DNA of 64,000 bases. Source: Streptomyces sp. CA-278952 (lineage in GTDB: Bacteria > Actinomycetota > Actinomycetes > Streptomycetales > Streptomycetaceae). The position numbers and the translations under genes were made by a program. Of this stretch, positions 1-64,000 are shown piece after piece. Below the pieces are notes generated by a model. It was not told the origin of the DNA. It worked only from the letters and a program-made list of their open reading frames with translations, and made no database searches. Within the stretch, counting starts at the first letter, position 1. Each line of letters begins with the position of its first letter. The stretch lies in contig NZ_CP112880.1 in assembly GCF_028747205.1 (NCBI RefSeq), positions 4,092,001 to 4,156,000 on the forward strand, read 5' to 3'.

Positions 1-551
1 CCCCGGTCGTCTTCTTCTGCCAGAACAACCAGTGGGCCATCTCCGAGCCCACCGAGCGCCAGACCCGCGTGCCGCTCTACCAGCGCGCCCAGGGCTACGG
101 CTTCCCCGGCGTCCGGGTCGACGGCAACGACGTCCTCGCCTGCCTGGCCGTCACCCGCTCCGCGCTGGAGCGCGCGCGCCGGGGCGAGGGCCCGACCCTC
201 GTCGAGGCGTTCACCTACCGCATGGGCGCCCACACCACCTCCGACGACCCGACGAAGTACCGGGCCGACGAGGAACGGGCCGCGTGGGAGGCCAAGGACC
301 CGATCCTGCGGCTGCGCGCGTACCTGGAGAAGGACAAGCTCGCGGACGAGGCCTTCTTCACCGCGCTGGACGAGGAGAGCGAGACCCTCGGCAAGCGGGT
401 ACGGGAAGCGGTGCGTGCGATGCCCGACCCGGACCCGATGGCCCTGTTCGAGCACGGCTACGCCGACGGCAACTCCCTCGTGGACGAGGAGCGGGCCCAG
501 TTCGCCGCCTACCAGGCATCGTTCGCCGATTCCGCCGAGGAGGGCAAGTAG
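1..551 (+). CDS. bkdA: 2-oxo acid dehydrogenase E1 subunit alpha (3' part, cut by window start)
   Basis: C-terminal part of a thiamine-diphosphate-dependent E1 alpha subunit, which decarboxylates a branched-chain 2-oxo acid or pyruvate and passes the acyl group to E2. The first full codon is at base 3; the reading frame opens with PVVFFCQNNQWAISEP, and YGFPGVRVDGNDV and the TYRMGAHTTSDDPTKYR segment are typical of the family. The stop is at 549-551, two bases before the beta-subunit gene, so the genes are co-transcribed. Actinobacterial pyruvate dehydrogenase usually has a homodimeric E1, so a branched-chain (Bkd) role seems likelier than a pyruvate role. The substrate cannot be read from the sequence. 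Confidence 0.9.
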   Translation, partial: PVVFFCQNNQWAISEPTERQTRVPLYQRAQGYGFPGVRVDGNDVLACLAVTRSALERARRGEGPTLVEAFTYRMGAHTTSDDPTKYRADEERAAWEAKDPILRLRAYLEKDKLADEAFFTALDEESETLGKRVREAVRAMPDPDPMALFEHGYADGNSLVDEERAQFAAYQASFADSAEEGK

Positions 552-553
552 CC

Positions 554-1534
554 ATGGCCGTGGAAAAGATGTCCATCGCGAAAGCGCTCAACGAGTCGCT
601 CCGCCTCGCCCTCGACAACGACCCCAAGGTCCTCATCATGGGCGAGGACGTCGGCAAGCTCGGCGGCGTCTTCCGTATCACCGACGGGCTCCAGAAGGAC
701 TTCGGCGAGGACCGGGTGATCGACACCCCGCTCGCCGAGTCCGGCATCGTCGGCACGGCGATCGGCCTGGCCCTGCGCGGCTACCGCCCGATCGTCGAGA
801 TCCAGTTCGACGGCTTCGTCTTCCCCGCGTACGACCAGATCGTCACGCAGCTCGCCAAGATGCACGCCCGCGCGCTCGGCAAGATCAAGCTGCCGGTCGT
901 CGTGCGTATTCCGTACGGTGGCGGCATCGGCGCGGTCGAGCACCACAGCGAGTCCCCCGAGGCGCTCTTCGCGCACGTCGCGGGGTTGAAGGTGGTCTCG
1001 CCGTCCAACGCGAGCGACGCCTACTGGATGATGCAGCAGGCCGTCCAGAGCGACGACCCGATCATCTTCTTCGAGCCCAAGCGGCGTTACTGGGACAAGG
1101 GCGAGGTCGACACCGAGTCCATCCCCGGCCCGCTGCACAAGGCCGTGACCGTCCGCGAGGGCAGCGACCTCACGCTCGTCGCGTACGGGCCGATGGTGAA
1201 GGTCTGCGTGGAAGCGGCCGCGGCCGCCCAGGAGGAGGGCAAGTCGATCGAGGTCCTGGACCTGCGCTCGATGTCGCCGATCGACTTCGACGCCGTCCAG
1301 AGGTCGGCGGAGAAGACCGGCCGGGTCGTGGTCGTCCACGAGGCGCCCGTCTTCTACGGCTCCGGCGCGGAGATCGCCGCCCGGATCACCGAGCGCTGCT
1401 TCTACCACCTCGAAGCGCCCGTGCTGCGGGTCGGTGGCTACCACGTCCCCTACCCGCCGGCCCGGCTGGAGGACGAGTATCTGCCCGGCCTGGACCGGGT
1501 GCTCGACGCCGTCGACCGCTCGCTGGCGTTCTGA
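554..1534 (+). CDS. bkdB: 2-oxo acid dehydrogenase E1 subunit beta
   Basis: 326-residue transketolase-like beta subunit that completes the E1 heterotetramer. The family signature GEDVGKLGGVF (about residues 30-40) and DTPLAESGIVG (about 58-68) are intact, and length is normal for the family. The ATG at 554 follows the alpha stop by two bases; the preceding GAGGAGGGCAAG inside the alpha gene can act as ribosome binding site. Cytoplasmic. The partner E2 gene starts 11 bases downstream, so this is an E1a-E1b-E2 operon. No E3 (lipoamide dehydrogenase) gene is visible in the window. Substrate class (branched-chain versus pyruvate) is inferred, not seen. Confidence 0.93.
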   Translation: MAVEKMSIAKALNESLRLALDNDPKVLIMGEDVGKLGGVFRITDGLQKDFGEDRVIDTPLAESGIVGTAIGLALRGYRPIVEIQFDGFVFPAYDQIVTQLAKMHARALGKIKLPVVVRIPYGGGIGAVEHHSESPEALFAHVAGLKVVSPSNASDAYWMMQQAVQSDDPIIFFEPKRRYWDKGEVDTESIPGPLHKAVTVREGSDLTLVAYGPMVKVCVEAAAAAQEEGKSIEVLDLRSMSPIDFDAVQRSAEKTGRVVVVHEAPVFYGSGAEIAARITERCFYHLEAPVLRVGGYHVPYPPARLEDEYLPGLDRVLDAVDRSLAF

Positions 1535-1545
1535 GGAGAGGGTTC

Positions 1546-2997
1546 GTGACGACGATGACCGAAACGTCTGCTCGTTTCCGTGAGTTCAAGATGCCCGACG
1601 TGGGCGAGGGACTGACCGAGGCCGAGATCCTCAAATGGTTCGTCCAGCCCGGCGACACCGTCACCGACGGCCAGGTCGTGTGCGAGGTCGAGACCGCGAA
1701 GGCGGCCGTCGAGCTGCCGATCCCGTTCGACGGGGTGGTGCACGAGCTGCGCTTCCCCGAGGGCACGACCGTCGACGTCGGCCAGGTGATCATCGCGATC
1801 GACGTGGCCCCGGGCAGCGGCGACGCGCCTGCTCCGGCCGCCGCCCCGGCCCAGGAGCCGGTGGAGGAGCCCGAGGCGGAAGCCGAGCCGAAGGGCCGTA
1901 CGCCGGTCCTGGTGGGCTACGGCGTCGCCGAGTCCTCCACCAAGCGCCGCCCGCGCAAGGGGACGACGGCCGCACCGGAGGCCGCCGCCGTCGCGGCGGC
2001 GGTGCAGGCCGAGCTGAACGGGCACGCGGCGCCGGCTGCTTCTCCCGCTCCCGCTTCCGCGCCTGTGGCCGACGCTCCGGCCGGCGGCCGTCCGCTCGCC
2101 AAGCCGCCGGTCCGCAAGCTCGCCAAGGACCTGGGCATCGACCTGGCGACGGTGGTGCCGACCGGCAGGGACGGCGTCATCACCCGCGAGGACGTCCACG
2201 CGGCGGCGGCCCCGGCCGCTACGACTCCGGTGGCTGCCCCGGCCCCCTCGCAGGCGGCCCCCGAGGCCCCGGCAGCCGCCGTGGCCTCCGACTCCGCCCG
2301 GGAGACCCGTATCCCGGTCAAGGGCGTCCGCAAGGCCATCGCGCAGGCGATGGTGGGCAGCGCGTTCACCGCGCCGCACGTCACCGAGTTCGTCACGGTG
2401 GACGTGACGCGCACGATGAAGCTCGTGGCCGAGCTGAAGGAGGACAAGGACATGGCGGGGGTGCGGGTCAACCCGCTCCTGATCATCGCCAAGGCCCTCC
2501 TCGTCGCGATCAAGCGGAACCCCGAGGTCAACGCCGCCTGGGACGAGGCCAACCAGGAGATCGTGCAGAAGCACTACGTCAACCTGGGCATCGCTGCGGC
2601 CACCCCGCGCGGTCTGATCGTGCCGAACATCAAGGACGCGCACGACAAGACGCTGCCGCAGCTCGCGGCGGCCCTGGGCGAGCTGGTCACCACGGCCCGG
2701 GACGGCAAGACGTCCCCGGCGGCGATGGCGGGCGGCACGGTGACCATCACCAACGTCGGCGTCTTCGGCGTCGACACCGGTACGCCGATCCTCAACCCGG
2801 GCGAGTCCGCGATCCTGGCGGTCGGCGCGATCAAGCTCCAGCCGTGGGTCCACAAGGGCAAGGTGAAACCACGTCAGGTCACCACGCTGGCCCTGTCGTT
2901 CGACCACCGCCTGGTCGACGGCGAGCTGGGCTCCAAGGTGCTGGCCGATGTGGCGGCGATCCTGGAGCAGCCGAAGCGCCTGATCACCTGGGCGTAA
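1546..2997 (+). CDS. bkdC: Dihydrolipoamide acyltransferase (E2)
   Basis: 483-residue E2 core. Order: a single N-terminal lipoyl domain with the lipoylated Lys52 in VETAKA; a long Ala/Pro linker (about 90-190); a peripheral-subunit-binding domain (PPVRKLAKDLGIDL, then TGRDGVITREDV); and the catalytic domain ending in FDHRLVDG with active-site His454 and Asp458. It transfers the acyl group from lipoamide to CoA. The GTG at 1546 was chosen because GAGGAG (1533-1538) lies 7 bases upstream; the ATG at 1555 is in frame but too far from it. The usual ETDKA around the lipoyl lysine reads ETAKA here. A terminator hairpin follows at once. Confidence 0.93.
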   Translation: MTTMTETSARFREFKMPDVGEGLTEAEILKWFVQPGDTVTDGQVVCEVETAKAAVELPIPFDGVVHELRFPEGTTVDVGQVIIAIDVAPGSGDAPAPAAAPAQEPVEEPEAEAEPKGRTPVLVGYGVAESSTKRRPRKGTTAAPEAAAVAAAVQAELNGHAAPAASPAPASAPVADAPAGGRPLAKPPVRKLAKDLGIDLATVVPTGRDGVITREDVHAAAAPAATTPVAAPAPSQAAPEAPAAAVASDSARETRIPVKGVRKAIAQAMVGSAFTAPHVTEFVTVDVTRTMKLVAELKEDKDMAGVRVNPLLIIAKALLVAIKRNPEVNAAWDEANQEIVQKHYVNLGIAAATPRGLIVPNIKDAHDKTLPQLAAALGELVTTARDGKTSPAAMAGGTVTITNVGVFGVDTGTPILNPGESAILAVGAIKLQPWVHKGKVKPRQVTTLALSFDHRLVDGELGSKVLADVAAILEQPKRLITWA

Positions 2998-3009
2998 CTG
3001 CTTTTCCCC

Positions 3010-3041
3010 GTGGGCCCGTACGTTTCTCCGTACGGGCCCAC
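3010..3041. terminator. Bidirectional rho-independent-type hairpin
   Basis: Perfect 13-bp stem (3010-3022 pairs with 3029-3041) with a 6-base pyrimidine loop. It lies between the ends of the convergent E2 gene (stop 2997) and ATPase gene (stop 3057), and can serve both. Confidence 0.8.
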
Positions 3042-3056
3042 CGGCATGTCCGGCCC

Positions 3057-3485
3057 TCACCGCACGGCGAGTTCGGCGTACACGGTCTTCCCCACCGTGC
3101 GCGGCTCGACGCCCCAGTCGTCGGCGAGCTGCGCGACGACCAGGAGCCCGCGCCCGTAACAGTCTTCGGCGTCGGGCCGCCGGACACTGGGCAGCCGCTC
3201 CCCGCGCGGATCGCTCACCGCGATACGCAGTGCGCTCGCGGTGAGGGCGAGATGGACCCGGAAGAGCCGCCCCCGGATGGCCCCGTGCAGCAACGCGTTG
3301 GTGGCCAACTCACTGACCAGGAGCGCCGCGTCACCGGCGAGCGCGGGATGCCCCCACTGGAGGACGAGCCGGGCGGCGCGGTGCCGGCTGCGTACGACGC
3401 TGTGCGCGGTGGGCGTGTAGTCGACGCGGTCCTCGCGGAGGAGGGGGGTGGGGGCGGGTACGGGGGTCTCCTGGGCTGCGGACAT
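3057..3485 (-). CDS. ATP-binding anti-sigma-like regulatory protein (HATPase_c_2 type)
   Basis: 142 residues with the GHKL ATPase fold used by anti-sigma factors such as RsbW and SpoIIAB: N-box LLVSELATNALLHG and G1/G2 segments VSDPRGERLP and CYGRGLLVVAQLADDWGV. Such proteins bind or phosphorylate a partner to control a sigma factor or regulator. The ATG at 3485 was chosen because GGAGG lies about 9 bases upstream; longer reading frames run into the divergent promoter. It is divergent from a WhiJ-like regulator and DUF397 gene, an arrangement repeated many times in Streptomyces (compare the abaA and whiJ loci). The actual partner is unknown. Confidence 0.85.
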   Translation of the reverse strand: MSAAQETPVPAPTPLLREDRVDYTPTAHSVVRSRHRAARLVLQWGHPALAGDAALLVSELATNALLHGAIRGRLFRVHLALTASALRIAVSDPRGERLPSVRRPDAEDCYGRGLLVVAQLADDWGVEPRTVGKTVYAELAVR

Positions 3486-3596
3486 GGGTGGGTGCCTCCG
3501 GGGTGGGGTGGAGTCGGCGGTGTGCCTGGTTGGCTCCGCTGTGCGAGCGGATGAGCGCCGAACGTAGCGGTAGAAGGCTCCCGCGCTCAAGTAGTC

Positions 3597-3614
3597 CGGG
3601 GAATATATTCCCCG
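3597..3614. promoter_or_regulatory. 18-bp perfect palindrome in divergent promoter, likely operator
   Basis: CGGGGAATATATTCCCCG is an uninterrupted 18-bp palindrome with an AT-rich core in a GC-rich genome. It lies between the ATPase gene (start 3485, minus) and the XRE regulator (start 3683, plus), about 70 bases before the regulator. It most likely binds the adjacent helix-turn-helix protein and controls both directions; this is inference from position and symmetry. Confidence 0.65.
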
Positions 3615-3682
3615 TACGAGCGAATGGTGGGTGCCGTCAGCGTGTTTCCTGGCACACTGGGCGCGATCAGCGGGAGGGCGAG

Positions 3683-4570
3683 ATGCGGAATTCTGGAGCT
3701 GCGCCACGTGGCAGTCGGACGTCAACTGTGCTTGGGCGACGCCTCGGTGGCGAGCTGCAACGTCTGCGGCTCGGAGCGGGTATGACGCAGCAAGAGGCTG
3801 CCGAGTACCTGAGCGCGACGGCGACCAAGGTGGTGAAGATGGAGAGCGGGTGGGTTCCGGTCCGTGATCCGGACATCCGGGCGCTGTGCCAGCTGTATGG
3901 GATGACGGACGACCAGGTCATCATCGGGCTGCTGGATCTCGCGAAGACGGACCGAGAACGCCGGAAGGTAAAAGGCTGGTGGGACAACGGCCTCGTTCCG
4001 GGCGGCGTGGACTACATCGCCATGGAGGATGGCGCGTTGCGCAATAGGCAGTGGCAGGTTGCCTTGATCCCGGGGCTGTTTCAGACGGCCGACTACGTTC
4101 GGGCGATGGCCGTTGCGGATATGCCGTGGGACGACATCGAACAGCTCGAAGCGGTGGTGGAGACACGGGCGAGGCGGCAGCGAAGGCTGCATGGCGACAA
4201 CCCGCTGTTGATGCACGCGGTGATCTGGGAGGCTGCCTTGCGACAGCTCATCGGAGGTCCCGACGTCATGCGGCGGCAGCTTAACCACCTGTGTGAGCTG
4301 TCGGAGCTGCCTAACATTCACATTCAGGTGCTGCCGTTCCGGGCAGGTGGGCACAGCGGTGTCGGCGGTCCGTTCAACATCCTGTCCTTCGGTGAGGAGA
4401 GGGCTGTGGACGTGGTCCACATGGACGCGTCGCGCTCCGAGATCTGGATCGAGGACGCGGAGCGGAGCACGGTATTCATCGGGATGTTCAACAGCCTGGT
4501 GAAGTCGAGCCTGTCGCCGCACGACTCGCACCAGTTCATGCAGAGCATCGCCAAAGGAATGAGTGAATGA
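3683..4570 (+). CDS. WhiJ-like XRE-family regulator (HTH plus DUF5753)
   Basis: 295 residues. The N-terminal helix-turn-helix (about 17-75) reads LGGELQRLRLGAGMTQQEAAEYLSA; the C-terminal two-thirds is the DUF5753 domain (KVKGWWDN, LIPGLFQTADYVRAM, LPNIHIQVLPF) of Streptomyces development regulators like WhiJ. ATG 3683 has GGGAGGG upstream (3672-3678). Its stop overlaps the DUF397 start (ATGA at 4567). Codon use is less biased than in neighbouring genes (ATT and CTT codons near 4279-4325), which hints at a different history. A DNA-binding role is known for the family; targets here are unknown, with the palindrome at 3597 the best candidate. Confidence 0.9.
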   Translation: MRNSGAAPRGSRTSTVLGRRLGGELQRLRLGAGMTQQEAAEYLSATATKVVKMESGWVPVRDPDIRALCQLYGMTDDQVIIGLLDLAKTDRERRKVKGWWDNGLVPGGVDYIAMEDGALRNRQWQVALIPGLFQTADYVRAMAVADMPWDDIEQLEAVVETRARRQRRLHGDNPLLMHAVIWEAALRQLIGGPDVMRRQLNHLCELSELPNIHIQVLPFRAGGHSGVGGPFNILSFGEERAVDVVHMDASRSEIWIEDAERSTVFIGMFNSLVKSSLSPHDSHQFMQSIAKGMSE

Positions 4571-4752
4571 CAGCGTTCAAGTTCGCCAAGTCCAGCTACA
4601 GCACCAAGGAACACGACTGCGTCGAGGTCGCCCGCAACATCCCCCGCACCGTCGCCGTCCGCGACTCCAAGCGCCTCGGCGGCCCGGTCCTCACCCTCGC
4701 TCCCGCAGCCTGGGACGCCTTCACGGCCGACCTGCGGCGCCGGCAGCCGTAG
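4567..4752 (+). CDS. DUF397 small protein
   Basis: 61-residue protein of the DUF397 family, typified by FAKSSYSTKEHDCVEVA and VAVRDSKRLGGPVLTLAPAAWDAFTADL. Families of this kind are coupled to WhiJ-like regulators and are thought to bind and modulate them. Its ATG overlaps the regulator stop by four bases (ATGA), so translation is coupled; AAAGG at 4553-4557 is the binding site. It ends just before a strong terminator. No enzymatic motif is present. Confidence 0.88.
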   Translation: MTAFKFAKSSYSTKEHDCVEVARNIPRTVAVRDSKRLGGPVLTLAPAAWDAFTADLRRRQP

Positions 4753-4762
4753 GCCTCGGCAA

Positions 4763-4813
4763 CGGCGAAGGGGCCCGGCCCGCACACACCGTGCGGGCCG
4801 GGCCCCTTCGCCG
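4763..4813. terminator. Strong bidirectional terminator hairpin
   Basis: Perfect 23-bp stem (4763-4785 with 4791-4813) and 5-base loop between the convergent DUF397 gene and the D,D-carboxypeptidase gene. Confidence 0.85.
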
Positions 4814-4828
4814 TACAACGCGTGCGGG

Positions 4829-5728
4829 CTACTTCTTGAAGCCGTAGTCCATCAGCTTCTTCGCGTCGGCGGTGCGGTTCGCCTCGGAGGACGACGTCAG
4901 CACCGTGCCGATGACCGTCTTGCCCTTGCGGGTCGCGGCGAAGACCAGGCAGTACTTGGCGGTCGGGCCGGAGCCCGTCTTGACGCCTACGGCACCGCTG
5001 TAACTGCTGAGCAGCTTGTTGGTGTTGCTCCACGACATGTAGCGGTAGCCACCGCTCTTCGTGGTCACCTTCTGCTTCGTCGACTTGGTCTTGACGATCG
5101 AGCGGAACGTGGAGTTCTTCATCGCCTTGCTGGCGATCTTCGTCAGGTCACGCGGGGTCGAGTAGTTGTTGCCGCCCCCTATGCCGTCGAACGAGTCGAA
5201 GCGGGTGTTCTTCAGCTTGAGGCTCTTCGCCGTGGCGTTCATCTTGCCGATGAACGACTTCACGCGGGCCGCACGGGTCTTGCCGGAGCCGAACTTGTCG
5301 GCAAGGGCGTACGCGGCGTCGCAGCCGGAGGGGAGCATCAGGCCGTAGAGGAGCTGGCCGACGGTGGGCTTGTCGCCGACGATGAGCCGGGCGGACGAGG
5401 CGTTCTTCTTGACGATGTAGTCGCTGTACGCCTTCTGGACCGTGACCTTGGATTTCAGGTTCACGTTCTTCTGCGACAGGACCACCAGCGCCGTCATGAT
5501 CTTGGTGGTGGAGCCCGTGGCGCGACGGGTGTCCGCGGACTTGGTGAAGAGGGTCTTTCCGGTGCCGTTGTTCATCACGAAGCCGCCCTTGGCGACGATC
5601 TTCGGAGTCGGCGGCGTGGCGGCGTGCGCCGTGGAGGCGAAGGCGCTGCCCGCGAGCACCGCACCGGCGGTGAGCGTCACGGTGGCCGTGACGGTGACGC
5701 GATTGATGCGCTTGATGCCGATATTCAA
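4829..5728 (-). CDS. D-alanyl-D-alanine carboxypeptidase (S11 family)
   Basis: Exported penicillin-binding enzyme that trims the terminal D-Ala of peptidoglycan pentapeptides. The serine motif SxxK is STTK in GSTTKIMTAL, the second motif is SGC (most relatives have SGN), and the third is KTG in GVKTGSG. The first 40 residues form a signal peptide ending AFASTAHA. Start: TTG at 5728 gives LNIGIKRINR with GGAGC about 7 bases upstream; an ATG at 5764 adds 12 residues but has no nearby binding site, so the start is uncertain. Monocistronic, closed by the hairpin at 4763. The SGC variant is the one oddity in the active site. Confidence 0.88.
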   Translation of the reverse strand: MNIGIKRINRVTVTATVTLTAGAVLAGSAFASTAHAATPPTPKIVAKGGFVMNNGTGKTLFTKSADTRRATGSTTKIMTALVVLSQKNVNLKSKVTVQKAYSDYIVKKNASSARLIVGDKPTVGQLLYGLMLPSGCDAAYALADKFGSGKTRAARVKSFIGKMNATAKSLKLKNTRFDSFDGIGGGNNYSTPRDLTKIASKAMKNSTFRSIVKTKSTKQKVTTKSGGYRYMSWSNTNKLLSSYSGAVGVKTGSGPTAKYCLVFAATRKGKTVIGTVLTSSSEANRTADAKKLMDYGFKK

Positions 5729-5812
5729 CTGAACGCTCCAAATGCCCCTGATATGCGGCCACATAAGGGTGCCGCTCGGAGGTGAGACTCCTGAGAGCGG
5801 GCAATGGATGTG

Positions 5813-6487
5813 TTACTGATCGGGTGAATTTGCGCAGGCTTGACCATGGGCCGTCGGGGCGCAGCAGCCCTTGCCCTGCCAGGCCTGGCGCCCCTCCTTG
5901 ACGGCGAGGCCGGCGATGGCGAGGGCGGCGACCGGATCGGCCCAGGTCCAGCCGAGCGTGGCGTTGAGGAGCAGTCCGACCAGCAGGACGGCCGACAGGT
6001 ACGTGCACAGCAGGGTCTGCTTCGAGTCCGCGACGGCGGAGGCGGACCCGATCTCGCGTCCCGCCCGCCGTTGGGCGGCCGACAGGAACGGCATGACGGC
6101 CAGCGAGAGCGCGGCGATGACGATGCCGAGGGGGGACGGTTCGGCCTCGCCGGTGCCGGTCAGCGCTCGGACCGCGTCGATGGCGACGTACGCGGCGAGC
6201 GCGAAGAACGATACGGAGATGATCCGGAGAGCCGTCCTCTCCCGGCTCTCGCGCACCGCGTGCTCCCGGGCGGAGAACTGCCACGCCACCGCGGCGGCGG
6301 AGGACACCTCGATGACGGAGTCCAGGCCGAAGCCGATCAGGGCGCTGGAGGAGGCCATCGTTCCGGCGGTGAGGGCCACCACCGCCTCGATGACGTTGTA
6401 GGCGATGGTGATCGCGACCAGGAGTCGTATCCGGCGGGCGAGCGCCTCTCGGCGGGCCGGGGAGGGGCCCAGGGAGAGCGTGGTCAT
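5813..6487 (-). CDS. Cation diffusion facilitator-type metal exporter
   Basis: 224-residue membrane protein with about six hydrophobic helices; helices 2 and 5 carry Asp-containing motifs (GFGLDSVIE, and ADSKQT with the later WADP), as in cation efflux proteins that exchange divalent metal for protons. The C-terminal cytosolic dimer domain of classical family members is missing; the tail is short and Cys/His-containing (KGCCAPTAHGQACAN). Its ATG overlaps the ArsR stop by one base (TGATG), so the sensor and exporter are one operon. Substrate is inferred as Cd, Pb or Zn from the sensor, not seen directly. Confidence 0.87.
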   Translation of the reverse strand: MTTLSLGPSPARREALARRIRLLVAITIAYNVIEAVVALTAGTMASSSALIGFGLDSVIEVSSAAAVAWQFSAREHAVRESRERTALRIISVSFFALAAYVAIDAVRALTGTGEAEPSPLGIVIAALSLAVMPFLSAAQRRAGREIGSASAVADSKQTLLCTYLSAVLLVGLLLNATLGWTWADPVAALAIAGLAVKEGRQAWQGKGCCAPTAHGQACANSPDQ

Positions 6488-6822
6488 CAGCAGCAGCCCT
6501 TCGTCTCCGCGTCCGGGCAGGTGCGGTCGGTCTCGACGGCCACCACTGCGGAACGCAGGTCGCCCAAGGCGCTGCCGAGGCGTTCGTCGGCCAGTTCGTA
6601 GCGTGTCCGGCGGCCGTCCGGCACGGTGACGACCAGGCCGCAGTCGCGCAGGCAGGCCAGGTGGTTGGAGAGTCGGGTACGCGAGATGCCCAGGGTGTCG
6701 GCGAGGTCGGAGGGGTACGCCGGGGCCTCGCGGAGCGCGAGCAGCAGGCGGCAGCGGATCGGGTCGGCGAGCGCGCGGCCGAACCGCGCGAGCACCTCGA
6801 TGTCGGAAGCGACGGTCAGCAT
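6487..6822 (-). CDS. ArsR-family metal sensor, CmtR-like
   Basis: 111-residue winged-helix repressor that binds DNA as a dimer and lets go when metal binds. The recognition region reads SDLADTLGISRTRLSNHLACLRDCGLV. Cys57, Cys61 and Cys102 match by number and context the Cd/Pb ligands known for Mycobacterium CmtR, and Cys24 is also present. The tail ends in TKGCC, adding two cysteines. It leads the operon with the exporter. A 12-bp palindrome about 20 bases upstream is the likely operator. Cd/Pb sensing is inferred from the ligand match. Confidence 0.9.
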   Translation of the reverse strand: MLTVASDIEVLARFGRALADPIRCRLLLALREAPAYPSDLADTLGISRTRLSNHLACLRDCGLVVTVPDGRRTRYELADERLGSALGDLRSAVVAVETDRTCPDAETKGCC

Positions 6823-6842
6823 GGGCTGATAGTACAGCCAAG

Positions 6843-6854
6843 TCTGAATTCAGA
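6843..6854. promoter_or_regulatory. Palindromic candidate operator for the ArsR/CmtR-like repressor
   Basis: TCTGAATTCAGA is a perfect 12-bp palindrome 21 bases upstream of the repressor start, in the space shared with the divergent GntR gene. Position and symmetry fit autoregulation; not proven. Confidence 0.55.
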
Positions 6855-6933
6855 AGAGGGTGAACTGTTGACCTCTCGGTCGCCCCGGAGGTCCAGAATC
6901 CGGACGCGGGCCCACATGCGTGCATGTTGTATC

Positions 6934-6939
6934 TATGCT
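6934..6939 (+). promoter_or_regulatory. -10 box of a probable leaderless promoter for the GntR gene
   Basis: TATGCT lies six bases before the ATG at 6946, the distance expected when transcription starts at the start codon. No good ribosome binding site precedes this ATG, which agrees with a leaderless message. Confidence 0.45.
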
Positions 6940-6945
6940 GTGCGC

Positions 6946-7629
6946 ATGCCTGCCGCACCCTCCGCCCCCGTACAGCCGCCGCCCTCCTCCCTCAAGCGCC
7001 CGCCCGCCGCCGAGCGCGTCTACACGCACATCAAGGAAGCCGTCCTGGGCCGCCGCTACGAGGGCGGGACGCTGCTCACCGAAGGGGATCTCGCGGACGC
7101 GGTCGGCGTCTCCCGGACGCCCGTGCGCGAGGCGCTGCTGCGGCTGGAGGTCGAGGGGCTGATCAAGCTCTACCCGAAGAAGGGCGCCCTCGTCCTCGCC
7201 GTCTCCGCGCAGGAGATCAAGGACGTAGTGGAGACCCGGCTGCTGGTCGAGGAGTTCGCCGCGCGCAGGGCGGTGCCCGCGTCTCCGCAGTTGATCGCGC
7301 GGCTGGAGCAGCTCCTGGAGGAGCAGCGGCAGTTGGCGGAGGTCGGGGACCTGGCCGCCGTGGCGGTCAAGGACCGCTGCTTCCACGCCGAGATCGTGAA
7401 GAACGCCGGCAACGAGATCCTCTCCCGCCTCTACGACCAGCTGCGCGACCGTCAGCTGCGGATGGGCGTCGCGGTGATGGAGTCCCACCCGGGCAGGATC
7501 GAGGCCAACATCACCGAGCACGGTGAGCTGCTGGAGGCGATCCGCGCCGGGGACGCCGAGGGGGCGGCCCTGGTCGTGCGCCGCCATGTCGGCCGGGTGC
7601 GGGTGCTGGTGCGGGGGGAGGACCGGTGA
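6946..7629 (+). CDS. GntR-family regulator (FCD/FadR type)
   Basis: 227 residues. The N-terminal winged helix includes AERVYTHIKEAVLGRRYEGG, LTEGDLADAVGVSRTPVREALLRLEVEGLIKL; the C-terminal all-helical FCD effector domain has RLLVEEFAARRAV, DRCFHAEIVKNAGN and ITEHGELLEAIRAGD, with the His and Asp residues that usually bind a metal or ligand. Its stop overlaps the GTG of the MFS gene by four bases (GTGA), so it likely controls the transporter in response to the substrate. An in-frame GTG at 6940 is an alternative start. The effector is unknown. Confidence 0.9.
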   Translation: MPAAPSAPVQPPPSSLKRPPAAERVYTHIKEAVLGRRYEGGTLLTEGDLADAVGVSRTPVREALLRLEVEGLIKLYPKKGALVLAVSAQEIKDVVETRLLVEEFAARRAVPASPQLIARLEQLLEEQRQLAEVGDLAAVAVKDRCFHAEIVKNAGNEILSRLYDQLRDRQLRMGVAVMESHPGRIEANITEHGELLEAIRAGDAEGAALVVRRHVGRVRVLVRGEDR

Positions 7630-8933
7630 GTTCGGCCGCCCCCACGCTCTCGCTGCCCGGTGACCCGCCCGGCGGCCGGACTGCCGCCTGGGTCTGGGGC
7701 ATCGGGGTCGCCGTCTACTTCGTCGCGATCATCTTCCGTACGAGCCTGGGCGTCGCCGGACTCGACGCCGCCGACCGGTTCGACGTCAACGCCTCCGCGC
7801 TGTCCACGTTCTCGATCCTCCAGCTCCTCGTCTACGCGGGCATGCAGATACCCGTCGGCCTGATGGTCGACCGGCTCGGCACCAAGAAGGTCCTCACCAT
7901 CGGGGCCGTTCTCTTCACCGTCGGGCAGCTCGGCTTCGCGCTCTCCCCGTCGTACGGCATGGCGCTGGCGGCCCGCGCGCTGCTCGGCTGCGGCGACGCG
8001 ATGACGTTCATCAGCGTGCTGCGGCTCGGCAGCCGCTGGTTCCCGGCCCGGCGCGGACCGCTGATCGGGCAGGTCGCGGCGCTGTTCGGGATGGCGGGCA
8101 ACCTCGTCTCGACGCTGTTCATCGCGCGGGCGCTGCACAGCTACGGCTGGACCGCGACGTTCGTCGGCAGCTCGCTGGCCGGTGTCCTGGTGCTGGTGCC
8201 GCTCCTGCTGTTCCTCAAGGACCACCCCGAGGGCCACGAGCCGCCGCCCGCCGAGCACGCCGGGGCCGCGTACGTCCGCCGCCAGATCGCCGCCGCCTGG
8301 CGGGAGCCGGGGACCCGGCTCGGGATGTGGGTGCACTTCACCACCCAGTTCCCGGCGATGGTGTTCCTGCTGCTGTGGGGGATGCCGTTCCTGGTCGAGG
8401 CGCAGGGGCTGAGCCGGGGCACGGCGGGCACGCTGCTCACTCTGGTGGTGCTGTCCAACATGGTGGTGGGGCTCGTCTACGGGCAGATCATCGCCCGCCA
8501 CCACGAGGCACGGGTCCCCATCGCGTTGGGCACGGTGGCCACGACGGCCCTGCTCTGGGCGTCCGCGATCTTCTATCCGGCCGACCACACGCCGATGTGG
8601 CTGCTGGTCGTCCTGTGCGTGGTGCTCGGCGCCTGCGGACCGGCCTCGATGGTCGGCTTCGACTTCGCCCGCCCGGCCAATCCGCCCGAGCGGCAGGGCA
8701 CCGCCTCGGGAATCGTCAACATGGGCGGCTTCATCGCCTCGATGACCACCCTGTTCGCCGTCGGGTTCCTGCTGGACGCCACGGGCGACAACTACCGCGC
8801 CGCGTTCGCCTCGGTCTTCGTCCTGGAGGCGCTCGGCGTCACCCAGATCCTGCGGCTGCGCCGCCGGGCGGCGCTCAGGGAACGCGAGCACCACGTGGTG
8901 AGCCGCGTCGAGGCCGTGCACGTACCGGCGTAA
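7626..8933 (+). CDS. Major facilitator superfamily transporter
   Basis: 435-residue protein with about 12 transmembrane helices. The cytoplasmic loop after helix 2 has VDRLGTKKVL, matching the MFS signature, and the central loop is KDHPEGHEPPPAEHAG. The GTG start at 7626 overlaps the GntR stop, giving translational coupling. The transported compound is not evident; regulation by the adjacent FCD-type GntR protein suggests an organic acid or similar small metabolite, which is inference. The last 30 residues are charged and cytosolic. Confidence 0.9.
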   Translation: MSSAAPTLSLPGDPPGGRTAAWVWGIGVAVYFVAIIFRTSLGVAGLDAADRFDVNASALSTFSILQLLVYAGMQIPVGLMVDRLGTKKVLTIGAVLFTVGQLGFALSPSYGMALAARALLGCGDAMTFISVLRLGSRWFPARRGPLIGQVAALFGMAGNLVSTLFIARALHSYGWTATFVGSSLAGVLVLVPLLLFLKDHPEGHEPPPAEHAGAAYVRRQIAAAWREPGTRLGMWVHFTTQFPAMVFLLLWGMPFLVEAQGLSRGTAGTLLTLVVLSNMVVGLVYGQIIARHHEARVPIALGTVATTALLWASAIFYPADHTPMWLLVVLCVVLGACGPASMVGFDFARPANPPERQGTASGIVNMGGFIASMTTLFAVGFLLDATGDNYRAAFASVFVLEALGVTQILRLRRRAALREREHHVVSRVEAVHVPA

Positions 8934-9036
8934 CCGTCTCCTTCGCGCTCGGCGGCGCGCCCGTCGCCCATGGTCCGGGACGGGCGCCGCCGGGGCGCTG
9001 GGGCGGTGTTACGAGGTCACGAGGTCAGGTACTCAC

Positions 9037-9068
9037 GGGGCCAGGGGGCCAGGGGGCCAGGGGGTCAG
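9037..9068 (+). repeat. 8-bp tandem repeat, four copies
   Basis: GGGGCCAG three times followed by GGGGTCAG, in the gap between two convergent genes and just past the 3' end of the minus-strand gene. The flanks also repeat GGTCACGAGGTCA-like units. Probably slippage-derived; no function seen. Confidence 0.7.
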
Positions 9069-9080
9069 GTAGTCGCGAGA

Positions 9081-9905
9081 TCACGGGGTCACGGCGAAGT
9101 TGTCCAGGATCGCGGTGGCCAGCTCCTGGTCGCCCTCGACCTTGATCCGGTCCGCGACGGCCGTGTGGCGGACCCGGCCGCAGGCGAGCCGGACGTACGT
9201 CTCCCAGTCCACCGACAGCGTCACGGCGGGGCCGAGCGAGGGCGCGCCGTCCACCGAACCGCGGCCCTCCGCGTCGACCCGTACCGTCCGCAGGAACTCC
9301 ACCGGCCCGTGCACGTCGAAGACGACCGCCGAATTCGCGGGGGCGCCGGCCTTCTTGGCCACCACCTTCGGCAGTCCGGCGAGCAGCATGTCGCGGGTGA
9401 TCAGGGCGCCGGGAGAGTCCAGGTTGCCGGGCTGCCCGAGCGTGGCGCGCAGGTCCTGCTCGTGCACCCAGACATCGAACGCCCGCAGATTGAGCGCTGT
9501 TTCGAGGGTCTGCTCGGCGCCCAGCGGCGCGCGGACCTTGGTCTCGGGGCTGCGCGACTCGTTGCGGATCTGGCGGGCCCGGCGGATGAGGACGTACTCC
9601 AGCTCGGAGGTGATCTCCGGGGAGGTGTGGTGCCGCCGGACGTCGACCTGCATCTCCATGTAGCGGGCGAAGTCGCTCTGCACGTGGTAGAGGTCGCGCG
9701 GCAGGGTGTGGATCGGCCGGGGATCGCCGAGCATCTCGCACTCCATGCCGATGACGTGCGACACGATGTCGCGCACCGACCATCCCGGGCAGGGCGTTCG
9801 GCGGTTCCACTCACCCTCGGGGAGGGGCTTCACCAGCTCGGCTATCGCCTCGATGGAGTGGGTCGCGGCGTCGGTGTAGGGCTGGAGGCTGGGATGGACG
9901 GTCAC
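9081..9905 (-). CDS. Maleylpyruvate isomerase family mycothiol-dependent enzyme (DinB/MDMPI fold)
   Basis: 274-residue protein of the actinobacterial MDMPI family: an N-terminal DinB-like helical bundle (TPCPGWSVRDIVSHVIGMECEM, NLRAFDVWVHEQDLRATLGQPG) and a C-terminal SCP2-like domain (SVDWETYVRLACGR). His residues in SHVIG and WVHEQD are the usual metal ligands. Many members use mycothiol; the specific reaction here is unknown. ATG 9905 has GAGGGG about 10 bases upstream. Transcribed alone, divergent from a possible small lipoprotein. Confidence 0.87.
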   Translation of the reverse strand: MTVHPSLQPYTDAATHSIEAIAELVKPLPEGEWNRRTPCPGWSVRDIVSHVIGMECEMLGDPRPIHTLPRDLYHVQSDFARYMEMQVDVRRHHTSPEITSELEYVLIRRARQIRNESRSPETKVRAPLGAEQTLETALNLRAFDVWVHEQDLRATLGQPGNLDSPGALITRDMLLAGLPKVVAKKAGAPANSAVVFDVHGPVEFLRTVRVDAEGRGSVDGAPSLGPAVTLSVDWETYVRLACGRVRHTAVADRIKVEGDQELATAILDNFAVTP

Positions 9906-9932
9906 GGGACCCCTCGTGCGGTTCTGCGGTGC

Positions 9933-10097
9933 ATGGGCTGGAGAGCAGGAGTGCTGGCGGGCGGGCTGGCACTGACGGCGCTGTCGGCGAGCTGCGTGGG
10001 AGGTTCGACCGCCGGACCCACCGACGATGGGTCCAAGTTACGCTGCGAGCAGGCACCCCGGCAGTGCTTTGGTGTGACGATCGTAGGCCCGTGTTGA
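9933..10097 (+). CDS. Possible small lipoprotein, 54 residues
   Basis: A short reading frame, MGWRAGVLAGGLALTALSASC, looks like a lipoprotein signal peptide: a positive residue, a hydrophobic stretch and the lipobox LSASC with Cys21. The mature part is only about 34 residues and has three more cysteines. The ATG at 9933 lacks a strong ribosome binding site. It fits between the divergent MDMPI gene and the amidohydrolase. I do not recognise a family, so it may be chance; the signal peptide is the only support. Confidence 0.4.
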   Translation: MGWRAGVLAGGLALTALSASCVGGSTAGPTDDGSKLRCEQAPRQCFGVTIVGPC

Positions 10098-10124
10098 CGG
10101 CTCGAATGCCAGGACGGTGGTAGT

Positions 10125-10916
10125 GTGCGCGCCTCCCTCATCCAGATCGCAGTGGACCCGGACGAATCCGTCGATGCCCGCAGGGCGCGAGCGGCCTCGT
10201 TGGTAGTCGCCCAGCGCGGCGCTGACCTGGTGGTTCTCCCAGAACTATGGCCGGTCGGGGCATTCGCCTACACCGCCTTCGAGGCGGAGGCCGAGCCCTT
10301 GGAGGGCCCCACGCACGAGGTGATGGCGAAGGCCGCCGCCGAGGCCGGGACCTGGCTGCACGCCGGCTCCTTCGTCGAACGGGCGGACGACGGCACCCTT
10401 TACAACACCAGCCTGGTCTTCTCGCCCCAGGGCGAGCGCACGGCCGTGTACCGCAAGATCCACCGCTTCGGCTTCGACAAAGGCGAGGCGGTGATGATGG
10501 GCGCGGGCGAGGAGCTGGTGACCGTCGCCCTGCCCGACACCACCCTGGGCCTCGCCACCTGTTACGACCTGCGCTTCCCCGAGCAGTTCCGGGGGCTCGT
10601 CGACGCGGGTGCCGAGATGCTGGTCGTCGCGGCGGGCTGGCCCGAGCGCCGGCGCGCCCACTGGACGCTCCTGGCACAGGCCCGTGCCGTGGAGAACCAG
10701 GCGTACGTGCTGGCCGTCGGGACGGCGGGCACCCACGGCGACATCCAGCAGGCCGGCCACAGCATCGTCGTCGACCCGTGGGGCGAGGTGCTGGCCCAGG
10801 CGGGCGCGGACGAGGAGGTCCTGACCGTCGAGCTGGACCCGGCGAAGGTGCGCGCGACCCGGGAGCAGTTCCCGGCGCTCAAGGACCGCCGACTGGGGCT
10901 CGCGCCGCCGCTCTGA
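10125..10916 (+). CDS. Carbon-nitrogen hydrolase (nitrilase superfamily)
   Basis: 263-residue cytosolic amidase-like enzyme. The catalytic triad is visible: Glu40 in LVVLPELW, Lys111 in VYRKIHRFGFDKGE, and Cys146 in LATCYDLRFPEQFR. It hydrolyses a carbon-nitrogen bond in an amide or similar compound; YRKIHRF and CYDLRFP put it near the omega-amidase and NIT1/NIT2-like groups, possibly in metabolite repair of deaminated glutathione or 2-oxo-acid amides. GTG 10125 is the start, with little Shine-Dalgarno signal. Substrate not determined. Confidence 0.9.
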   Translation: MRASLIQIAVDPDESVDARRARAASLVVAQRGADLVVLPELWPVGAFAYTAFEAEAEPLEGPTHEVMAKAAAEAGTWLHAGSFVERADDGTLYNTSLVFSPQGERTAVYRKIHRFGFDKGEAVMMGAGEELVTVALPDTTLGLATCYDLRFPEQFRGLVDAGAEMLVVAAGWPERRRAHWTLLAQARAVENQAYVLAVGTAGTHGDIQQAGHSIVVDPWGEVLAQAGADEEVLTVELDPAKVRATREQFPALKDRRLGLAPPL

Positions 10917-10951
10917 GGGCTGCCCGGTGCGGGCGGGCGGGACGCCCTGTC

Positions 10952-10957
10952 TACAGT
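10952..10957 (+). promoter_or_regulatory. -10 box of a probable leaderless promoter
   Basis: TACAGT sits seven bases before the ATG at 10965, the spacing of leaderless Streptomyces messages; no ribosome binding site is present. Confidence 0.45.
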
Positions 10958-10964
10958 GAGCGCC

Positions 10965-11351
10965 ATGGCTGAACAGGGCGCCGCCGAATCGACGTTGCTG
11001 CGGGGCACGGCGATCTTCGCCGCCTCGGTCACGGTCGTTCTCTACCTCTTCGGCCTCCTCCTCGTGGGCCTCACGGTCAGCGAGGTCGGGTCGGGAACGA
11101 ACTCGACGCCCATGCACCAGTGCGTGTACGCGCCCAACGTGCCGGAAGGCACTCACGTGGAGACGCACGAGGTGAGCTACCTCCCGGTGCACATCCTGTG
11201 CCGCACCACCGACGGCGGGGAGTTCACCAGTCGGGTCGTCCCCTCCTGGCTCAACCCGACGCTCGCGGTTTCCTTCGCGGCCACCGTCGCCCTCACGGCG
11301 ACCGCCTTCGTCCAGGCGGACCGGCGGGCCGCCGCGCGACAGGCGGGATGA
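10965..11351 (+). CDS. Small membrane protein of unknown function
   Basis: 128 residues with two transmembrane segments: one near the N-terminus (FAASVTVVLYLFGLLLVGLTV) and one near the C-terminus (TLAVSFAATVALTATAFV). Between them is a roughly 55-residue extracytoplasmic loop with two cysteines (HQCVYAP and HILCRTT) that could form a disulfide. I do not recognise the family. Start chosen at ATG 10965 because TACAGT seven bases upstream fits a leaderless transcript; a GTG at 10956 is in frame. Confidence 0.75.
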   Translation: MAEQGAAESTLLRGTAIFAASVTVVLYLFGLLLVGLTVSEVGSGTNSTPMHQCVYAPNVPEGTHVETHEVSYLPVHILCRTTDGGEFTSRVVPSWLNPTLAVSFAATVALTATAFVQADRRAAARQAG

Positions 11352-11397
11352 GCACCCCCGCCCCCGGCTCTCGGGGACCTTACGGCCCGTGCCCGAC

Positions 11398-11411
11398 GTT
11401 TCACGTGAAAC
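11398..11411. other. parS, ParB-binding centromere site
   Basis: GTTTCACGTGAAAC, an exact match to the Streptomyces and Bacillus-type parS palindrome. It lies between two convergent genes (stops at 11351 and 11439). ParB loaded here organises origin-proximal DNA during sporulation segregation. Confidence 0.9.
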
Positions 11412-11438
11412 AACGAACTCCCGTGCGCGGGCGGGCGC

Positions 11439-11930
11439 TCAGTCCTCGTGCTCCTTGTCCGCCAGCACGATCACGCACATCGCCACCGCGATGAGCAGCG
11501 CGGTGTCGGCGTCGTCCCGGACGACGTCGATGCCGTACGTGTCCCGAAGGGTCAGCCAGCGGCGCGAGATCTGGGCCAGCAGCTCGCCGTCGTACTCGAT
11601 GGCGAACTCGCGGTCCAGGATCCTGCCGCTGACGTCCAGCTCCGTGCCGTCCACCAACGTCACCCGGTAGTGGTTGCGGAGCAGCGACAGCCGCTTGCGC
11701 TTGACCTTGGCCAGCTCCTCCCCGCCCCGCTCGATGAGCATCGTGTCGCGCAGGCTGACCAGCTTCTGCCGTAGTTCGACCAGGACCCGGCCGTCGGCGT
11801 CCTTCAGCTCGAAGGTGTCGCGCAGCCGCATCGCCTTGCCGTCGACCAGGAAGACCTTGCGGCCCCCGTCGTCCTCGATCCAGTAGTCGTCGCCGATGGC
11901 GAACAGCCGCTCACGTACGAGAAGTCTCAT
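11439..11930 (-). CDS. LURP-one-related (LOR) family protein
   Basis: 163 residues with the Tubby-like LOR fold. Family features are the repeated beta-strand pattern: MRLLVRERLFAIGDDYWIEDD, FELKDADGRVLVELRQKLVSLRDTMLI, and YRVTLVDGTELDVSGRILDREFAI. Soluble and without catalytic motif; Tubby-like folds bind phosphoinositides or act as membrane-associated scaffolds, but the bacterial function is unknown. It is transcribed alone next to a parS site. Length is typical of the family. Confidence 0.88.
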   Translation of the reverse strand: MRLLVRERLFAIGDDYWIEDDGGRKVFLVDGKAMRLRDTFELKDADGRVLVELRQKLVSLRDTMLIERGGEELAKVKRKRLSLLRNHYRVTLVDGTELDVSGRILDREFAIEYDGELLAQISRRWLTLRDTYGIDVVRDDADTALLIAVAMCVIVLADKEHED

Positions 11931-11994
11931 GCGTCACAGGTTCCCGCGGGGTCCTGCGGAATGCGTGCAGGCGGTCACGGTGTTGACTGGTGGC

Positions 11995-13812
11995 ATGGCA
12001 TCACGTGCACGCGTCCGCGCCCCCGAACTCATCGGCAAGGGCGGCTGGCTCAATACAGGCGACCGGCAGTACACCCTCGCTGACCTGCGGGGACGCATCG
12101 TCATCCTCGACTTCTGGACGTTCTGCTGTGTGAACTGTCTGCACGTCCTGGACGAGCTGCGCGAGCTGGAGGAGAAGCACCGCGACACCGTGGTGATCGT
12201 CGGCGTCCACTCGCCGAAGTTCGTCCACGAGGCCGAGCACCAGGCCGTCGTCGACGCCGTCGAGCGCTACGAGGTCCACCACCCCGTCCTCGACGACCCC
12301 GAGCTGGCCACCTGGAAGCAGTACGCCGTACGCGCCTGGCCGACGCTCGTCGTGATCGACCCCGAGGGCTACGTCGTCGCCCAGCACGCGGGCGAGGGCC
12401 ACGCGCACGCCATCGAGAAGCTCGTCGAGGAGCTGGAGGCCGAGCACGGGGCCAAGGGCACGCTCCGCCGCGGTGACGGCCCCTACGTGGCGCCCGAGCC
12501 CGTCGCCACGCATCTGCGCTTCCCCGGCAAGGCGCTGCTCCTGCCGGACGGGGGCTTCCTGGTCTCCGACACCACCCGGCACCGCCTCGTCGAGCTGGAC
12601 GCCGACGGCGAGACCGTACGCCGCCACTTCGGCACGGGCGAACGCGGTCTGCACGACGGCGGCCCGGACGAAGCCCGCTTCAGCGAACCGCAGGGGCTCG
12701 CCGTCCTCCCCGACGGCCGGGTCGCCGTCGCGGACACCGTCAACCACGCCCTCCGCGCCCTGGACCTCACGACCGGCGTTACCAGCACCCTCGCCGGGAC
12801 CGGCCGCCAGTGGTGGCAGGGGACGGCGACCAGCGGTCCGGCGCGCGAGGTGGACCTCTCCTCGCCGTGGGACGTCGCCTGGTTCGGCGACCGGCTGTGG
12901 ATCGCCATGGCGGGCGTGCACCAGCTGTGGACGTACGACCCGGAGAGCGCGACCGTACGCGTCGCCGCCGGGACCACCAACGAGGGCCTGGTCGACGGGC
13001 CGGCCGCCGAGGCCTGGTTCGCCCAGCCGTCCGGACTCGCCGTCTCCGCCGACGGCGAGCGGCTCTGGGTCGCCGACTCGGAGACCTCCTCACTGCGCTG
13101 GATCGACCGCGACGAGCACGTCCGCACCGCCGTCGGCACCGGCCTCTTCGACTTCGGCCACCGCGACGGTGCCGCCGACCGGGCACTCCTCCAGCATCCG
13201 CTCGGCGTGACCGCCCTGCCCGACGGGTCGGTCGCGATCAGCGACACGTACAACCACGCCCTGCGCCGGTACGACCCGGCCTCCGACGAGGTCACCACCC
13301 TGGCCACCGACGTCCGCGAGCCCAGCGACGCGGTGCTGGTCGACGGCGATCTGGTCGTCGTCGAGTCGGCCCGCCACCGGCTGACCCGGCTCCGGCTGCC
13401 GGAGGAGGCGGTCCGGGTCGCCGACCAGGCGCACCGCACCCAGCGGGCCGCGACCGAGATCGCCCCGGGCACCCTCCGCCTCGACGTCGTCTTCCAGGCG
13501 CCCGCGGGCCAGAAGCTGGACACCCGCTACGGCCCCTCGACCCGGCTGCTCGTCTCCGCGACCCCGCCCGAGCTCCTGGCGGAGGGCTCCGGCGCGGGGA
13601 CGGACCTCGGGCGCGACCTGGTCCTCGCGGACGGGGTCACCGAGGGCGTCCTGCACGTCTCGGCGATGGCGGCGTCCTGCGACGACGACCCGGCCAACGA
13701 GTACCCGGCCTGCCATATGCACCAACAGGACTGGGGCGTCCCCGTCCGCGTGACCGCCAAGGGAACGCCCCGGCTGCCGCTGGTGCTGGCGGGCATGGAC
13801 GAGCAGGGCTGA
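11995..13812 (+). CDS. Thioredoxin-like and NHL-repeat protein (NHLRC2-like)
   Basis: 605 residues. The N-terminal 150 form a thioredoxin/TlpA-like domain with DFWTFCCVNCLHVL, so the redox motif is CVNC with an extra preceding Cys. The middle is a beta-propeller of NHL repeats (FSEPQGLAVLPDGRVAVADTVNHALR, FAQPSGLAVSADGERLWVADS, LQHPLGVTALPDGSVAISDTYNHALR). The C-terminal about 100 residues form a beta-rich domain. The architecture matches eukaryotic NHLRC2. There is no signal peptide, so it is cytosolic. Role probably thiol-disulfide exchange; substrate unknown. ATG 11995 was chosen because upstream codons fall in the divergent gene. Confidence 0.88.
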   Translation: MASRARVRAPELIGKGGWLNTGDRQYTLADLRGRIVILDFWTFCCVNCLHVLDELRELEEKHRDTVVIVGVHSPKFVHEAEHQAVVDAVERYEVHHPVLDDPELATWKQYAVRAWPTLVVIDPEGYVVAQHAGEGHAHAIEKLVEELEAEHGAKGTLRRGDGPYVAPEPVATHLRFPGKALLLPDGGFLVSDTTRHRLVELDADGETVRRHFGTGERGLHDGGPDEARFSEPQGLAVLPDGRVAVADTVNHALRALDLTTGVTSTLAGTGRQWWQGTATSGPAREVDLSSPWDVAWFGDRLWIAMAGVHQLWTYDPESATVRVAAGTTNEGLVDGPAAEAWFAQPSGLAVSADGERLWVADSETSSLRWIDRDEHVRTAVGTGLFDFGHRDGAADRALLQHPLGVTALPDGSVAISDTYNHALRRYDPASDEVTTLATDVREPSDAVLVDGDLVVVESARHRLTRLRLPEEAVRVADQAHRTQRAATEIAPGTLRLDVVFQAPAGQKLDTRYGPSTRLLVSATPPELLAEGSGAGTDLGRDLVLADGVTEGVLHVSAMAASCDDDPANEYPACHMHQQDWGVPVRVTAKGTPRLPLVLAGMDEQG

Positions 13813-13817
13813 GGCAG

Positions 13818-13856
13818 TCCCCCAAGGGGCCGCCATTCCGGGCCGCCCTTGGGGAC
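13818..13856 (+). terminator. Hairpin after the thioredoxin-NHL gene
   Basis: Left arm 13818-13828 and right arm 13847-13856 pair over about 10 bp with one bulge, five bases after the stop. Confidence 0.5.
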
Positions 13857-13925
13857 CGCCCGCGCTTGTCAGCGGTGGTGCGGGCCGGTTGTCGCACGGG
13901 CCGTCCGGTGGTGCGGGCGCGGCCG

Positions 13926-14150
13926 TCAGCGGTAGCGCTGTTCGTCGTCCGATACGACGGTGGTGGTGGTGGGCGGCACGACCATACGGCGGCGCCGCGC
14001 GATGCTCATGTAGACGAAGACCCCCACGAGGCCGACGAGCATCATGATCCAGCCGACCAGGTCGACGTTGACGGTGTCCATCTGCCAGTCGGTGGCGAAC
14101 GCCAGGATCGCGCCCGCGCCGATCAGCAGAATGCATCCTCCGAGTCCCAT
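13926..14150 (-). CDS. DUF6458-type small membrane protein
   Basis: 74 residues with two transmembrane helices (GGCILLIGAGAILAFATDW and DLVGWIMMLVGLVGVFVYM) and a basic cytosolic tail (IARRRRMVVPP). The sequence fits the DUF6458 family of actinobacteria. Function unknown. It stands alone between the thioredoxin-NHL gene and the aminopeptidase gene. Confidence 0.82.
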   Translation of the reverse strand: MGLGGCILLIGAGAILAFATDWQMDTVNVDLVGWIMMLVGLVGVFVYMSIARRRRMVVPPTTTTVVSDDEQRYR

Positions 14151-14180
14151 GAATCACGCCTCCTCGACCGCCCGGTCAGT

Positions 14181-14214
14181 CCGGGCCGGTGTACGGGTCG
14201 CGTACCCGGCCCGG
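14181..14214. terminator. Hairpin after the M18 aminopeptidase gene
   Basis: About 14-bp stem (14181-14195 with 14201-14214, one bulged base) just beyond the aminopeptidase stop at 14252, minus strand. Confidence 0.6.
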
Positions 14215-14251
14215 CAACAACCATGTGTGCGAGGGCGGTTGGGTGGGCGGG

Positions 14252-15550
14252 TCAGCCCGCGAGGAACGAGGTGAGCGCGTTCGCCAGCAGATACGGGTCG
14301 TCGGCGCCGCACAGCTCACGCGCGCTGTGCATCGAGAGGATCGCCACGCCGATGTCCACGGTCTGGATGCCGTGCCGGGCCGCGGTGATCGGTCCGATCG
14401 TGGTGCCGCAGGGCATCGCGTTGTTGGACACGAAGCTCTGCCACGGCACGCCCGCCTTCTCGCAGGCCGCGGCGAACACCGCACGGCCGCTGCCGTCGGT
14501 GGCGTACCGCATGTTGACGTTGACCTTGAGGATCGGCCCGCCGTTGGCGACCGGGTGGTGCGTCGGGTCGTGCCGCTCCGCGTAGTTGGGGTGCACGGCG
14601 TGGCCGGTGTCGGAGGAGAGGCAGACCGTGCCGGCGAAGGCACGGGCGCGGTCTTCGTACGTGCCGCCGCGCGCGAACACCGAGCGCTCCAGCACCGAGC
14701 CCAGCAGCGGCCCGTCGGCCCCGGTGTCGGACTGGGAGCCGTTCTCCTCGTGGTCGAAGGCGGCGAGCACCGGGATGTACGGGATGTCGGCGTCGTTCTG
14801 CCCGGCGACGGCGGCCAGGGCGGCGGTCGCGGCGTGCACCGAGAGCAGGTTGTCCATCCGGGGCCCGGCCACCAGCTCCCGGTCCCGGCCCAGGTACGAG
14901 GGCGGCTCGATGGCGTGCGGCATCAGGTCCCAGCCGGTGATGTCCTCCGCGTCGACACCCGCCTCCTCGGCGACGAACCGGATCAGGTCGCCCTCCTCGA
15001 CCTCGCCGAGCCCCCAGATCGGCTGCATGTGCTTCTGCCGGTCGAGCTTGAGCCCCTCGGTGTTGGCCGACCGGTCCAGGTGCACGGCCAGCTGTGGCAC
15101 CCGCAGCAGCGCCCGGTCGATGTTGACCAGCCGGTGGGTGCCGTCCCGCAGCGAGATCCGCCCGGCCAGGCCCAGGTCCCGGTCGAGCCAGGTGTTCAGC
15201 AGCGTGCCGCCGTAGACCTCGACGGCGATCTGGCGCCAGCCGTGCGCCCCGGTGTCGGGCAGCGGCTTCACCCGCAGGTTCGGGGAGTCGGTGTGCGCCC
15301 CGGCGATCCGGAACGGGGTGTGCGCCTCGGCGCCCTCCGGCACGTACCAGGCGACGATCGCCCCGCCGCGCAGCACGTACTTCCCGCCGGCCGACGCGTC
15401 CCAGGCGGCGGTCTCCTCGACCTGCCGGAAGCCGGCCTCCTCCAGCCGCGAGGCGGCGTTCCCCACGGCGTGGTACGGGGACGGGCTGGCCGCCAGGAAG
15501 GACATCAGGTCATCGGTGTGCGCGCGGTCGAACCGGGGAGGGGAACTCAT
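14252..15550 (-). CDS. M18 family aminopeptidase
   Basis: 432-residue zinc metallopeptidase that removes N-terminal residues (often acidic) from peptides in the cytosol, acting as a large tetrahedral oligomer. Metal and catalytic segments are present: GAHTDSPNLRVKP, FDHEENGSQSDTGADGP, SSDTGHAVHPNY, and the C-terminal IGVAILSMHSARE. The ATG at 15550 gives MSSPPRFDR; an in-frame GTG at 15559 adds three residues but neither has a strong binding site. Standalone gene closed by the hairpin at 14181. Confidence 0.92.
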   Translation of the reverse strand: MSSPPRFDRAHTDDLMSFLAASPSPYHAVGNAASRLEEAGFRQVEETAAWDASAGGKYVLRGGAIVAWYVPEGAEAHTPFRIAGAHTDSPNLRVKPLPDTGAHGWRQIAVEVYGGTLLNTWLDRDLGLAGRISLRDGTHRLVNIDRALLRVPQLAVHLDRSANTEGLKLDRQKHMQPIWGLGEVEEGDLIRFVAEEAGVDAEDITGWDLMPHAIEPPSYLGRDRELVAGPRMDNLLSVHAATAALAAVAGQNDADIPYIPVLAAFDHEENGSQSDTGADGPLLGSVLERSVFARGGTYEDRARAFAGTVCLSSDTGHAVHPNYAERHDPTHHPVANGGPILKVNVNMRYATDGSGRAVFAAACEKAGVPWQSFVSNNAMPCGTTIGPITAARHGIQTVDIGVAILSMHSARELCGADDPYLLANALTSFLAG

Positions 15551-15610
15551 GTTCTTCACTGTAACGAGGACTCGGGGTCCGGTATCCGGTGACCGGGGAG
15601 TTCGGTGGCC

Positions 15611-16225
15611 CTACAGCTCGTCGATCGCGGTCAGGTCGATGTCGATGTCGTACGGGGCGGAGAGCTTGAGCCGGTCGTGGTGGACGCCGGTGGAGACGTA
15701 CGTCTTGTTGACCGGGTCGAGCTCGTAGGTGATGACCATGGGGCGGTCGTTCTCGCCGGCCATCTCGACGAGCCAGAAGTGCTGGATGCCGGCCGCCGCG
15801 TACTTGTGCGGCTTGGTGTCGCGGTCGCGGTCCTCGGAGTCGGGGGAGACGACCTCGACGGCGAGGAGGACGTCGGCGGCCTCGTAGCGGGTCTGGCGGC
15901 GGCCCTTGATCGCTTCCGCCTTGACAACGACGAGGTCGGGTTCCGGGGCGTTTCTCTTGCCCAGCACGATCGCCATCTCGCGACGCACGCGCAGGTCGTT
16001 CGGCACGTGCTGCCGCAGCCCCTGCTCCAGCAGATACATCGCCAGCGTGTGGAAGTCTCGCTGCGGACTCACGAAAACCAGGCTCCCGTCGATCAGCTCT
16101 GTGTGCGGCGGGAGGTCGTCAAGCGTGAAGAAATCGTCCACGGTGTAGCCGTCCGGTGGCGGGACCGGCCACCCGGGGTTGGTGCGCCGCTGCTGCGACG
16201 CTTCGGACTGTGCCTCGGCGGTCAT
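15611..16225 (-). CDS. Uma2-family PD-(D/E)XK protein
   Basis: 204 residues of the Uma2 (DUF820) restriction-endonuclease-like fold. The core is APEPDLVVVKAEA followed by LLAVEVVSPDSEDRDRDTKPHKYAAAGI, carrying the Asp, Glu and Lys of a nuclease active site, then FWLVE. Function is not established for the family, though a nuclease role is assumed. ATG 16225 has GGGAGG a few bases upstream; an ATG at 16237 is in frame but contains that site. A remnant of a second Uma2 gene lies at 26513-26650. Confidence 0.88.
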   Translation of the reverse strand: MTAEAQSEASQQRRTNPGWPVPPPDGYTVDDFFTLDDLPPHTELIDGSLVFVSPQRDFHTLAMYLLEQGLRQHVPNDLRVRREMAIVLGKRNAPEPDLVVVKAEAIKGRRQTRYEAADVLLAVEVVSPDSEDRDRDTKPHKYAAAGIQHFWLVEMAGENDRPMVITYELDPVNKTYVSTGVHHDRLKLSAPYDIDIDLTAIDEL

Positions 16226-16284
16226 GGTTCCTCCCATGGAAGGGATCCTGGCCCGTGCACTCAGCGTACCCAGCTGATACGACA

Positions 16285-16319
16285 GCGCCGCCACCCGAAC
16301 GAATTCCGGATGGCGGCGC
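16285..16319. terminator. Hairpin between acyl-CoA dehydrogenase and Uma2 genes
   Basis: Nine-bp outer stem (16285-16293 with 16311-16319) with further inner pairs, just after the acyl-CoA dehydrogenase stop (16347, minus strand). Confidence 0.6.
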
Positions 16320-16346
16320 GTGTTGACGAAACAGGCGAGCGATTCC

Positions 16347-18173
16347 TTAGAACGCGGCCTCGTCCAGCTCCATCAGGGAGTTGTCGATCGACTCGGCGAG
16401 CGCGCGCTCGGTCGAGACGCCCGGCAGGACGTTCGCGGCGAAGAACTTCGCGGCGGCGATCTTGCCCTGGTAGAAGGGGACGTCCTTGGCGGAGGCGGTC
16501 GGCAGCTTCTCGGCCGCCACGGCCGCGCCCTTGAGCAGCAGGTAGCCGACGACGACATCGCCGGAGGCCATCAGCAGGCGGGTCGTGTTGAGGCCCACCT
16601 TGTAGATGTTCTTGACGTCCTCGCCGGTGGCGGTGAGGTCGGTGATCATCGTTCCGACGATCGCCTCCAGGTCCACGGCGGCCTTGGCGAGCGAGTCCAG
16701 CGCCGGGGCCAGCTCCTCGTTGCCGTGGGCGCCCGCCAGGAACTTCTTGATCTCCTCGGAGAGCGTGTTGAGGGAGGCGCCCTGGTCGCGGACGATCTTC
16801 CGGAAGAAGAAGTCCTGGCCCTGGATCGCCGTGGTGCCCTCGTAGAGGGTGTCGATCTTGGCGTCCCGGATGTACTGCTCGACCGGGTACTCCTGGAGGT
16901 AGCCGGAGCCGCCGAACGTCTGGAGCGACTGCGCGAGCTGCTCGTAGGACTTCTCGGAGCCGTAGCCCTTCACGATCGGCAGCAGCAGGTCGTTGAGGCC
17001 GTTGAGCGCCTTGGCGTCCTCGCCCGCGGCCTCCTGCTCCTGGATCGCGTCCTGGACGGAGGCGGTGTACAGCACGAGGGAGCGCATGCCCTCGGCGTAC
17101 GCCTTCTGCGTCATGAGCGAGCGGCGCACGTCGGGGTGGTGCGTGATGGTGACCTTGGGCGCCGTCTTGTCCATGAAGTTCGCCAGGTCCGGACCCTGGA
17201 CACGCTCCTTGGCGTACTCCAGCGCGCTCAGGTAGCCCGCGGAGAGGGCGGCGATGGCCTTCGTGCCGACCATCATGCGGGCGAACTCGATGATGCGGAA
17301 CATCTGGCGGATGCCGTCGTGCTTGTCGCCGATCAGCCAGCCCTTGGCGGGGTGCTGGTCGCCGAAGGTCATCTCGCAGGTGTTGGAGGCCTTGAGGCCC
17401 ATCTTGTGCTCGACGTTCGTCGCGTAGACGCCGTTGCGCTCGCCCAGCTCGCCGGTGGTCCAGTCGAAGTGGAACTTCGGGACCATGAAGAGCGAGAGGC
17501 CCTTGGTGCCGGGTCCGGCGCCCTCGGGGCGGGCCAGCACGTAGTGGAGGATGTTCTCGGACATGTCGTGCTCGCCCGAGGTGATGAAGCGCTTCACACC
17601 CTCGATGTGCCAGGAGCCGTCCTCCTGCCGCACGGCCTTCGTCCGGCCGGCGCCGACATCGGAGCCGGCGTCCGGCTCGGTCAGCACCATCGTCGAGCCC
17701 CACTGCTTCTCGACGGCGATCTCCGCGATCTTCTTCTGCTCGTCGTTGCCCTCGTCGAAGAGGATGCCGGCGAACGCCGGGCCGGAGGAGTACATCCACA
17801 CGGCCGGGTTCGCGCCGAGCAGCAGCTCCGCGTAGCCCCAGATCAGGGAGCGGGGCGCGGTGGTGCCGCCGATCTCCTCGGGGAGGCCCAGGCGCCAGTA
17901 CTCGGAGTCCATGAAGGCCTGGTACGACTTCTTGAAGCTCGCCGGGACCGGAGCGGTCTTCGTCTCCGGGTCGAAGACTGGCGGGTTGCGGTCGGCGTCG
18001 GCGTAGGACTCGGCGAGCTCGTTCTCCGCGAGGCGCGCGACCTCGTCCAGGATGCTCTTCGCGGTATCGACGTCCATCTCACCGAACGGACCGGTGCCGT
18101 ACACCTTGTCGCGCCCGAGGACCTCGAAGAGGTTGAACTCGATGTCGCGGAGATTCGACTTGTAGTGCCCCAT
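16347..18173 (-). CDS. Acyl-CoA dehydrogenase (long form with C-terminal extension)
   Basis: 608-residue flavoprotein that introduces the alpha-beta double bond in acyl-CoA during fatty acid oxidation. Flavin and substrate segments: [66 protein letters not shown]. The catalytic base is in the EGTT region. The extra C-terminal 150-residue helical domain ([11 protein letters not shown] onward) marks the FadE5/FadE-like long group. Cytosolic. Single gene with its own upstream region (18174-18340) shared with sseB. Confidence 0.93.
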
Positions 18174-18340
18174 GGGAAGGCTCCGTAATCAATAGCAGTG
18201 GCGCACAGCGCCCCGGGGAGTGATGCGGGTCGGGCGACAGGCAGGCGTAGGTCTATCAGCTGACCTCTACGATGATGCTACCCGTCAGTAATAAGGCGCA
18301 ACCCCTCAAGCCGCAGATGTGTCCGATTACTCTTTGCAGC

Positions 18341-18808
18341 ATGTACGGCTACGACCAGAACCCTGGTGCTCAGCAGCAGATGGGTCAGATGGGCCAGATG
18401 GGTCAGATGGGCGGCGGCTACGGGGAGCAGCCGCTGTATCCCGAACCGTCGCCGCCCTCCCTGGCCGACGCGGTCCGGGCCTTCACCACCGGCTCCCTCT
18501 CCGCCGAGGACTTCCAGCAGATCTTCGCCACGTCGAAGGTCTACTGCCCGCGCGGCGACAATCCGGGCTTCCTCGCGTTGCACAACACGCAGCAGCCGGT
18601 GATCCCGATGTTCACCACGTTGAAGGAGCTGCGGCTGTACGCGGGCAAGGAGTCCAAGTACTTCGTGATCACCGGGGCCGAGGTGATCGACCTGCTGCCG
18701 ACGGGGTACGGCTTCGTCCTGGACATGGAGGGTGATCACCGGATGGTCTTCGACGCCAAGGCCGTCGAGCAGATGGTCGACTTCGCGATGCGCCGTATGT
18801 ACGGGTAG
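18341..18808 (+). CDS. SseB-family protein
   Basis: 155 residues. The N-terminus is low-complexity (QQQMGQMGQMGQMGGG, nine-base repeats in the DNA); the rest is an SseB N-terminal-like domain: FTTGSLSAEDFQQIFATSKVYCPRG, NPGFLALHNTQQPVIPMFTTLKELRLY, and DLLPTGYGFVLDMEGDH. Function unknown in actinobacteria; in enteric bacteria a protein of this family affects serine-sensitive phenotypes. ATG 18341 is the start; the reading frame is open further upstream but that lies in the promoter region. Confidence 0.82.
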   Translation: MYGYDQNPGAQQQMGQMGQMGQMGGGYGEQPLYPEPSPPSLADAVRAFTTGSLSAEDFQQIFATSKVYCPRGDNPGFLALHNTQQPVIPMFTTLKELRLYAGKESKYFVITGAEVIDLLPTGYGFVLDMEGDHRMVFDAKAVEQMVDFAMRRMYG

Positions 18809-18871
18809 GCGCCTATGCGTAGGGGGGACCTACAAGCGGGTCGCTGACCTGCTGTTTCGTTGTTCGGACGC

Positions 18872-18903
18872 GGGTCCGTGCCGGGAGTGGCGCGGGCCCT
18901 TTT
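18872..18903 (+). terminator. Terminator after sseB-like gene
   Basis: Eleven-bp stem (18872-18882 with 18889-18899, two G-U pairs), 6-base loop, then TTTT at 18900-18903. Confidence 0.7.
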
Positions 18904-18977
18904 CGCTGTCGGGTCACGGGCGGGCCCACCGGCGTGGCCGCCCGGGAATGCGTGACGCCTTGCGGGATGTTCACCAT

Positions 18978-18990
18978 TCAACTAAATTGA
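18978..18990. promoter_or_regulatory. MarR-type operator candidate upstream of pirin gene
   Basis: TCAACTAAATTGA is an inverted repeat with TCAA/TTGA arms, 30 bases before the pirin start, in an AT-rich patch. MarR-family proteins often bind such sites. No regulator gene is adjacent. Confidence 0.4.
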
Positions 18991-19020
18991 TCGCAGAACA
19001 CTCGCCCGGAGGTGGCTTCC

Positions 19021-19977
19021 ATGCCCGCAGTGACCGTCGACAACCCGCTGACCCTGCCCAAGGTGACCGCTTCGGGTGAGGCCCTGGCCCGTCCCGTCCT
19101 CACCGTCACGACCGCGCCGAGCGGATTCGAGGGCGAGGGCTTCCCCGTCCGCCGCGCGTTCGCGGGCATCAACTACCGGCACCTCGACCCGTTCATCATG
19201 ATGGACCAGATGGGTGAGGTGGAGTACGCCGCCGGCGAGCCGAAGGGCACCCCCTGGCACCCGCACCGCGGCTTCGAGACGGTCACGTACCTGATCGACG
19301 GGAGCTTCATCCACCAGGACTCCAACGGTGGCGGCGGCACCATCGAGAACGGCGACACCCAGTGGATGACCGCCGGATCGGGCCTGCTGCACATCGAGGC
19401 CCCGCCGGAGTCGCTCGTCATGTCCGGCGGGCTCTTCCACGGCCTCCAGCTCTGGGTGAACCTGCCCAAGGCCGACAAGATGATGGCCCCGCGCTACCAG
19501 GACATCCGCGGCGGCGAGGTCCAGCTCCTCGCCTCCCCCGACGGCGGTGCGCTGCTCCGGGTCATCGCCGGTGAGCTCGACGGCCACGAGGGCCCCGGCA
19601 TCACCCACACCCCGATCACGATGATCCACGCCACCGTCCGGCCCGGCGCCGAGGTGACCCTCCCGTGGCGCGAGGACTTCAACGGCCTCGCCTACGTCCT
19701 GGCCGGGCGCGGCACGGCCGGCGCGGAACGCCGCCCCGTCGCGATGGGCCAGACCGCGGTGTTCGGAGCCGGCGGCTCGCTGACCGTCCGCGCGGACGAG
19801 CGGCAGGACGCCAACACCCCGGACCTGGAGGTCGTCCTCCTCGGCGGCCGTCCGATCCGGGAGCCGATGGCGCACTACGGACCGTTCGTGATGAACAGTC
19901 AGGCCGAGCTGAAGCAGGCCTTCGAGGACTTCCAGGCCGGCCGCCTGGGCACGGTCCCCGCAGTCCACGGCATGTGA
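19021..19977 (+). CDS. Pirin family protein
   Basis: 318-residue bicupin. The metal site is visible in the N-terminal cupin: WHPHRGFETVTYLIDG, then SGLLHIE, giving three His and one Glu ligand as in human pirin and quercetinase-type YhhW. Pirins act as redox-sensing regulators or as quercetin 2,3-dioxygenases; the activity here is not predictable. The start was set at ATG 19021 with GGAGG (19008-19012) eight bases upstream. Monocistronic, with an AT-rich promoter containing a likely operator. Confidence 0.93.
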   Translation: MPAVTVDNPLTLPKVTASGEALARPVLTVTTAPSGFEGEGFPVRRAFAGINYRHLDPFIMMDQMGEVEYAAGEPKGTPWHPHRGFETVTYLIDGSFIHQDSNGGGGTIENGDTQWMTAGSGLLHIEAPPESLVMSGGLFHGLQLWVNLPKADKMMAPRYQDIRGGEVQLLASPDGGALLRVIAGELDGHEGPGITHTPITMIHATVRPGAEVTLPWREDFNGLAYVLAGRGTAGAERRPVAMGQTAVFGAGGSLTVRADERQDANTPDLEVVLLGGRPIREPMAHYGPFVMNSQAELKQAFEDFQAGRLGTVPAVHGM

Positions 19978-20068
19978 CCCCTCCCGCCGCTTCCGTCAGG
20001 TGACTCCCCGTCACCCGTACGGGGGCGGCGGACGGGCCGACCGCCGTGCCCCGTGATCGGGTGGAAGG

Positions 20069-21217
20069 GTGCCCGCACCCAAGCCCCTCCTTCCCGAGAG
20101 CGCCCGCCGCGCGGCCGCCTGGTGCGGTGTCGTCCTGCTCGCCGTGGGCGTCGCCGCCGTCGCGATCTGGCTCGTCGTCGCCCTCAAGACCGCGGTCACC
20201 CCGGTGCTGCTCGCCCTGCTCGGCACCGCGCTGCTCGGCCCCGTCCACCGGTGGCTCATCGCCCGCAGGCTCAACCGGTCGCTGGCCGCGGGGCTGACCT
20301 GTGCGGCCCTGATCGCGGTGGTCGGGGGTGCCGGGTACATCGTCGTCACCGCTCTCGTCGACTCCGGCGCCCAGATCGTCGACTCGCTGAAGGACGCCGG
20401 CCAGTGGGTCGTGGACCATCTGGACATCGCGGGGGCCACGGACGTCGACGACCTGGCCGACAATGCGAAGAACCTGGTCGAGAAGTTCGGGGCGAGCGCG
20501 GCGGGCGGTCTGCTCAGCGGCATCAGCCTGGTCGGTTCGCTGGTGGCGACCAGTGTGCTGGCCCTGCTGCTGACCTTCTTCTTCCTGCGCGATGCGGACC
20601 GGGCGGTCAATCTGGCCCACGCGGTGGCCCCGCGCGGCACCGGGGACCTGGTCGAGGCCATGGGGCGCCGGGCGTTCGAGGCCGTCGAGGGCTTCATGCG
20701 CGGCACCACGTTCATCGCCCTGATCGACGCCGTGTGCATCACGGTGGGCCTGCTGATCCTGGACGTCCCCGGGGCGGTGGGGCTCGGCGCCCTGGTGTTC
20801 GTCGGCGCGTACATCCCGTATCTCGGGGCGTTCCTCTCCGGCGCGGTGGCGGTGCTGGTCGCGCTGGCCGACCGGGGGTTCGTGATCGCCCTGTGGGCCC
20901 TGGGGGTGGTCCTCGCGGTCCAGGTGCTGGAGGGCCATGTGCTCCAGCCGATGATCCAGAGCCGTACGGTCCAGATGCACCCCGCCATGATCATGATCGC
21001 GCTGACGGCGGGCGCGAGCGTGGCGGGCCTGCTCGGCATGCTGCTGGCCGTGCCCCTGTGCGCGGCGGCCTTCGGTGTCCTGGGGGAGCTGCGCAGGGGG
21101 TACGGGCCACCGCCCGGACCACCCGGAAGCACGTCGGGTCCGGAAGGCAGCCATCCCAGTCCGTCTGGTGGCGGCCCCGGCCCTTCGGGCAGCCACCCCA
21201 GCCCGTCCGGCGTTTGA
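20069..21217 (+). CDS. AI-2E family transporter (PerM-like)
   Basis: 382-residue membrane protein with about eight transmembrane helices, typical of the AI-2E/PerM family (SVLALLLTFFFLRDADRAV, FIALIDAVCITVGLLIL, VFVGAYIPYLGAFLSGAVAVL, GHVLQPMIQSRTVQMHP). Members export small molecules or ions, some as Na+/H+ exchangers; substrate unknown. GTG 20069 is the start. The last about 25 residues (SHPSPSG repeated) come from the GTCCGGCGTTTGAGGAC intergenic repeat, and the stop codon lies inside that repeat, so the tail is probably not functional. Confidence 0.88.
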   Translation: MPAPKPLLPESARRAAAWCGVVLLAVGVAAVAIWLVVALKTAVTPVLLALLGTALLGPVHRWLIARRLNRSLAAGLTCAALIAVVGGAGYIVVTALVDSGAQIVDSLKDAGQWVVDHLDIAGATDVDDLADNAKNLVEKFGASAAGGLLSGISLVGSLVATSVLALLLTFFFLRDADRAVNLAHAVAPRGTGDLVEAMGRRAFEAVEGFMRGTTFIALIDAVCITVGLLILDVPGAVGLGALVFVGAYIPYLGAFLSGAVAVLVALADRGFVIALWALGVVLAVQVLEGHVLQPMIQSRTVQMHPAMIMIALTAGASVAGLLGMLLAVPLCAAAFGVLGELRRGYGPPPGPPGSTSGPEGSHPSPSGGGPGPSGSHPSPSGV

Positions 21218-21223
21218 GGACGG
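21203..21223 (+). repeat. Streptomyces hairpin repeat at 3' end of AI-2E gene
   Basis: Copy of the 21-base unit with CCGTCC and GGACGG arms around GGCGTTTGA. It supplies the stop codon TGA of the transporter gene and can form a 6-bp stem. Six more copies lie at 55881-56254. Confidence 0.75.
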
Positions 21224-21372
21224 AACCGTTACGGGGGTGAGCCCGAGCGCTCCGGAGGCCAGGGCCGCAGGGGCCCGGGAACGCCGGCGCGGCCGCGGGG
21301 CCGGGCAGGCAAGGGCCGGGCAGGCAAGGGCCGGGCCGGGCAGGCAAGGGCCGCGGAGCCCGTGGGCAGGGC

Positions 21373-23502
21373 TCAGGAGACCGCGGCCTCCGCCGGCTCC
21401 CCCGGCCCGGCCGCCTCGTACAGCTCGAACCAGATCGACTTCCCCTCCCCGCGCGGATCCACCCCCCACGCGTCCGCCAGCATCTCCATCAGCACCAGCC
21501 CCCGCCCGCTGGACGCCATCTCGCCCGGCCGCCTCTTGTGCGGCAGTTCGTCGCTCGCGTCGGCGACCTCGACGCGCAGCCGCCGCTTCCCCTGCTCGCC
21601 GGAGATCTCCGCCACCATCAGCGCGTCCCCGTCGGTGTGGACGAGCACGTTGGTGGCCATCTCGGAGACCATCAGGACCGCCGAGTCGACCTGCTCGGGA
21701 TCGCGCCAGTCGTGGAGCAGTTCGCGCACGAGCTGCCGGCCGACCGAGATCCGCTCGGGCTCGGCCTGCGCGATGGTCATGACGCTGCGGCGGGGCGGCG
21801 TCTCCCGGGCGAAGATGCTCTCGCGCCGCAGCACCAGGACCGCGATGTCGTCCTCCCGCCGGTCCGCGAGCGGCCCCGTCGTGTAGTGCGAGGTCGGCCC
21901 GTGCACGGCCTGGACCAGGGCGTCGGCCAGCAGTTCCAGGTCCTCGACGGGCTCCTCCAGGACCGGGCGCAGCCGGTCCCAGCCGGTGGCCATGTCGTGC
22001 CCGCCGGTCTCGATGAGACCGTCCGTGCAGAGCATGATCGTCTCGCCGGGCTCCAGGACCACCCGGGTGGTGGGGTAGTCGGAGTCCGTCTCGATCCCGA
22101 GCGGCAGCCCGCCGGCCGTCTGCCGGATCACCGCGGTCCCGTCGGCGCTGATCACCACCGGGTCGGGGTGGCCCGCGCGGGCGATGTCCAGGGTCCCGGC
22201 CTCCGGGTCCACCTCCGCGTACAGGCAGGTCGCGAAGCGCGGCGTCGCGGGCTCCTGGTCGCCCTCGACGCTCTCGTACGCGTCGGTGAGCCCGGACAGG
22301 AAGCGCGAGGCCCGGGCGAGCACGGCGTCCGGGCGGTGCCCCTCGGAGGCGTAGGCGCGCAGAGCGATGCGGAGCTGGCCCATCAGCCCGGCGGCCCGCA
22401 CATCATGGCCCTGGACGTCGCCGATGACCAGGGCGATGCGGCCGTTGGGCAGCGGGATCATGTCGTACCAGTCGCCGCCCACCTGGAGCCCGCCGCCGGT
22501 CGGCACGTACCGCGCGGCCACCGTCATGCCGGGGATCTGCGGCCCCAGGGTCGGCATCATCGAGCGCTGGAGCCCGAGGGACAGCTCGCGTTCCGTCTCG
22601 GCCACCCCGGCGCGGGCCAGGGCCTGGGCGAGCATGCGGGCGACCGTCGAGAGCACCGCGCGCTCATCGGGGGAGAACCCCACCCGATGCTGGAACCCTG
22701 CCATCCAGGCGCCCATCGTGCGGCCCGAGGACACCAGGGGCAGAAAGGCCCAGGACTGCCGTCCGAAGCGCCGGGCGAGCGGCCAGGTGGCCGGGTAGCG
22801 GCGGCGGTACTCGTCGGGGGAGGGGAGATAGATCGCCCGGCCCGTGCGGACGACCTCGGCGGCCGGGTAGTCCGTCTCCAGGGGCATGTCGGTGAAGGGC
22901 TCCTCGTCCTCCGAGCTGTGCCCGTGGTGCCCGATGATCGTCAGCCGCTCCCCGGCGGAGCCGAAGACCGCGAGGCCGTCCGGGGTGAAGCCGGGCATGG
23001 AGAGCGAACCGGCGACCCGCAGCACCTCCGCGGTGGACCGGGCCTCGGCCAGCGCCCGCCCGGCGTCCAGCAGGAACGCCTCCCGGGACCGGCGCCAGTC
23101 CCCGGTGATCGGCGTGTGGGCGGCGTCGGTGGAGCCGGGCTGCGCCTCGGCGACCTCCTGGAGCGTGCCGAAGAGGACGTAGCTGTCGGCGTCCCGGTCC
23201 GGCGGCACGACCGGCTTGGAGCGGCTGCGCACGGTACGGAGCACCCGGCCGCGCTCGTCCACGATGCGGAGCCGCGCCTCGGCGAGAGTGCCCTCGGCGA
23301 CCGCGAGGTTCACCACCGCGTAGATCTCGTTCCAGTCGACCGGGTGGAAGCGGGAGCGCACCGTGGACTCCCGGTAGCTGCCCGGCTCGGCGGGCAGCCC
23401 GAGCAGCCGGGCCGCCTCCGCGTCGAGCGTGACCGTGCCGGCTGCGTTGTCCCAGCGCCACAGGCCCGTCGCGATCGCGGCCAGGACTTCCTCGGTGCGC
23501 AT
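21373..23502 (-). CDS. SpoIIE-type serine phosphatase with PAS, GAF and kinase-like ATPase domains
   Basis: 709 residues. Order: PAS-like sensor (about 10-115), GAF domain (about 145-305), SpoIIE/PP2C phosphatase (about 320-545, with GGDWYDMIPL, LVIGDVQGHDVRAA, LCTDGLIETGG, and REDDIAVLVLR holding the metal-binding Asp residues), and a C-terminal HATPase domain (SEMATNVLVHTDGDALM, SSGRGLVLMEMLADAWGV). It therefore both dephosphorylates an anti-anti-sigma factor and may phosphorylate one, a combined sensor in partner-switching control of a sigma factor. No transmembrane segment is seen. The partner is not in the window. Confidence 0.92.
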   Translation of the reverse strand: MRTEEVLAAIATGLWRWDNAAGTVTLDAEAARLLGLPAEPGSYRESTVRSRFHPVDWNEIYAVVNLAVAEGTLAEARLRIVDERGRVLRTVRSRSKPVVPPDRDADSYVLFGTLQEVAEAQPGSTDAAHTPITGDWRRSREAFLLDAGRALAEARSTAEVLRVAGSLSMPGFTPDGLAVFGSAGERLTIIGHHGHSSEDEEPFTDMPLETDYPAAEVVRTGRAIYLPSPDEYRRRYPATWPLARRFGRQSWAFLPLVSSGRTMGAWMAGFQHRVGFSPDERAVLSTVARMLAQALARAGVAETERELSLGLQRSMMPTLGPQIPGMTVAARYVPTGGGLQVGGDWYDMIPLPNGRIALVIGDVQGHDVRAAGLMGQLRIALRAYASEGHRPDAVLARASRFLSGLTDAYESVEGDQEPATPRFATCLYAEVDPEAGTLDIARAGHPDPVVISADGTAVIRQTAGGLPLGIETDSDYPTTRVVLEPGETIMLCTDGLIETGGHDMATGWDRLRPVLEEPVEDLELLADALVQAVHGPTSHYTTGPLADRREDDIAVLVLRRESIFARETPPRRSVMTIAQAEPERISVGRQLVRELLHDWRDPEQVDSAVLMVSEMATNVLVHTDGDALMVAEISGEQGKRRLRVEVADASDELPHKRRPGEMASSGRGLVLMEMLADAWGVDPRGEGKSIWFELYEAAGPGEPAEAAVS

Positions 23503-23667
23503 TGCCCCACTTTAGGAAGATGTGCTCGGCGGACGCCACCGAGGGGCCGCCACCTGCCCCGGGGGCCGGCGAATACGGCGACGTAAAGGGAAATGAAGCG
23601 TCCCGTCCCGGGCGGTAGCCTGGGGAAGCTCAATCCACCCCCAACCGCGAAGACTGGATGAACGACG

Positions 23668-25464
23668 ATGCATCGGTACAGGTCCCACACCTGCGGCGAG
23701 CTCCGCGCCTCTGACGTCGGCACCGACGTCCGGCTGAGCGGCTGGCTGCACAATCGCCGAGACCTGGGTGGCATCCTCTTCATCGATCTGCGCGACCACT
23801 ACGGTCTGGTGCAGCTCGTCGCCCGCCCCGGCACCCCCGGCAACGAGGCCCTGGCGAAGCTCACCAAGGAGACCGTCGTCCGGATCGACGGCAAGGTCTC
23901 CGCGCGCGGAGCCGACAACGTCAACCCGGAGCTGCCGACCGGCGAGATCGAGATCGAGGTCACCGAGGTCGAGGTGCTCGGCGAGGCCGGCCCGCTGCCC
24001 TTCACGATCAACACCGAGGACGGCGTCAACGAGGAGCGGCGCCTGGAGTACCGCTTCCTCGACCTGCGCCGCGAGCGCATGCACCGCAACATCCTGCTGC
24101 GCTCGGCCGTGATCGCCTCCATCCGCTCCAAGATGGTGGCCCTCGGCTTCAACGAGATGGCGACCCCGATCCTCACCGCGACCTCCCCCGAGGGCGCCCG
24201 TGACTTCGTCGTCCCGTCCCGGCTGAACCCCGGCAAGTTCTACGCGCTGCCGCAGGCCCCGCAGCAGTTCAAGCAGCTGCTGATGATCTCGGGCTTCGAC
24301 CGCTACTTCCAGATCGCGCCCTGCTTCCGCGACGAGGACGCCCGCGCGGACCGTTCCCCGGGCGAGTTCTACCAGCTCGACGTAGAGATGTCCTTCGTCG
24401 AGCAGGAGGACGTCTTCCAGCCGATCGAGAAGCTGATGACCGAGCTCTTCACCGAGTTCGGCAACGGCCGCGAGGTCACCTCGCCGTTCCCGCGCATCCC
24501 GTTCCGCGAGTCGATGCTGAAGTACGGCAACGACAAGCCGGACCTGCGCGCCAAGCTGGAGCTCGTCGACATCTCGGACGTCTTCGCCGACTCCGGGTTC
24601 AAGGCGTTCGCCGGCAAGCACGTCCGCGCGCTGCCGGTCCCGGACACCGCGGGCCAGTCCCGGAAGTTCTTCGACGGCCTCGGTGAGTACGCCGTCGAGC
24701 ACGGCGCCAAGGGCCTTGCCTGGGTGCGCGTGGGCGAGGACGGGGCGCTGGCCGGACCGATCGCCAAGTTCCTCACCGAGACCGACGTCAAGACGCTCAC
24801 CGAGCGCCTCTCGCTGGTCCCGGGCCACGCCGTCTTCTTCGGTGCGGGCGAGTTCGACGAGGTCTCCAAGATCATGTCGGCGGTCCGGGTCGAGGCCGCC
24901 AAGCGCGCCGGCCACTTCGAGGAGGGCGTCTTCCGGTTCTGCTGGATCGTCGACTTCCCGATGTACGAGAAGGACGAGGAGACCGGGAAGATCGACTTCT
25001 CGCACAACCCCTTCTCGATGCCCCAGGGCGGCCTCGCCGACCTGGAGGAGAAGGACCCGCTCGACATCCTTGCCTGGCAGTACGACATCGTCTGCAACGG
25101 CATCGAGCTGTCCTCGGGAGCCATCCGTAACCACGAGCCCGAGCTGATGCTCAAGGCCTTCGAGATCGCCGGTTACGACCGCGAGACCGTCGAGCACGAG
25201 TTCGCGGGCATGCTCCGCGCCTTCCGTCTCGGCGCCCCGCCGCACGGTGGCATCGCCCCGGGCGTCGACCGCATCGTGATGCTGCTCGCCGACGAGCCCA
25301 ACATCCGCGAGACGATCGCCTTCCCGCTCAACGGCAACGCCCAGGACCTGATGATGGGCGCCCCGACCGAGCTGGACGAGACCCGCCTGCGCGAGCTCAA
25401 CATCCAGCTGCGCAAGCCGGTCGCCGCGAAGGGCGCGTCGGAGAAGCCCGCCTCGGAGAAGTAG
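23668..25464 (+). CDS. aspS: Aspartyl-tRNA synthetase
   Basis: 598-residue class II synthetase that charges tRNA-Asp (bacterial type, with N-terminal OB anticodon-binding domain [22 protein letters not shown], residues 16-37). Motif 2 region [19 protein letters not shown] and motif 3 [21 protein letters not shown] are intact, and the GAD insertion domain lies between them. Actinobacteria use a non-discriminating enzyme when Asn-tRNA is made by transamidation; that cannot be decided here. The tail [13 protein letters not shown] is a low-complexity addition. It is followed by a parS site fused to the terminator. Confidence 0.96.
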
Positions 25465-25503
25465 TCCGCGCAGGACCGGCGGCTCCGGTCCCGCTCTGCG
25501 GAT

Positions 25504-25517
25504 GTTTCACGTGAAAC
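25504..25517. other. parS, ParB-binding centromere site
   Basis: Exact GTTTCACGTGAAAC, flanked by T and A to make a 16-bp palindrome. Its right end (25513-25517) is also the outer end of the aspS terminator stem. Confidence 0.9.
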
Positions 25518-25548
25518 AGCCCCCGATCACCCGATCGGGGGCTGTTTC
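25513..25548 (+). terminator. aspS terminator, overlapping parS
   Basis: Perfect 16-bp stem (25513-25528 with 25533-25548), ACCC loop, 48 bases after the aspS stop. The outermost five bases of the left arm are the right end of parS. Confidence 0.85.
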
Positions 25549-25710
25549 GTTGCACGCGACGGCGAGCCGGTGACGGCAGGGCGACGCGGTACAGCCGGAT
25601 GGCCCCGGTTCGGGTTCGGGCGGGCCGGGCCCGGCAAAGACTGGCACCGAGACACCCCTCTCGCACCCCGCTGCCGCGTCGAGCCGCCGCCACCCGAGGA
25701 GCCCGCCACC

Positions 25711-26502
25711 GTGTCCGTCCCGCGCCGCCCGCCCGCCCTGCTCGCCGCACCACTCCTCGTCCTGGCCCTGCTGCTCACCGGCTGCGCTTCCGGCGCCGCT
25801 CCCGCGAAGGCCCCCGTGGGCGCTCCGGGGCAGGGTGCCGCGGGCCCGCAGTCCGACGCGGCGTCCGCGCTCCGGGCCTCACCCAGCGCGGCGCCCACCC
25901 CGAGCCCCGCCGAGATCCCGGACCTGGGACCGGAGACCCTGGCCCACATCCCCGCCGAGGCCCGGCAGGCGTTCGTGGTGACCGGCGAAGAGGTCGACTC
26001 CAACCAGTCCAGCGCGGTCCTGTACAGCCGCGAGGACCCGGTGAAGGGCTGGGAACCGGTCGCGGGGCCCTGGCCGGCGCACAACGGCATGGAGGGCTGG
26101 ACCGACCACCATGTGGCGGGCGACCTGAGGTCCCCCACGGGCGTCTACCCGCTCACCGACGCGGGCGGCCGGCTCCCCGACCCGGGAGCGCTGCTGCCGT
26201 ACGACGAGCACCCCCGGTTCGCGGTGGACGGCGAGGGCTTCTTCGGAGAGCCGCTGGAGGGCTCCTTCGACTACGTCGTCGCGATCAACTACAACCGCAC
26301 GGAGGGCGTCAGCCCCCTGGACCGCACCCGCCCGCTCGGCCTCGAACGCGGCGGCGGCATCTGGATCCACGTCGACCACGGCGGGCCGACGCAGGGCTGC
26401 GTCTCCATCCCGGAGGCGAACATGGAGGAACTCCTGCGCACCCTGGACCCGGCCATGAGCCCGGTGATCGTGATGGGGGACCCGGCGACGCTGGGGCGGT
26501 GA
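25711..26502 (+). CDS. L,D-transpeptidase-like (YkuD) lipoprotein
   Basis: 263-residue exported lipoprotein. The signal peptide ends in the lipobox LLTGCAS. The catalytic domain has the YkuD signature: IHVDHGGPTQGCVSIPE, with active-site His and Cys, though the usual SxGC is TQGC. Such enzymes form 3-3 cross-links in peptidoglycan or link other molecules to the wall; the exact reaction is unknown. GTG 25711 was chosen with GAGGAG about 10 bases upstream, because the preceding in-frame residues do not fit a signal peptide. Confidence 0.85.
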   Translation: MSVPRRPPALLAAPLLVLALLLTGCASGAAPAKAPVGAPGQGAAGPQSDAASALRASPSAAPTPSPAEIPDLGPETLAHIPAEARQAFVVTGEEVDSNQSSAVLYSREDPVKGWEPVAGPWPAHNGMEGWTDHHVAGDLRSPTGVYPLTDAGGRLPDPGALLPYDEHPRFAVDGEGFFGEPLEGSFDYVVAINYNRTEGVSPLDRTRPLGLERGGGIWIHVDHGGPTQGCVSIPEANMEELLRTLDPAMSPVIVMGDPATLGR

Positions 26503-26512
26503 GCCACTGATC

Positions 26513-26650
26513 GGGCGTACGGGCGGGGAGCGCATCCGTACGCCGGCGGTGTTTCCAGGTGACCCTGGCGACTCGGTGATCCCCGTCACCCTCGCCGACC
26601 CGGTCGGGATCGAGCTGGACACCGGGCCGCTCAAGAACTGGACGCGCTGA
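26513..26650 (+). pseudogene. C-terminal remnant of a Uma2-family gene
   Basis: Open frame ending at 26650 encodes GGERIRTPAVFPGDPGDS and then VTLADPVGIELDTGPLKNW, which resembles the C-terminus of Streptomyces Uma2 proteins. No start or core with the nuclease residues exists upstream; the preceding bases belong to the transpeptidase gene. Probably a degraded relic. Confidence 0.5.
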
Positions 26651-26659
26651 CCCGACGCA

Positions 26660-26710
26660 GTACGCGAGGAGCCCGGGACCACCGCTCGTGGTCCCGGGCT
26701 CCTCGCGTAC
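26660..26710. terminator. Strong bidirectional terminator hairpin
   Basis: Perfect 23-bp stem (26660-26682 with 26688-26710) and 5-base loop between the convergent transpeptidase and metG genes. Confidence 0.85.
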
Positions 26711-26721
26711 GCACGGGGGGG

Positions 26722-28335
26722 CTACGCCGGCTTCTCCTCCAGGCGCGGGAACAGCACCGCGCCCTTCGTCACCGTCGCGCCTACGGGCAGTACGCCCCAC
26801 GCGCCCGCGTCCTGGACCTTCTGGTCGGCCAGCGCGCCCAGGGACTCCTCGGCCCCCAGGGACTCCCACAGGCTCTGCGAGGTCTCCGGCATCACGGCGT
26901 TGAGCAGGACCGCGACCCCGCGCAGCGCCTCGGCGGCCGTGTACAGGACGGTCGCCAGGCGGGCCTGGCCCTCCGGGCTGGTGTCCTTGGCCACCTTCCA
27001 CGGCTCCTGCTCCGTGATGTAGCCGTTGACCTGCTTCACGAAGTCGAAGACCGCCAGGATGCCGGACTGGAAGTCCAGCTCCTCACCGATCTTCCGGTCG
27101 GCGGTCGCCACGGCCTTCGCCAGGCCCTCCTGCACGGCCCGCTCGGCGTCACCGGCGGCCGTTGCCTCCGGCAGCGCACCGCCGAAGTACTTGCCGACCA
27201 TCGCCGCGACCCGCGAGGCGAGGTTGCCGTAGTCGTTGGCCAGCTCGGAGGTGTAGCGGGCGGTGAAGTCCTCCCACGAGAACGACCCGTCGCTGCCGTA
27301 CGCGATGGCCCGCAGGAAGTACCAGCGGTACGCGTCCACGCCGAAGTGCGAGGTCAGGTCCTGCGGCTTGATGCCGGTCAGGTTGGACTTGGACATCTTC
27401 TCGCCGCCGACCATCAGCCAGCCGTTGGCGACGACCTTGCCGGGCAGCGGCAGACCCTGTGCCATCAGCATCGCGGGCCAGATTACCGAGTGGAAGCGGA
27501 GGATGTCCTTGCCGATCAGGTGCACGTTCGCGGGGAACGTACCGTCGAACTTCTCCTGGTTCGCGCCGTAGCCCACGGCCGTCGCGTAGTTGAGCAGCGC
27601 GTCGATCCACACGTAGATGACGTGCTTGTCGTCCCACGGAACCGGGACGCCCCAGTCGAACGTCGAGCGCGAGATCGACAGGTCCTGGAGCCCCTGCTCG
27701 ACGAAGTTCACGACCTCGTTGCGCGCCGACTCGGGCTGGATGAAGCCGGGGTTCGCCGCGTAGAACTCCAGCAGCTTCGGGCCGTACTCGCTCAGCTTGA
27801 AGAAGTAGTTCTCCTCCTTGAGGAGCTCCACCGGCTTCTTGTGGATCGGGCAGAGCTTCTGCCCGGCGAACTCGCCCTCGCCGTCGATCAGATCGCCGGG
27901 GAGCTTGTACTCCTCGCAACCCACGCAGTACGGGCCCTCGTACCCGCCCTTGTAGATCTCGTCCTTGTCGTACAGGTCCTGCACGAACTCCTGCACACGG
28001 TCGGTGTGCCGCTTCTCCGTCGTCCGGATGAAGTCGTCGTTGGCGATGTTGAGGTGCTCCCAGAGGGGCTTCCACGCCTCCTCGACGAGCTTGTCGCACC
28101 AGGCCTGCGGCGTGACGTCGTTCGCCTCGGCCGTGCGCATGATCTTCTGACCGTGCTCGTCCGTGCCGGTGAGGTACCACACCTTCTCGCCGCGCTGGCG
28201 ATGCCAGCGCGTGAGCACGTCGCCTGCGACGGTCGTGTAGGCGTGGCCCAGGTGAGGAGCGTCGTTGACGTAGTAAATGGGGGTCGAGACGTAGTACGCC
28301 TTCGCCCCCTGCTTCTCGGATCCAGTGGCCGCCAT
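26722..28335 (-). CDS. metG: Methionyl-tRNA synthetase
   Basis: 537-residue class I synthetase charging initiator and elongator tRNA-Met. The HIGH motif is HLGH (28-31) in YYVNDAPHLGHAY; KMSKS is present in GGEKMSKSNLTGIKPQD; the zinc-binding insertion has CVGC with a later CPIH. The anticodon-binding helical domain contains NGYITEQEPWKVAKD. It lacks the C-terminal dimerisation domain seen in E. coli. ATG 28335 was chosen because AGGA lies eight bases upstream; an in-frame start at 28368 adds 11 residues without support. Essential housekeeping gene. Confidence 0.95.
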   Translation of the reverse strand: MAATGSEKQGAKAYYVSTPIYYVNDAPHLGHAYTTVAGDVLTRWHRQRGEKVWYLTGTDEHGQKIMRTAEANDVTPQAWCDKLVEEAWKPLWEHLNIANDDFIRTTEKRHTDRVQEFVQDLYDKDEIYKGGYEGPYCVGCEEYKLPGDLIDGEGEFAGQKLCPIHKKPVELLKEENYFFKLSEYGPKLLEFYAANPGFIQPESARNEVVNFVEQGLQDLSISRSTFDWGVPVPWDDKHVIYVWIDALLNYATAVGYGANQEKFDGTFPANVHLIGKDILRFHSVIWPAMLMAQGLPLPGKVVANGWLMVGGEKMSKSNLTGIKPQDLTSHFGVDAYRWYFLRAIAYGSDGSFSWEDFTARYTSELANDYGNLASRVAAMVGKYFGGALPEATAAGDAERAVQEGLAKAVATADRKIGEELDFQSGILAVFDFVKQVNGYITEQEPWKVAKDTSPEGQARLATVLYTAAEALRGVAVLLNAVMPETSQSLWESLGAEESLGALADQKVQDAGAWGVLPVGATVTKGAVLFPRLEEKPA

Positions 28336-28439
28336 GGTCGAAATCCTAACGGCCAGATCAAGATCCACTCACATCGATAAACGTGGGGCCCCGTGCGGGC
28401 GGAGCGGCGGCCTCCGGTGGAGAGCTTTGCGAAACATCC

Positions 28440-28460
28440 GTTCCCGTAATGGTTCCCGTA
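28440..28460 (+). promoter_or_regulatory. Direct repeat upstream of response regulator gene, candidate binding site
   Basis: GTTCCCGTA occurs at 28440-28448 and again at 28452-28460, a 12-base period. OmpR-type regulators bind such direct repeats, so autoregulation is plausible. Confidence 0.45.
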
Positions 28461-28517
28461 GGAAAGTCGCATCCTGGGAGGGAGCGGACAAGCGTGCACG
28501 AGGCAGGGGACATCACC

Positions 28518-29171
28518 ATGCGGGTACTGGTCGCCGAGGACGAGGAGATCCTCGCGGAGCTGGTCGCCACCGGACTGCGCCGGGCCGGCTTCGCGGTCGA
28601 CACGGTGTACAGCGGGGACGCGGCCCTCGCCTACCTCGGCCTGCACGACTACGACGTCGTCGTGCTCGACCGCGACCTCCCCCGGGTGCACGGTGACGAC
28701 GTGGCCCGCCGGCTGGTGGCCTCCGGCTCCCGCACCCGGATCCTGATGCTCACCGCCTCCGGCACCATGGAGGACCGGGTCGCCGGGCTCGATCTGGGGG
28801 CCGACGACTACGTGGCCAAGCCGTTCGAGTTCCCCGAGCTGGTCTCCCGGGTGCGCGCCCTGCGCCGGCGCAGCGCCAGACCCGTACCGCCCCAGCTGGA
28901 GCGCCACGGCATCCGGCTCGACACCGTACGGCGCTCCGCGCTCCGCGACGGCCGGGACCTGGACCTCTCGCCGAAGGAGTTCACCGTGCTGCAACTGCTC
29001 CTGGAGGCCGACGGCGGCACGGTCAGCGCGGAAGAGCTGCTGGAGCGGGCCTGGGACGCCAACGCCGACCCGTTCACGGGCGCCGTGCGCGTCTGCATGA
29101 GCAAGCTCCGCGCCAAGCTCGGCGAGCCCGCGCTGATCCGCACCGTGCAGGGCGTCGGGTACGCCCTGTGA
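28518..29171 (+). CDS. OmpR-family response regulator
   Basis: 217 residues: receiver domain (VLVAEDEEILAEL, phosphoacceptor Asp in VVVLDRDLPRVHG, Lys in YVAKPFEFPELVSRVRAL) followed by a winged-helix DNA-binding domain (LDLSPKEFTVLQLLLEADG, IRTVQGVGYAL). It is phosphorylated by the adjacent histidine kinase. Start set at ATG 28518 with GGGGA seven bases upstream; a GTG at 28494 with a strong GGGAGGGAG site would add eight residues. The direct repeat at 28440 is a likely autoregulatory site. The stimulus is not apparent. Confidence 0.93.
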   Translation: MRVLVAEDEEILAELVATGLRRAGFAVDTVYSGDAALAYLGLHDYDVVVLDRDLPRVHGDDVARRLVASGSRTRILMLTASGTMEDRVAGLDLGADDYVAKPFEFPELVSRVRALRRRSARPVPPQLERHGIRLDTVRRSALRDGRDLDLSPKEFTVLQLLLEADGGTVSAEELLERAWDANADPFTGAVRVCMSKLRAKLGEPALIRTVQGVGYAL

Positions 29172-30511
29172 TGCGGCCGTCCCTGCGGCGGCTGGTGGAC
29201 GCCTCGAAGCTGCCGCACTCGACGATCCGGACCCGGATCGCCCTCGTGTACGGCGGTGTCTTCCTGGTGCTCGGCACCGCCCTGCTGGCCACCGTCAACC
29301 TGGCCTCCCGCGCCGGCACGGAGACCGAGGCGCGTTCCATCGCCTCGTCCGCCGCCGTCGCCCAGCCCGGCTACGCGGTGAACGGTCCGCTGATCTCCCG
29401 CCGGCACCTGGGGCCGCCCACCGTCTACGACCTCACCGACAACGTCAGCAACGCGGCGGGGCAACAGCTCCTGTACTGGTCGATCGCCGCCCTGCTCGTG
29501 ATGACGGGGTGCGCGGTCGCGGTGGGCTGGTGGACCGCCGGGCGGGTGCTGCGACCCGTCCACGACATGACCGAGAAGGCCCGCCGGCTCTCCGCGCACA
29601 CCCTCCACGAACGCATGGCGCCCACCGGGCCCGACGACGAGCTCAAGGAACTGGGCGAGACGCTGGACGCGCTGCTGGCCCGGCTGGAGAAGGCGTTCGA
29701 CAGCCAGCAGAGATTCATCGCCAACGCCTCGCACGAGCTGAGGACCCCGCTGGCCACCCAGCGCGCCGCGATCCAGATCGGCCTGGACGATCCGTCCCCC
29801 GAGGACCTCGTACGCACCCGGCAGACCCTGCTGGACACCAACCGGCGCAGCGAGCGGCTCATCGAGGGGCTGCTCGTGCTGGCCCGCAGCGAAAGGGGAC
29901 TGGCCGCGGACGAGCGCGAGAGAGTCCGCCTCGACCATGTGGTCCGTGAGGAGGCGGCCCGCCGTGCGGCGGTAGGGGGTGCGAGCGGCGGTCCGCAGGG
30001 CCGGGGAGCGGAGGGCGGCGGTCCGGCGGTACGGGAGCCGGGCGGCGGTCCGGCGGTACGGGGCGTGGAGGGCGGCGGTCCGGCCGTGAACGTCGTGGTG
30101 GCGGCCTGCTCCGTGCGCGGCAACCGGCTGCTGCTTGCCCAGCTGGTGGCGAACCTGCTGGCCAACGCGGTCACGTACAACGTGCCGGGCGGCTCGGTGG
30201 AGGTCTCGCTGACCGGGGAGGGGGCCCTGCGGGTGCGCAACACCGGACCGGAGGTCTCGGAGGCCGATATCGCGGTGTTCTTCGAGCCGTTCCGGCGGGG
30301 CGAGGGCCGGGACCGGATGGGCCCGGGGTCGGGCCTCGGTCTTTCGATCGTCCGGTCGATCGCGGTGGCCCACGGCGGTACGGTCACGGCGGTACCGGGC
30401 CCGGAGGGCGGCGGTCTCGCCGTGACCGTACGGCTGCCGGTCGATCAGGCCTCGGAGCCGGCGGGGCGCGCGGCGGTCCAGGCCGGCAGCCCGGCGAGGA
30501 TCTCGCGGTAG
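29171..30511 (+). CDS. Sensor histidine kinase
   Basis: 446-residue membrane kinase with two transmembrane helices (about 25-45 and 98-118) flanking a roughly 50-residue extracellular sensor loop, then a HAMP domain ([18 protein letters not shown]), HisKA with [16 protein letters not shown], and HATPase with [13 protein letters not shown] and GSGLGLSIV. Its ATG overlaps the regulator stop by one base (TGATG); GTG 29168 is also possible. A low-complexity insert of GGGPAVR-like repeats separates HisKA from HATPase. The 3' end overlaps the convergent vWA gene by 67 bases. Confidence 0.93.
30013..30088 (+). repeat. Tandem repeat within the histidine kinase gene
   Basis: About three copies of GGGCGGCGGTCCGGCGGTAC at 27- and 30-base spacing, encoding GGGPAV repeats between the dimerisation and ATP-binding domains. 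All spacings are multiples of three, so the frame is kept. Confidence 0.7.
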
Positions 30512-32073
30512 AGCTCGGCATCCGCGACCTCGCGGGGCGCGGGGCCCGCGTGGAAGAAGCCGGTGTTCGGGGCGTCGAGCTTCCGCAGGAAGTCGAAGCC
30601 CTTCGCGTCCTGCTCGCCGAAGGCGACGAACTGGAAGAACAGCGGCAGCCGGGCCGCCTCCGTGAGGGCCTGCCGGGCGGCCTGCTTGGCGTCCGGCGGG
30701 CCGTCCGTCTGGAAGATCACGAGAGCCGGACCGGTGGCCTCCGTCTTCTCGTAGTGCGCGACGATCTCCTCGACCGCACGTTCGTAGTGCGTCCGGCCCA
30801 GCCGGCCGAGGCCCGCGTGCAGCTCGTCGACGCGGCCCTCGTGTCCGGAGAGCTCGATCGTCCCGGTGCCGTCGATGTCCGTCGAGAAGAAGACGACCGG
30901 CACGGTGGCGTCCTCGTCCAGGTGCGCGGCGAGCGCGAGCGTCCGGTCGCCCAGGTGCTGGGCGCTGCCGTCCTTGTAGAACGGCCGCATCGAGCCGGAG
31001 CGGTCGAGCACCAGGTAGACGCGGGCGCGGAGACCGGTCAGCCCGTGCGCCTTGAGCGCTGCCTGTGCCGCCTTGTACGGGGCGACGAGCTGCGGAGCAT
31101 GCGTCTTGACCCGGGCGAGCGTGGTGGCGGGCTTGCCGGGGGCGGCCTCCGGCGCGGTGACCACGGACTCGGGGGCGGCGACGACCGGCTCGGGTGCGGT
31201 CACGACGGGCTCCGGGGCCGCCGGGGTCTCCGTGATGGTCGGTGTCTCTGCGGTCTTCGGTGCCTCTGTGGCTGCCGGTGCCGCTGAGGCCTCGGGGACC
31301 TTGGGGGTCTCGGGGGCTTCGGCGGGGGCTGCCTGAGGTGACTCGGGGGCGGTCTCAGGGGCCTTGGTCTCCGCTTCGGGGGCGGCTTCCGCTGAAGCCT
31401 CCGCTGCCGGCTTCGCTGAAGCCTCCGCTGCCGGCTTCGCTGAAGCCTCCGCTGCCGGCTTCGCTGAAGCCTCCGCCTCCGCTGCCGGCTCCGGCTCGGC
31501 CTTCGGCTCCGGAGTGGGCATCGGGGTCTCGTCGAGGTCGAGGTCGATCGTGATGGGCTCCGGCGCCGACTCGGGTTCCTCGGCGGCCTTGACAGGAGCC
31601 ACGGTGGTCACCGGCGCCTCGGGCTCGACGGCTTCCTCGGCGGGCGCCGCCTCTTTCCCCGTCTCTGCCTTCTCCGCCTTCTCCGCGAACGGCGTGTCTT
31701 CCGGGGCCGACTTCTGCGCGGGGACGGTCGGCGACGCCGGCGCGGCGGCCGCCTTGTCGAAGGCCTCCGCCACCAGGTCGGTGGCCGGCGAGTCGTCACG
31801 CTCCGTGGAGTCGGCGGCGGAGGAAGCCGTGGACGCGGTGGAGGGTGTTTCCGTGGAGGACGCGGAGGGCGTGGAGGACGAGGTGGAGGACGAGGGCGAG
31901 GCCGGGGCCGGGATCGACACCTTCGGCTCCGCCGCTGGCTCGGCCGCCGAAGTGGTCTCCGGCTCCGGCTCCTTGGGCTGAACGCGCTCGGCCTGGGGCG
32001 GGACGGTGGCCGTGGTCGGCTCGTCCTGCTCCGTGCGGCCGAACACCTTACGCAGCAAGCTCCGAATGCCCAT
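30445..32073 (-). CDS. vWA domain protein with long Ala/Glu/Pro-rich N-terminal region
   Basis: 542 residues. The first 13 ([13 protein letters not shown]) are basic and amphipathic; about residues 15-320 are low complexity with repeated AEASAKPA and PEPVVTAPE; the C-terminal 200 form a von Willebrand A domain with the MIDAS motif DRSGSM in [19 protein letters not shown], then [12 protein letters not shown] and [10 protein letters not shown]. It has no signal peptide. The domain resembles cytosolic TerF-type vWA proteins of tellurite/stress clusters, but no Ter neighbours are here. ATG 32073 has GAAAGG upstream. The 3' end overlaps the histidine kinase gene. Confidence 0.87.
31391..31462. repeat. 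24-bp in-frame tandem repeat in vWA gene
   Basis: Three perfect copies of GCTGAAGCCTCCGCTGCCGG plus CTTC, with a partial fourth copy from 31463. On the coding strand they give the AEASAKPA repeats of the low-complexity region. Confidence 0.85.
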
Positions 32074-32281
32074 GGGCGAGGCCTTTCGCATGAGTTGGGT
32101 GCGGTGAATGTCCGACCTGGGTGAATTCATCCCTGGCCAGGACGGATACGTAAGGTTAGCGGCCGGATCCGGCCGTTCGCCGGTGCGGCCCGCCCCTGCG
32201 TCAACCGAGCCGAAACCGTACCCGGACCGAGTCCACGACGGTGTCCACCACCGGACCCCAAGGGAACAGCAGTGGCCCGGA

Positions 32282-32303
32282 CTTCACCCGCCGTTCACCG
32301 GGA
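32282..32303 (+). promoter_or_regulatory. PHO box (PhoP-binding direct repeats)
   Basis: Two adjacent 11-base units, CTTCACCCGCC and GTTCACCGGGA, match the GTTCACC consensus of Streptomyces PhoP sites. They lie 63 to 85 bases upstream of the phosphatase start and about 30 bases before a possible -10 box TACCGT (32331-32336), so phosphate starvation should activate the gene. Confidence 0.75.
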
Positions 32304-32366
32304 GTCCCTCGGACCGCGTGGGGGCACACATACCGTCACGCACGACACCAGACGGAGGGAATCCAC

Positions 32367-34436
32367 GTGCGCAACCTGCTGCCGTTCATCAGCTCGCATC
32401 CCGGTGGGCGTTCCGCGCTGACCTGCCGCTTCCGCTGCGGGGACGCCTGCTTCAAGGAGACGCCCAACAACAGCGACAACGAGTACGCCGGCGACATCAT
32501 CGCCGGTGCCGTGTCGCGCCGCTCGATGATGCGCGCCGCCGCCGTGGTCACCGTCGCCACCGCCGCCGGCACCGCGGCGCTGACCGGCCCGAACGCCCCG
32601 CAGGCCGAGGCCGCCGCGCTCGCCGGACACGGTCACAAGCCGGGCCACCCCCACAAACCGGCCCCGTCCGGTGCGCGTGGCCTGCGGTTCTCGCCGGTCG
32701 CGCCCAACAAGGACGACAAGGTCACCATCCCCGACGGGTACGCCCAGAACGTGGTGATCCGCTGGGGCGAGCCGATCCTGCGCGGCGCGCCCGCCTTCAA
32801 CCCGGACAAGCAGACGGCGAAGGCCCAGGCCGGCCAGTTCGGCTACAACAACGACTTCCTCTCCCTGCTCCCGCTGCGCGGCGAGCGCGGCCGGCAGGTC
32901 ATGGTCGCGAACCATGAGTACACGGACGAGATCCTCATGTTCCGCGGTTACGATCCGGCCAACCCGACGCGTGAGCAGGTGGAGATCGCCTGGGCGGCGC
33001 ACGGACTCTCCGTGGTCGTCGTCCAGGAGGAGCACCGCACCGGCAGGCTGGGGCCGGTCAACCGGCACCCGCTGAACCGCCGTCTGACCGCGACCAGCGA
33101 GTTCCGCATGACGGGCCCGGCCGCGGGCAGCACCCTGCTGCGCACCTCGGCGGACCGGTCCGGCCGCAAGGTGCTCGGGACCCTCAACAACTGCGCGGGC
33201 GGCACCACTCCGTGGGGCACCACGCTGCACGGCGAGGAGAACTTCAACCAGTACTTCGCCAACGGCAACACCGACATGCACAAGCGGTACGGGATCGGCA
33301 CGAGCGCCACCGAGCGCAAGTGGGAGCAGTTCGACCGGCGGTTCGACCTGGCGAAGGAGCCCAACGAGGCCAACCGCTTCGGCTGGGTCGTCGAACTCGA
33401 CCCGTACGACCCGGACTCCACCCCGCGCAAGCGGACCGCGCTGGGCCGGTTCAAGCACGAGGCGGCAGAGCCCCGGCTCACCTCCGACGGCCGCCCGGTC
33501 GTCTACATGGGCGACGACGAGAAGTTCGACTACCTCTACAAGTTCGTCTCCAGCAGGCGGATGAAGAAGGGCAACTCGCGGGCGGCCCGCGAGCACAACC
33601 TGACGCTGCTGGACGAGGGCACCCTGTACGTCGCCAAGCTGAGCGGCGACTCGCCGGTCACCGAAATCGACGGCACCGGAAAGCTGCCGGGCGACGGGGA
33701 GTTCGACGGCAGCGGCGTCTGGATTCCGCTGGCCACCGGCACCACGTCGCACGTGCCCGGTATGACCGCCGAGGAGGTGTACGTCTACACGCGCCTCGCC
33801 GGCGACAAGGTCGGCGCGACCAAGATGGACCGCCCCGAGGACGTCGAGCCCTCGCCGCGCACCGGCCGGGTGTATGTGGCGCTCACCAACAACACGGACC
33901 GTGGCAAGGCGGGCAAGGCCGGTGCGGACGAGGCCAACCCGCGCAACAACAACAAGCACGGGCAGATCCTGGAGCTCGCGGAGAACTGGGACGACCCTGC
34001 GGGTGACGGATTCGCCTGGCGGCTGTTCCTCGTGGCGGGCGACCCGGACGACCCGTCGACGTACTTCGCCGGCTTCCCCAAGGAGAACGTCAGCCCCATC
34101 TCCTGCCCGGACAACGTGGCGTTCGACGACCACGGCAACCTGTGGATCTCCACGGACGGCAACAAGCTCGACTCGCACGACGGCCTGTTCGGCGTGGCGA
34201 CCCAGGGTGACCGGCGTGGCGAGCTGAAGCAGTTCCTGACCGTCCCGGCCGGGGCCGAGACCTGCGGTCCGGTCATCCAGGACCGCCGGGTCCTGGTCGC
34301 GGTCCAGCACCCGGGCGAGATCGACGGGGCTTCCGTCGAGAAGCCGGCGAGTGTCTGGCCCGACGGCCCGGGCAAGATCGTCCGCCCCTCGGTCGTCGCC
34401 GTCTGGCGCAAGGACGGGCGCGACATCGGCGTGTGA
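32367..34436 (+). CDS. PhoX family alkaline phosphatase, Tat-exported
   Basis: 689-residue secreted phosphatase (DUF839/PhoX) that releases phosphate from organic esters using iron and calcium. Arg51-Arg52 in AVSRRSMMRAAAV begin a Tat signal peptide, needed because PhoX folds with cofactor inside the cell; cleavage is near AEAAA. Conserved blocks include VANHEYTD, NNCAGGTTPWGT, GRFKHEAAEP, VYMGDDEKFDYLYKF, RPEDVEPSPRTGRVYVALTNN and CPDNVAFDDHGNLWISTDG. Cys20, Cys24 and Cys28 lie before the Tat motif and are unexplained. GTG 32367 has GGAGGG six bases upstream. A PHO box and a terminator frame the gene. Confidence 0.92.
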   Translation: MRNLLPFISSHPGGRSALTCRFRCGDACFKETPNNSDNEYAGDIIAGAVSRRSMMRAAAVVTVATAAGTAALTGPNAPQAEAAALAGHGHKPGHPHKPAPSGARGLRFSPVAPNKDDKVTIPDGYAQNVVIRWGEPILRGAPAFNPDKQTAKAQAGQFGYNNDFLSLLPLRGERGRQVMVANHEYTDEILMFRGYDPANPTREQVEIAWAAHGLSVVVVQEEHRTGRLGPVNRHPLNRRLTATSEFRMTGPAAGSTLLRTSADRSGRKVLGTLNNCAGGTTPWGTTLHGEENFNQYFANGNTDMHKRYGIGTSATERKWEQFDRRFDLAKEPNEANRFGWVVELDPYDPDSTPRKRTALGRFKHEAAEPRLTSDGRPVVYMGDDEKFDYLYKFVSSRRMKKGNSRAAREHNLTLLDEGTLYVAKLSGDSPVTEIDGTGKLPGDGEFDGSGVWIPLATGTTSHVPGMTAEEVYVYTRLAGDKVGATKMDRPEDVEPSPRTGRVYVALTNNTDRGKAGKAGADEANPRNNNKHGQILELAENWDDPAGDGFAWRLFLVAGDPDDPSTYFAGFPKENVSPISCPDNVAFDDHGNLWISTDGNKLDSHDGLFGVATQGDRRGELKQFLTVPAGAETCGPVIQDRRVLVAVQHPGEIDGASVEKPASVWPDGPGKIVRPSVVAVWRKDGRDIGV

Positions 34437-34441
34437 GGTCC

Positions 34442-34475
34442 GGTGGGCGGGCGGCTTTATTGCCGCCCGCCCACC
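34442..34475 (+). terminator. Terminator after phoX
   Basis: Perfect 14-bp stem (34442-34455 with 34462-34475), loop TTTATT, five bases after the stop. Confidence 0.75.
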
Positions 34476-34487
34476 ACCGGTCCGCAT

Positions 34488-34493
34488 TACAGT
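34488..34493 (+). promoter_or_regulatory. -10 box of a probable leaderless promoter
   Basis: TACAGT seven bases before the ATG at 34501, with no ribosome binding site between them. Confidence 0.45.
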
Positions 34494-34500
34494 CGGACCC

Positions 34501-34902
34501 ATGGTTTCCGGTGACGCGCCGCAGGCGGAGGGAAGCGTCCGGGTCGACGTGTGGATCTGGTCGGTCCGGCTGACGAAGACCCGTGCGCAGGCGGCCGCCG
34601 CCTGCCGGGCGGGACATGTGAAGGTCGGCGGCGAGCGGGCCAAGCCCGCCCAGGCCGTGCGCGTCGGCGACGAGGTGCGGCTCCGGCACGCGGGGCGGGA
34701 CCGGGTGGTCGTCGTCTCGAAGATCGTGAAGAAGCGGGTCGGCCCGCCGGTGGCCGTGGAGTGCTTCGTCGACAACAGTCCGCCTCCGCCGCCCCGCGAG
34801 GTCGCGCTCCAGGTCCCCGTACGGGACCGGGGTACGGGCCGTCCGACCAAGCGCGACCGCCGGGAGATGGAACGCCTTCAGGGACACCCGCCAGAGCGCT
34901 GA
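34501..34902 (+). CDS. S4-domain RNA-binding protein (Hsp15-like)
   Basis: 133-residue protein with an S4 RNA-binding domain: VRVDVWIWSVRLTKTRAQAAAACRAGHVKVGGERAKPAQAVRVGDEV, like Hsp15, which rescues stalled 50S subunits carrying peptidyl-tRNA. The basic C-terminal tail (GTGRPTKRDRREMERLQG) is common in the family. Cytosolic. Start at ATG 34501, likely leaderless. A parS site follows it. Confidence 0.9.
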   Translation: MVSGDAPQAEGSVRVDVWIWSVRLTKTRAQAAAACRAGHVKVGGERAKPAQAVRVGDEVRLRHAGRDRVVVVSKIVKKRVGPPVAVECFVDNSPPPPPREVALQVPVRDRGTGRPTKRDRREMERLQGHPPER

Positions 34903-34910
34903 GGCCGCCC

Positions 34911-34932
34911 CGGTGTTTCACGTGAAACACCG
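34911..34932. other. parS in an extended 22-bp palindrome
   Basis: The core GTTTCACGTGAAAC (34915-34928) is flanked by four more complementary bases each side (CGGT and ACCG), making a perfect 22-bp palindrome between convergent genes. It may also act as a small terminator hairpin. Confidence 0.9.
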
Positions 34933-34966
34933 AGTGGCTGCCCCAGGCGCACCCCCGGGGCACTGG

Positions 34967-35212
34967 TCAGCTCTGGTACCCCTCCACCTCGTCGGCGGGG
35001 CGGACCTTCGCCGTCGAGGGGTCCTCGCCGTACTCGCTGAGCGCCCGCCGTCGGCGCAGCAGGTCCCAGCACTGGTCGAGCTGGACCTCCACTGCCCGCA
35101 GCCGGGCCTTCTCGTCCGTGGACAGACCCATCTTCGCCACGGAGCGGTCGCGTAGCTCGCGTTCCTCGGAGACCAGGTCGTCGATGTTCTCGAAGATGTC
35201 GCGGTCGGCCAT
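34967..35212 (-). CDS. DUF2630 small protein
   Basis: 81 residues, almost entirely helical and charged: MADRDIFENIDDLVSEEREL, then ARLRAVEVQLDQCWDLLRRRRALSEYGEDP, which is the DUF2630 signature of actinobacteria. Probably a coiled-coil dimer; function unknown. ATG 35212 has GGGAGAGG upstream. The next gene on this strand begins 60 bases upstream and may be co-transcribed. Confidence 0.9.
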   Translation of the reverse strand: MADRDIFENIDDLVSEERELRDRSVAKMGLSTDEKARLRAVEVQLDQCWDLLRRRRALSEYGEDPSTAKVRPADEVEGYQS

Positions 35213-35271
35213 GACGCCTCTCCCGGTCGCTCGGCGGCGGTCTCGGATCCCACTCTCGCCCCGGTGCCGTC

Positions 35272-36165
35272 TCATCGCACGTCGGCCGCGGACCGTCTGC
35301 CCCGCAGGAGCACCCGGGTCAGCACCGCACCCACGAGCAGGGCCACACCGACTGCCAGCACCACCCACACCGTGGTCCGCAGGGAGGCGGTCAGCGCGTC
35401 GACCACGGCGGCGGCCGCGTCCCGGTCGCTGCCCGGCACCTCGTCCAGCACCCGGCTCCGGCCGACCGCGACCAGCACCCGGAGCACGATCGCACCGAGC
35501 ACGAACCCGGCGCCCACGGTCGCGGTGGCCCACAGCCCGGCCCGCAGCCCACGCCGTACGGTGGCGATGCCCACCACCAGGACGAGGAACACCAGCGTGG
35601 CGACGGCCGGCCAGATGCTGCAGTAGCGGAGCCAGCGGAACGAGTTCCTGAGGACGTCGGCCTGATCGGGGCCGAGCACAGTGATCTCCGTCCGCTCGAC
35701 CGGAATCTGGTCGGCGAACGGCACACCGTCACGGACCAGGTCCTGTCTGACCTGGTCGATCACCGGGGCCAGATCGATCGTCACGGCCTCCCCGCTGTCA
35801 CCGTCCAGGGCGGCTGCCACGGCCTTGTGAGCGGCCCGGTTCGCGGTGTCCCAGGCGTTCCGGAAGGCCTCGGTGGTGGTGAACGACCGCACGGTCTCGT
35901 GCAGGAACTCCCGGACCGTGTCCTGGAGCGGGCCTAGATCGATCTGCCGCATCGCCTCCTCGGTGACCAGGTCAGCGACGGTGCTCCGGACCGCCGGGTC
36001 GGAGGAGAGCGGCGACACGGCGGCGACGTACCGGTCCGTGTCGTCGATCTCCAGATCGGCCCAGGCGGAGAGCGCGCTCAGCGGCACGAGGACGGCGAGC
36101 AGAACGAGCAGGAGCGCCGAGAAGGCCGCGGTGGTCGCCGGGATCGTCGAGTGAGAGGTCCGCAC
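35272..36165 (-). CDS. Integral membrane protein of unknown function
   Basis: About 297 residues. One N-terminal transmembrane helix (TTAAFSALLLVLLAVLVPLSALSAW) leads to a roughly 150-residue extracytoplasmic domain (DTDRYVAAVSPLSSDPAVRSTVADLVTEEAM, VIDQVRQDLVRDGVPFADQIPVE), then three C-terminal helices (SIWPAVATLVFLVLVVGIA, TVGAGFVLGAIVLRVLVAVG, TVWVVLAVGVALLVGAVLT). I do not recognise a named family, though this architecture is common in streptomycetes. The GTG at 36165 is the best start but GGAGGA lies almost against it; upstream codons run into the divergent gene. Confidence 0.72.
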   Translation of the reverse strand: MRTSHSTIPATTAAFSALLLVLLAVLVPLSALSAWADLEIDDTDRYVAAVSPLSSDPAVRSTVADLVTEEAMRQIDLGPLQDTVREFLHETVRSFTTTEAFRNAWDTANRAAHKAVAAALDGDSGEAVTIDLAPVIDQVRQDLVRDGVPFADQIPVERTEITVLGPDQADVLRNSFRWLRYCSIWPAVATLVFLVLVVGIATVRRGLRAGLWATATVGAGFVLGAIVLRVLVAVGRSRVLDEVPGSDRDAAAAVVDALTASLRTTVWVVLAVGVALLVGAVLTRVLLRGRRSAADVR

Positions 36166-36296
36166 TCCTCCAGGGAATCCCGTGCGGGGCCGGGCCGCTC
36201 CGGGCCGTACGCCATTCGAGTTGCCGGGCGGCGCGGTCGGGTGTGCTCTGGAGGAACGGGGGCGTGCGACGGGGGCGACGGAAGGAGCTGTCCGCG

Positions 36297-36704
36297 ATGG
36301 CCACACACGCAGCCATGCCCGGCCGAAGAGGTTCCCGCGCCCCTGCGCGGGCCCGCCACCACACCCCGCTCGCCTGGGCGCTGCCCCTGGTGCTGGGCGT
36401 CGCCTACGGGTTCTACGCGGCGTTCATCCGTCGCGACGGCGGCCCCAGCACCGGCGGGCAGGTCCTGCTGGGGCTTCTTTCCGGTGTCGCTCTGGCGGTC
36501 CTCTGCTTCGCGGTGGGCCGGATCCAGCGCTCGCTGCCGCGCGAACTGCGGGCAGCCGTCTACGGCGCGCTGACCGCATGCGCCATCGGCTTCCTGGTGA
36601 GCCTCACCGACACCAGCGTGCTGAGGTCGACCGTTCTGGGCCTGGTGGTCGGGGCGGGCGTCTTCTGCGTCTCGTTCTACGTCTTCTACACGAGGGAGCC
36701 CTGA
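36297..36704 (+). CDS. Small integral membrane protein
   Basis: 135 residues with four predicted helices (LAWALPLVLGVAYGFYAAF, GGQVLLGLLSGVALAVLCFAV, LRAAVYGALTACAIGFLVSL, VLGLVVGAGVFCVSFYVFYT) and a basic cytosolic N-terminus. ATG 36297 has GAAGGAG (36281-36287) nine bases upstream. I do not recognise a characterised family. It is divergent from the 35272 membrane gene. Confidence 0.78.
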   Translation: MATHAAMPGRRGSRAPARARHHTPLAWALPLVLGVAYGFYAAFIRRDGGPSTGGQVLLGLLSGVALAVLCFAVGRIQRSLPRELRAAVYGALTACAIGFLVSLTDTSVLRSTVLGLVVGAGVFCVSFYVFYTREP

Positions 36705-36754
36705 ATCCTGTCCGCCGCCCGGGACCGGGTTCCGGCCGTCCTCACCGACCGCGT

Positions 36755-36787
36755 GCGCGGCCGCCAGATTCAATCTGGCGGCCGCGC
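36755..36787. terminator. Hairpin after the small membrane protein gene
   Basis: Fourteen-bp perfect stem (36755-36768 with 36774-36787) and loop TTCAA, 50 bases after the stop at 36704. Confidence 0.75.
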
Positions 36788-36892
36788 CCCCGCGTCTGGC
36801 GCCCAAGAGGTGAGGGAGCGGAACGGGCCGGGCCGGACGGGAGGCCCGGAAGGTCCGGAAGGCGACGGAGGTCGCGGGAGGAGGAGCGGGTG

Positions 36893-37543
36893 ATGACGAC
36901 GGACGGGACCACCGGCGGGAACGCGCACGAGAGGCCCGGCGGGAGCACGGACGAGAGCCCCGGCGGGAGCCGGGACGCGGGAAGCGGCCTTCCCCTCCGT
37001 GTCGCGGTGATCATCGGCAGCACCCGAGAGGGGCGCATCGGCGACGCGGTCGGCCGCTGGTTCATGGAGCGGGCCCAGGACCGGAGCGAGCTGGACCTCG
37101 CCGTGCTGGATCTCGCCGCTTACGACTTCCCCGTGCACTATCCGGGGCGGGCGACCGAGCAGATGACGGAGTTCACCGAGGAGATCGCCAGGGCCGAGGC
37201 CTTCGTCGTGGTCACCCCGGAGTACAACCGCTCGTTCCCCGCCTCCCTGAAGCAGGCCATCGACTTCGCCTACGAGGAGTGGCAGACCAAGCCGGTCGCC
37301 TTCGTGAGCTACGGACACGGTTCCGCCGGGCTGTACGCCGTGGAGCAGCTGCGTTCGGTCTTCACCGAGCTGCACACGGTGACCCTGAGGAACGGGGTCG
37401 CTCTCGACTTCCTCCGGCAGCCGCTGGAGGGGCACCCCGGCGACACCGGCCGTGACCGGTCCGTGGGGCTGATGCTCGACCAGCTCGGCTGGTGGGGCCG
37501 GGCCCTGCGCGAGGCACGCGCCGCCCGCCCGTACGTCTCCTGA
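36893..37543 (+). CDS. NAD(P)H-dependent FMN reductase
   Basis: 216-residue flavodoxin-fold enzyme. The FMN phosphate loop is [16 protein letters not shown], with [25 protein letters not shown] and [18 protein letters not shown] typical of the FMN_red family that supplies reduced flavin or reduces quinones. The first about 30 residues ([21 protein letters not shown]) are disordered. ATG 36893 follows GGGAGGAGGAG; GTG 36890 is one codon earlier. It stands 65 bases before the ABC operon and may be co-transcribed. The electron acceptor is unknown. Confidence 0.9.
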
Positions 37544-37608
37544 GCTCCCGGTATCCGGACACGGATCACCACCGACCCCCCTCCCCGACAACCCACAAGG
37601 AATGGATC

Positions 37609-38580
37609 ATGAGCACTGAACTGGCCATCGAGACCACGGGGCTGGTGAAGGTCTTCGGCGACAACCGCGCGGTGGACGGCATCGACCTCGCCGTCCCCAC
37701 CGGCACCGTCTACGGCGTCCTCGGACCCAACGGCGCCGGGAAGACCACCGCCGTCCGCATGCTCGCGACCCTGCTGCGCCCCGACGGCGGCACGGCCCGG
37801 GTGTTCGGCAAGGACGTCGTGAAGGATGCCGACGCGGTCCGCAGCCGGGTCAGCCTGACCGGGCAGTACGCCTCGGTGGACGAGGACCTGACCGGGGCGG
37901 AGAACCTCGTCCTGCTCGCCCGGCTGCTCGGCCACTCCAAGCCGGCGGCCCGCGACCGGGCGACCCAGCTGCTCGAAGGATTCGGGCTGAGCGAGGCGGC
38001 GGGCAAGCAGGTGAAGAACTACTCGGGAGGCATGCGGCGGCGCATCGACATCGCCGCGTCCATCCTGAACACCCCGGACGTGCTGTTCCTGGACGAGCCG
38101 ACCACCGGGCTCGACCCCCGCAGCCGCAACCAGGTCTGGGACATCGTGCGGGCGGTCGTCGACCACGGCACCACGGTCCTGCTGACCACCCAGTATCTGG
38201 ACGAGGCCGACCAGTTGGCCGCCCGTATCGCGGTGATCGACCACGGCAAGGTCATCGCCGAGGGAACGAAGGGCGAGCTCAAGGCGTCCGTCGGCGCGGG
38301 CACCGTCCATCTGCGGCTGCGGGACGCCGACCAGCGGGCCGAGGCGCAGCAGGTGCTGGCGCTCGCGCTGGACACGGAGGTCCAGCTGGATGCGGACCCG
38401 GTGGCGCTGACCGCCCGGGTCGACGGGCAGAGCACCGAGCAGGGGGCCGCGGAGGTGGCCGGGCGTGCCCTGGCCGAGCTGGCCCGTCGCGGCATCACGG
38501 TCGACAACTTCTCGCTGGGACAGCCCAGCCTCGACGAGGTCTTCCTCGCACTCACGGACAAGAAGGGAGCGGCGGCATGA
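37609..38580 (+). CDS. ABC transporter ATP-binding protein (DrrA-like)
   Basis: 323-residue ATPase of the daunorubicin-resistance (DrrA) subfamily, which drives drug or lipid export. Walker A is GPNGAGKTT, the Q-loop [19 protein letters not shown], the signature [12 protein letters not shown], Walker [12 protein letters not shown], followed by [12 protein letters not shown]. The C-terminal extension (about 235-323) is the regulatory domain typical of DrrA. ATG 37609 has AAGGA upstream. It overlaps the permease start by four bases (ATGA). Substrate unknown. Confidence 0.93.
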
Positions 38581-39446
38581 GCACCGCGACCGCCAAGACG
38601 GAGCTCAAGACGGAGCTGGAGGGCGTCGAGCTCGCCGCACCGGACCAGGAACGCCTCTCGGCGCTCCTGGTGGGCCAGCAGCCGCCACCGAGGCCCAGCG
38701 CCGTGTCGGCATCGATGACCTTCGGCTGGCGCGCCATGCTGAAGATCAAACACGTGCCGGAACAGCTCTTCGATGTGACGGCTTTCCCGATCATGCTGGT
38801 CCTGATGTACACGTACCTCTTCGGAGGGGCGCTGGCCGGCTCCACCGAGGAGTACATCCAGTTCCTGCTGCCCGGCATCATGGTGATGAGCGTCGTGATG
38901 ATCACGATGTACACGGGTATCGCGGTCAACACGGACATTGCCAAGGGCGTCTTCGACCGGTTCCGCACGCTGCCGATCTGGCGGCCCGCTCCGATGGTCG
39001 GCTATCTGCTCGGCGACGTCCTGCGCTATCTGCTGGCGTCGGCGGTGATGCTCGCCGTCGGCATGATCATCGGGTTCCGTCCGGACGGCGGTGTGCTCGG
39101 TGTGCTGGCCGGTGTCGCTCTGCTGGTCGTGTTCTCGTTCTCGTTCTCCTGGATCTGGACCATGTTCGGGCTGCTGCTGCGCTCCGAGAAGTCGGTGATG
39201 GGCGTCAGCATGATGGTGATCTTCCCGTTGACGTTCCTCAGCAATGTCTTCGTCGACCCGAAGACGATGCCGGGCTGGCTCCAGGTCTTCGTGAACAACA
39301 GCCCGGTTACCCACCTCAGCACGGCGGTGCGTGAGCTGATGCAGGGCAACTGGCCGGCCGCCGACATCGCCTGGACGCTGGGTTGGTCCGGGGTGCTCCT
39401 GGTGGTCTTCGGCGCGGTGACGATGCGGCTCTACAACCGGAAGTGA
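38577..39446 (+). CDS. ABC-2 type transporter permease (DrrB-like)
   Basis: 289-residue membrane subunit with six helices ([36 protein letters not shown], and four more) and the conserved [10 protein letters not shown] motif of ABC-2/DrrB permeases. The N-terminal about 45 residues are cytosolic and charged. ATG 38577 overlaps the ATPase stop, so the pair is translated together and forms the exporter. Likely exports a lipophilic compound. Confidence 0.93.
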
Positions 39447-39578
39447 CCTGCGGCGGGCGGGCTCGTATGCCCGTGCGTCGCGGAGGCATCCGCCGCGTGC
39501 GTCCTTGACCTTCCCCGCAGGGGAAGCCCCAGGATCGGTGGGGCCGGGCGGAAGGCGCCCGGTACGAGGAGGTACGGG

Positions 39579-40829
39579 GTGGAACGCGAAGGCCGCGCGG
39601 TGGGCGCCGGGAGCGGAGAGCTGGTGACGATCGGGGAGTTCGCCCGGTTGTCCCGGCTCTCCGCCAAGGCGCTCCGGCGCTACGACGAGCTGGGGCTGCT
39701 CCGGCCCGCCCTGGTCGACCCGGTGAACGGTTACCGGTACTACGACCCGGCGCAGGCGGAGGGGGCCCGGCTCGTGGCGTGGCTGCGCAGGATCGGCATG
39801 CCCCTGAGCCGGATCGGCCGGGTCGTGGCGCTCGACGCGGGCGCCGCGGCCGTGGAGATCCGGGCCTACTGGGCGCGGGTGGAGGCCGAGACGGCGGCCC
39901 GGCGCGATCTGGCGATGTACCTCGTCGACCATCTGTCAGCGGAGGGCAGGGTCATGTCGCGGATACCGGGCAACACAGGCAACACAGGGAACACGGAGAA
40001 CACGGGCAAGACAGGGAACACGGGGGATGCAGGCAAGACGGGCACCACAGGGGACACAGCTAGCGGCCCGGGGGCGGTGGCGCTCGCGGTCCGGTGTGCG
40101 GCGCTGACCGATACCGGGGCGGTGCGTACGGCGAACCAGGACGCGGCGTTCGCGGGGTCCCGGCTGCTGGCGGTCGCCGACGGTTTCGGGGAGGGCGGGG
40201 CCGAGGCGAGTGCGGCGGCGATCGAGGCGCTCAAGCCTTCCGCGTGGGGCGCCCGTGAGGGTGCGCTGTCCGCGGCGGATCTGCTGAACGCCCTGGAGGA
40301 CACGGCGGATTCCGCTTCGCGGGCGGTCCGGGACGCGGTCGCGCCCTGTGCGGACCCGGACGGTTCGGGGACCACGCTCACCGCGATGCTGTGGACCGGA
40401 TCGCGGCTCGGGCTCGTGCACATCGGGGACTCGCGGGCCTATCTGCTGCGGGGCGGGGAGCTGTTCCGGATCACGCATGACCACAGCCTGGTCCAGTCGA
40501 TGATCGACGACGGTTCGCTGAGCCGGGAGGAGGCCGCTTCCCACCCGGGGCCCGCGCTGCTGCTGAAGGCGCTGGTCGGGGAGGCGCGGTCCGCCCCGGT
40601 GGCCGTGGCGGGCCGCCCCGACGTCAGCTTGCGGGAGGTGAGGGCAGGGGACCGTTATCTGCTCTGCTCGGACGGGCTGTCCGCAGTGGTGGACGAGGCG
40701 GAGCTGAGGGCGACGGTCATCGCGGCGGAGGACCCGGAGGCGGCCGTACGCCGGTTGGTCGGCCTGGCCCGCGAGGCGGGCGGACCCGACAACGTGGCGT
40801 GCGTCGTCGCCGACGTCGTCGAGGAGTAG
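39579..40829 (+). CDS. MerR-type DNA-binding domain fused to PP2C protein phosphatase
   Basis: 416 residues. The N-terminal about 130 form a MerR winged helix (LVTIGEFARLSRLSAKALRRYDELGLLRPALVDPVNGYRYYD, LRRIGMPLSRIGRVVALD) with a dimerisation helix. A threonine/glycine linker (GNTGNTGNTENTGKTG, 133-163) leads to a PP2C phosphatase (DTGAVRTANQDAAF, LAVADGFGEGG, HIGDSRAYLLRGGELFRITHDHS, LCSDGLSAVVDE, GGPDNVACVVADV) with the metal-binding Asp residues present. It may couple DNA binding to Ser/Thr dephosphorylation. GTG start at 39579. Target genes are unknown; the ABC exporter upstream is a candidate. Confidence 0.9.
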   Translation: MEREGRAVGAGSGELVTIGEFARLSRLSAKALRRYDELGLLRPALVDPVNGYRYYDPAQAEGARLVAWLRRIGMPLSRIGRVVALDAGAAAVEIRAYWARVEAETAARRDLAMYLVDHLSAEGRVMSRIPGNTGNTGNTENTGKTGNTGDAGKTGTTGDTASGPGAVALAVRCAALTDTGAVRTANQDAAFAGSRLLAVADGFGEGGAEASAAAIEALKPSAWGAREGALSAADLLNALEDTADSASRAVRDAVAPCADPDGSGTTLTAMLWTGSRLGLVHIGDSRAYLLRGGELFRITHDHSLVQSMIDDGSLSREEAASHPGPALLLKALVGEARSAPVAVAGRPDVSLREVRAGDRYLLCSDGLSAVVDEAELRATVIAAEDPEAAVRRLVGLAREAGGPDNVACVVADVVEE

Positions 40830-40878
40830 CGGTGAAGAGGAGCAGAGGAGTAGCCGCGAAGAGGCGTAGCGGCTCGGG

Positions 40879-43800
40879 TCAGAGGCGCCAGTCGGGGGTG
40901 TGCTCGGGACGGTAGGCGCAGGTGGTCCCGGTCGTCACGGAGGCCTTCAGATGGGCTGCCAGCGCGGGGTGCAGGGTGTCCAGCTTCCGCAGGGTGTCGC
41001 GGATCCGGGCGGTGACCGTCTTGCGGGCCCGCTCGGTCTGGTCGCCCAGTCGGCGGGTCCGGCCGCCGAGACCGGCCGCGGTGCGGAGCTGGTCGAGGAG
41101 GGCCTGCCGCTCCCGGTCGTATGTCTCGACCCCCCGGACGTCGTCCCGGGCGGCGGCCCGGTCTATCTCGGCGTCCAGCCGGGCCAGGTGTTCCTTGTAG
41201 CGGCGCTTGGCCTCCTCGTCGAGCACCGGATCGCCGCCGAGCTGTCCGGCGGCGGTCACGAGGTCCCCGCCCTCGGGCGCGAGGAGCCGGACGGCCGGGA
41301 CGTCGGCGCCGGGCAGCCCCAGCAGGCTGTGCAGGTCCCGCAGGCCCTTGGCGTCCGGGACGTGCACGGTCACCCCGTCCCAACGCAGCTGCCACACCGG
41401 CCCGTTCCGCCGGAACTCGGCGGACGGCACGGCCCGGTCCCCGGCCGATGACGACCCGGTCGATACCCCTGCCGATGATGATGCGGCCGCTACCCCGGCC
41501 GTGCTCCGCTCCGGAGCCGCGACCGGGTCCTGGGCCGGCGAGGCGGCGGGACCGGAGGCGGCGGGGCCGGAGGCGATGGCGAGGCGGGAGGCGGCGGAGG
41601 CGTCGATCGCCGTAGTGCTACGGGCAGCCGTGATGGGCGGGGGCGTGCGGAGGGCTGCGGCCTCGGCGGCCATGTGGGCCAGGGCCAACTCACCCGCCTC
41701 CCGCTCCACTTCACCGAGCAGCCGACGGGCCTGCCCGGCGTCACCGGCTGCCCCGGCACCGGTTGCCCTCTCACCGGCTGCCCCGGCACCGGACGCTTCG
41801 GCGCGGGCGAGCAGGGAGCGGGCCAGGCACAGCCGGGCGCGTACGGCCCAGGGGCGGGCGCCGAGGCGGTCCGAGGAGGCGGCGGCCTCGGTGAGCGCCG
41901 CCACCGCCGCGTCCTGGTCGTCGCGCGCGGCGGCGAGCATCCCGAGCCAGAGGTCGACGGGGCCGCCGATGTCGCACCCGTACAGCGAGACGACCCACTG
42001 GCCCGTGTAGGGCGTCAGCTCGTCCTCCGCGCGGGTGATGAGCCGCGGGTCGCGCTTGATCGCGGCCGTCTGGGCCAGCAGCCTGAGCCACAGCGGCATG
42101 AACGCCCGCGGATAGGGTGCGGCGCGGTCCGCGTGCTCGGCGATCAGGCGCAGCGCGGGAGCGGCGTCGCCCTGCTCCGCCGAGGTGACCGCTTCCAGCA
42201 GCCCGGGATAGGGATACCCGGAGCCCGGAAGCTCGCCGAGGGTCTCCTCGGCCTCGGCGAAGTGGCCCCGGAGCAGGTGCATCGCCCAGCGCAGGTGGTA
42301 CCCCATGAAGCCGAAGGAGGCGTGGTCGCTGTTCTCCTGGGCGAGTGCGTCGTCCTCCAGCGCGGTGGACGCCTCGGCGAACCGGCCCTGCAGGGAGGCG
42401 ATCAGGCTGGTGTCGACGGCGACCCCCAGGGCGAACCGGGGCAGCCCGGTCAGCTCGGCGAGCCGGACGAACGCCCGGAACTGGTCGAGGAAGGCCGGGT
42501 CGCCCAGCTCCAGCAGGGTCACCCAGCGCATGGACGTCGCGTTCAGTTCCATGTCCTGGTGCTGGGTGCGCCGGCCGACGACGGTCATCTCGTCGGTCAG
42601 CCCGAGCCGCTCCACCGCCGAGCCGAGACCCCACACGGAGTCGTGGCGCGCCCAGAGCGAGAAGGCGAGCGCCTCGTCGTCCGAGCCGCTCCGGGCCAGC
42701 GCCATGATGTGGATGGCCAGTTCCTGGGCGAGCCGGTCGTCGGAGAGTCCCTCCTGGCCCTCCTTGCCGGTGATCCTGCGGTGTGCCTCGGCGAGGAGGC
42801 CCATCGTGGCCACGCCGTGGCCGCCGAAGGACCCGTCCCGGTGGATGGTGATCGCCACCCGGGCCAGTAGCTCCGGTTCGTCCAGCTCCCGGGCCAGGGC
42901 GACCGACCGGTCCAGCAGCCGCTCCGCCTCGGCCGTCTCCCCCGCGTGCCGGAGCTGTCCGGCGAGGTCGAGACCGATCAGCGCGGCACGCCGCAGGTCC
43001 GGGCCCCGGCCCTCGGCCCCCGCCGGGCCCGTCCCGGCCACCGCGAGGGCGCGCCGGTAGTGGCCGGAGGCCTCCTCGTCGGCCAGGCGTCCCGAGGCGT
43101 CCCGGGCGGCCGCCAGCAGCAGGTCGATCCGGCGGTCGCGGTCCAGGGCCTCGCCGGCGAGGTGGGCGTGCCGGGCGAGGTCGCCGGGTCGGACCGCGTC
43201 GCCGAGGCCGCCGTGCGCGTCCAGGGACCGTACGGCGGCGGCATGGCGGTCGCGGGCCTCGGCGTCGTCCAGCGAGGCGTACAGCGTCTCGCGCAGCAGG
43301 TCGTGGGTGAAGGCGTACTGCCCGGAGGGGCGGGGGACGACGACACGGGCGACGACGGCGGGCTCCAGCAGCCGGTCCACGTGGGGGACCGGTGCGCCGT
43401 GCACCACGGCCAGGACCTGGCGGCGGAACTCCCGGCCGAGCAGGGCGGCGCTGGTCAGCAGGGCGACGACGGGCTCGGGCAGCAGGGCGAGCCGCCGGCG
43501 GACCGCTTCCCGCACGCCGGGCGGAATGGTGGAGACCGGGCTTCCGCTGTGCCAGAGCCGGGCGGTCTGTTCGACGAAGAAGGGGTTGCCGCCGGTGCGC
43601 CGGTGGACCTCGTCGACCAGTTGCGGTGTGGGCTCGCGGCCCGTCGTCACCGTCATCAGCGCCCCCACTTCGTCCCGGCCGAGACCGGTCAGGGTGAGGG
43701 TCGCGGCGGCGCGCGAGACCAGCGGCAGAATCAGCTGCTGGAGCGGGTGCCCGGGGGCCTCCACCTCGACGTCCCGGTAGGTGCCGATCAGTAGCAGCCG

Positions 43801-44478
43801 CTCGAACCAGGCGTGCTGGGCGGCGAATTCGAGCAGGCGCAGGGAGGCCGGGTCGGCGCTGTGCAGATCGTCGAGGACGACCACCAGCGGCCGGCTCTGG
43901 GAGACCGTGACGAGAGCCGTGGTCACCGCGTCGAAGAGCCCGAAGGCCTCGGCCCCCTCCGACGAACCGTCGCCCGGCGAGCCGCCGCCCGGCGGGCTCG
44001 TGCCCGTTTCCGTGCCGGAGCCGGAGCCGCCGTCGTGCGCCCCCTGGGGGCCCGAGCCACCGGCGGCGCCCGGGGTCGGCCCTGGAGCCGGAGCCGGAGC
44101 CGGAGCCATAGGCACGCTGGGACCGTCCGTCCCGCCCATGGCGACCCTGACCGGGTCGCCCAGGAACGCGGCGAGCCGGCCGTCCGACGCATCCTGGGCC
44201 GCTGCCCATTCGGCCGCGGTGGCGGACCTGCGGAGGCCGCGCAGGATCTGGACCCAGGGCCAGTAGCCGGGGGTGCTGTCCGAGTCCCAGCAGGAGCCTC
44301 CGACCACCAGAGCCCCGCGCCGCCGTGCCTCGTGGGCGGCGTCGGTGACGAGCGTGCTCTTGCCGATCCCGGCCTCGCCGGTGACCAGCACGAGACCGCC
44401 GTGGCTGTCCGTGGCCCGGGCGATCTCCGAGCGGAGAACGCCTGCGGGGTGGTCGCGCCCGAAGAGAGCAGGGGTCAT
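40879..44478 (-). CDS. Large AAA ATPase regulator (STAND-like) with TPR-like repeats
   Basis: 1199 residues. An N-terminal AAA ATPase has Walker A GEAGIGKST (34-42) and Walker B LVVVLDDLHSADPASLRLLEF, with a Gly/Pro-rich insert between them. A helical TPR-like region follows (about 460-900), then a linker and a C-terminal domain (VWQLRWDGVTVHVPDAKGLRDLHSLLG; TERARKTVTARIRDTLRKLD). It resembles LuxR/MalT-type regulators but ends without a LuxR helix-turn-helix. ATG 44478 has no ribosome binding site, but TATCGT six bases upstream fits a leaderless message. A longer frame to 44628 translates the upstream repeat array and is not favoured. Confidence 0.87.
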   Translation of the reverse strand: MTPALFGRDHPAGVLRSEIARATDSHGGLVLVTGEAGIGKSTLVTDAAHEARRRGALVVGGSCWDSDSTPGYWPWVQILRGLRRSATAAEWAAAQDASDGRLAAFLGDPVRVAMGGTDGPSVPMAPAPAPAPGPTPGAAGGSGPQGAHDGGSGSGTETGTSPPGGGSPGDGSSEGAEAFGLFDAVTTALVTVSQSRPLVVVLDDLHSADPASLRLLEFAAQHAWFERLLLIGTYRDVEVEAPGHPLQQLILPLVSRAAATLTLTGLGRDEVGALMTVTTGREPTPQLVDEVHRRTGGNPFFVEQTARLWHSGSPVSTIPPGVREAVRRRLALLPEPVVALLTSAALLGREFRRQVLAVVHGAPVPHVDRLLEPAVVARVVVPRPSGQYAFTHDLLRETLYASLDDAEARDRHAAAVRSLDAHGGLGDAVRPGDLARHAHLAGEALDRDRRIDLLLAAARDASGRLADEEASGHYRRALAVAGTGPAGAEGRGPDLRRAALIGLDLAGQLRHAGETAEAERLLDRSVALARELDEPELLARVAITIHRDGSFGGHGVATMGLLAEAHRRITGKEGQEGLSDDRLAQELAIHIMALARSGSDDEALAFSLWARHDSVWGLGSAVERLGLTDEMTVVGRRTQHQDMELNATSMRWVTLLELGDPAFLDQFRAFVRLAELTGLPRFALGVAVDTSLIASLQGRFAEASTALEDDALAQENSDHASFGFMGYHLRWAMHLLRGHFAEAEETLGELPGSGYPYPGLLEAVTSAEQGDAAPALRLIAEHADRAAPYPRAFMPLWLRLLAQTAAIKRDPRLITRAEDELTPYTGQWVVSLYGCDIGGPVDLWLGMLAAARDDQDAAVAALTEAAASSDRLGARPWAVRARLCLARSLLARAEASGAGAAGERATGAGAAGDAGQARRLLGEVEREAGELALAHMAAEAAALRTPPPITAARSTTAIDASAASRLAIASGPAASGPAASPAQDPVAAPERSTAGVAAASSSAGVSTGSSSAGDRAVPSAEFRRNGPVWQLRWDGVTVHVPDAKGLRDLHSLLGLPGADVPAVRLLAPEGGDLVTAAGQLGGDPVLDEEAKRRYKEHLARLDAEIDRAAARDDVRGVETYDRERQALLDQLRTAAGLGGRTRRLGDQTERARKTVTARIRDTLRKLDTLHPALAAHLKASVTTGTTCAYRPEHTPDWRL

Positions 44479-44484
44479 GACCAC

Positions 44485-44490
44485 ACGATA
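44485..44490 (-). promoter_or_regulatory. -10 box of a probable leaderless promoter for the AAA ATPase gene
   Basis: On the minus strand TATCGT lies six bases before the ATG at 44478, with no Shine-Dalgarno sequence between. Confidence 0.4.
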
Positions 44491-44542
44491 GGAGCAGCCA
44501 CTGACAACGGCCCCTCCGTTCTCTGACCGGCGAGACGGCTCT

Positions 44543-44695
44543 GTCGCGTACGACTGGAGGGACGCCTCGGTCGCGTACGACCGGGGAGACGGCTCTGTCG
44601 CGTACGACCGGCGAGGCGGCTCGGTCACGTACGAACGGAGAGACGCCTCCGCCTCGGTCGCGTACGACCGGGGAGACGCCTCAGTCGCGTACGAC
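44543..44695. repeat. 27-bp tandem repeat array derived from the 3' end of the stress-protein gene
   Basis: Six GTCGCGTACGAC-type units start at 44543, 44570, 44597, 44624, 44657 and 44684; spacing is 27 bases, once 33. The last unit is the coding end of the universal stress gene (encoding VVRD before the stop); the others lie beyond its stop codon. Each unit also has near-palindromic CGGTCG/CGACCG ends. Confidence 0.85.
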
Positions 44696-45103
44696 CGTCA
44701 CCGGGCACGGCGCGTGCTGGGTGACATGGAGGCTGACCGAGCCGAGCAGGGTGGCCTTCAGGCCGGTGTGGCCGCGGGCTCCCACGACGAGCAGGTCGGC
44801 GCCCTGGGCGCGGTCGAGCAGGGCCTGGGGCGGATTGCCGATGACCACGACCTTGCTGACCGCGGCGGCCCCCTCGGCGCCGAGGGCCTCCTCCAGCGCC
44901 TCGGTGAGGGAGACGGTGGCCAGGGCCTGCGGGTCGAAGTCCTCCGGCAAGCCCGGCATCATCGACGCCCAGCTGGTGGCGGGGTACTCCCAGCTGTTCA
45001 CGGCCTCCACCGTGGCGCCGGTCAGCTCGGCCTGCCGCACGGCCCAGTGCAGCGCCTTGATCGAGGAGTCGGAGCCGTCGACGCCCACAACGATCCTGCC
45101 CAT
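44681..45103 (-). CDS. Universal stress protein (UspA family)
   Basis: 140-residue ATP-binding UspA-fold protein: MGRIVVGVDGSDSSIKALHWAVRQA at the start, and VVGARGHTGLKATLLGSVSLHVTQHAPCPVTVV at the end, containing the G-2X-G-9X-G nucleotide loop. Usually induced by stress or dormancy. ATG 45103 was chosen because GGAGG lies seven bases upstream; the longer frame to 45241 is not supported. Its last codons are the source of the tandem repeat array downstream. Confidence 0.92.
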   Translation of the reverse strand: MGRIVVGVDGSDSSIKALHWAVRQAELTGATVEAVNSWEYPATSWASMMPGLPEDFDPQALATVSLTEALEEALGAEGAAAVSKVVVIGNPPQALLDRAQGADLLVVGARGHTGLKATLLGSVSLHVTQHAPCPVTVVRD

Positions 45104-45210
45104 AATGTGCCTCCAGCTCGGTACAGCCCAGTGAGTCCGAGTCCGTACAGCGCGGTCCCGTTCTGTCCCGCTCGTACAGCGTTTGATCTCACTGTAATCA
45201 CATCGGACAA

Positions 45211-45241
45211 GTGGGGGTGGTTCGGTGGGAACCACCCCCAC
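45211..45241. terminator. Terminator of the flavin reductase operon
   Basis: Perfect 13-bp stem (45211-45223 with 45229-45241), 5-base loop, directly after the reductase stop at 45246 (minus strand). Confidence 0.75.
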
Positions 45242-45245
45242 GGCC

Positions 45246-45905
45246 TCAGTCCAGCCGCAGGTCCGCGAGCTGCTGCTCGAACGGGACGACCGCGTCCTCC
45301 CCGTCGTCCAGGCCCGGGGACCGCGAGGCGCCGGAGACCGTACGGCCCAGGACCGCGGAGGCCAGCTCGCCGCCGGCGCGCCGGATCCGGGACGGCAGGC
45401 CCTCGGTGTACTCGTCGCCCGAGGAGCCCCAGTCCTCCGAGGCCGCGTAGACGGAGGTGGGCACGGTGACCGCCCGGAGGTAGGCGAAGAGCGGGCGCAG
45501 CGCGTGTTCCAGGACCAGCGAGTGCCGGGCCGTCCCGCCCGTCGCGGCGATCACCACGGGCTTGCCGGTCAGCGCGGTGTTGTCGATCAGGTCGAAGAAC
45601 GACTTGAACAGACCGCTGTACGAGGCGGTGAACACCGGCGTCACGGCGATCAGCCCGTCGGCCTCCGTCACCGCGTCGATCGCTTCCCGCAGCGTGGCCG
45701 AGGGGAAGCCGCTGAGCAGGTGGTGGGCGATGTCCACGGCGAGGTCGCGGACCTCGATGACCTGGACCTCGACGTTCCGGTCCTGCTCGGCCGCGAGGCG
45801 CTCGCGGGTGGCGGCGGCCAGCCGGTCGGCCAGCAGCCGGGTGGAGGACGGCTGGCTGAGCCCGGCCGAGACGGCGACGATGCGCAGGGGGGTGGTGGCG
45901 AACAT
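45246..45905 (-). CDS. NADPH-dependent FMN reductase, CE1759 type
   Basis: 219-residue flavodoxin-fold reductase (LRIVAVSAGLSQPSSTRLLADRLAAAT, TPVFTASYSGLFKSFFDLID, IAATGGTARHSLVLEHALRPLFAYL). It delivers reduced FMN to the luciferase-like partner encoded immediately upstream, whose stop is at 45911, five bases before this ATG (45905). The pairing matches the CE1758/CE1759 two-component flavin monooxygenases of actinobacteria. GGAGG is about 10 bases upstream. The substrate is unknown. Confidence 0.9.
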   Translation of the reverse strand: MFATTPLRIVAVSAGLSQPSSTRLLADRLAAATRERLAAEQDRNVEVQVIEVRDLAVDIAHHLLSGFPSATLREAIDAVTEADGLIAVTPVFTASYSGLFKSFFDLIDNTALTGKPVVIAATGGTARHSLVLEHALRPLFAYLRAVTVPTSVYAASEDWGSSGDEYTEGLPSRIRRAGGELASAVLGRTVSGASRSPGLDDGEDAVVPFEQQLADLRLD

Positions 45906-45910
45906 CGGGG

Positions 45911-47002
45911 TCAGGCCTCCTTTCCAGAGGCTCGGGCGGCGGCGACCGCCGGGTGGAGGGGCGCGGACTCCGGCACTCCGGCCGGCCGCAGGTTCGCGAA
46001 CTCCTTGCGCAGCACCGGTACGACTTCCTCGCCGAGGATGTCGAGCTGCTCCAGGACCGTCTTCAGGGGGAGCCCCGCGTGGTCCATCAGGAACAGCTGG
46101 CGCTGGTAGTCGCCGACCGCGTCCCGGAACGTCAGGGTCCGCTCGATGACCTCCTGCGGGGAGCCCACGGTCAGCGGGGTCTCGCGGGTGAAGTCCTCCA
46201 GGGACGGGCCGTGGCCGTAGACCGGCGCGTTGTCGAAGTACGGGCGGAACTCCCGTACCGCGTCCTGCGAGTTCTTGCGCATGAACACCTGGCCGCCGAG
46301 TCCGACGATGGCCTGGTCGGCGGTGCCGTGCCCGTAGTGGGCGTAGCGGCGCCGGTAGAGGTCGACCATCTTCCTCGTGTGCTCCATGGGCCAGAAGATG
46401 TTGTTGTGGAAGAAGCCGTCGCCGTAGTACGCGGCCTGCTCGGCGATCTCGGGGGAGCGGATGGAGCCGTGCCAGACGAACGGCGGGACGCCGTCCAGCG
46501 GGCGCGGGGTGGCGGTGAAGGACTGGAGCGGCGTACGGAACTTGCCCTCCCAGTCCACGACGTCCTCGCGCCACAGCTTGTGCAGCAGGGCGTAGTTCTC
46601 GATCGCCATCGGGATGCCCTGGCGGATGTCCTTGCCGAACCAGGGGTAGACCGGTCCGGTGTTGCCCCGGCCCATCATCAGGTCGACGCGGCCGTCCGCG
46701 AGGTGCTGGAGGGTGGCGTAGTCCTCCGCGATCTTCACCGGGTCGTTGGTGGTGATCAGCGTGGTGGAGGTGGAGAGGACGAGGTTCTCGGTGCGGGCGG
46801 CGATGTAGCCGAGGGTGGTCGTCGGGGAGGACGGGACGAACGGCGGGTTGTGGTGCTCGCCGGTCGCGAAGACGTCCAGGCCGACCTCCTCGGCCTTCTG
46901 CGCGATGGCCAGGGTCGCCTTGATCCGCTCGTTCTCGGTGGGGGTCCGGCCGGTGGTCGGGTCGGTCGTGACGTCCCCGACGGTGAAGATCCCGAACTGC
47001 AT
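45911..47002 (-). CDS. LLM-class flavin-dependent monooxygenase, CE1758 type
   Basis: 363-residue bacterial-luciferase-like monooxygenase: MQFGIFTVGDVTTDPTTGRTPTENERI, GLDVFATGEHHNPPFVPSSPTTTLGYIAARTENL, ADGRVDLMMGRGNTGPVYPWFG. It oxidises a small organic compound using reduced FMN and oxygen, supplied by the reductase encoded five bases downstream. First gene of a two-gene operon, with a MarR-like site upstream. Cytosolic; substrate unknown. Confidence 0.92.
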   Translation of the reverse strand: MQFGIFTVGDVTTDPTTGRTPTENERIKATLAIAQKAEEVGLDVFATGEHHNPPFVPSSPTTTLGYIAARTENLVLSTSTTLITTNDPVKIAEDYATLQHLADGRVDLMMGRGNTGPVYPWFGKDIRQGIPMAIENYALLHKLWREDVVDWEGKFRTPLQSFTATPRPLDGVPPFVWHGSIRSPEIAEQAAYYGDGFFHNNIFWPMEHTRKMVDLYRRRYAHYGHGTADQAIVGLGGQVFMRKNSQDAVREFRPYFDNAPVYGHGPSLEDFTRETPLTVGSPQEVIERTLTFRDAVGDYQRQLFLMDHAGLPLKTVLEQLDILGEEVVPVLRKEFANLRPAGVPESAPLHPAVAAARASGKEA

Positions 47003-47078
47003 GGCGTCCGCCTTCCTGAGTCCCGGCCGTGGTTCCGAGCTCCGTTCCGAAGCTCTGGGTCGAAGCCCTGGCCGATTT

Positions 47079-47095
47079 GGTTGAACGTTGAACTA
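47079..47095. promoter_or_regulatory. MarR-type operator candidate upstream of the monooxygenase operon
   Basis: GGTTGAACGTTGAACTA holds two TTGAAC units and an AACGTT core 77 bases before the monooxygenase start. Flavin-dependent oxygenase operons are often controlled by MarR proteins at such sites. No regulator gene is adjacent. Confidence 0.4.
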
Positions 47096-47164
47096 CACCC
47101 TACAACGGGACCCCCCTCCGGCCTATTCCTGCCTGTTCCACGCGGCCCGGCGCCCTGCGGCCGC

Positions 47165-47170
47165 TACACT
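47165..47170 (+). promoter_or_regulatory. -10 box of the trpS leader promoter
   Basis: TACACT lies six bases before the leader-peptide ATG (47177), so transcription probably starts at or next to that ATG, giving a leaderless leader. Confidence 0.5.
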
Positions 47171-47176
47171 CGGCCC

Positions 47177-47218
47177 ATGACCTCCGTCCTGTGCCGAAAC
47201 TGGTGGCGCTCCTTCTAG
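47177..47218 (+). CDS. trpS leader peptide (attenuator), 13 residues with Trp-Trp
   Basis: ATG at 47177 opens MTSVLCRNWWRSF and a TAG at 47216. Two adjacent tryptophan codons sit near the end, the mark of a ribosome-mediated attenuator that senses charged tRNA-Trp. It precedes the tryptophanyl-tRNA synthetase gene by about 200 bases and is followed by alternative hairpins and a terminator. The ORF is too short for gene callers. Known in Streptomyces for the antibiotic-resistant auxiliary synthetase. Confidence 0.8.
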   Translation: MTSVLCRNWWRSF

Positions 47219-47273
47219 GAGCGGCCACAGCATCTGCACGGAACCAGGGCCGTTCGACATGGACGGCCCTTTT
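47196..47273 (+). terminator. Attenuator region: leader hairpin and terminator before trpS
   Basis: A first hairpin (GCTCC near 47208-47212 with GGAGC near 47218-47222) spans the Trp codons and stop. A second, AGGGCCGT (47246-47253) with ACGGCCCT (47263-47270), ends in TTTT (47270-47273) and is the terminator. GGCC at 47222-47225 could pair with the terminator arm as antiterminator. If a ribosome stalls at the Trp codons, the terminator should not form. Confidence 0.7.
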
Positions 47274-47292
47274 CGCTGCCCCCGCAAAGCGC

Positions 47293-47344
47293 TCTCGTAC
47301 GGCGTTCTCGTACGGCGTTCTCGTACGGCGTTCTCGTACGGCGC
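47293..47344 (+). repeat. 13-bp tandem repeat, four copies, in the trpS leader
   Basis: TCTCGTACGGCGT repeated four times between the attenuator terminator and the synthetase start. TACG-containing units can form short hairpins. No known role. Confidence 0.8.
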
Positions 47345-47425
47345 GGACACGGAGACGAAGCGCAGCGGCGCTCACCGGCGGGGCCGTCCTCCACGCACCA
47401 TCCACGCGAGGAGAGACCCGATCCC

Positions 47426-48565
47426 ATGACCAGCACCGCACCCAGCACCGGCACCGCACCCGGCACAGCGCCCGCCGCCACCGGCACGGCCCCCGCCCCG
47501 GCCGCCCCCACCGGGCTCCCCAGCGCCGAGCGCCACAGCGCCGGGCTTTCCAGCGCCGAGCTGGAGCGCCGCATCGCCCAGGACCCCGGAAGCTTCCGGG
47601 TCCTCACCGGGGACCGCCCCACCGGCCCCCTCCACCTCGGCCACTACTTCGGCTCCCTGCTCAACCGGGTCCGCCTCCAGGACCTCGGCGTGGACGTCAT
47701 GGTCCTCATCCCCGACTACCAGGTGATCACCGACCGGGACACCGCCGAGCGGCTGGGGGAGTACACCGACGGGCTGCTCCTGGACTATCTGGCCCTCGGT
47801 ATCGATCCCGCCCGGTCCACCGTCTTCTGCCACAGCGCCGTCCCCGCGCTCAACCAGCTCATGCTGCCCTTCCTCAGCCTCGTCTCCGTCGCGGAGCTGA
47901 ACCGCAACCCCACGGTCAAGGACGAGATCGCGTACTCACGGCAGTCCACGGTCAGCGGGCTGATGCTCACCTACCCGGTCCACCAGGCCGCCGACATCCT
48001 GTCCTGCAAGGGAAACCTGGTTCCGGTCGGCCGGGACCAGGCGCCCCACCTGGAAGTCACCCGGACGATCGCCCGCCGCTTCAACGAGCGGTACGGCGAC
48101 GTCTTCCAGGAACCGGACATCATGCTCTCCGCCGCGCCTCTGCTGCTCGGCACGGACGGTACGAAGATGAGCAAGAGCCGGGCCAACTCCGTACCGCTCG
48201 GCGCCACCGCCGACGAGACGGCTTGCCTCATCAAGGGCGCGACCACGGACGCCGACCGGCACATCACCTACGACCCCGACGCCCGCCCCAACGTCTCCTC
48301 CCTGGTGCTGCTGGCCGCCCTCTGTCTGGAGCGGGACCCGCACGAGGTCGCGGCGGAGATCGGCGACGGCGGAGCCGCCGCTCTCAAGCGGACGGTGACC
48401 GACGCGGTCAACAGCCACCTGGCCCCCTTCCGGGTCCGGCGGGCGGAGTACGCGAAGGACCTGACGTACGTACGGTCGGTGCTCCGCGCGGGCAACGAGC
48501 GGGCGAACGCACTGGCGGAGGCCACGCTGGACGAGGTGCGGGAGAAGATGGGCGCGTTCCGGTAA
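47426..48565 (+). CDS. trpS: Tryptophanyl-tRNA synthetase, auxiliary (TrpRS II-like) type
   Basis: 379-residue class I synthetase. HIGH is HLGH in RPTGPLHLGHYFGSL, and KMSKS is in GTDGTKMSKSRAN. The first 45 residues are low complexity (Ala/Pro/Thr). The core, such as RVLTGDRPTGPLHLGH, NPTVKDEIAYS and YPVHQAADIL, resembles the auxiliary TrpRS II group (Deinococcus, Streptomyces TrpRS1), which tends to resist indolmycin. The Trp-Trp leader peptide upstream fits this inducible form. ATG 47426 has GAGGAG about 11 bases upstream. Resistance itself cannot be read here. Confidence 0.93.
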   Translation: MTSTAPSTGTAPGTAPAATGTAPAPAAPTGLPSAERHSAGLSSAELERRIAQDPGSFRVLTGDRPTGPLHLGHYFGSLLNRVRLQDLGVDVMVLIPDYQVITDRDTAERLGEYTDGLLLDYLALGIDPARSTVFCHSAVPALNQLMLPFLSLVSVAELNRNPTVKDEIAYSRQSTVSGLMLTYPVHQAADILSCKGNLVPVGRDQAPHLEVTRTIARRFNERYGDVFQEPDIMLSAAPLLLGTDGTKMSKSRANSVPLGATADETACLIKGATTDADRHITYDPDARPNVSSLVLLAALCLERDPHEVAAEIGDGGAAALKRTVTDAVNSHLAPFRVRRAEYAKDLTYVRSVLRAGNERANALAEATLDEVREKMGAFR

Positions 48566-48658
48566 CGCGGTAGGCCGGGTAGCCGGGTAGGCCGGGTGCC
48601 GTCGGGCCTCCGCCCGCCCGGCGCCCCCTCTGCCCGGCCCCCTGCCGCCCCGCGCCCC

Positions 48659-50692
48659 CTACCGTCTCGGCGCCACCGGCCGCTGCCGCCGCAGCAGCTC
48701 CGCGAGCCCCCGGCGGGTGGCGGCGATCACCACCCGGTCCGTGGCGCGCAGGACGTAGCCGGGGTGCAGGTCCCAGACCAGTCCGGACGGCGGCGGCTCC
48801 GCGTCGCCGTCCGGGTTGTACGGCGGGATCGCGGCGAGGTCCGGGGTCCGGTCGGCCGGCGGGGTGGCGTCGATGGCCAGGACCCGCCAGGCGCCCGCGC
48901 GGAAGGCCTGCTCGACCGTGTGGCCCTCCAGCTGCGGGTGCCCCGCCGCCTCCAGGGCCGCGAACAGCATGACCTTGCGCTCGACCGGTATCGCGCCCAG
49001 GATCTGGCGGCCCATCATGGCGCCGGCGAAGGCCGGGGCGGCCAGGTGGGAGACGGAGCGGGAGCGGGTCAGGGCCCCGGGGTGCGCGGTGCGCAGGGTG
49101 CGGTAGACGGCGGTGGCGAACTCGTCGTCGTACAGCCGCAGCGCGACCCTGAGTTCGGGCTTCACCGAGCGGGCGTACAGCGCCGCTTCCAGGTTCGTGG
49201 TGTCGATGCTGGTGAGGGCGAGGAGAGCGCGGGCGCGGCGGATCTTGGCCGCCTCCAGGACGCCTTCCTGGGTGACGTCGCCAAGGACGGTCGGCACGTG
49301 CAAGGAGCGCGCCAGCGGGATGCCGCGCGCGTCGGGGTCCTCCTCGACGACGACCACGGGGACGTCGAGTTCGCGGAGCTGTACGAGGACGCGCGTGCCG
49401 ATCTTGCCGAGCCCCAGCAGCACCACGTGCCCCGACAGACCGCGCGGTGGGCGGCGCAGCGAGGAGGCGGTGCGCAGGGTGCCGAACGCCTCCAGTACGG
49501 CGGCGACCAGCAGGGGGAGCAGGAGGAGGCCGGCGACGCCGGAGAGGAGCTGGATGATCTGCCGGGCGTCCCTTTCGCCCTCGGCCGGGTCGCCCATCGC
49601 CAGCAGGTCGAGCAGGGTCAGGTGGGTGGAGTGCACCACGCTGTCCTCGGTGGTCACGACCGAGGCGATCACCAGGGCGACCACGGAGGCCGCGACCCCG
49701 AGGGCCGACCAGCGCAGCCTGCGGGAGAAGACCTGCGAGAGCGGGGCGCCCCTGCCGCCCATCCGGGTGGCCGGACGGGCCGGACCGGCCCGGCTGACCG
49801 CTTCGAGGACCACCGTGCCCCGGCCGGTCGCTGCGGCGACGGCGCTCGCGTCGGGCAGCAGTTGCGGGGCCTCGTCGCCGCTGCTGTCCGAACCCTCCGC
49901 GCCCGCCGGGTCGTTGGTGGTGGAGGAGAGCAGGGCGAGGGTGCACAGGCCGGGGTCGGCTGTCTCCCCCGAGCGCGGCGGTGGGCGTTCGGCGGCGCGC
50001 AGGAGCAGCCCCTCGGCCTGGATGATCTTGCTGCTGCCGGTGAGGGCGGTGGCGGCGAGGGCCGGGGCGGCGGTGTCGGCGTCGGACAGGACGGTGGTGG
50101 AGGCGTCCAGCAGTGCCGGGTCAATGCCGGGCATGGCGACGGCCGCCGCCTGGTCGAGCAGCTCCTCCAGGTGGAGCCCGAGCTTGCGGTTGTAGAGCCG
50201 GATCACCAGCCGCAGACGGGGGTTGAGGCGGCGGGCGGTCAGGGCGGCGCGGATGTTGCGCTCGTCGTCGTCGTAGACGAGCGCGAGGGCGGCGGCCCGG
50301 TCGACGCCCGCCTCCTCCAGTACGTCGTCGGACGGTTCGGGGGCCTCCATGATGCGGACGGCCTCGACCCCGGCGTTGGTGTCGCCGCTGCCGTCCCCGG
50401 CCGTCCCGTTGCTGTCGCCGCCCCCGGTCGTCCCGTTGCCGTTGCCCGCGCGGTTCATCGCCGCCGACATCCGGCCGAACAGGGCCGCCGCCCGCCCCCG
50501 TTGGGTCAGCGGCGTCTCCGGGCTGTTGGCGTCCCGGCCCGGGGGCAGGAGCAGGGTGACCCGTTCCCCGTAGACGTAGCGCAGCTCTACGGCGAGCCGG
50601 CGCGCCAGGGCGTCGTCACCGCAGACGATCATGTGGCCGGCCGACGGTGGGCGTCCCGGCTGCTGAGGAAGTGGAGGCACGAAACCCAGCAT
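48659..50692 (-). CDS. NAD-binding (RCK) membrane protein
   Basis: 677 residues. Two Rossmann NAD-binding domains: an N-terminal one starting HMIVCGDDALARRLAVEL, and a second with GHVVLLGLGKIGTRVLVQL, of the TrkA/RCK type. Between them are two transmembrane segments (WSALGVAASVVALVIASVV and LLSGVAGLLLLPLLVAAVLEAF), with a short intervening loop (TTEDSVVHSTHL) in place of a canonical K+ filter (TVGYG is absent). Such proteins gate potassium or other ion flow in response to NAD. ATG 50692 has AAGGA upstream. Its channel function is uncertain. Confidence 0.87.
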   Translation of the reverse strand: MLGFVPPLPQQPGRPPSAGHMIVCGDDALARRLAVELRYVYGERVTLLLPPGRDANSPETPLTQRGRAAALFGRMSAAMNRAGNGNGTTGGGDSNGTAGDGSGDTNAGVEAVRIMEAPEPSDDVLEEAGVDRAAALALVYDDDERNIRAALTARRLNPRLRLVIRLYNRKLGLHLEELLDQAAAVAMPGIDPALLDASTTVLSDADTAAPALAATALTGSSKIIQAEGLLLRAAERPPPRSGETADPGLCTLALLSSTTNDPAGAEGSDSSGDEAPQLLPDASAVAAATGRGTVVLEAVSRAGPARPATRMGGRGAPLSQVFSRRLRWSALGVAASVVALVIASVVTTEDSVVHSTHLTLLDLLAMGDPAEGERDARQIIQLLSGVAGLLLLPLLVAAVLEAFGTLRTASSLRRPPRGLSGHVVLLGLGKIGTRVLVQLRELDVPVVVVEEDPDARGIPLARSLHVPTVLGDVTQEGVLEAAKIRRARALLALTSIDTTNLEAALYARSVKPELRVALRLYDDEFATAVYRTLRTAHPGALTRSRSVSHLAAPAFAGAMMGRQILGAIPVERKVMLFAALEAAGHPQLEGHTVEQAFRAGAWRVLAIDATPPADRTPDLAAIPPYNPDGDAEPPPSGLVWDLHPGYVLRATDRVVIAATRRGLAELLRRQRPVAPRR

Positions 50693-50718
50693 GCCGTGAT
50701 CCTTCGGCTCGGTCTTCC

Positions 50719-50780
50719 CGGTCCGTGTGTCTTCCCGGTCCGTATGTCTTTGCGGTCCGAGTGTCTTTGCGGTCAGTGTG
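50719..50780. repeat. 17-bp tandem repeat between the RCK gene and giant ATPase gene
   Basis: CGGTCCGTGTGTCTTCC, CGGTCCGTATGTCTTTG, CGGTCCGAGTGTCTTTG and a partial fourth. The array touches the ATPase stop codon (50773) and precedes the RCK gene start. Confidence 0.75.
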
Positions 50781-53700
50781 GAGTGTCGGTGATCTCCGCG
50801 TGGTGCTCCGGAACCGCCCGGTCGTTCAGCGCGCCCACCGGTCCGTGGTGTCCGCCCGCCAGCAGGTGCCGGGGGTCCGCCGCGCGCTGGATCGCCGCCT
50901 CGACCGCCGCGATCCGGTCCGCGAGCAGCCCGAGCGCGGCCACCGCCCTCGTCATGGGGTCGCCGTCCGGGCCGCCGAGCGCCTGCGTGCGGACGTAGGA
51001 CGCGGTGATCGCCGCCCACCGTTCGGCCTGTTCGGCGGTGAGCGTCCCGCGCAGGGCGGCCAGCTTGAGGAGATTCGCCTCGGCCCCCGTGGTGAGCGTC
51101 TGGGCCTCGCCGGCGTAGTGGTCGTCGACGACGGCGGACAGCTCGTCGTCGTTCATGACGGGCACGATCCGCTCGGCGATCTTGTTCATGTTGCGGTAGG
51201 AGCCCTGGAGCCGGAACGGCGGCTCGGTGCGCGTGGCGTCCGTCCGCGCGGCCGAGGCGATGTACGCCGCGTTCACCGCGAGCACGGTGTCCCGGGCCGT
51301 GAGCAGATGGCGCAGCACCGCCAGGATCCGGTCCAACTCCGCAGCGCTGTACGGGTGGTCCATGTGCTCCGCGCGCGCCGCCGGGTCGCTGCCGCCCGCC
51401 AGCCGCACCAGCAGCGCCAGGTCGTCCCGGGACCGGGCGGCCAGCGGGGCGAGGACCGGGTTGGCGGTCAGGGCGTTCTCCACGAAGCTCAGCGCGAAGA
51501 CGTCGTCCCGGCCGCTGAGGACCTCGCCGAGGTTCCAGACGTCGGCCCGGTTGGCGAGCATGTCGGGGATCCGGAACTGTTCGCCGGACTCGGTGTACGG
51601 GTTGCCCGCCATGCACACCGCGAACCGCTTGCCGCGCAGGTCGTAGCTGCGCGGCTCGCCGTCCCGCACGCCCTCGATCCGGCGTGTGGCGTCGCACAAC
51701 GGGATGAACTTCTGGAGCAGCTCGGGCGAGGTGTGCTGGATGTCGTCGAGGTAGAGGAGGGTGTTGTTGCCCGCCTCCAGCGCAAAGTTGATCTTCTCGA
51801 TCTCCTGCCGGGCGGTGGCGCTCGGGGCCCGGGTCGGGTCGAGGGAGGTCACGTCGTGGCCCAGGTTCGGCCCGCTGATCTTGACGAGCACCATGCCGAG
51901 CCGCTCCGCGACGTACTCCATCAGCGTCGTCTTGCCGTAGCCGGGCGGCGAGACGAGCAGCAGCAGCCCCTGCGAGTCGGTGCGCCGGTCGGCGTCGGCG
52001 GTGCCGAGCTGCTTGGCAAGGCTGTCGCCGATCAGCGGCAGGTACACCTCGTCGAGCAGCCGGTTGCGGACGAAGGCCGACATCACGCGCGGCCGGTGGT
52101 CGTCCAGCCGCAGCCGTCCGCGCTCGGCGGTCACCAGGGAGGTGCGCAGCCGCTGGTAGGCGCGGAAGCCGGGCACGGTGTGCGCGCGGAACGCGGCGGT
52201 ACGGGCGAGGAGTTCGTCGATCCGTACGGTGAGGGCCCCGCCGCCCTCGATGCGCGGGTGGTCGCCGAGGAGGCCCTCCAGGCGCTCGGTGAGCGGCGCG
52301 TCGCTCGCGTACCGCTCCAGCTCCGGGCAGAGCTCCACCGCCACGGCCTCCGCCAGGTCGCCGCCGCCGAGACCGGCTCCGCCGCAGGCCCCCGCCGTCT
52401 CGGCGTACGGGGCGAGCCAGCCCTCCACGAGCTGCCGGCGGGCGGCCTGGTCGTCGCCCAGGGCCGCCAGGTCCTCGGCGTACGCGTCAGGGCCGACCGC
52501 CCGGTGGAAGGCCTCCAGGAAGGCGCGGACCGAGGAGCCCACGACGAATCCGGCGGGCCCGGTGGTCAGCTCATCGAAGAGGTACGCGGCGACGGCGTGA
52601 CCCGGCGCGGACGGGCACGGGGAGCCGATCGCCGCCGCCCACTCCCCCTGGAGCACCGCGATGGCCGGGGCGAGCCCGAAGGTGTCGCGGGCACGCGCCA
52701 GCGAGACCGCGCGCCTGGTCCAGGAGGTGCGCAGCGGGTCGTCGGCGTCGTACACCCAGAAGAGCTGGGCCGCCGCGCGGACGGCGGGCTCGTGGCGCAG
52801 CAGCCCCGCGTCCGCGTGCAGGCGCAGCAGTGCGGCCAGGATCGCGGTGGCATCCTCGTCGTGGACGCCCCGCGTGTACCCCTCGTCGTACGCATCGGAA
52901 GCTGACTCCCGCACGAGACGCGCCAGTTCGGGATCGGCCAGCGAGGCGAGGTGTCCGGCCCCGTGCTCGTCGAGGAGGCGGGCGGCGAGGTGCTCGGCGC
53001 GGTAGACGGAGGCGTTCTCGGAGGGGAGCAGCTGCTCCCAGTACGGCCGGGCCGCCGCGAACGCCGGGTCGGTGACCGGGGCCCGGTAGTCCGTCCCGGT
53101 CAGCGCGAAGGCGAGGCTCTCCCCTGCGGGCACGAGCGTCAGGTCGAACGGCTGGGTGTTCACCGCGAACCGGTGGCGGCCCAGCTTGATCACGGAGCCG
53201 CCGTCTGCGTACAGCTCGGTGCGGTCGCGCAGGGCGCGGCCGGCCTCCTGGCGGGCCGCCTTCAGCCGCCCGTCCAGCTCCTCCGCCCGTACGGGGTCGC
53301 CCAGTTCACGCAGCTCGTCGGCGGTCCGGCGGACCTTGGCGACCATCGGGTCGGAGGCGAAGTAGGTGTGGACGGCGTCGAGGTCCTCCAGCGAGGCCAG
53401 TCGCCGGGCGATGGTCTCCAGCACCCGGCCCGCCGACCCGGCCAGCCGCTCCGCGCGCCGCGCCCGCTCGTCCTGGAGGGTCTGCTTGCGCGCCGAGAAC
53501 GCCTCGTACACCTCGGTGCGGCGCTCGGCCAGCTCGGCGAGGAAGTCGTCGAACTCCGCGAACCGCGACTCCAGGTTCTCCCACTGGAGCAACAAGCGAG
53601 CTAGTTGGTCGTCACATGTCTCCGGGGTGTCGGCAGCGGACAGCGCGCCCGTCACCGCCTGTCCGAGCAGCGCGAACTCGGCGGCGAACTCGGCCCGCCC

Positions 53701-55827
53701 CTCCTTCGACAGCAGCTCCCGGCGGCGTGCGTCGAGCGTGGCGCGGGCCCGGTTCGCACCGCCCAGCACCTCCGCGATCCGCTCCAGGATCGACGTACGG
53801 ACGGTGGCGTCGCCGATGTCGAGACCGGCGACGACATCCGTGACGGTGGCCAGCCCCTCCGTCATCGCCGACAGCCGGTCGGTCACGGCGGATGCGTCCC
53901 GGACGGTCTCCAGCGCACCCGCGTCGGCCACGAGCCCCGCGATGTCCTTGTGATACCCGTCGAACGCGTCCTCGCGGGCGAGGAACGACACGGCCCGCTG
54001 GGCGGCCGATGCGATGTCGTCCTCGGTCCGGGCCGACAGTTCCGCGACGCGCTCGACGTCGGCGTACCGCATCTCGCCGACCGTCGCCAAGTGGCCGTGC
54101 GCCCGGCGGAGTTCGGTCAGCCGCTCGATCCAGGCGGAAGCCGACCCGGGAGCCTCGCCGCGCACCCGGCGCACCAGTGCGGTGATGCGGGCGGCGGTCT
54201 CCTCCAGCGCGTCGGCGGCGCGCCGGGTCAGCTCCTGTACGGCGGTGAACTCGGCCAGCACCTGCTGCGCGGTGACCCGCAGTTCGCGCAACGGTTCGTC
54301 GAGCGCACCCAGTTCGGGGTCGGACAGCCAGTGATACCGGTCCTGGGCACGGGCGCAGTCGGCCGCGAGCCGGCCGTAGACAGCGGTCGTCGGCGTCATG
54401 TCCCGTACGCCGTGGGCGAGGGCGAGGCAGTCGGAGATCCCGCGTACCAGGTCGGCGTTGCCGGTCCGGGCGAGCGGGCCGGTCCCGGCGGGCCGGGCGG
54501 CGGCGTAGGTGTCGGAGACGTACGGGGTCTCCCAGCGCTGCAAGGGGTGCACGCGCGCGGGCCCGTCCGGGGCGTCCCGGAGCAGGACCAGCGTCCCGTC
54601 GTCCAGCAGGGCGTGCCCGCGCCCGGTGAGCGGGGTGGCGACCTCCTGACGGATCAGGTTGTACGGGAGCAGGAGGCTGCGCAGCCCGTCGCGGGAGCGG
54701 AAGACGTAGAGCACGTCCTCCCCGTTGGGCGAGCGGACCGCGCCCTCGAAGACCGGCTCGGTCAGCTCCTCGGCGGTGTCGAAGGTCTTCGCGGTGCCGG
54801 TGGTGAGGTAGTAGCCGCCGGGGAAGATGATGCCCTGGTCCTCGGGGAGCCGGTGGCAGGACGGGCCGATGCCGTCGAGCCGCTGGACGGTGGCGAGCAG
54901 CGAGTTGAAGACCAGGTGCCGCCAGGCGTCCTCCTTGTACGGGCGGACGCGCAGCAGCACCAGCGGCCCGACCTCCGCGTACTCGACGTCGGCGTCGGCC
55001 AGCGACTGCAACGGCTCGTCGACGGGCTCCTCGTAGATCCCGTCCGGCGACTCCGTGTCGTCGGTGACCTTGACGGTGAGGGTGCCGCCGAGCGTGTCGA
55101 CGAAGAGCCCGCCGCCCTTGCCGACGGCGATGTGCGGATGGCGTCCCGGGACGTGGGCCTCGCGCCCCGCCACGATCCACGCGAAGTCGTGGGAGGGCGG
55201 GAAGACGTGGTCGCGCTCGCCCTGCGCGTCGAGGAACGCCCCCGGCGACCCGTCCGGCCCCAGCGCCCAGCGCAGCACCCGGATGTCGTCGGCGTTCTCG
55301 CCGGTCCGGAAGACGGCGAGGAGCCTGCCGTCGACGCGGCGTAGCCGCAGCAGGCGGGCGTCGCGGAAGTAGCGGTGGAGGGAGGCGAACTCGCGCCGGA
55401 AACCGTCGTCGTCGAGGAGGGCGGTCTCCGCACCGGTCTCCGCACCGGACTCCGATGCCGGGGCGTCGTCCGCCGGGGCGGAGTCCCGTACGAGGAGGAC
55501 GTCCTCGACCTCGGCCTCGCCGCGCGCGCCCGGCCCGCGCTCGAAACCGAAGAGCAACTGGTCGCCCACCGCGACGAGGTCACGCGGCACGGAGGCCCGC
55601 TCGGTGCGCACCTGCTCGGTGGCCAGCAGCCGCAGCCCGGTCGAGCCGAACTCCTCGGTCCGCCGTACGTTGAGCGCCTCGGCCCGCCGCACCAGCTCCC
55701 CGGCCTGCGCCGAGAGCCGCCGCCGCAGCACCTCGTAGGCACCGGTGTCCACGTCGTCGGCGGCGCTCGGGGTGTTCTGCGGCGCGGTGGCGGTGGCGGT
55801 GGTGGTGGCGGTGGTGTCGCTGTCCAT
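50773..55827 (-). CDS. Giant DUF3686-type AAA+ ATPase ('DNA repair ATPase')
   Basis: 1684 residues. The N-terminal third is mixed beta (YEVLRRRLSAQAGELVRRAEALNVRR and a propeller-like part). A long coiled-coil or helical middle (about 500-900) follows, with many Arg/Glu/Leu heptads. The C-terminal AAA module has Walker A SPPGYGKTTLMEYVAE and Walker B TLLYLDDIQHTSPELLQKF, plus GEPRSYDLRGKRFAVCMAGNPYTES. The combined domains match the DUF3686 ATPase family, called DNA-repair ATPases only by annotation. It follows flotillin and a YqiJ-like protein on the same strand. ATG 55827 has GGGAG upstream. Function unknown. Confidence 0.85.
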   Translation of the reverse strand: MDSDTTATTTATATAPQNTPSAADDVDTGAYEVLRRRLSAQAGELVRRAEALNVRRTEEFGSTGLRLLATEQVRTERASVPRDLVAVGDQLLFGFERGPGARGEAEVEDVLLVRDSAPADDAPASESGAETGAETALLDDDGFRREFASLHRYFRDARLLRLRRVDGRLLAVFRTGENADDIRVLRWALGPDGSPGAFLDAQGERDHVFPPSHDFAWIVAGREAHVPGRHPHIAVGKGGGLFVDTLGGTLTVKVTDDTESPDGIYEEPVDEPLQSLADADVEYAEVGPLVLLRVRPYKEDAWRHLVFNSLLATVQRLDGIGPSCHRLPEDQGIIFPGGYYLTTGTAKTFDTAEELTEPVFEGAVRSPNGEDVLYVFRSRDGLRSLLLPYNLIRQEVATPLTGRGHALLDDGTLVLLRDAPDGPARVHPLQRWETPYVSDTYAAARPAGTGPLARTGNADLVRGISDCLALAHGVRDMTPTTAVYGRLAADCARAQDRYHWLSDPELGALDEPLRELRVTAQQVLAEFTAVQELTRRAADALEETAARITALVRRVRGEAPGSASAWIERLTELRRAHGHLATVGEMRYADVERVAELSARTEDDIASAAQRAVSFLAREDAFDGYHKDIAGLVADAGALETVRDASAVTDRLSAMTEGLATVTDVVAGLDIGDATVRTSILERIAEVLGGANRARATLDARRRELLSKEGRAEFAAEFALLGQAVTGALSAADTPETCDDQLARLLLQWENLESRFAEFDDFLAELAERRTEVYEAFSARKQTLQDERARRAERLAGSAGRVLETIARRLASLEDLDAVHTYFASDPMVAKVRRTADELRELGDPVRAEELDGRLKAARQEAGRALRDRTELYADGGSVIKLGRHRFAVNTQPFDLTLVPAGESLAFALTGTDYRAPVTDPAFAAARPYWEQLLPSENASVYRAEHLAARLLDEHGAGHLASLADPELARLVRESASDAYDEGYTRGVHDEDATAILAALLRLHADAGLLRHEPAVRAAAQLFWVYDADDPLRTSWTRRAVSLARARDTFGLAPAIAVLQGEWAAAIGSPCPSAPGHAVAAYLFDELTTGPAGFVVGSSVRAFLEAFHRAVGPDAYAEDLAALGDDQAARRQLVEGWLAPYAETAGACGGAGLGGGDLAEAVAVELCPELERYASDAPLTERLEGLLGDHPRIEGGGALTVRIDELLARTAAFRAHTVPGFRAYQRLRTSLVTAERGRLRLDDHRPRVMSAFVRNRLLDEVYLPLIGDSLAKQLGTADADRRTDSQGLLLLVSPPGYGKTTLMEYVAERLGMVLVKISGPNLGHDVTSLDPTRAPSATARQEIEKINFALEAGNNTLLYLDDIQHTSPELLQKFIPLCDATRRIEGVRDGEPRSYDLRGKRFAVCMAGNPYTESGEQFRIPDMLANRADVWNLGEVLSGRDDVFALSFVENALTANPVLAPLAARSRDDLALLVRLAGGSDPAARAEHMDHPYSAAELDRILAVLRHLLTARDTVLAVNAAYIASAARTDATRTEPPFRLQGSYRNMNKIAERIVPVMNDDELSAVVDDHYAGEAQTLTTGAEANLLKLAALRGTLTAEQAERWAAITASYVRTQALGGPDGDPMTRAVAALGLLADRIAAVEAAIQRAADPRHLLAGGHHGPVGALNDRAVPEHHAEITDTPH

Positions 55828-55880
55828 GGGTACGGCTCCCTACGTGTTCCATCGTCTTCAGCCGGCCCGGCACCCCCAGC

Positions 55881-56254
55881 CCGTCCGGCGTTTGAGGACG
55901 GAACCGTGCGGCCGGTGGTCCCGCCTCCTGGCGTGCGGGGGCGGGCCCGGGATTCCAGCCGGTCCGGCGTTTGAGGACGGAACCCTCGGCTCGGTGAGCC
56001 AGCCCTGACGGGCAGACCGGTCCCTGGTGCGCCCGCCCCCGTGGGACGCACACCCAGTCCGGTGGCCCCCGGGCCAGGGGTTCCGTCCTCAAGCGCCGGA
56101 CGGGCTTGATGTGGCCGCCCTCGTTCGGTCCTGGGCCCCCGGGCCGAGGGTTCCGTCCTCAAGCGCCGGACGGGCTGGGAGTGGCCGAGGGCTTGTCCTC
56201 AAGCGGCGGACGGGCTGGGAGTGGCCGAGGGTTCCGTCCTCAAGCGGCGGACGG
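55881..56254. repeat. Cluster of six Streptomyces hairpin repeats
   Basis: 21-base units at 55881-55901 and 55960-55980 (plus orientation) and 56083-56103, 56153-56173, 56193-56213, 56234-56254 (minus orientation). The consensus is CCGTCC, a nine-base loop such as GGCGTTTGA, then GGACGG. This fills the 438-base gap between the ATPase and flotillin genes, which holds no other gene that I can see. Confidence 0.85.
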
Positions 56255-56265
56255 GGTGGCGTGCG

Positions 56266-58416
56266 CTACCCGAGCGCCCCGGCCCCGGCCCCCGCCCCCG
56301 CCCCGTTCCGGGAGGCGGTCGTGGCCGCCGGAGCCACCGGCGTACCGGTCGTCAGCGACGACACCGGCAGATCCGCCAGCCCCAGCTCCTTCGCCGCCGC
56401 CAGCAACTGCTGCACCTGCCCCGACGCCGCCCCCGACGCCCCCGGCCCCATCAGCCGCATCAGCAGCGCCGACACCGTCAGGTTCTGGACATCGCCCGTG
56501 GAGAAGGATCCCAGCACCCGGCTGATGTCGTCGGTGAAGGACGACGAACCGTCCAGCCACGGCCCCGCCAGCGCCTGCGCGGTCCGCGAGTTGTCGACGA
56601 ACCCGTCCACCGCCTTGCCGAGCGAGATCGACGAGACGAGCCGGTCGAAGAAGACCGAGTCGCCGCCGACGATGTCGATGTCGGCGTTCTCCAGGCCCGT
56701 CGCCAGGATCGTCGCCTGTGCCTCGGCGACCTGCCGCTGCACGTCGAGACCGGCCAGCCGGATCTCCTTCTCCGCCTCCAGCCGCAGCCGGTACTCCTCG
56801 TGCCCGCGCGACGCCTCGTCCAGCGCCGCCATCGCGGCCGCCTTGTCCGTGAGCCCCGCGGCCTCCGCCTTCAGCTTCTCGCCGATGACCGCCGCGTCGG
56901 CGGTCGCCTGGGCTGCGGTGCCCTCCGCCGTGGCGAGCGCCTTGAGCCGCGAGCCCTCCGCCTCGGCCTTGAGCCGGGCCGCCGTCGCCCCGGCCTCCGC
57001 GAGACCGGCCTTCTCGGTGACGTCCGCCTCCGCGTCCGCCACCTGTACGGCGGCGAGCCCGGGAGCGGCCGTCTCGGCCTGGATGCCCTCGGCGAGCCGC
57101 AGCTTGGCCTGCGCGTCGAGGTCTGCGGTCTTGAGCCGGGCCTCGGCGAGCGTGAGCTGCTCGGCCGCCAGGTGGGTGGAGGCCGCCTCCGCGGCCTCGG
57201 CCGCCTTGATGTCCTTGACCAGCTTCTCCTGGGCCTCCGCCTCGGCCGCGATGATGACCGACCTGCGGGACCGCTCGGCGTCCTCGACGGCGCGCAGGGT
57301 GAGGATCGACTCCTCCTGCTCGGCGACCGTGCGGTCCACCGCGATCCGCTCCCGGATGACGTCGGCGACCTCGCGGCGCTCGGCCTCGACCTCCTTCATG
57401 GCGGCGATCCTGTTCAGCTCGGTCTCGCGCTCGCGCCCGATGACCTCCAGCATCCGGTCCTTCTCGATGCGCTCGCTCTCGACGGCGATGACGCGCTCGC
57501 GGTTCTTCTGCGCGACGGCGATCTCCCGCGCCTGGTTCTCGCGCTGGATGCCGAGCTGCTCCTCGGTCTTGATGAACGCCGTCTGCGAACCGAGCCGCTC
57601 CTCCTCCTGCACCCGGGCGGTGGCCGCCTCCTCGCGGGCCCGCAGGACCTCGACCTCGCGGCGCTGCTTGATCTCCGCCTCGGCCTGCCGGCGCTCCAGC
57701 TCCAGGATCGTCTCGCGGGCGTCGACGTCCTGCCGGGTGATCTCCTTCTGCTCGGTGCGCTGGAACTCGTTGGTCCGCACGTGCTCGATCGCGGTCAGCT
57801 CGGTGATCTTCCGGATGCCCTGGGCGTCCAGGATGTTGGCCCCGTCGAGCTGGGCCATCGGGGTCTGCTCGAGGAAGTCGATCGCGGCGTCGTCGAGGTG
57901 GTAGCCGTTCAGGTCGGTACCGATGACCTGGATGATCCGGTCGCGGAACTCCTCGCGCTTGGTATACAGGTCGACGAAGTCGAGCTGCTTGCCGACGGTC
58001 TTGAGTGCCTCGGAGAACTTCGCGGCGAAGAACTCCTGGATGGCGACCTTGTCGCTGGCCCGTGCCGTGCCGATGGACTGCGCGACCTTGATGACGTCCT
58101 CGACGGTCTTGTTGACCCGGACGAAGAAGGTGATCTGGATGTCGGCGCGGATGTTGTCCTGGCAGATCAGACCCTCGCGCCCGGCACGGCGGATCTCGAT
58201 CGTCTTCACCGAGATGTCCATCGTCTCGGCCTTGTGGAGCACGGGCAGGACGACGGCTCCGGTGAAGGTGACGTCGACCTTCTTGGTCTTGGAGATGATC
58301 AGTGCTTTGCCCTGCTCGACCTTGCGGAACAGCCGGGTGATGACGAAGGCGATGGCGATGACGATGAGCAGGACAACGGCGATGAGCACGCCGATGCCCA
58401 AGGAGATGGCATCCAT
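56266..58416 (-). CDS. Flotillin-like SPFH/Band 7 protein (YqiK type)
   Basis: 716 residues. A single N-terminal membrane helix (IGVLIAVVLLIVIAIAFVITRLF), then an SPFH domain (GKALIISKTKKVDVTFTGAVVLPVLHKAETMDIS, RIIQVIGTDLNGYHLDDAAIDFLEQT), then a long coiled-coil rich in Glu/Arg/Ala (about 220-560) and a Gly/Ala-rich tail. Flotillins form membrane microdomain scaffolds. Upstream and co-directional is a YqiJ-like membrane protein, as in the enteric yqiJ-yqiK pair; downstream is the DUF3686-type ATPase. ATG 58416 has AAGGA upstream. Confidence 0.92.
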   Translation of the reverse strand: MDAISLGIGVLIAVVLLIVIAIAFVITRLFRKVEQGKALIISKTKKVDVTFTGAVVLPVLHKAETMDISVKTIEIRRAGREGLICQDNIRADIQITFFVRVNKTVEDVIKVAQSIGTARASDKVAIQEFFAAKFSEALKTVGKQLDFVDLYTKREEFRDRIIQVIGTDLNGYHLDDAAIDFLEQTPMAQLDGANILDAQGIRKITELTAIEHVRTNEFQRTEQKEITRQDVDARETILELERRQAEAEIKQRREVEVLRAREEAATARVQEEERLGSQTAFIKTEEQLGIQRENQAREIAVAQKNRERVIAVESERIEKDRMLEVIGRERETELNRIAAMKEVEAERREVADVIRERIAVDRTVAEQEESILTLRAVEDAERSRRSVIIAAEAEAQEKLVKDIKAAEAAEAASTHLAAEQLTLAEARLKTADLDAQAKLRLAEGIQAETAAPGLAAVQVADAEADVTEKAGLAEAGATAARLKAEAEGSRLKALATAEGTAAQATADAAVIGEKLKAEAAGLTDKAAAMAALDEASRGHEEYRLRLEAEKEIRLAGLDVQRQVAEAQATILATGLENADIDIVGGDSVFFDRLVSSISLGKAVDGFVDNSRTAQALAGPWLDGSSSFTDDISRVLGSFSTGDVQNLTVSALLMRLMGPGASGAASGQVQQLLAAAKELGLADLPVSSLTTGTPVAPAATTASRNGAGAGAGAGALG

Positions 58417-58571
58417 TGAAGAGTCCTTGGCGGCTTGTCGGTACGGAGAGGGAACAAGCGAAGTAGAGGTGGCCTGCCTGTCACGGGGGCGGGCGGCCGG
58501 TGGGCGGCGACGACGGTGGTACCCGAAGGCTTGAAGTCCTGGTGGCCCGGTGGCCCGGTGGCCCGTCCGGG

Positions 58572-59267
58572 TCAGCCGGTCGCCCCGCCCGGCAGTTCGT
58601 GCGGTCTGGCGCTCGGACCCGGATCGAGCGCCGCGTCATAGGGCGAGACCCAGAAGAACTCGCCGTCCTCGTCGTACGCGTAGAGCAGTCCGGAGCCGCC
58701 CATGACCAGCGGTGCTTCTTCGGCGGCCGGGCCGGAGAGCCGGGAAGCGGACGGGAACGGTCCGGCCGTGCGGACCTGCACGATGGCCGTCGATCCGTCG
58801 TGCGACACGACCTCGGCCTGGCCGAACGTGGCGGTGACGGAGCCCGTGCGGATCGTGCAGACACTTCCGACGAAGTCCAGCCGCGATGGCGGAGGTTCCG
58901 CCGGGAAGTACCGGCGGAAGCGGTGGACGAGGAGGCGGACGGCCGCCCAGGCGAGGAACAGCGACCCGGCGAGTACGGCGACGGAGAGCACGGCGCGGGT
59001 GGCGCTGCCGGTCTCGCTCCGGTGCAGCAGGACCGTGCCGGTCACGCTGCCGAACCAGGCGAAGACGACCAGCAGGGAGACGGAGACGGAGACAGGGACG
59101 CCGCCGAGACCGGCCGGGCCGGTGTCGAGATCCGCGTCGAAGGAGTCGTGGCCGGCGGCCCCGGCGAGCACCAGCAGCCAGAAGCAGACGACGACCACCA
59201 GAGCGGCGCCGAAAACGACGGCGGGGAATCCGAGTGTCGCGCTCAGGAATTCGCCGATCGGTCCCAC
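58572..59267 (-). CDS. YqiJ-like membrane protein (NfeD/OB-fold type)
   Basis: 231 residues with three transmembrane regions (GFPAVVFGAALVVVVCFWLLVL, VSVSLLVVFAWFGSVTGTVLL, LSVAVLAGSLFLAWAAVRLL) and a C-terminal beta-rich soluble domain (VGSVCTIRTGSVTATFGQAEVV, AIVQVRTAG). The arrangement resembles enteric YqiJ (DUF1449), the NfeD-like partner of flotillin YqiK. Its gene is 155 bases upstream of flotillin on the same strand. GTG 59267 is the likely start but has only a weak binding site. Family assignment is by order and pattern. Confidence 0.7.
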   Translation of the reverse strand: MGPIGEFLSATLGFPAVVFGAALVVVVCFWLLVLAGAAGHDSFDADLDTGPAGLGGVPVSVSVSLLVVFAWFGSVTGTVLLHRSETGSATRAVLSVAVLAGSLFLAWAAVRLLVHRFRRYFPAEPPPSRLDFVGSVCTIRTGSVTATFGQAEVVSHDGSTAIVQVRTAGPFPSASRLSGPAAEEAPLVMGGSGLLYAYDEDGEFFWVSPYDAALDPGPSARPHELPGGATG

Positions 59268-59684
59268 CCCCTGCGGTTCTGCGCACGGGCCCTGAGGCGG
59301 TGCGCGTCCGTGTGATTCGGCACGGGGGCGGCGAGCGGTCGCTCGGCGGGCGGGTGGCGAGGCTCGGCGCCGCGGCGTTGTCCGAACCTGCCGCGGCGGC
59401 CGGAACGCCCCTCGGGACTCCTCCCGCCGGATCCCGGATCCCGGGCCCTGGACCGTCCCCGATCCCCCGTGGACGGTCCGGCACCCGGGATCCGGAAGGG
59501 GCTTCCGCCCCCGTGCTCCCCCGTGCTTCCCCCGTGTTGTTGCTGACCTGATCGTGTCATCCGACACCGGCCCAGCGCATTGCCGGAACCCGGCAATCTA
59601 TACGCTTCGCTCATGCCGGGCACCGGCACCGCCCCGTGTGCGTCGGGGAAATGACAAGACTGTTGCAAGGCTGAAGGAGAGTGC
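59268..59684. other. 417-base intergenic region
   Basis: Holds the divergent promoters of the YqiJ-like gene and the PucR gene. The only structure seen is the inverted repeat at 59579-59597 with a possible -10 box (TATACG, 59599-59604). I see no gene or RNA. Confidence 0.6.
59579..59597. promoter_or_regulatory. Inverted repeat upstream of PucR-type gene, candidate operator
   Basis: ATTGCCGG and CCGGCAAT around AAC form an eight-bp inverted repeat, directly before a possible -10 box TATACG. It likely binds the adjacent PucR-family protein or another regulator; PucR autoregulation is common. Confidence 0.5.
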
Positions 59685-60758
59685 GTGGCCGAGCTGAGGA
59701 TTCCCGAGGAAATGCTGGGCAATTATGCCCACATTCTGGGCGAAGTCGCCCTCACCGGCCGTCGCTTGACCCGCGACGAACTGGAAGCTCGCCGTGCGCT
59801 GGGCCGTGCGGCGGCGGACGCGGGTCATCAGCTCCGCGCTCTGGTGACGATGCATCTGGCACAGACTCGTGAGTCCTGGCCACGAGGAGCTGCCGGAAAC
59901 TCCCCCGCCACGACCGACGCCGTTCTGGCCGCTGTGGAGCAGGCGGTCGACGCCTTCGCCGAGGGCTTCGAGCGTGCCCAGCGGCTCACCGTGCGACGGG
60001 AGGAGGCGGCGCGCCGCGAGTTCATCGACGACCTGCTCTACGGGCGCAGCGATCTGGTGCGCCTCGCGGAGCGGGCGACCCGCTTCGGCCTGCGGCTTTC
60101 CCGGGCGCACGCGGTGGCAGTGGCGGCCGGCCCGGAGGCGTACACGGAGACGGACGCGGTGCCGCGCAGTGTGGAGGCGGCGCTGCTGGCGCGGTTCAGC
60201 GGCCGCAAGATCCTGTTGACGACGAAGGACGGCCGGATCGTCTGTATCGCACCGGGCAGTCAGCCCGACGTCCTGCGCTACTTCGCCAAGCAGGCGCACG
60301 CGGCGACGGACGGCGGCCAGGTCGCGGTCGGCCGCCCGCACAAGGGCCCCGGCGGGGTGGTCCACTCGTACGACGAGGCGCTCGAAGCCCTCGACCTCGC
60401 GGGCCGGATGGGGATGGACGACCCCGTGCTGTACGCCTCGGACCTCATGGTCTACCCGGTGCTGACCCGGGACCGGCAGGCGATGGCCGATCTGGTGCGC
60501 AGTGAGCTGGGCCCGCTCCAGAAGGCCCGGGGCGGCGCGGAACCGCTGCTGAACACGCTGGCGGTCTACTTCGACGCGGGCTGTGTCGCCGCCGAGACCG
60601 CCCGCCGACTGGCGTTGAGCGTGCGGGCGCTGACGTACCGCTTGGAGCGCATCCACCAGTTGACCGGGTCCGACCCTTCGGATCCGATGCACCGCTACAC
60701 CTTGCAGACGGCGGTCATCGGGGCCCGGCTGCTGGACTGGCCGGCCAAGGAGCTGTGA
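59685..60758 (+). CDS. PucR-family transcriptional regulator
   Basis: 357 residues with an N-terminal helical sensor-like domain (about 1-110), a central GGDEF-like fold typical of CdaR/PucR proteins (LDLAGRMGMDDPVLYASDLMVYPVL), and the C-terminal helix-turn-helix PucR domain: LLNTLAVYFDAGCVAAETARRLALSVRALTYRLERIHQLTG, with the usual DP and YTLQTAVIGARLL end. The GTG at 59685 has AAGGAGAG (59673-59680) four bases before; a second GTG at 59681 is out of frame. Ligand and targets unknown. Confidence 0.93.
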   Translation: MAELRIPEEMLGNYAHILGEVALTGRRLTRDELEARRALGRAAADAGHQLRALVTMHLAQTRESWPRGAAGNSPATTDAVLAAVEQAVDAFAEGFERAQRLTVRREEAARREFIDDLLYGRSDLVRLAERATRFGLRLSRAHAVAVAAGPEAYTETDAVPRSVEAALLARFSGRKILLTTKDGRIVCIAPGSQPDVLRYFAKQAHAATDGGQVAVGRPHKGPGGVVHSYDEALEALDLAGRMGMDDPVLYASDLMVYPVLTRDRQAMADLVRSELGPLQKARGGAEPLLNTLAVYFDAGCVAAETARRLALSVRALTYRLERIHQLTGSDPSDPMHRYTLQTAVIGARLLDWPAKEL

Positions 60759-60806
60759 CGGACGGCCGCCCGGCGGAGGAACGTGGGGGCGGGGGACGGA
60801 AGGTGT

Positions 60807-60843
60807 GGCCGGGGGTGCTCAGGGGGGTGACGCACCCCCGGCC
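60807..60843. terminator. Terminator hairpin between convergent PucR and TerB genes
   Basis: Twelve-bp stem (60807-60818 with 60832-60843) and a 13-base G-rich loop, between the stops at 60758 and 60915. Confidence 0.65.
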
Positions 60844-60914
60844 TGCCGGTGGGGAGGGGACGCGGGCCGATGGTCTGCCGGCCCGAGCGACCGCACCGGC
60901 GGTCCTGGTGGGCC

Positions 60915-61370
60915 CTACAGGTCGAACTCGTGCGGCGGCAGGTCGAGCGCGAAGCACGCCTCCCGCACGACGGCCTGCTCGGACGGGTCGAAGTCGCCGT
61001 CGGCGCCGCCGATGACGATGCCGATCTGGACCACGGCACGGGCCTCGGTCGGCTTCTTCTTCGCCTTGGCGATCTCCTGGAGGACGTTGACCTTGCCGAA
61101 CGCGAAGTCGGCGGTGAGCTGGTCGACGTAGGCGTTGAAGCGGCGCTGGAGGTCGTCCGCGGGGAAGTTCCGCAGGACGTCGTTGGTCGAGATGAGGGTG
61201 GCGACGCGCTGACGCTCCGACGGGTCGATGGAGCCGTCGGCGGCGGCGACGAGCGCGCACATGGCCATGCTCGCGTCCCGGAACGACCCCGACTTCAGGT
61301 CGTTCTTCTTCGCCTCCAGCTGCGTCTGCATCGACGACGCGGATTCTTTGATGCGATCCCACAGAGCCAT
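60915..61370 (-). CDS. TerB-family tellurite-resistance/stress protein
   Basis: 151-residue all-helical TerB-domain protein. Two acidic metal-binding loops are visible: ADGSIDPSERQRV and ADGDFDPSEQAVV, with DxS and DxD patterns that bind calcium or other metals. In clusters TerB works with TerD and vWA proteins; here it stands alone, though a vWA protein is at 30445. ATG 61370 is the start. Role in stress inferred from family; tellurite resistance itself unproven. Confidence 0.92.
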   Translation of the reverse strand: MALWDRIKESASSMQTQLEAKKNDLKSGSFRDASMAMCALVAAADGSIDPSERQRVATLISTNDVLRNFPADDLQRRFNAYVDQLTADFAFGKVNVLQEIAKAKKKPTEARAVVQIGIVIGGADGDFDPSEQAVVREACFALDLPPHEFDL

Positions 61371-61493
61371 GACGTCTCCCTACGTTGCGGTGCGAATCCG
61401 GGACCGGAACCGGAACGGGTGCAACTCTACAGGCGTGTAGATATCGATGATGGGGTGCGGGGTGCCTTCGCGGAGAAGCCTCGGACACGGCGA

Positions 61494-61526
61494 AGCCCCC
61501 GGACGCGGTGAGGGCATCCGGGGGCT
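61494..61526. terminator. Terminator hairpin after the antiporter operon
   Basis: Ten-bp perfect stem (61494-61503 with 61517-61526) just after the antiporter stop at 61563, minus strand. Confidence 0.7.
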
Positions 61527-61562
61527 CCGGCGGGGGTTGCGAGCGACAGGGCCGCAAGGCGG

Positions 61563-62876
61563 CTACTCGCGCGTCTCGCCCGCCGGTTCGGGGGTGAGGT
61601 CGTCGTGTGACGCCAGTCGGCGCTCGGGAGCGGACTTCGCGGGGGGCTCCTTCTCCGCGCCGCTCGCGCCCTGGCTCTTCCCGCCGCCGACGTGGTCTCC
61701 GTCTCCGTCGCCGTCGCCGCCGGCGCGACGGGCCTCGATCTTCGCCGCGAGGGGCTGCGTCCACCGGGCGGTGAGCGGGCCGACGATGACGAGGATCAGG
61801 ACGTACGCGGTGGCGATGGGGCCGATGCGCGGCTCGGTGGCCACGGCCAGACCGGCGATGACGATGGAGAACTCACCGCGCGCCACGAGGGTGCCGCCCG
61901 CCCGCCAGCGGCCGCGCGAGCCGATCCCGGCGCGCCGGGCCGCGTAGTAGCCGGTGGCGATCTTGGTGAAGATGGTGACGATGGCCAGCAGGGCCGCGGG
62001 CAGCAGCACCGGCGGGATGTCGGCCGGGTTCGTGGAGAGCCCGAAGAAGACGAAGAACACGGCGGCGAACAGGTCCCGCAGCGGGGTGAGCAGCTTGCGG
62101 GCGCCCTCGGCGACCTCGCCGGAGAGCGCGATGCCGACGAGGAACGCGCCGACGGCCGCGGACACCTGGAGCTGCTGGGCGACTCCGGCGACGAGGACGG
62201 TGAGGCCGAGGACGACCAGGAGCAGCATCTCCGGGTTGTCGGAGGAGACTGCGCGGCTGATCAGGCGGCCGTGGCGGAGCGCCAGGTAGAGGACGAACCC
62301 GACGGCGCCGAGCGCGATCACGAGCGCGAGGCTGCCGCCGGCCAGGCTGACCCCGGCGAGCATGGCGGTGAGCAGCGGCAGGTACACCGCCATCGCCAGG
62401 TCCTCCATGACGAGGACGCCGAGGATGACGGGTGTCTCGCGGTTGCCGAGCCGGCCGAGATCGGTCATGACCTTGGCGATCACCCCGGACGACGAGATCC
62501 AGGTGACCCCGGCGAGCGCGACCGCGCCCACGGGGCCCCAACCGAGGATCAGGGCCGCGACGGCGCCGGGCGTCGCGTTGAGCACGAAGTCCACGGCGCC
62601 GGACGGGTACTGCGTCTTCAGGCTGGTGACCAGCTCGGACGCGCTGTATTCGAGCCCCAGCAGGAGAAGCAGCAGGATGACGCCGATCTCGGCGCCCACC
62701 GCGGTGAACTCTTCGCTGGCCTTGAGCGGAATCAGCCCGCCGTGTCCGAACGCCAGCCCGGCGAGGAGGTAGAGCGGGATCGGGGAGAGGCCTATCCGCC
62801 CGGCGAACCGTCCCACGAGCCCCAGCCCGAGGATGACGGCTCCCAGCTCCACCAGCAACGCAGTCGTGTCATGCAC
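61563..62876 (-). CDS. Cation/proton antiporter (CPA2, KhtU-like)
   Basis: 437 residues with about 12 transmembrane helices: DTTALLVELGAVILGLGLVGRFAG, GHGGLIPLKASEEFTAVGAEIGVILLLLLLGLEYS, and LGNRETPVILGVLVMEDLAMAVYLPLLTAML, which carries the acidic residues of the CPA2 core. It exchanges potassium or other monovalent cations for protons. The C-terminal about 55 residues are charged (KIEARRAGGDGDGDGDHVGG). The preceding gene on this strand, two bases upstream, encodes a TrkA-C-type regulator, so this is a KhtTU-like pair. Confidence 0.92.
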   Translation of the reverse strand: MHDTTALLVELGAVILGLGLVGRFAGRIGLSPIPLYLLAGLAFGHGGLIPLKASEEFTAVGAEIGVILLLLLLGLEYSASELVTSLKTQYPSGAVDFVLNATPGAVAALILGWGPVGAVALAGVTWISSSGVIAKVMTDLGRLGNRETPVILGVLVMEDLAMAVYLPLLTAMLAGVSLAGGSLALVIALGAVGFVLYLALRHGRLISRAVSSDNPEMLLLVVLGLTVLVAGVAQQLQVSAAVGAFLVGIALSGEVAEGARKLLTPLRDLFAAVFFVFFGLSTNPADIPPVLLPAALLAIVTIFTKIATGYYAARRAGIGSRGRWRAGGTLVARGEFSIVIAGLAVATEPRIGPIATAYVLILVIVGPLTARWTQPLAAKIEARRAGGDGDGDGDHVGGGKSQGASGAEKEPPAKSAPERRLASHDDLTPEPAGETRE

Positions 62877-62878
62877 GG

Positions 62879-63349
62879 TCAGCCCTCCGCAATGATCTCG
62901 GAGAGCGCGTCGACGCCCTCACGCGTACCGACGGCGACGAGTGTGTCCCCGATGGCCAGTCGAAAATCCGGTTCCGGCGACGGGTGCGCGCTGTGGGTGC
63001 GCAGCACCGCCACGATGGACGCCCCGGTCCGAGTCCGTGCCCGCGTCTCCCCCAGCAGCCGCCCGCCGTACGGGGAGCGGGACCCGAGCGGGATGTGCTC
63101 GGTGACGAGGTCGATGCCATCGGTCCGTACGGCGTCGATGGGCGCCGCATCGATGAGGTGCGCGAGCGCGGTGGCCTCGGACGTCGACAGAGGGACGGAG
63201 AGTTGGCACGAATCAGGATCGTCCTGTTCGTAGAACCCGATGAACCGGCGACCGTCGTTGTGGACGACGACCGAAATGTGCTGGCCCGTCTCGGTCGTGA
63301 AGTCGTACTGAGCACCCACTCCGGGCAGTGACGTGCGGCGGGTTCCCAT
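62879..63349 (-). CDS. Antiporter regulatory subunit with TrkA-C domain (KhtT-like)
   Basis: 156 residues. The N-terminal half (GVGAQYDFTTETGQHISVVVHNDGRRFIGFYEQDD) is a small beta domain; the C-terminal half is a TrkA-C domain (GASIVAVLRTHSAHPSPEPDFRLAIGDTLVAVGTREGVDALSEI). The order and the two-base gap to the antiporter gene match KhtT-KhtU of Bacillus, where the TrkA-C protein gates the antiporter. ATG 63349 has GGGAGGAAG upstream; the longer frame to 63385 is not needed. The nucleotide that it senses is unknown. Confidence 0.9.
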   Translation of the reverse strand: MGTRRTSLPGVGAQYDFTTETGQHISVVVHNDGRRFIGFYEQDDPDSCQLSVPLSTSEATALAHLIDAAPIDAVRTDGIDLVTEHIPLGSRSPYGGRLLGETRARTRTGASIVAVLRTHSAHPSPEPDFRLAIGDTLVAVGTREGVDALSEIIAEG

Positions 63350-63567
63350 GGCTTCCTCCCGAGACGTGCGGCGGTGCGCGCGCACTTGGCGATCTCTTTA
63401 TCCGGCCATGACCTTATCGGGCGGCGAAAATCCGCCTGGGGCCGCGGCCGGAAGCCGTACGGGCACGTATGACGGAGTGCTCCCACGAGCCACCGCCGTG
63501 GTCGGCCTCGCCGCCCTGGCCGAGAATCGCCCTGGTCGTTCGGTTCGCGTACGCGGGAGGGGATGGG

Positions 63568-63942
63568 CTACGTGCCGACCGAGCCCGCCGCCCGGCGGGC
63601 GGTGTCCACCAGACCCTGGAGCGCCGCGAGGTGCCGGGCCAGCGCCTGCCGCCCGGCGGGGGTGAGGGACAGCCAGGTCCGGGGCCGCTTGCCGACGTGC
63701 CCCTTGCGTACGTGGAGGTAGCCCGCGGCCTCCAGCGCGGAGGCGTTCTTGCTGAGGACCGAGTCGGAGACCCGGCACCCTTCGCGTACGGCAGCGAACT
63801 CGGCCTCGTCGCAGGCGGAGAGGAAGGCGACGAGGGTCAGCCGGGTCGGATGGTGGATGACTCCGTCCAGAGCGGGGGCCTCGTCCTGCGCGGCCCTGTC
63901 GTCTCGCGGGGGGCTCTCGCCCAGGGCAGCTCTGTCGCTCAC
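63568..63942 (-). CDS. Winged-helix transcriptional regulator
   Basis: 124 residues: LDGVIHHPTRLTLVAFLSACDEAEFAAVREGCRVSDSVLSKNASALEAAGYLHVRKGHVGKRPRTWLSLTPAGRQALARHLAAL, a winged helix of the PF13601/MarR-ArsR kind. It starts at a GTG (63942) whose GTGA overlaps the stop of the upstream gene, so it is the second gene of an operon and probably controls its partner. The first 25 residues are charged and probably disordered. No effector motif is apparent. Confidence 0.87.
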   Translation of the reverse strand: MSDRAALGESPPRDDRAAQDEAPALDGVIHHPTRLTLVAFLSACDEAEFAAVREGCRVSDSVLSKNASALEAAGYLHVRKGHVGKRPRTWLSLTPAGRQALARHLAALQGLVDTARRAAGSVGT

Positions 63943-64000
63943 GCGAGCCTCCGCAGGGCCCGCCGGACGGAGGCGTTACGGGCGAGGCAAGCGCCCCAGA
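63939..64000 (-). CDS. 3' end of an unidentified gene, cut by the window edge
   Basis: Reading the minus strand from base 64000 gives an open frame ending ...CLARNASVRRALRRLA and the TGA at 63939-63941, overlapping the GTG of the winged-helix gene by four bases (GTGA). Such coupling is common in Streptomyces operons. Only about 19 residues are visible, so the product cannot be named. Confidence 0.5.
   Translation of the reverse strand, partial: WGACLARNASVRRALRRLA

Follow-up and report, generated by a model that had tools for sequence, protein, structure and literature searches.

A putative flotillin-ATPase machine in Streptomyces: a PspA-unlinked operon with a candidate operator and cation-transport neighbours

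The flotillin-ATPase operon and its conservation

In Streptomyces sp. CA-278952, three minus-strand genes code for a membrane protein resembling YqiJ, a flotillin of the YqiK type and a DUF3686 AAA+ ATPase. They form a conserved unit that we regard, with somewhat better than even confidence, as a membrane-microdomain machine, the PspA-unlinked Streptomyces branch of an envelope-stress operon that would serve ion and osmotic balance. The window analysed here is a stretch of 64,000 nucleotides, in which the open reading frames of all three genes named in the first-pass annotation are present and confirmed:

50773..55827, minus strand: DUF3686/DUF7902/AAA+ ATPase, 1684 aa, ATG start (open reading frame, Pfam and relatives)
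56266..58416, minus strand: YqiK-type flotillin (SPFH protein), 716 aa, ATG start (open reading frame, YqiK similarity)
58572..59267, minus strand: YqiJ/NfeD-like membrane protein, 231 aa from GTG, start uncertain (open reading frame, profile match)

Gene order, co-occurrence, domain make-up and motif conservation are established. In every one of the 107 loci with enough flanking sequence, the ATPase gene is preceded on its own strand by a flotillin gene, and 101 of them have a YqiJ-like gene there as well. The ATPase and the flotillin were likewise found together in two genome surveys. The neighbourhood survey bears out the three-gene unit proposed in the first-pass annotation, which would have abandoned it had other genomes lacked a conserved neighbourhood. 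On the other side, YqiJ was undetectable by profile scan in six Streptomyces loci, which counts against our preferred reading. Since a repeat-bearing interval of 438 bp separates the flotillin and ATPase genes, a single transcript spanning both is likely at most.

A scaffold with an ATP-driven partner is a natural reading of this gene set, and the ATPase retains the motif residues examined. The flotillin and its YqiJ/NfeD-like helper would form a membrane scaffold, and the ATPase, with its propeller, coiled coil, helical domain and AAA+ motor, would be a dedicated cytosolic partner that spends ATP in remodelling the scaffold or the proteins gathered therein. In Streptomyces, the operon would be controlled by a PucR-type regulator acting at a 19-bp palindrome, and the flotillin-ATPase machine would cooperate with monovalent-cation transporters under ionic or osmotic membrane stress. 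Complex formation, ATP-driven remodelling and the stress sensed are steps that we infer. To our knowledge, most bacterial flotillins have no clear job and no energy source. An ATPase-flotillin unit that has ion-transport neighbours, a predicted operator and a predicted regulator may offer a genetically simple handle on bacterial microdomain function.

Relation to described systems

The suggestion that this might be an undescribed system does not hold. The operon type is already in print: the available part of Ravi et al. 2024 (PMC11237479) presents the same three protein kinds, with and without PspA, including an AAA+ protein with coiled coil and propeller like the ATPase of the window, and reports that the short versions lacking PspA are the more widely distributed. 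The same portion of that text does not use the name DUF3686, which is also absent from the literature searched, and gives the operon without a PucR regulator, a palindrome or a cation-transporter link. These last three features are new here.

Another close counterpart is the P. aeruginosa bacABCDEF operon (PMC2587700, PMC10948618), which encodes YjfI, PspA, a short NfeD, an SPFH protein, bacE and bacF in one transcript, shares the gene order of the window and has mutant phenotypes. It differs from the window in its linked YjfI and PspA and in a proposed sigma-54 site. A 1746-aa DUF3686 ATPase of P. aeruginosa is 46% identical to that of the window, and gene order in Pseudomonas relatives suggests a DUF3686 ATPase at the bacE position. 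By synteny, bacE would be the DUF3686 ATPase and the bac operon the same system, which would join it to a machine ranging from Streptomyces and Deinococcus to Bacteroidota. Two statements from the P. aeruginosa work count against our reading: deletion of the bac flotillin paFlo3 cost about 20% of biofilm, and SPFH proteins are deemed largely dispensable. The E. coli yqiJ-yqiK and B. subtilis yuaF-yuaG pairs (SPFH2/NfeD2; PMC2636767) place an NfeD-like gene before a flotillin gene, as in the window; in E. coli, unlike in the window, no ATPase gene follows the pair.

The first-pass annotation had also considered a role in defence, which we judge very improbable. An anti-phage system would suit the patchy presence of the ATPase in Streptomyces (20 of 37 genomes, this one included), the differing chromosomal places of the operon among the genomes surveyed, its plasmid copies, and the occurrence of paFlo3 in just 2 of 10 other Pseudomonas species (PMC13086221). 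For P. aeruginosa and P. paraeruginosa, however, the same study puts the share of analysed genomes that carry the SPFH genes, paFlo3 included, at 99.5-100%, and PADLOC returned only weak matches to IetA (E 0.0035 and 0.0057), spanning about 30 residues over the P-loop of the AAA domain.

The ATPase

Pfam assigns the ATPase PF12458 (DUF3686) at residues 44-499 (E 1.2e-177), PF25472 (DUF7902) at residues 620-704 and AAA/AAA_5 at residues 1289-1412. Streptomyces griseus also carries this ATPase. As in the operon type described, an AAA+ domain is fused to a coiled coil and a predicted beta-propeller. Two of its parts can be placed as follows:

54331..55698, minus strand: DUF3686 coding part, residues 44-499, probable beta-propeller (Pfam range, AlphaFold2 model)
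51043..52089, minus strand: AAA+ domain coding part, about residues 1247-1595, NorQ/CbbQ-like (predicted structure)

The AlphaFold2 model of the DUF3686 part (pLDDT 90.1), with moderate fold matches, suggests a beta-propeller. Candidate Walker A, Walker B, sensor and arginine-finger positions carry an identical residue in 71 of 71 sequences. Walker B reads D-D rather than D-E, and the roles given to N1409, R1427 and R1545 are tentative.

The predicted structure of the AAA+ domain suggests a NorQ/CbbQ-like fold, rows 1-9 of the VIA comparison all being NorQ or CbbQ. These MoxR-type AAA+ proteins are only about 15% identical to the ATPase, which differs from them in its huge N-terminal extension and for which no vWA partner gene was noticed. 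Against this assignment, RuvB tops the Foldseek list by E-value, which bears on the name "DNA repair ATPase" carried by most of the named relatives listed. That the protein acts in DNA repair, as the name implies, is very improbable in our view. It is true that RuvB fills the top four Foldseek rows (E 4e-6 to 1.4e-5) and gives a sequence match at E 5e-5, far below the cut-off. That sequence similarity is nevertheless restricted to the P-loop part, the target TM-scores, which for NorQ reach 0.63 and for CbbQ 0.53, are 0.34-0.37 in the top RuvB rows, and a membrane scaffold gene is linked to the ATPase in 107 of 107 loci. RuvB is also absent from the best 50 VIA rows, which excludes nothing. The evidence suggests that the name is misleading.

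The putative scaffold proteins

The flotillin aligns with E. coli K-12 YqiK over 445 positions at 27% identity (E 8e-31). Its single hydrophobic segment is N-terminal, and with a coiled coil judged from sequence it appears to have the layout, N-terminal TM segment plus coiled coil, of the SPFH protein in the operon of Ravi et al. The window's flotillin has no Pfam match even at E 10, Band_7 included, and Band_7 was detected in just 3 of 20 aligned flotillin proteins. Compared with solved structures, the flotillin profile matched QmcA alone (E 0.0028, profile positions 360-448).

The YqiJ/NfeD-like identity is the least secure of the three gene assignments. Three hydrophobic 19-mers by Kyte-Doolittle agree with the three membrane segments expected of this component, and the profile matches E. 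coli YqiJ with a probability of 82.6 (E 1e-5). The only Pfam match is to DUF1345, below the cut-off; NfeD is matched by 1 of 20 aligned YqiJ-like proteins (E 0.0024), and the profile found no match among solved structures. The start of the gene is uncertain because the frame stays open upstream to 59567.

The PspA question

YjfI and PspA profiles have no match in positions 46001-64000 of the window, and both PspA genes of the genome lie outside the window, so that the operon is read as the short form. The linked CesT/Tir (YjfI)-PspA pair of the full PSP-linked operon is not found in that interval. It might still be proposed that the ATPase works like Vps4, mainly disassembling ESCRT-III-like PspA polymers at flotillin-marked membrane, with the Streptomyces PspA encoded elsewhere; we consider this rather unlikely. 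Of the 107 loci, 39 have both PspA and YjfI next to the operon, 4 have the two further off, and 1 has PspA alone; PspA occurs in 60 of 61 relatives, as it does twice in this genome. PMC11237479 proposes ESCRT-analogous roles and, for short operons, PspA encoded elsewhere, and PMC8581546 reports that B. subtilis PspA needs an SPFH protein to reach the membrane. However, PspA is linked in less than half of the loci, as against the flotillin in all, and it is also present in 40 of 41 relatives without the ATPase. The ATPase, moreover, tracks the flotillin better than PspA, although the distance correlation of PspA may be lowered because it is a shorter protein. The idea that the Streptomyces operon goes with a second copy of PspA was rejected as unconvincing: two PspA hits were found in 8 of the 20 genomes that have the ATPase and in 3 of the 17 from the same genus that lack it.

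Ion-transport neighbours and the putative operator

The surroundings of the operon contain features on which the first-pass annotation was silent, namely a K+ channel, a Na+/H+ exchanger, a divergent PucR-type regulator and a palindrome:

48659..50650, minus strand: TrkA_N-domain potassium channel-like protein, start uncertain, just downstream of the ATPase
59579..59597, no strand: palindrome ATTGCCG-N5-CGGCAAT, 19 bp, putative operator, sole genome copy at up to one mismatch
59685..60758, plus strand: divergent PucR-type regulator (GGDEF_2 and HTH_30 domains), 357 aa, adjoining the palindrome
61563..62876, minus strand: CPA2-type Na+/H+ exchanger (PF00999), without the palindrome in front (Pfam; neighbourhood member)
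62879..63385, minus strand: TrkA_C-domain protein adjoining the exchanger (domain match)

All 29 Streptomyces loci have the palindrome in front of the operon, the 17 held-out loci among them, and the 8.2-Mb genome contains only the one copy. The operon is probably switched in Streptomyces by the PucR-type regulator, which may bind this site. Allowing up to one mismatch, the palindrome is also present in Streptomyces genomes that lack the operon (7 of 17) and in genomes from outside the genus (8 of 24), both of which count against our reading. No regulon for it is described in the titles and abstract openings searched, a body of literature in which subscription papers are mostly not included.

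K+ channel and Na+/H+ antiporter genes lie near the operon in about half of the Streptomyces loci, the transporter families having been picked after their recurrence had been noticed and the proximity counts taking related genomes as independent. Tentatively, and with less than even confidence, the PucR-type regulator and ATTGCCGG-N3-CCGGCAAT may constitute a small dedicated regulon coupling the flotillin-ATPase pair to K+/Na+/H+ transport, with the scaffold directly controlling or maintaining the transporters. If true, an ATP-driven flotillin scaffold over ion transporters would be a bacterial counterpart of the stomatin control of channels. The palindrome is found before 2 of 9 channels, each site being shared (with the operon in locus L031, with an exchanger in L141). 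It is absent in front of the K+ channel gene and the exchanger gene of the window, and before 6 of 6 CPA2-type exchangers and 6 of 6 NhaA genes, absences that count against the preferred reading.

The nearby transporter genes, like the VIA rows, would also suit a maturation chaperone of the NorQ/CbbQ kind, with the ATPase activating membrane enzymes or transporters that reside in the flotillin domain, or inserting them. We consider this unlikely. Fold similarity does not prove function, and no client gene conserved in different phyla was found: the regulator and transporters used as five seed proteins had matches in Streptomyces loci only and in 0 of 79 non-actinobacterial loci.

An antisense open reading frame (59598-60692, minus strand) was set aside as a shadow of the PucR gene, because the L031 relative is annotated on the PucR strand.

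Conservation of the Flotillin-ATPase Operon

The operon encoding a YqiJ-like membrane protein, a YqiK-type flotillin and a 1684-residue DUF3686 AAA+ ATPase is a true and strongly conserved unit and represents a further member of a published system; what is new is its regulatory and genomic setting in Streptomyces. The first-pass annotation had considered it the best candidate in the window for an undescribed system, a view that cannot be maintained since operons of this type, with and without PspA, have already been printed (Ravi et al. 2024, PMC11237479). The location of the three genes on one strand, also noted by that annotation, is borne out by open reading frames and domain matches.

Features of the locus (positions in the window)
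50773-55827, minus strand, ATPase gene (DUF3686, DUF7902 and AAA domain)
56266-58416, minus strand, flotillin gene (alignment to E. coli YqiK)
58572-59267, minus strand, YqiJ-like gene (topology, profile match and position)
59579-59597, palindrome ATTGCCG-N5-CGGCAAT (derived from a conserved word)
59685-60758, plus strand, PucR-type regulator gene (GGDEF_2 and HTH_30)

The host genome comprises 8.2 Mb in one contig. Among the 120 matches listed, the closest relatives of the ATPase share 88-93% identity with it, and those named by organism all belong to Streptomyces; genomes of this genus are accordingly referred to as Streptomyces. E. coli YqiK and the flotillin are 27% identical over 445 aligned positions, and the divergence of the latter exceeds the reach of the Pfam SPFH model. 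The identity of the YqiJ-like protein, based on topology, profile match and position, is less secure than that of the flotillin.

A scan of named genomes confirmed at least 584 of at least 591 pattern-matching stretches, the best 80 of which were kept. Among plasmid records, tblastn gave 12 with an ATPase match spanning 94-97% of the protein (Streptomyces, Nonomuraea, Deinococcus, Pseudomonas, Proteus, Hymenobacter, Halomonas, Photobacterium and Vibrio). These 80 stretches, nine of the 12 plasmid places, 27 further genome stretches and the window make up 117 loci; the alignment held 115 long relatives, 102 once redundant ones were removed. Leaving out nine loci with too short a flank and L140, in which the ATPase frame is split, 107 loci were scored. 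The conserved neighbourhood on which the first-pass annotation had staked its proposal is found: the flotillin gene lies upstream of the ATPase, on the same strand and within 6 kb, in 107 of 107 scored loci, and the YqiJ-like gene is also present in 101. The gene next to the ATPase is usually that of the flotillin, with about 2.0 kb and 3.4 kb in between in the exceptional loci L055 and L056. As all 117 loci were picked for the ATPase, it is the ATPase that accompanies the flotillin, and the converse is not implied; in E. coli, for instance, the YqiJ-YqiK pair exists with no such ATPase.

The six loci without YqiJ (L033, L128, L134, L137, L138 and L145) are all from Streptomyces. In them the palindrome sits at most about 550 bp from the flotillin frame, and tblastn of this gap with three YqiJ proteins gave weak matches alone, in L138 (E 0.036) and L145 (E 0.88); these may be vestiges of the gene. 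For these reasons the loss of YqiJ is probably real, leaving flotillin and ATPase as the core.

Some records deserve mention. Genome G185 has two operon copies: in one (L140) the ATPase frame is broken into pieces of 600 and 999 aa, and in the other (L141) it runs to 1644 aa. Both copies in G239 (L142, L143) have the flotillin in two frames and an intact ATPase frame. The Proteus mirabilis "plasmid" record of L036 (NZ_OL790812.1) is chromosome-sized, at 4.09 Mb.

Co-occurrence extends to whole genomes. DUF3686 is present in 20 of 61 relatives' genomes, and the flotillin profile matches the same 20 plus one (E 5.6e-4, profile positions 397-545), counted as spurious. Within the genus, flotillin occurs in 20/20 genomes with the ATPase versus 0/17 others (Fisher p 6e-11, uncorrected for kinship). 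Phylum-wide, ATPase and flotillin (E 1e-20 or better) are each found in eight of 296 genomes, the identical eight. Across 101 loci, the distance matrices of the three proteins are correlated well beyond label permutations, an effect to which shared ancestry of the hosts contributes.

Putative Regulatory Setting in Streptomyces

A 10-base word common to 10 of 12 intergenic regions pointed to the palindrome, which, with up to two mismatches, is found in the 1400 bp preceding the flotillin frame at 29/29 Streptomyces loci. These comprise 12 discovery loci, including two (L129, L146) whose initial excerpt was empty or lacked the palindrome, and 17 held-out loci, all of which carry it. Control palindromes with shuffled arms reached a mean of 0.08 and a maximum of one of 29 upstream regions, and nine extra copies were found elsewhere in the loci, over 539 kb in all. 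The arms are kept and the spacer varies. The palindrome is absent from L139, the sole non-Streptomyces locus in the set.

With up to one mismatch, the palindrome has a single copy in the window's genome and is present in 33/61 relatives' genomes, versus 6/61 for a backward control pattern. It occurs in 18 of 20 genomes with the operon (in 16 at the operon itself), but also in 7/17 Streptomyces without it and 8/24 genomes outside the genus, so that the putative regulator would have further targets.

The PucR-type regulator gene adjoins the operon in divergent orientation. A relative is present in the flanks of 23/29 Streptomyces loci versus 0/9 other actinobacterial loci; some loci have it roughly 9 kb downstream and not in divergent position. 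A 23-base element (CGTCCTCAARCGCCGGACGGGCT, up to three mismatches) has seven copies (window 55878-56257 and 21200-21222), against 0.00 expected from shuffles; six of the seven sit between the flotillin and ATPase genes, in both orientations.

Ion-Transport Neighbours

A TrkA_N potassium-channel-like gene lies immediately downstream of the ATPase, and a CPA2 exchanger and TrkA_C gene on the far side of the regulator. In 16/29 Streptomyces loci the flanks contain a gene for a channel, a CPA2 exchanger or NhaA, these families having been selected for recurring in the same loci counted. The channel, mostly single-copy per genome (E 1e-40), is no further than 25 kb from the ATPase in 9/20 genomes versus 0.125 expected, and NhaA in 6/20 versus 0.22, assuming an 8.4-Mb genome and ignoring kinship, though the arrangements vary among genomes. 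PF00999 exchangers are much more frequent (2-15 per Streptomyces genome). The five seed proteins (regulator and flanking transporter proteins) have no match in 79 non-actinobacterial loci, and therefore the transport link is a Streptomyces feature.

The palindrome precedes 4/6 exchangers belonging to one type, an additional incomplete copy being left out. It also precedes 2/9 channels, whose sites are each shared with another gene; it precedes 0/6 exchangers of the window's type and 0/6 NhaA genes. Away from the operon, a copy in genome G019 (C1 4338507) lies about 0.65 kb before a K+ channel gene. In G036, which lacks the operon, one lies about 1.4 kb past the 3′ end of such a gene (C2 2325190).

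Possible Mechanism and Relation to Known Operons

Known SPFH proteins build membrane-bound cages, according to PMC11260169 and PMC12048511. The flotillin may likewise form a membrane cage with the YqiJ-like protein, on which the ATPase would dock via its propeller and coiled coil to remodel the cage or clients inside, somewhat in the manner of FtsH with HflK/C. PspA, whose gene is linked to the operon in some Proteobacteria but not here, would then act as an optional partner. Ionic or osmotic stress at the membrane is the probable trigger.

The YjfI and PspA neighbours of the previously printed operon type and the gene downstream of its ATPase recur in our loci: YjfI and PspA are present in 39, and one downstream gene cluster in 21, with a PLD-like domain in both members scanned. 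PMC2587700, PMC10948618 and PMC13086221 describe the P. aeruginosa bac operon as YjfI, PspA, a short NfeD, the SPFH protein PaFlo3, bacE and bacF, whose co-transcription was shown by RT-PCR. Loss of bacA or bacB causes biofilm and rhamnolipid defects, loss of PaFlo3 lowers biofilm by about 20%, and the PspA of the operon rises on hyperosmotic but not heat shock. P. aeruginosa has a 1746-residue DUF3686 ATPase, member of a 3222-sequence cluster, which shares 46% identity with that of the window; from the gene order in other Pseudomonas, bacE is read as this ATPase. On plasmid pQBR103 (L035, 1016-6140), the triad lies directly behind a YjfI-PspA-rhomboid-DUF2491-DUF350-DUF1190-glutathionylspermidine synthase cluster, which looks like a fusion of two of the PspA operon types described in PMC11237479.
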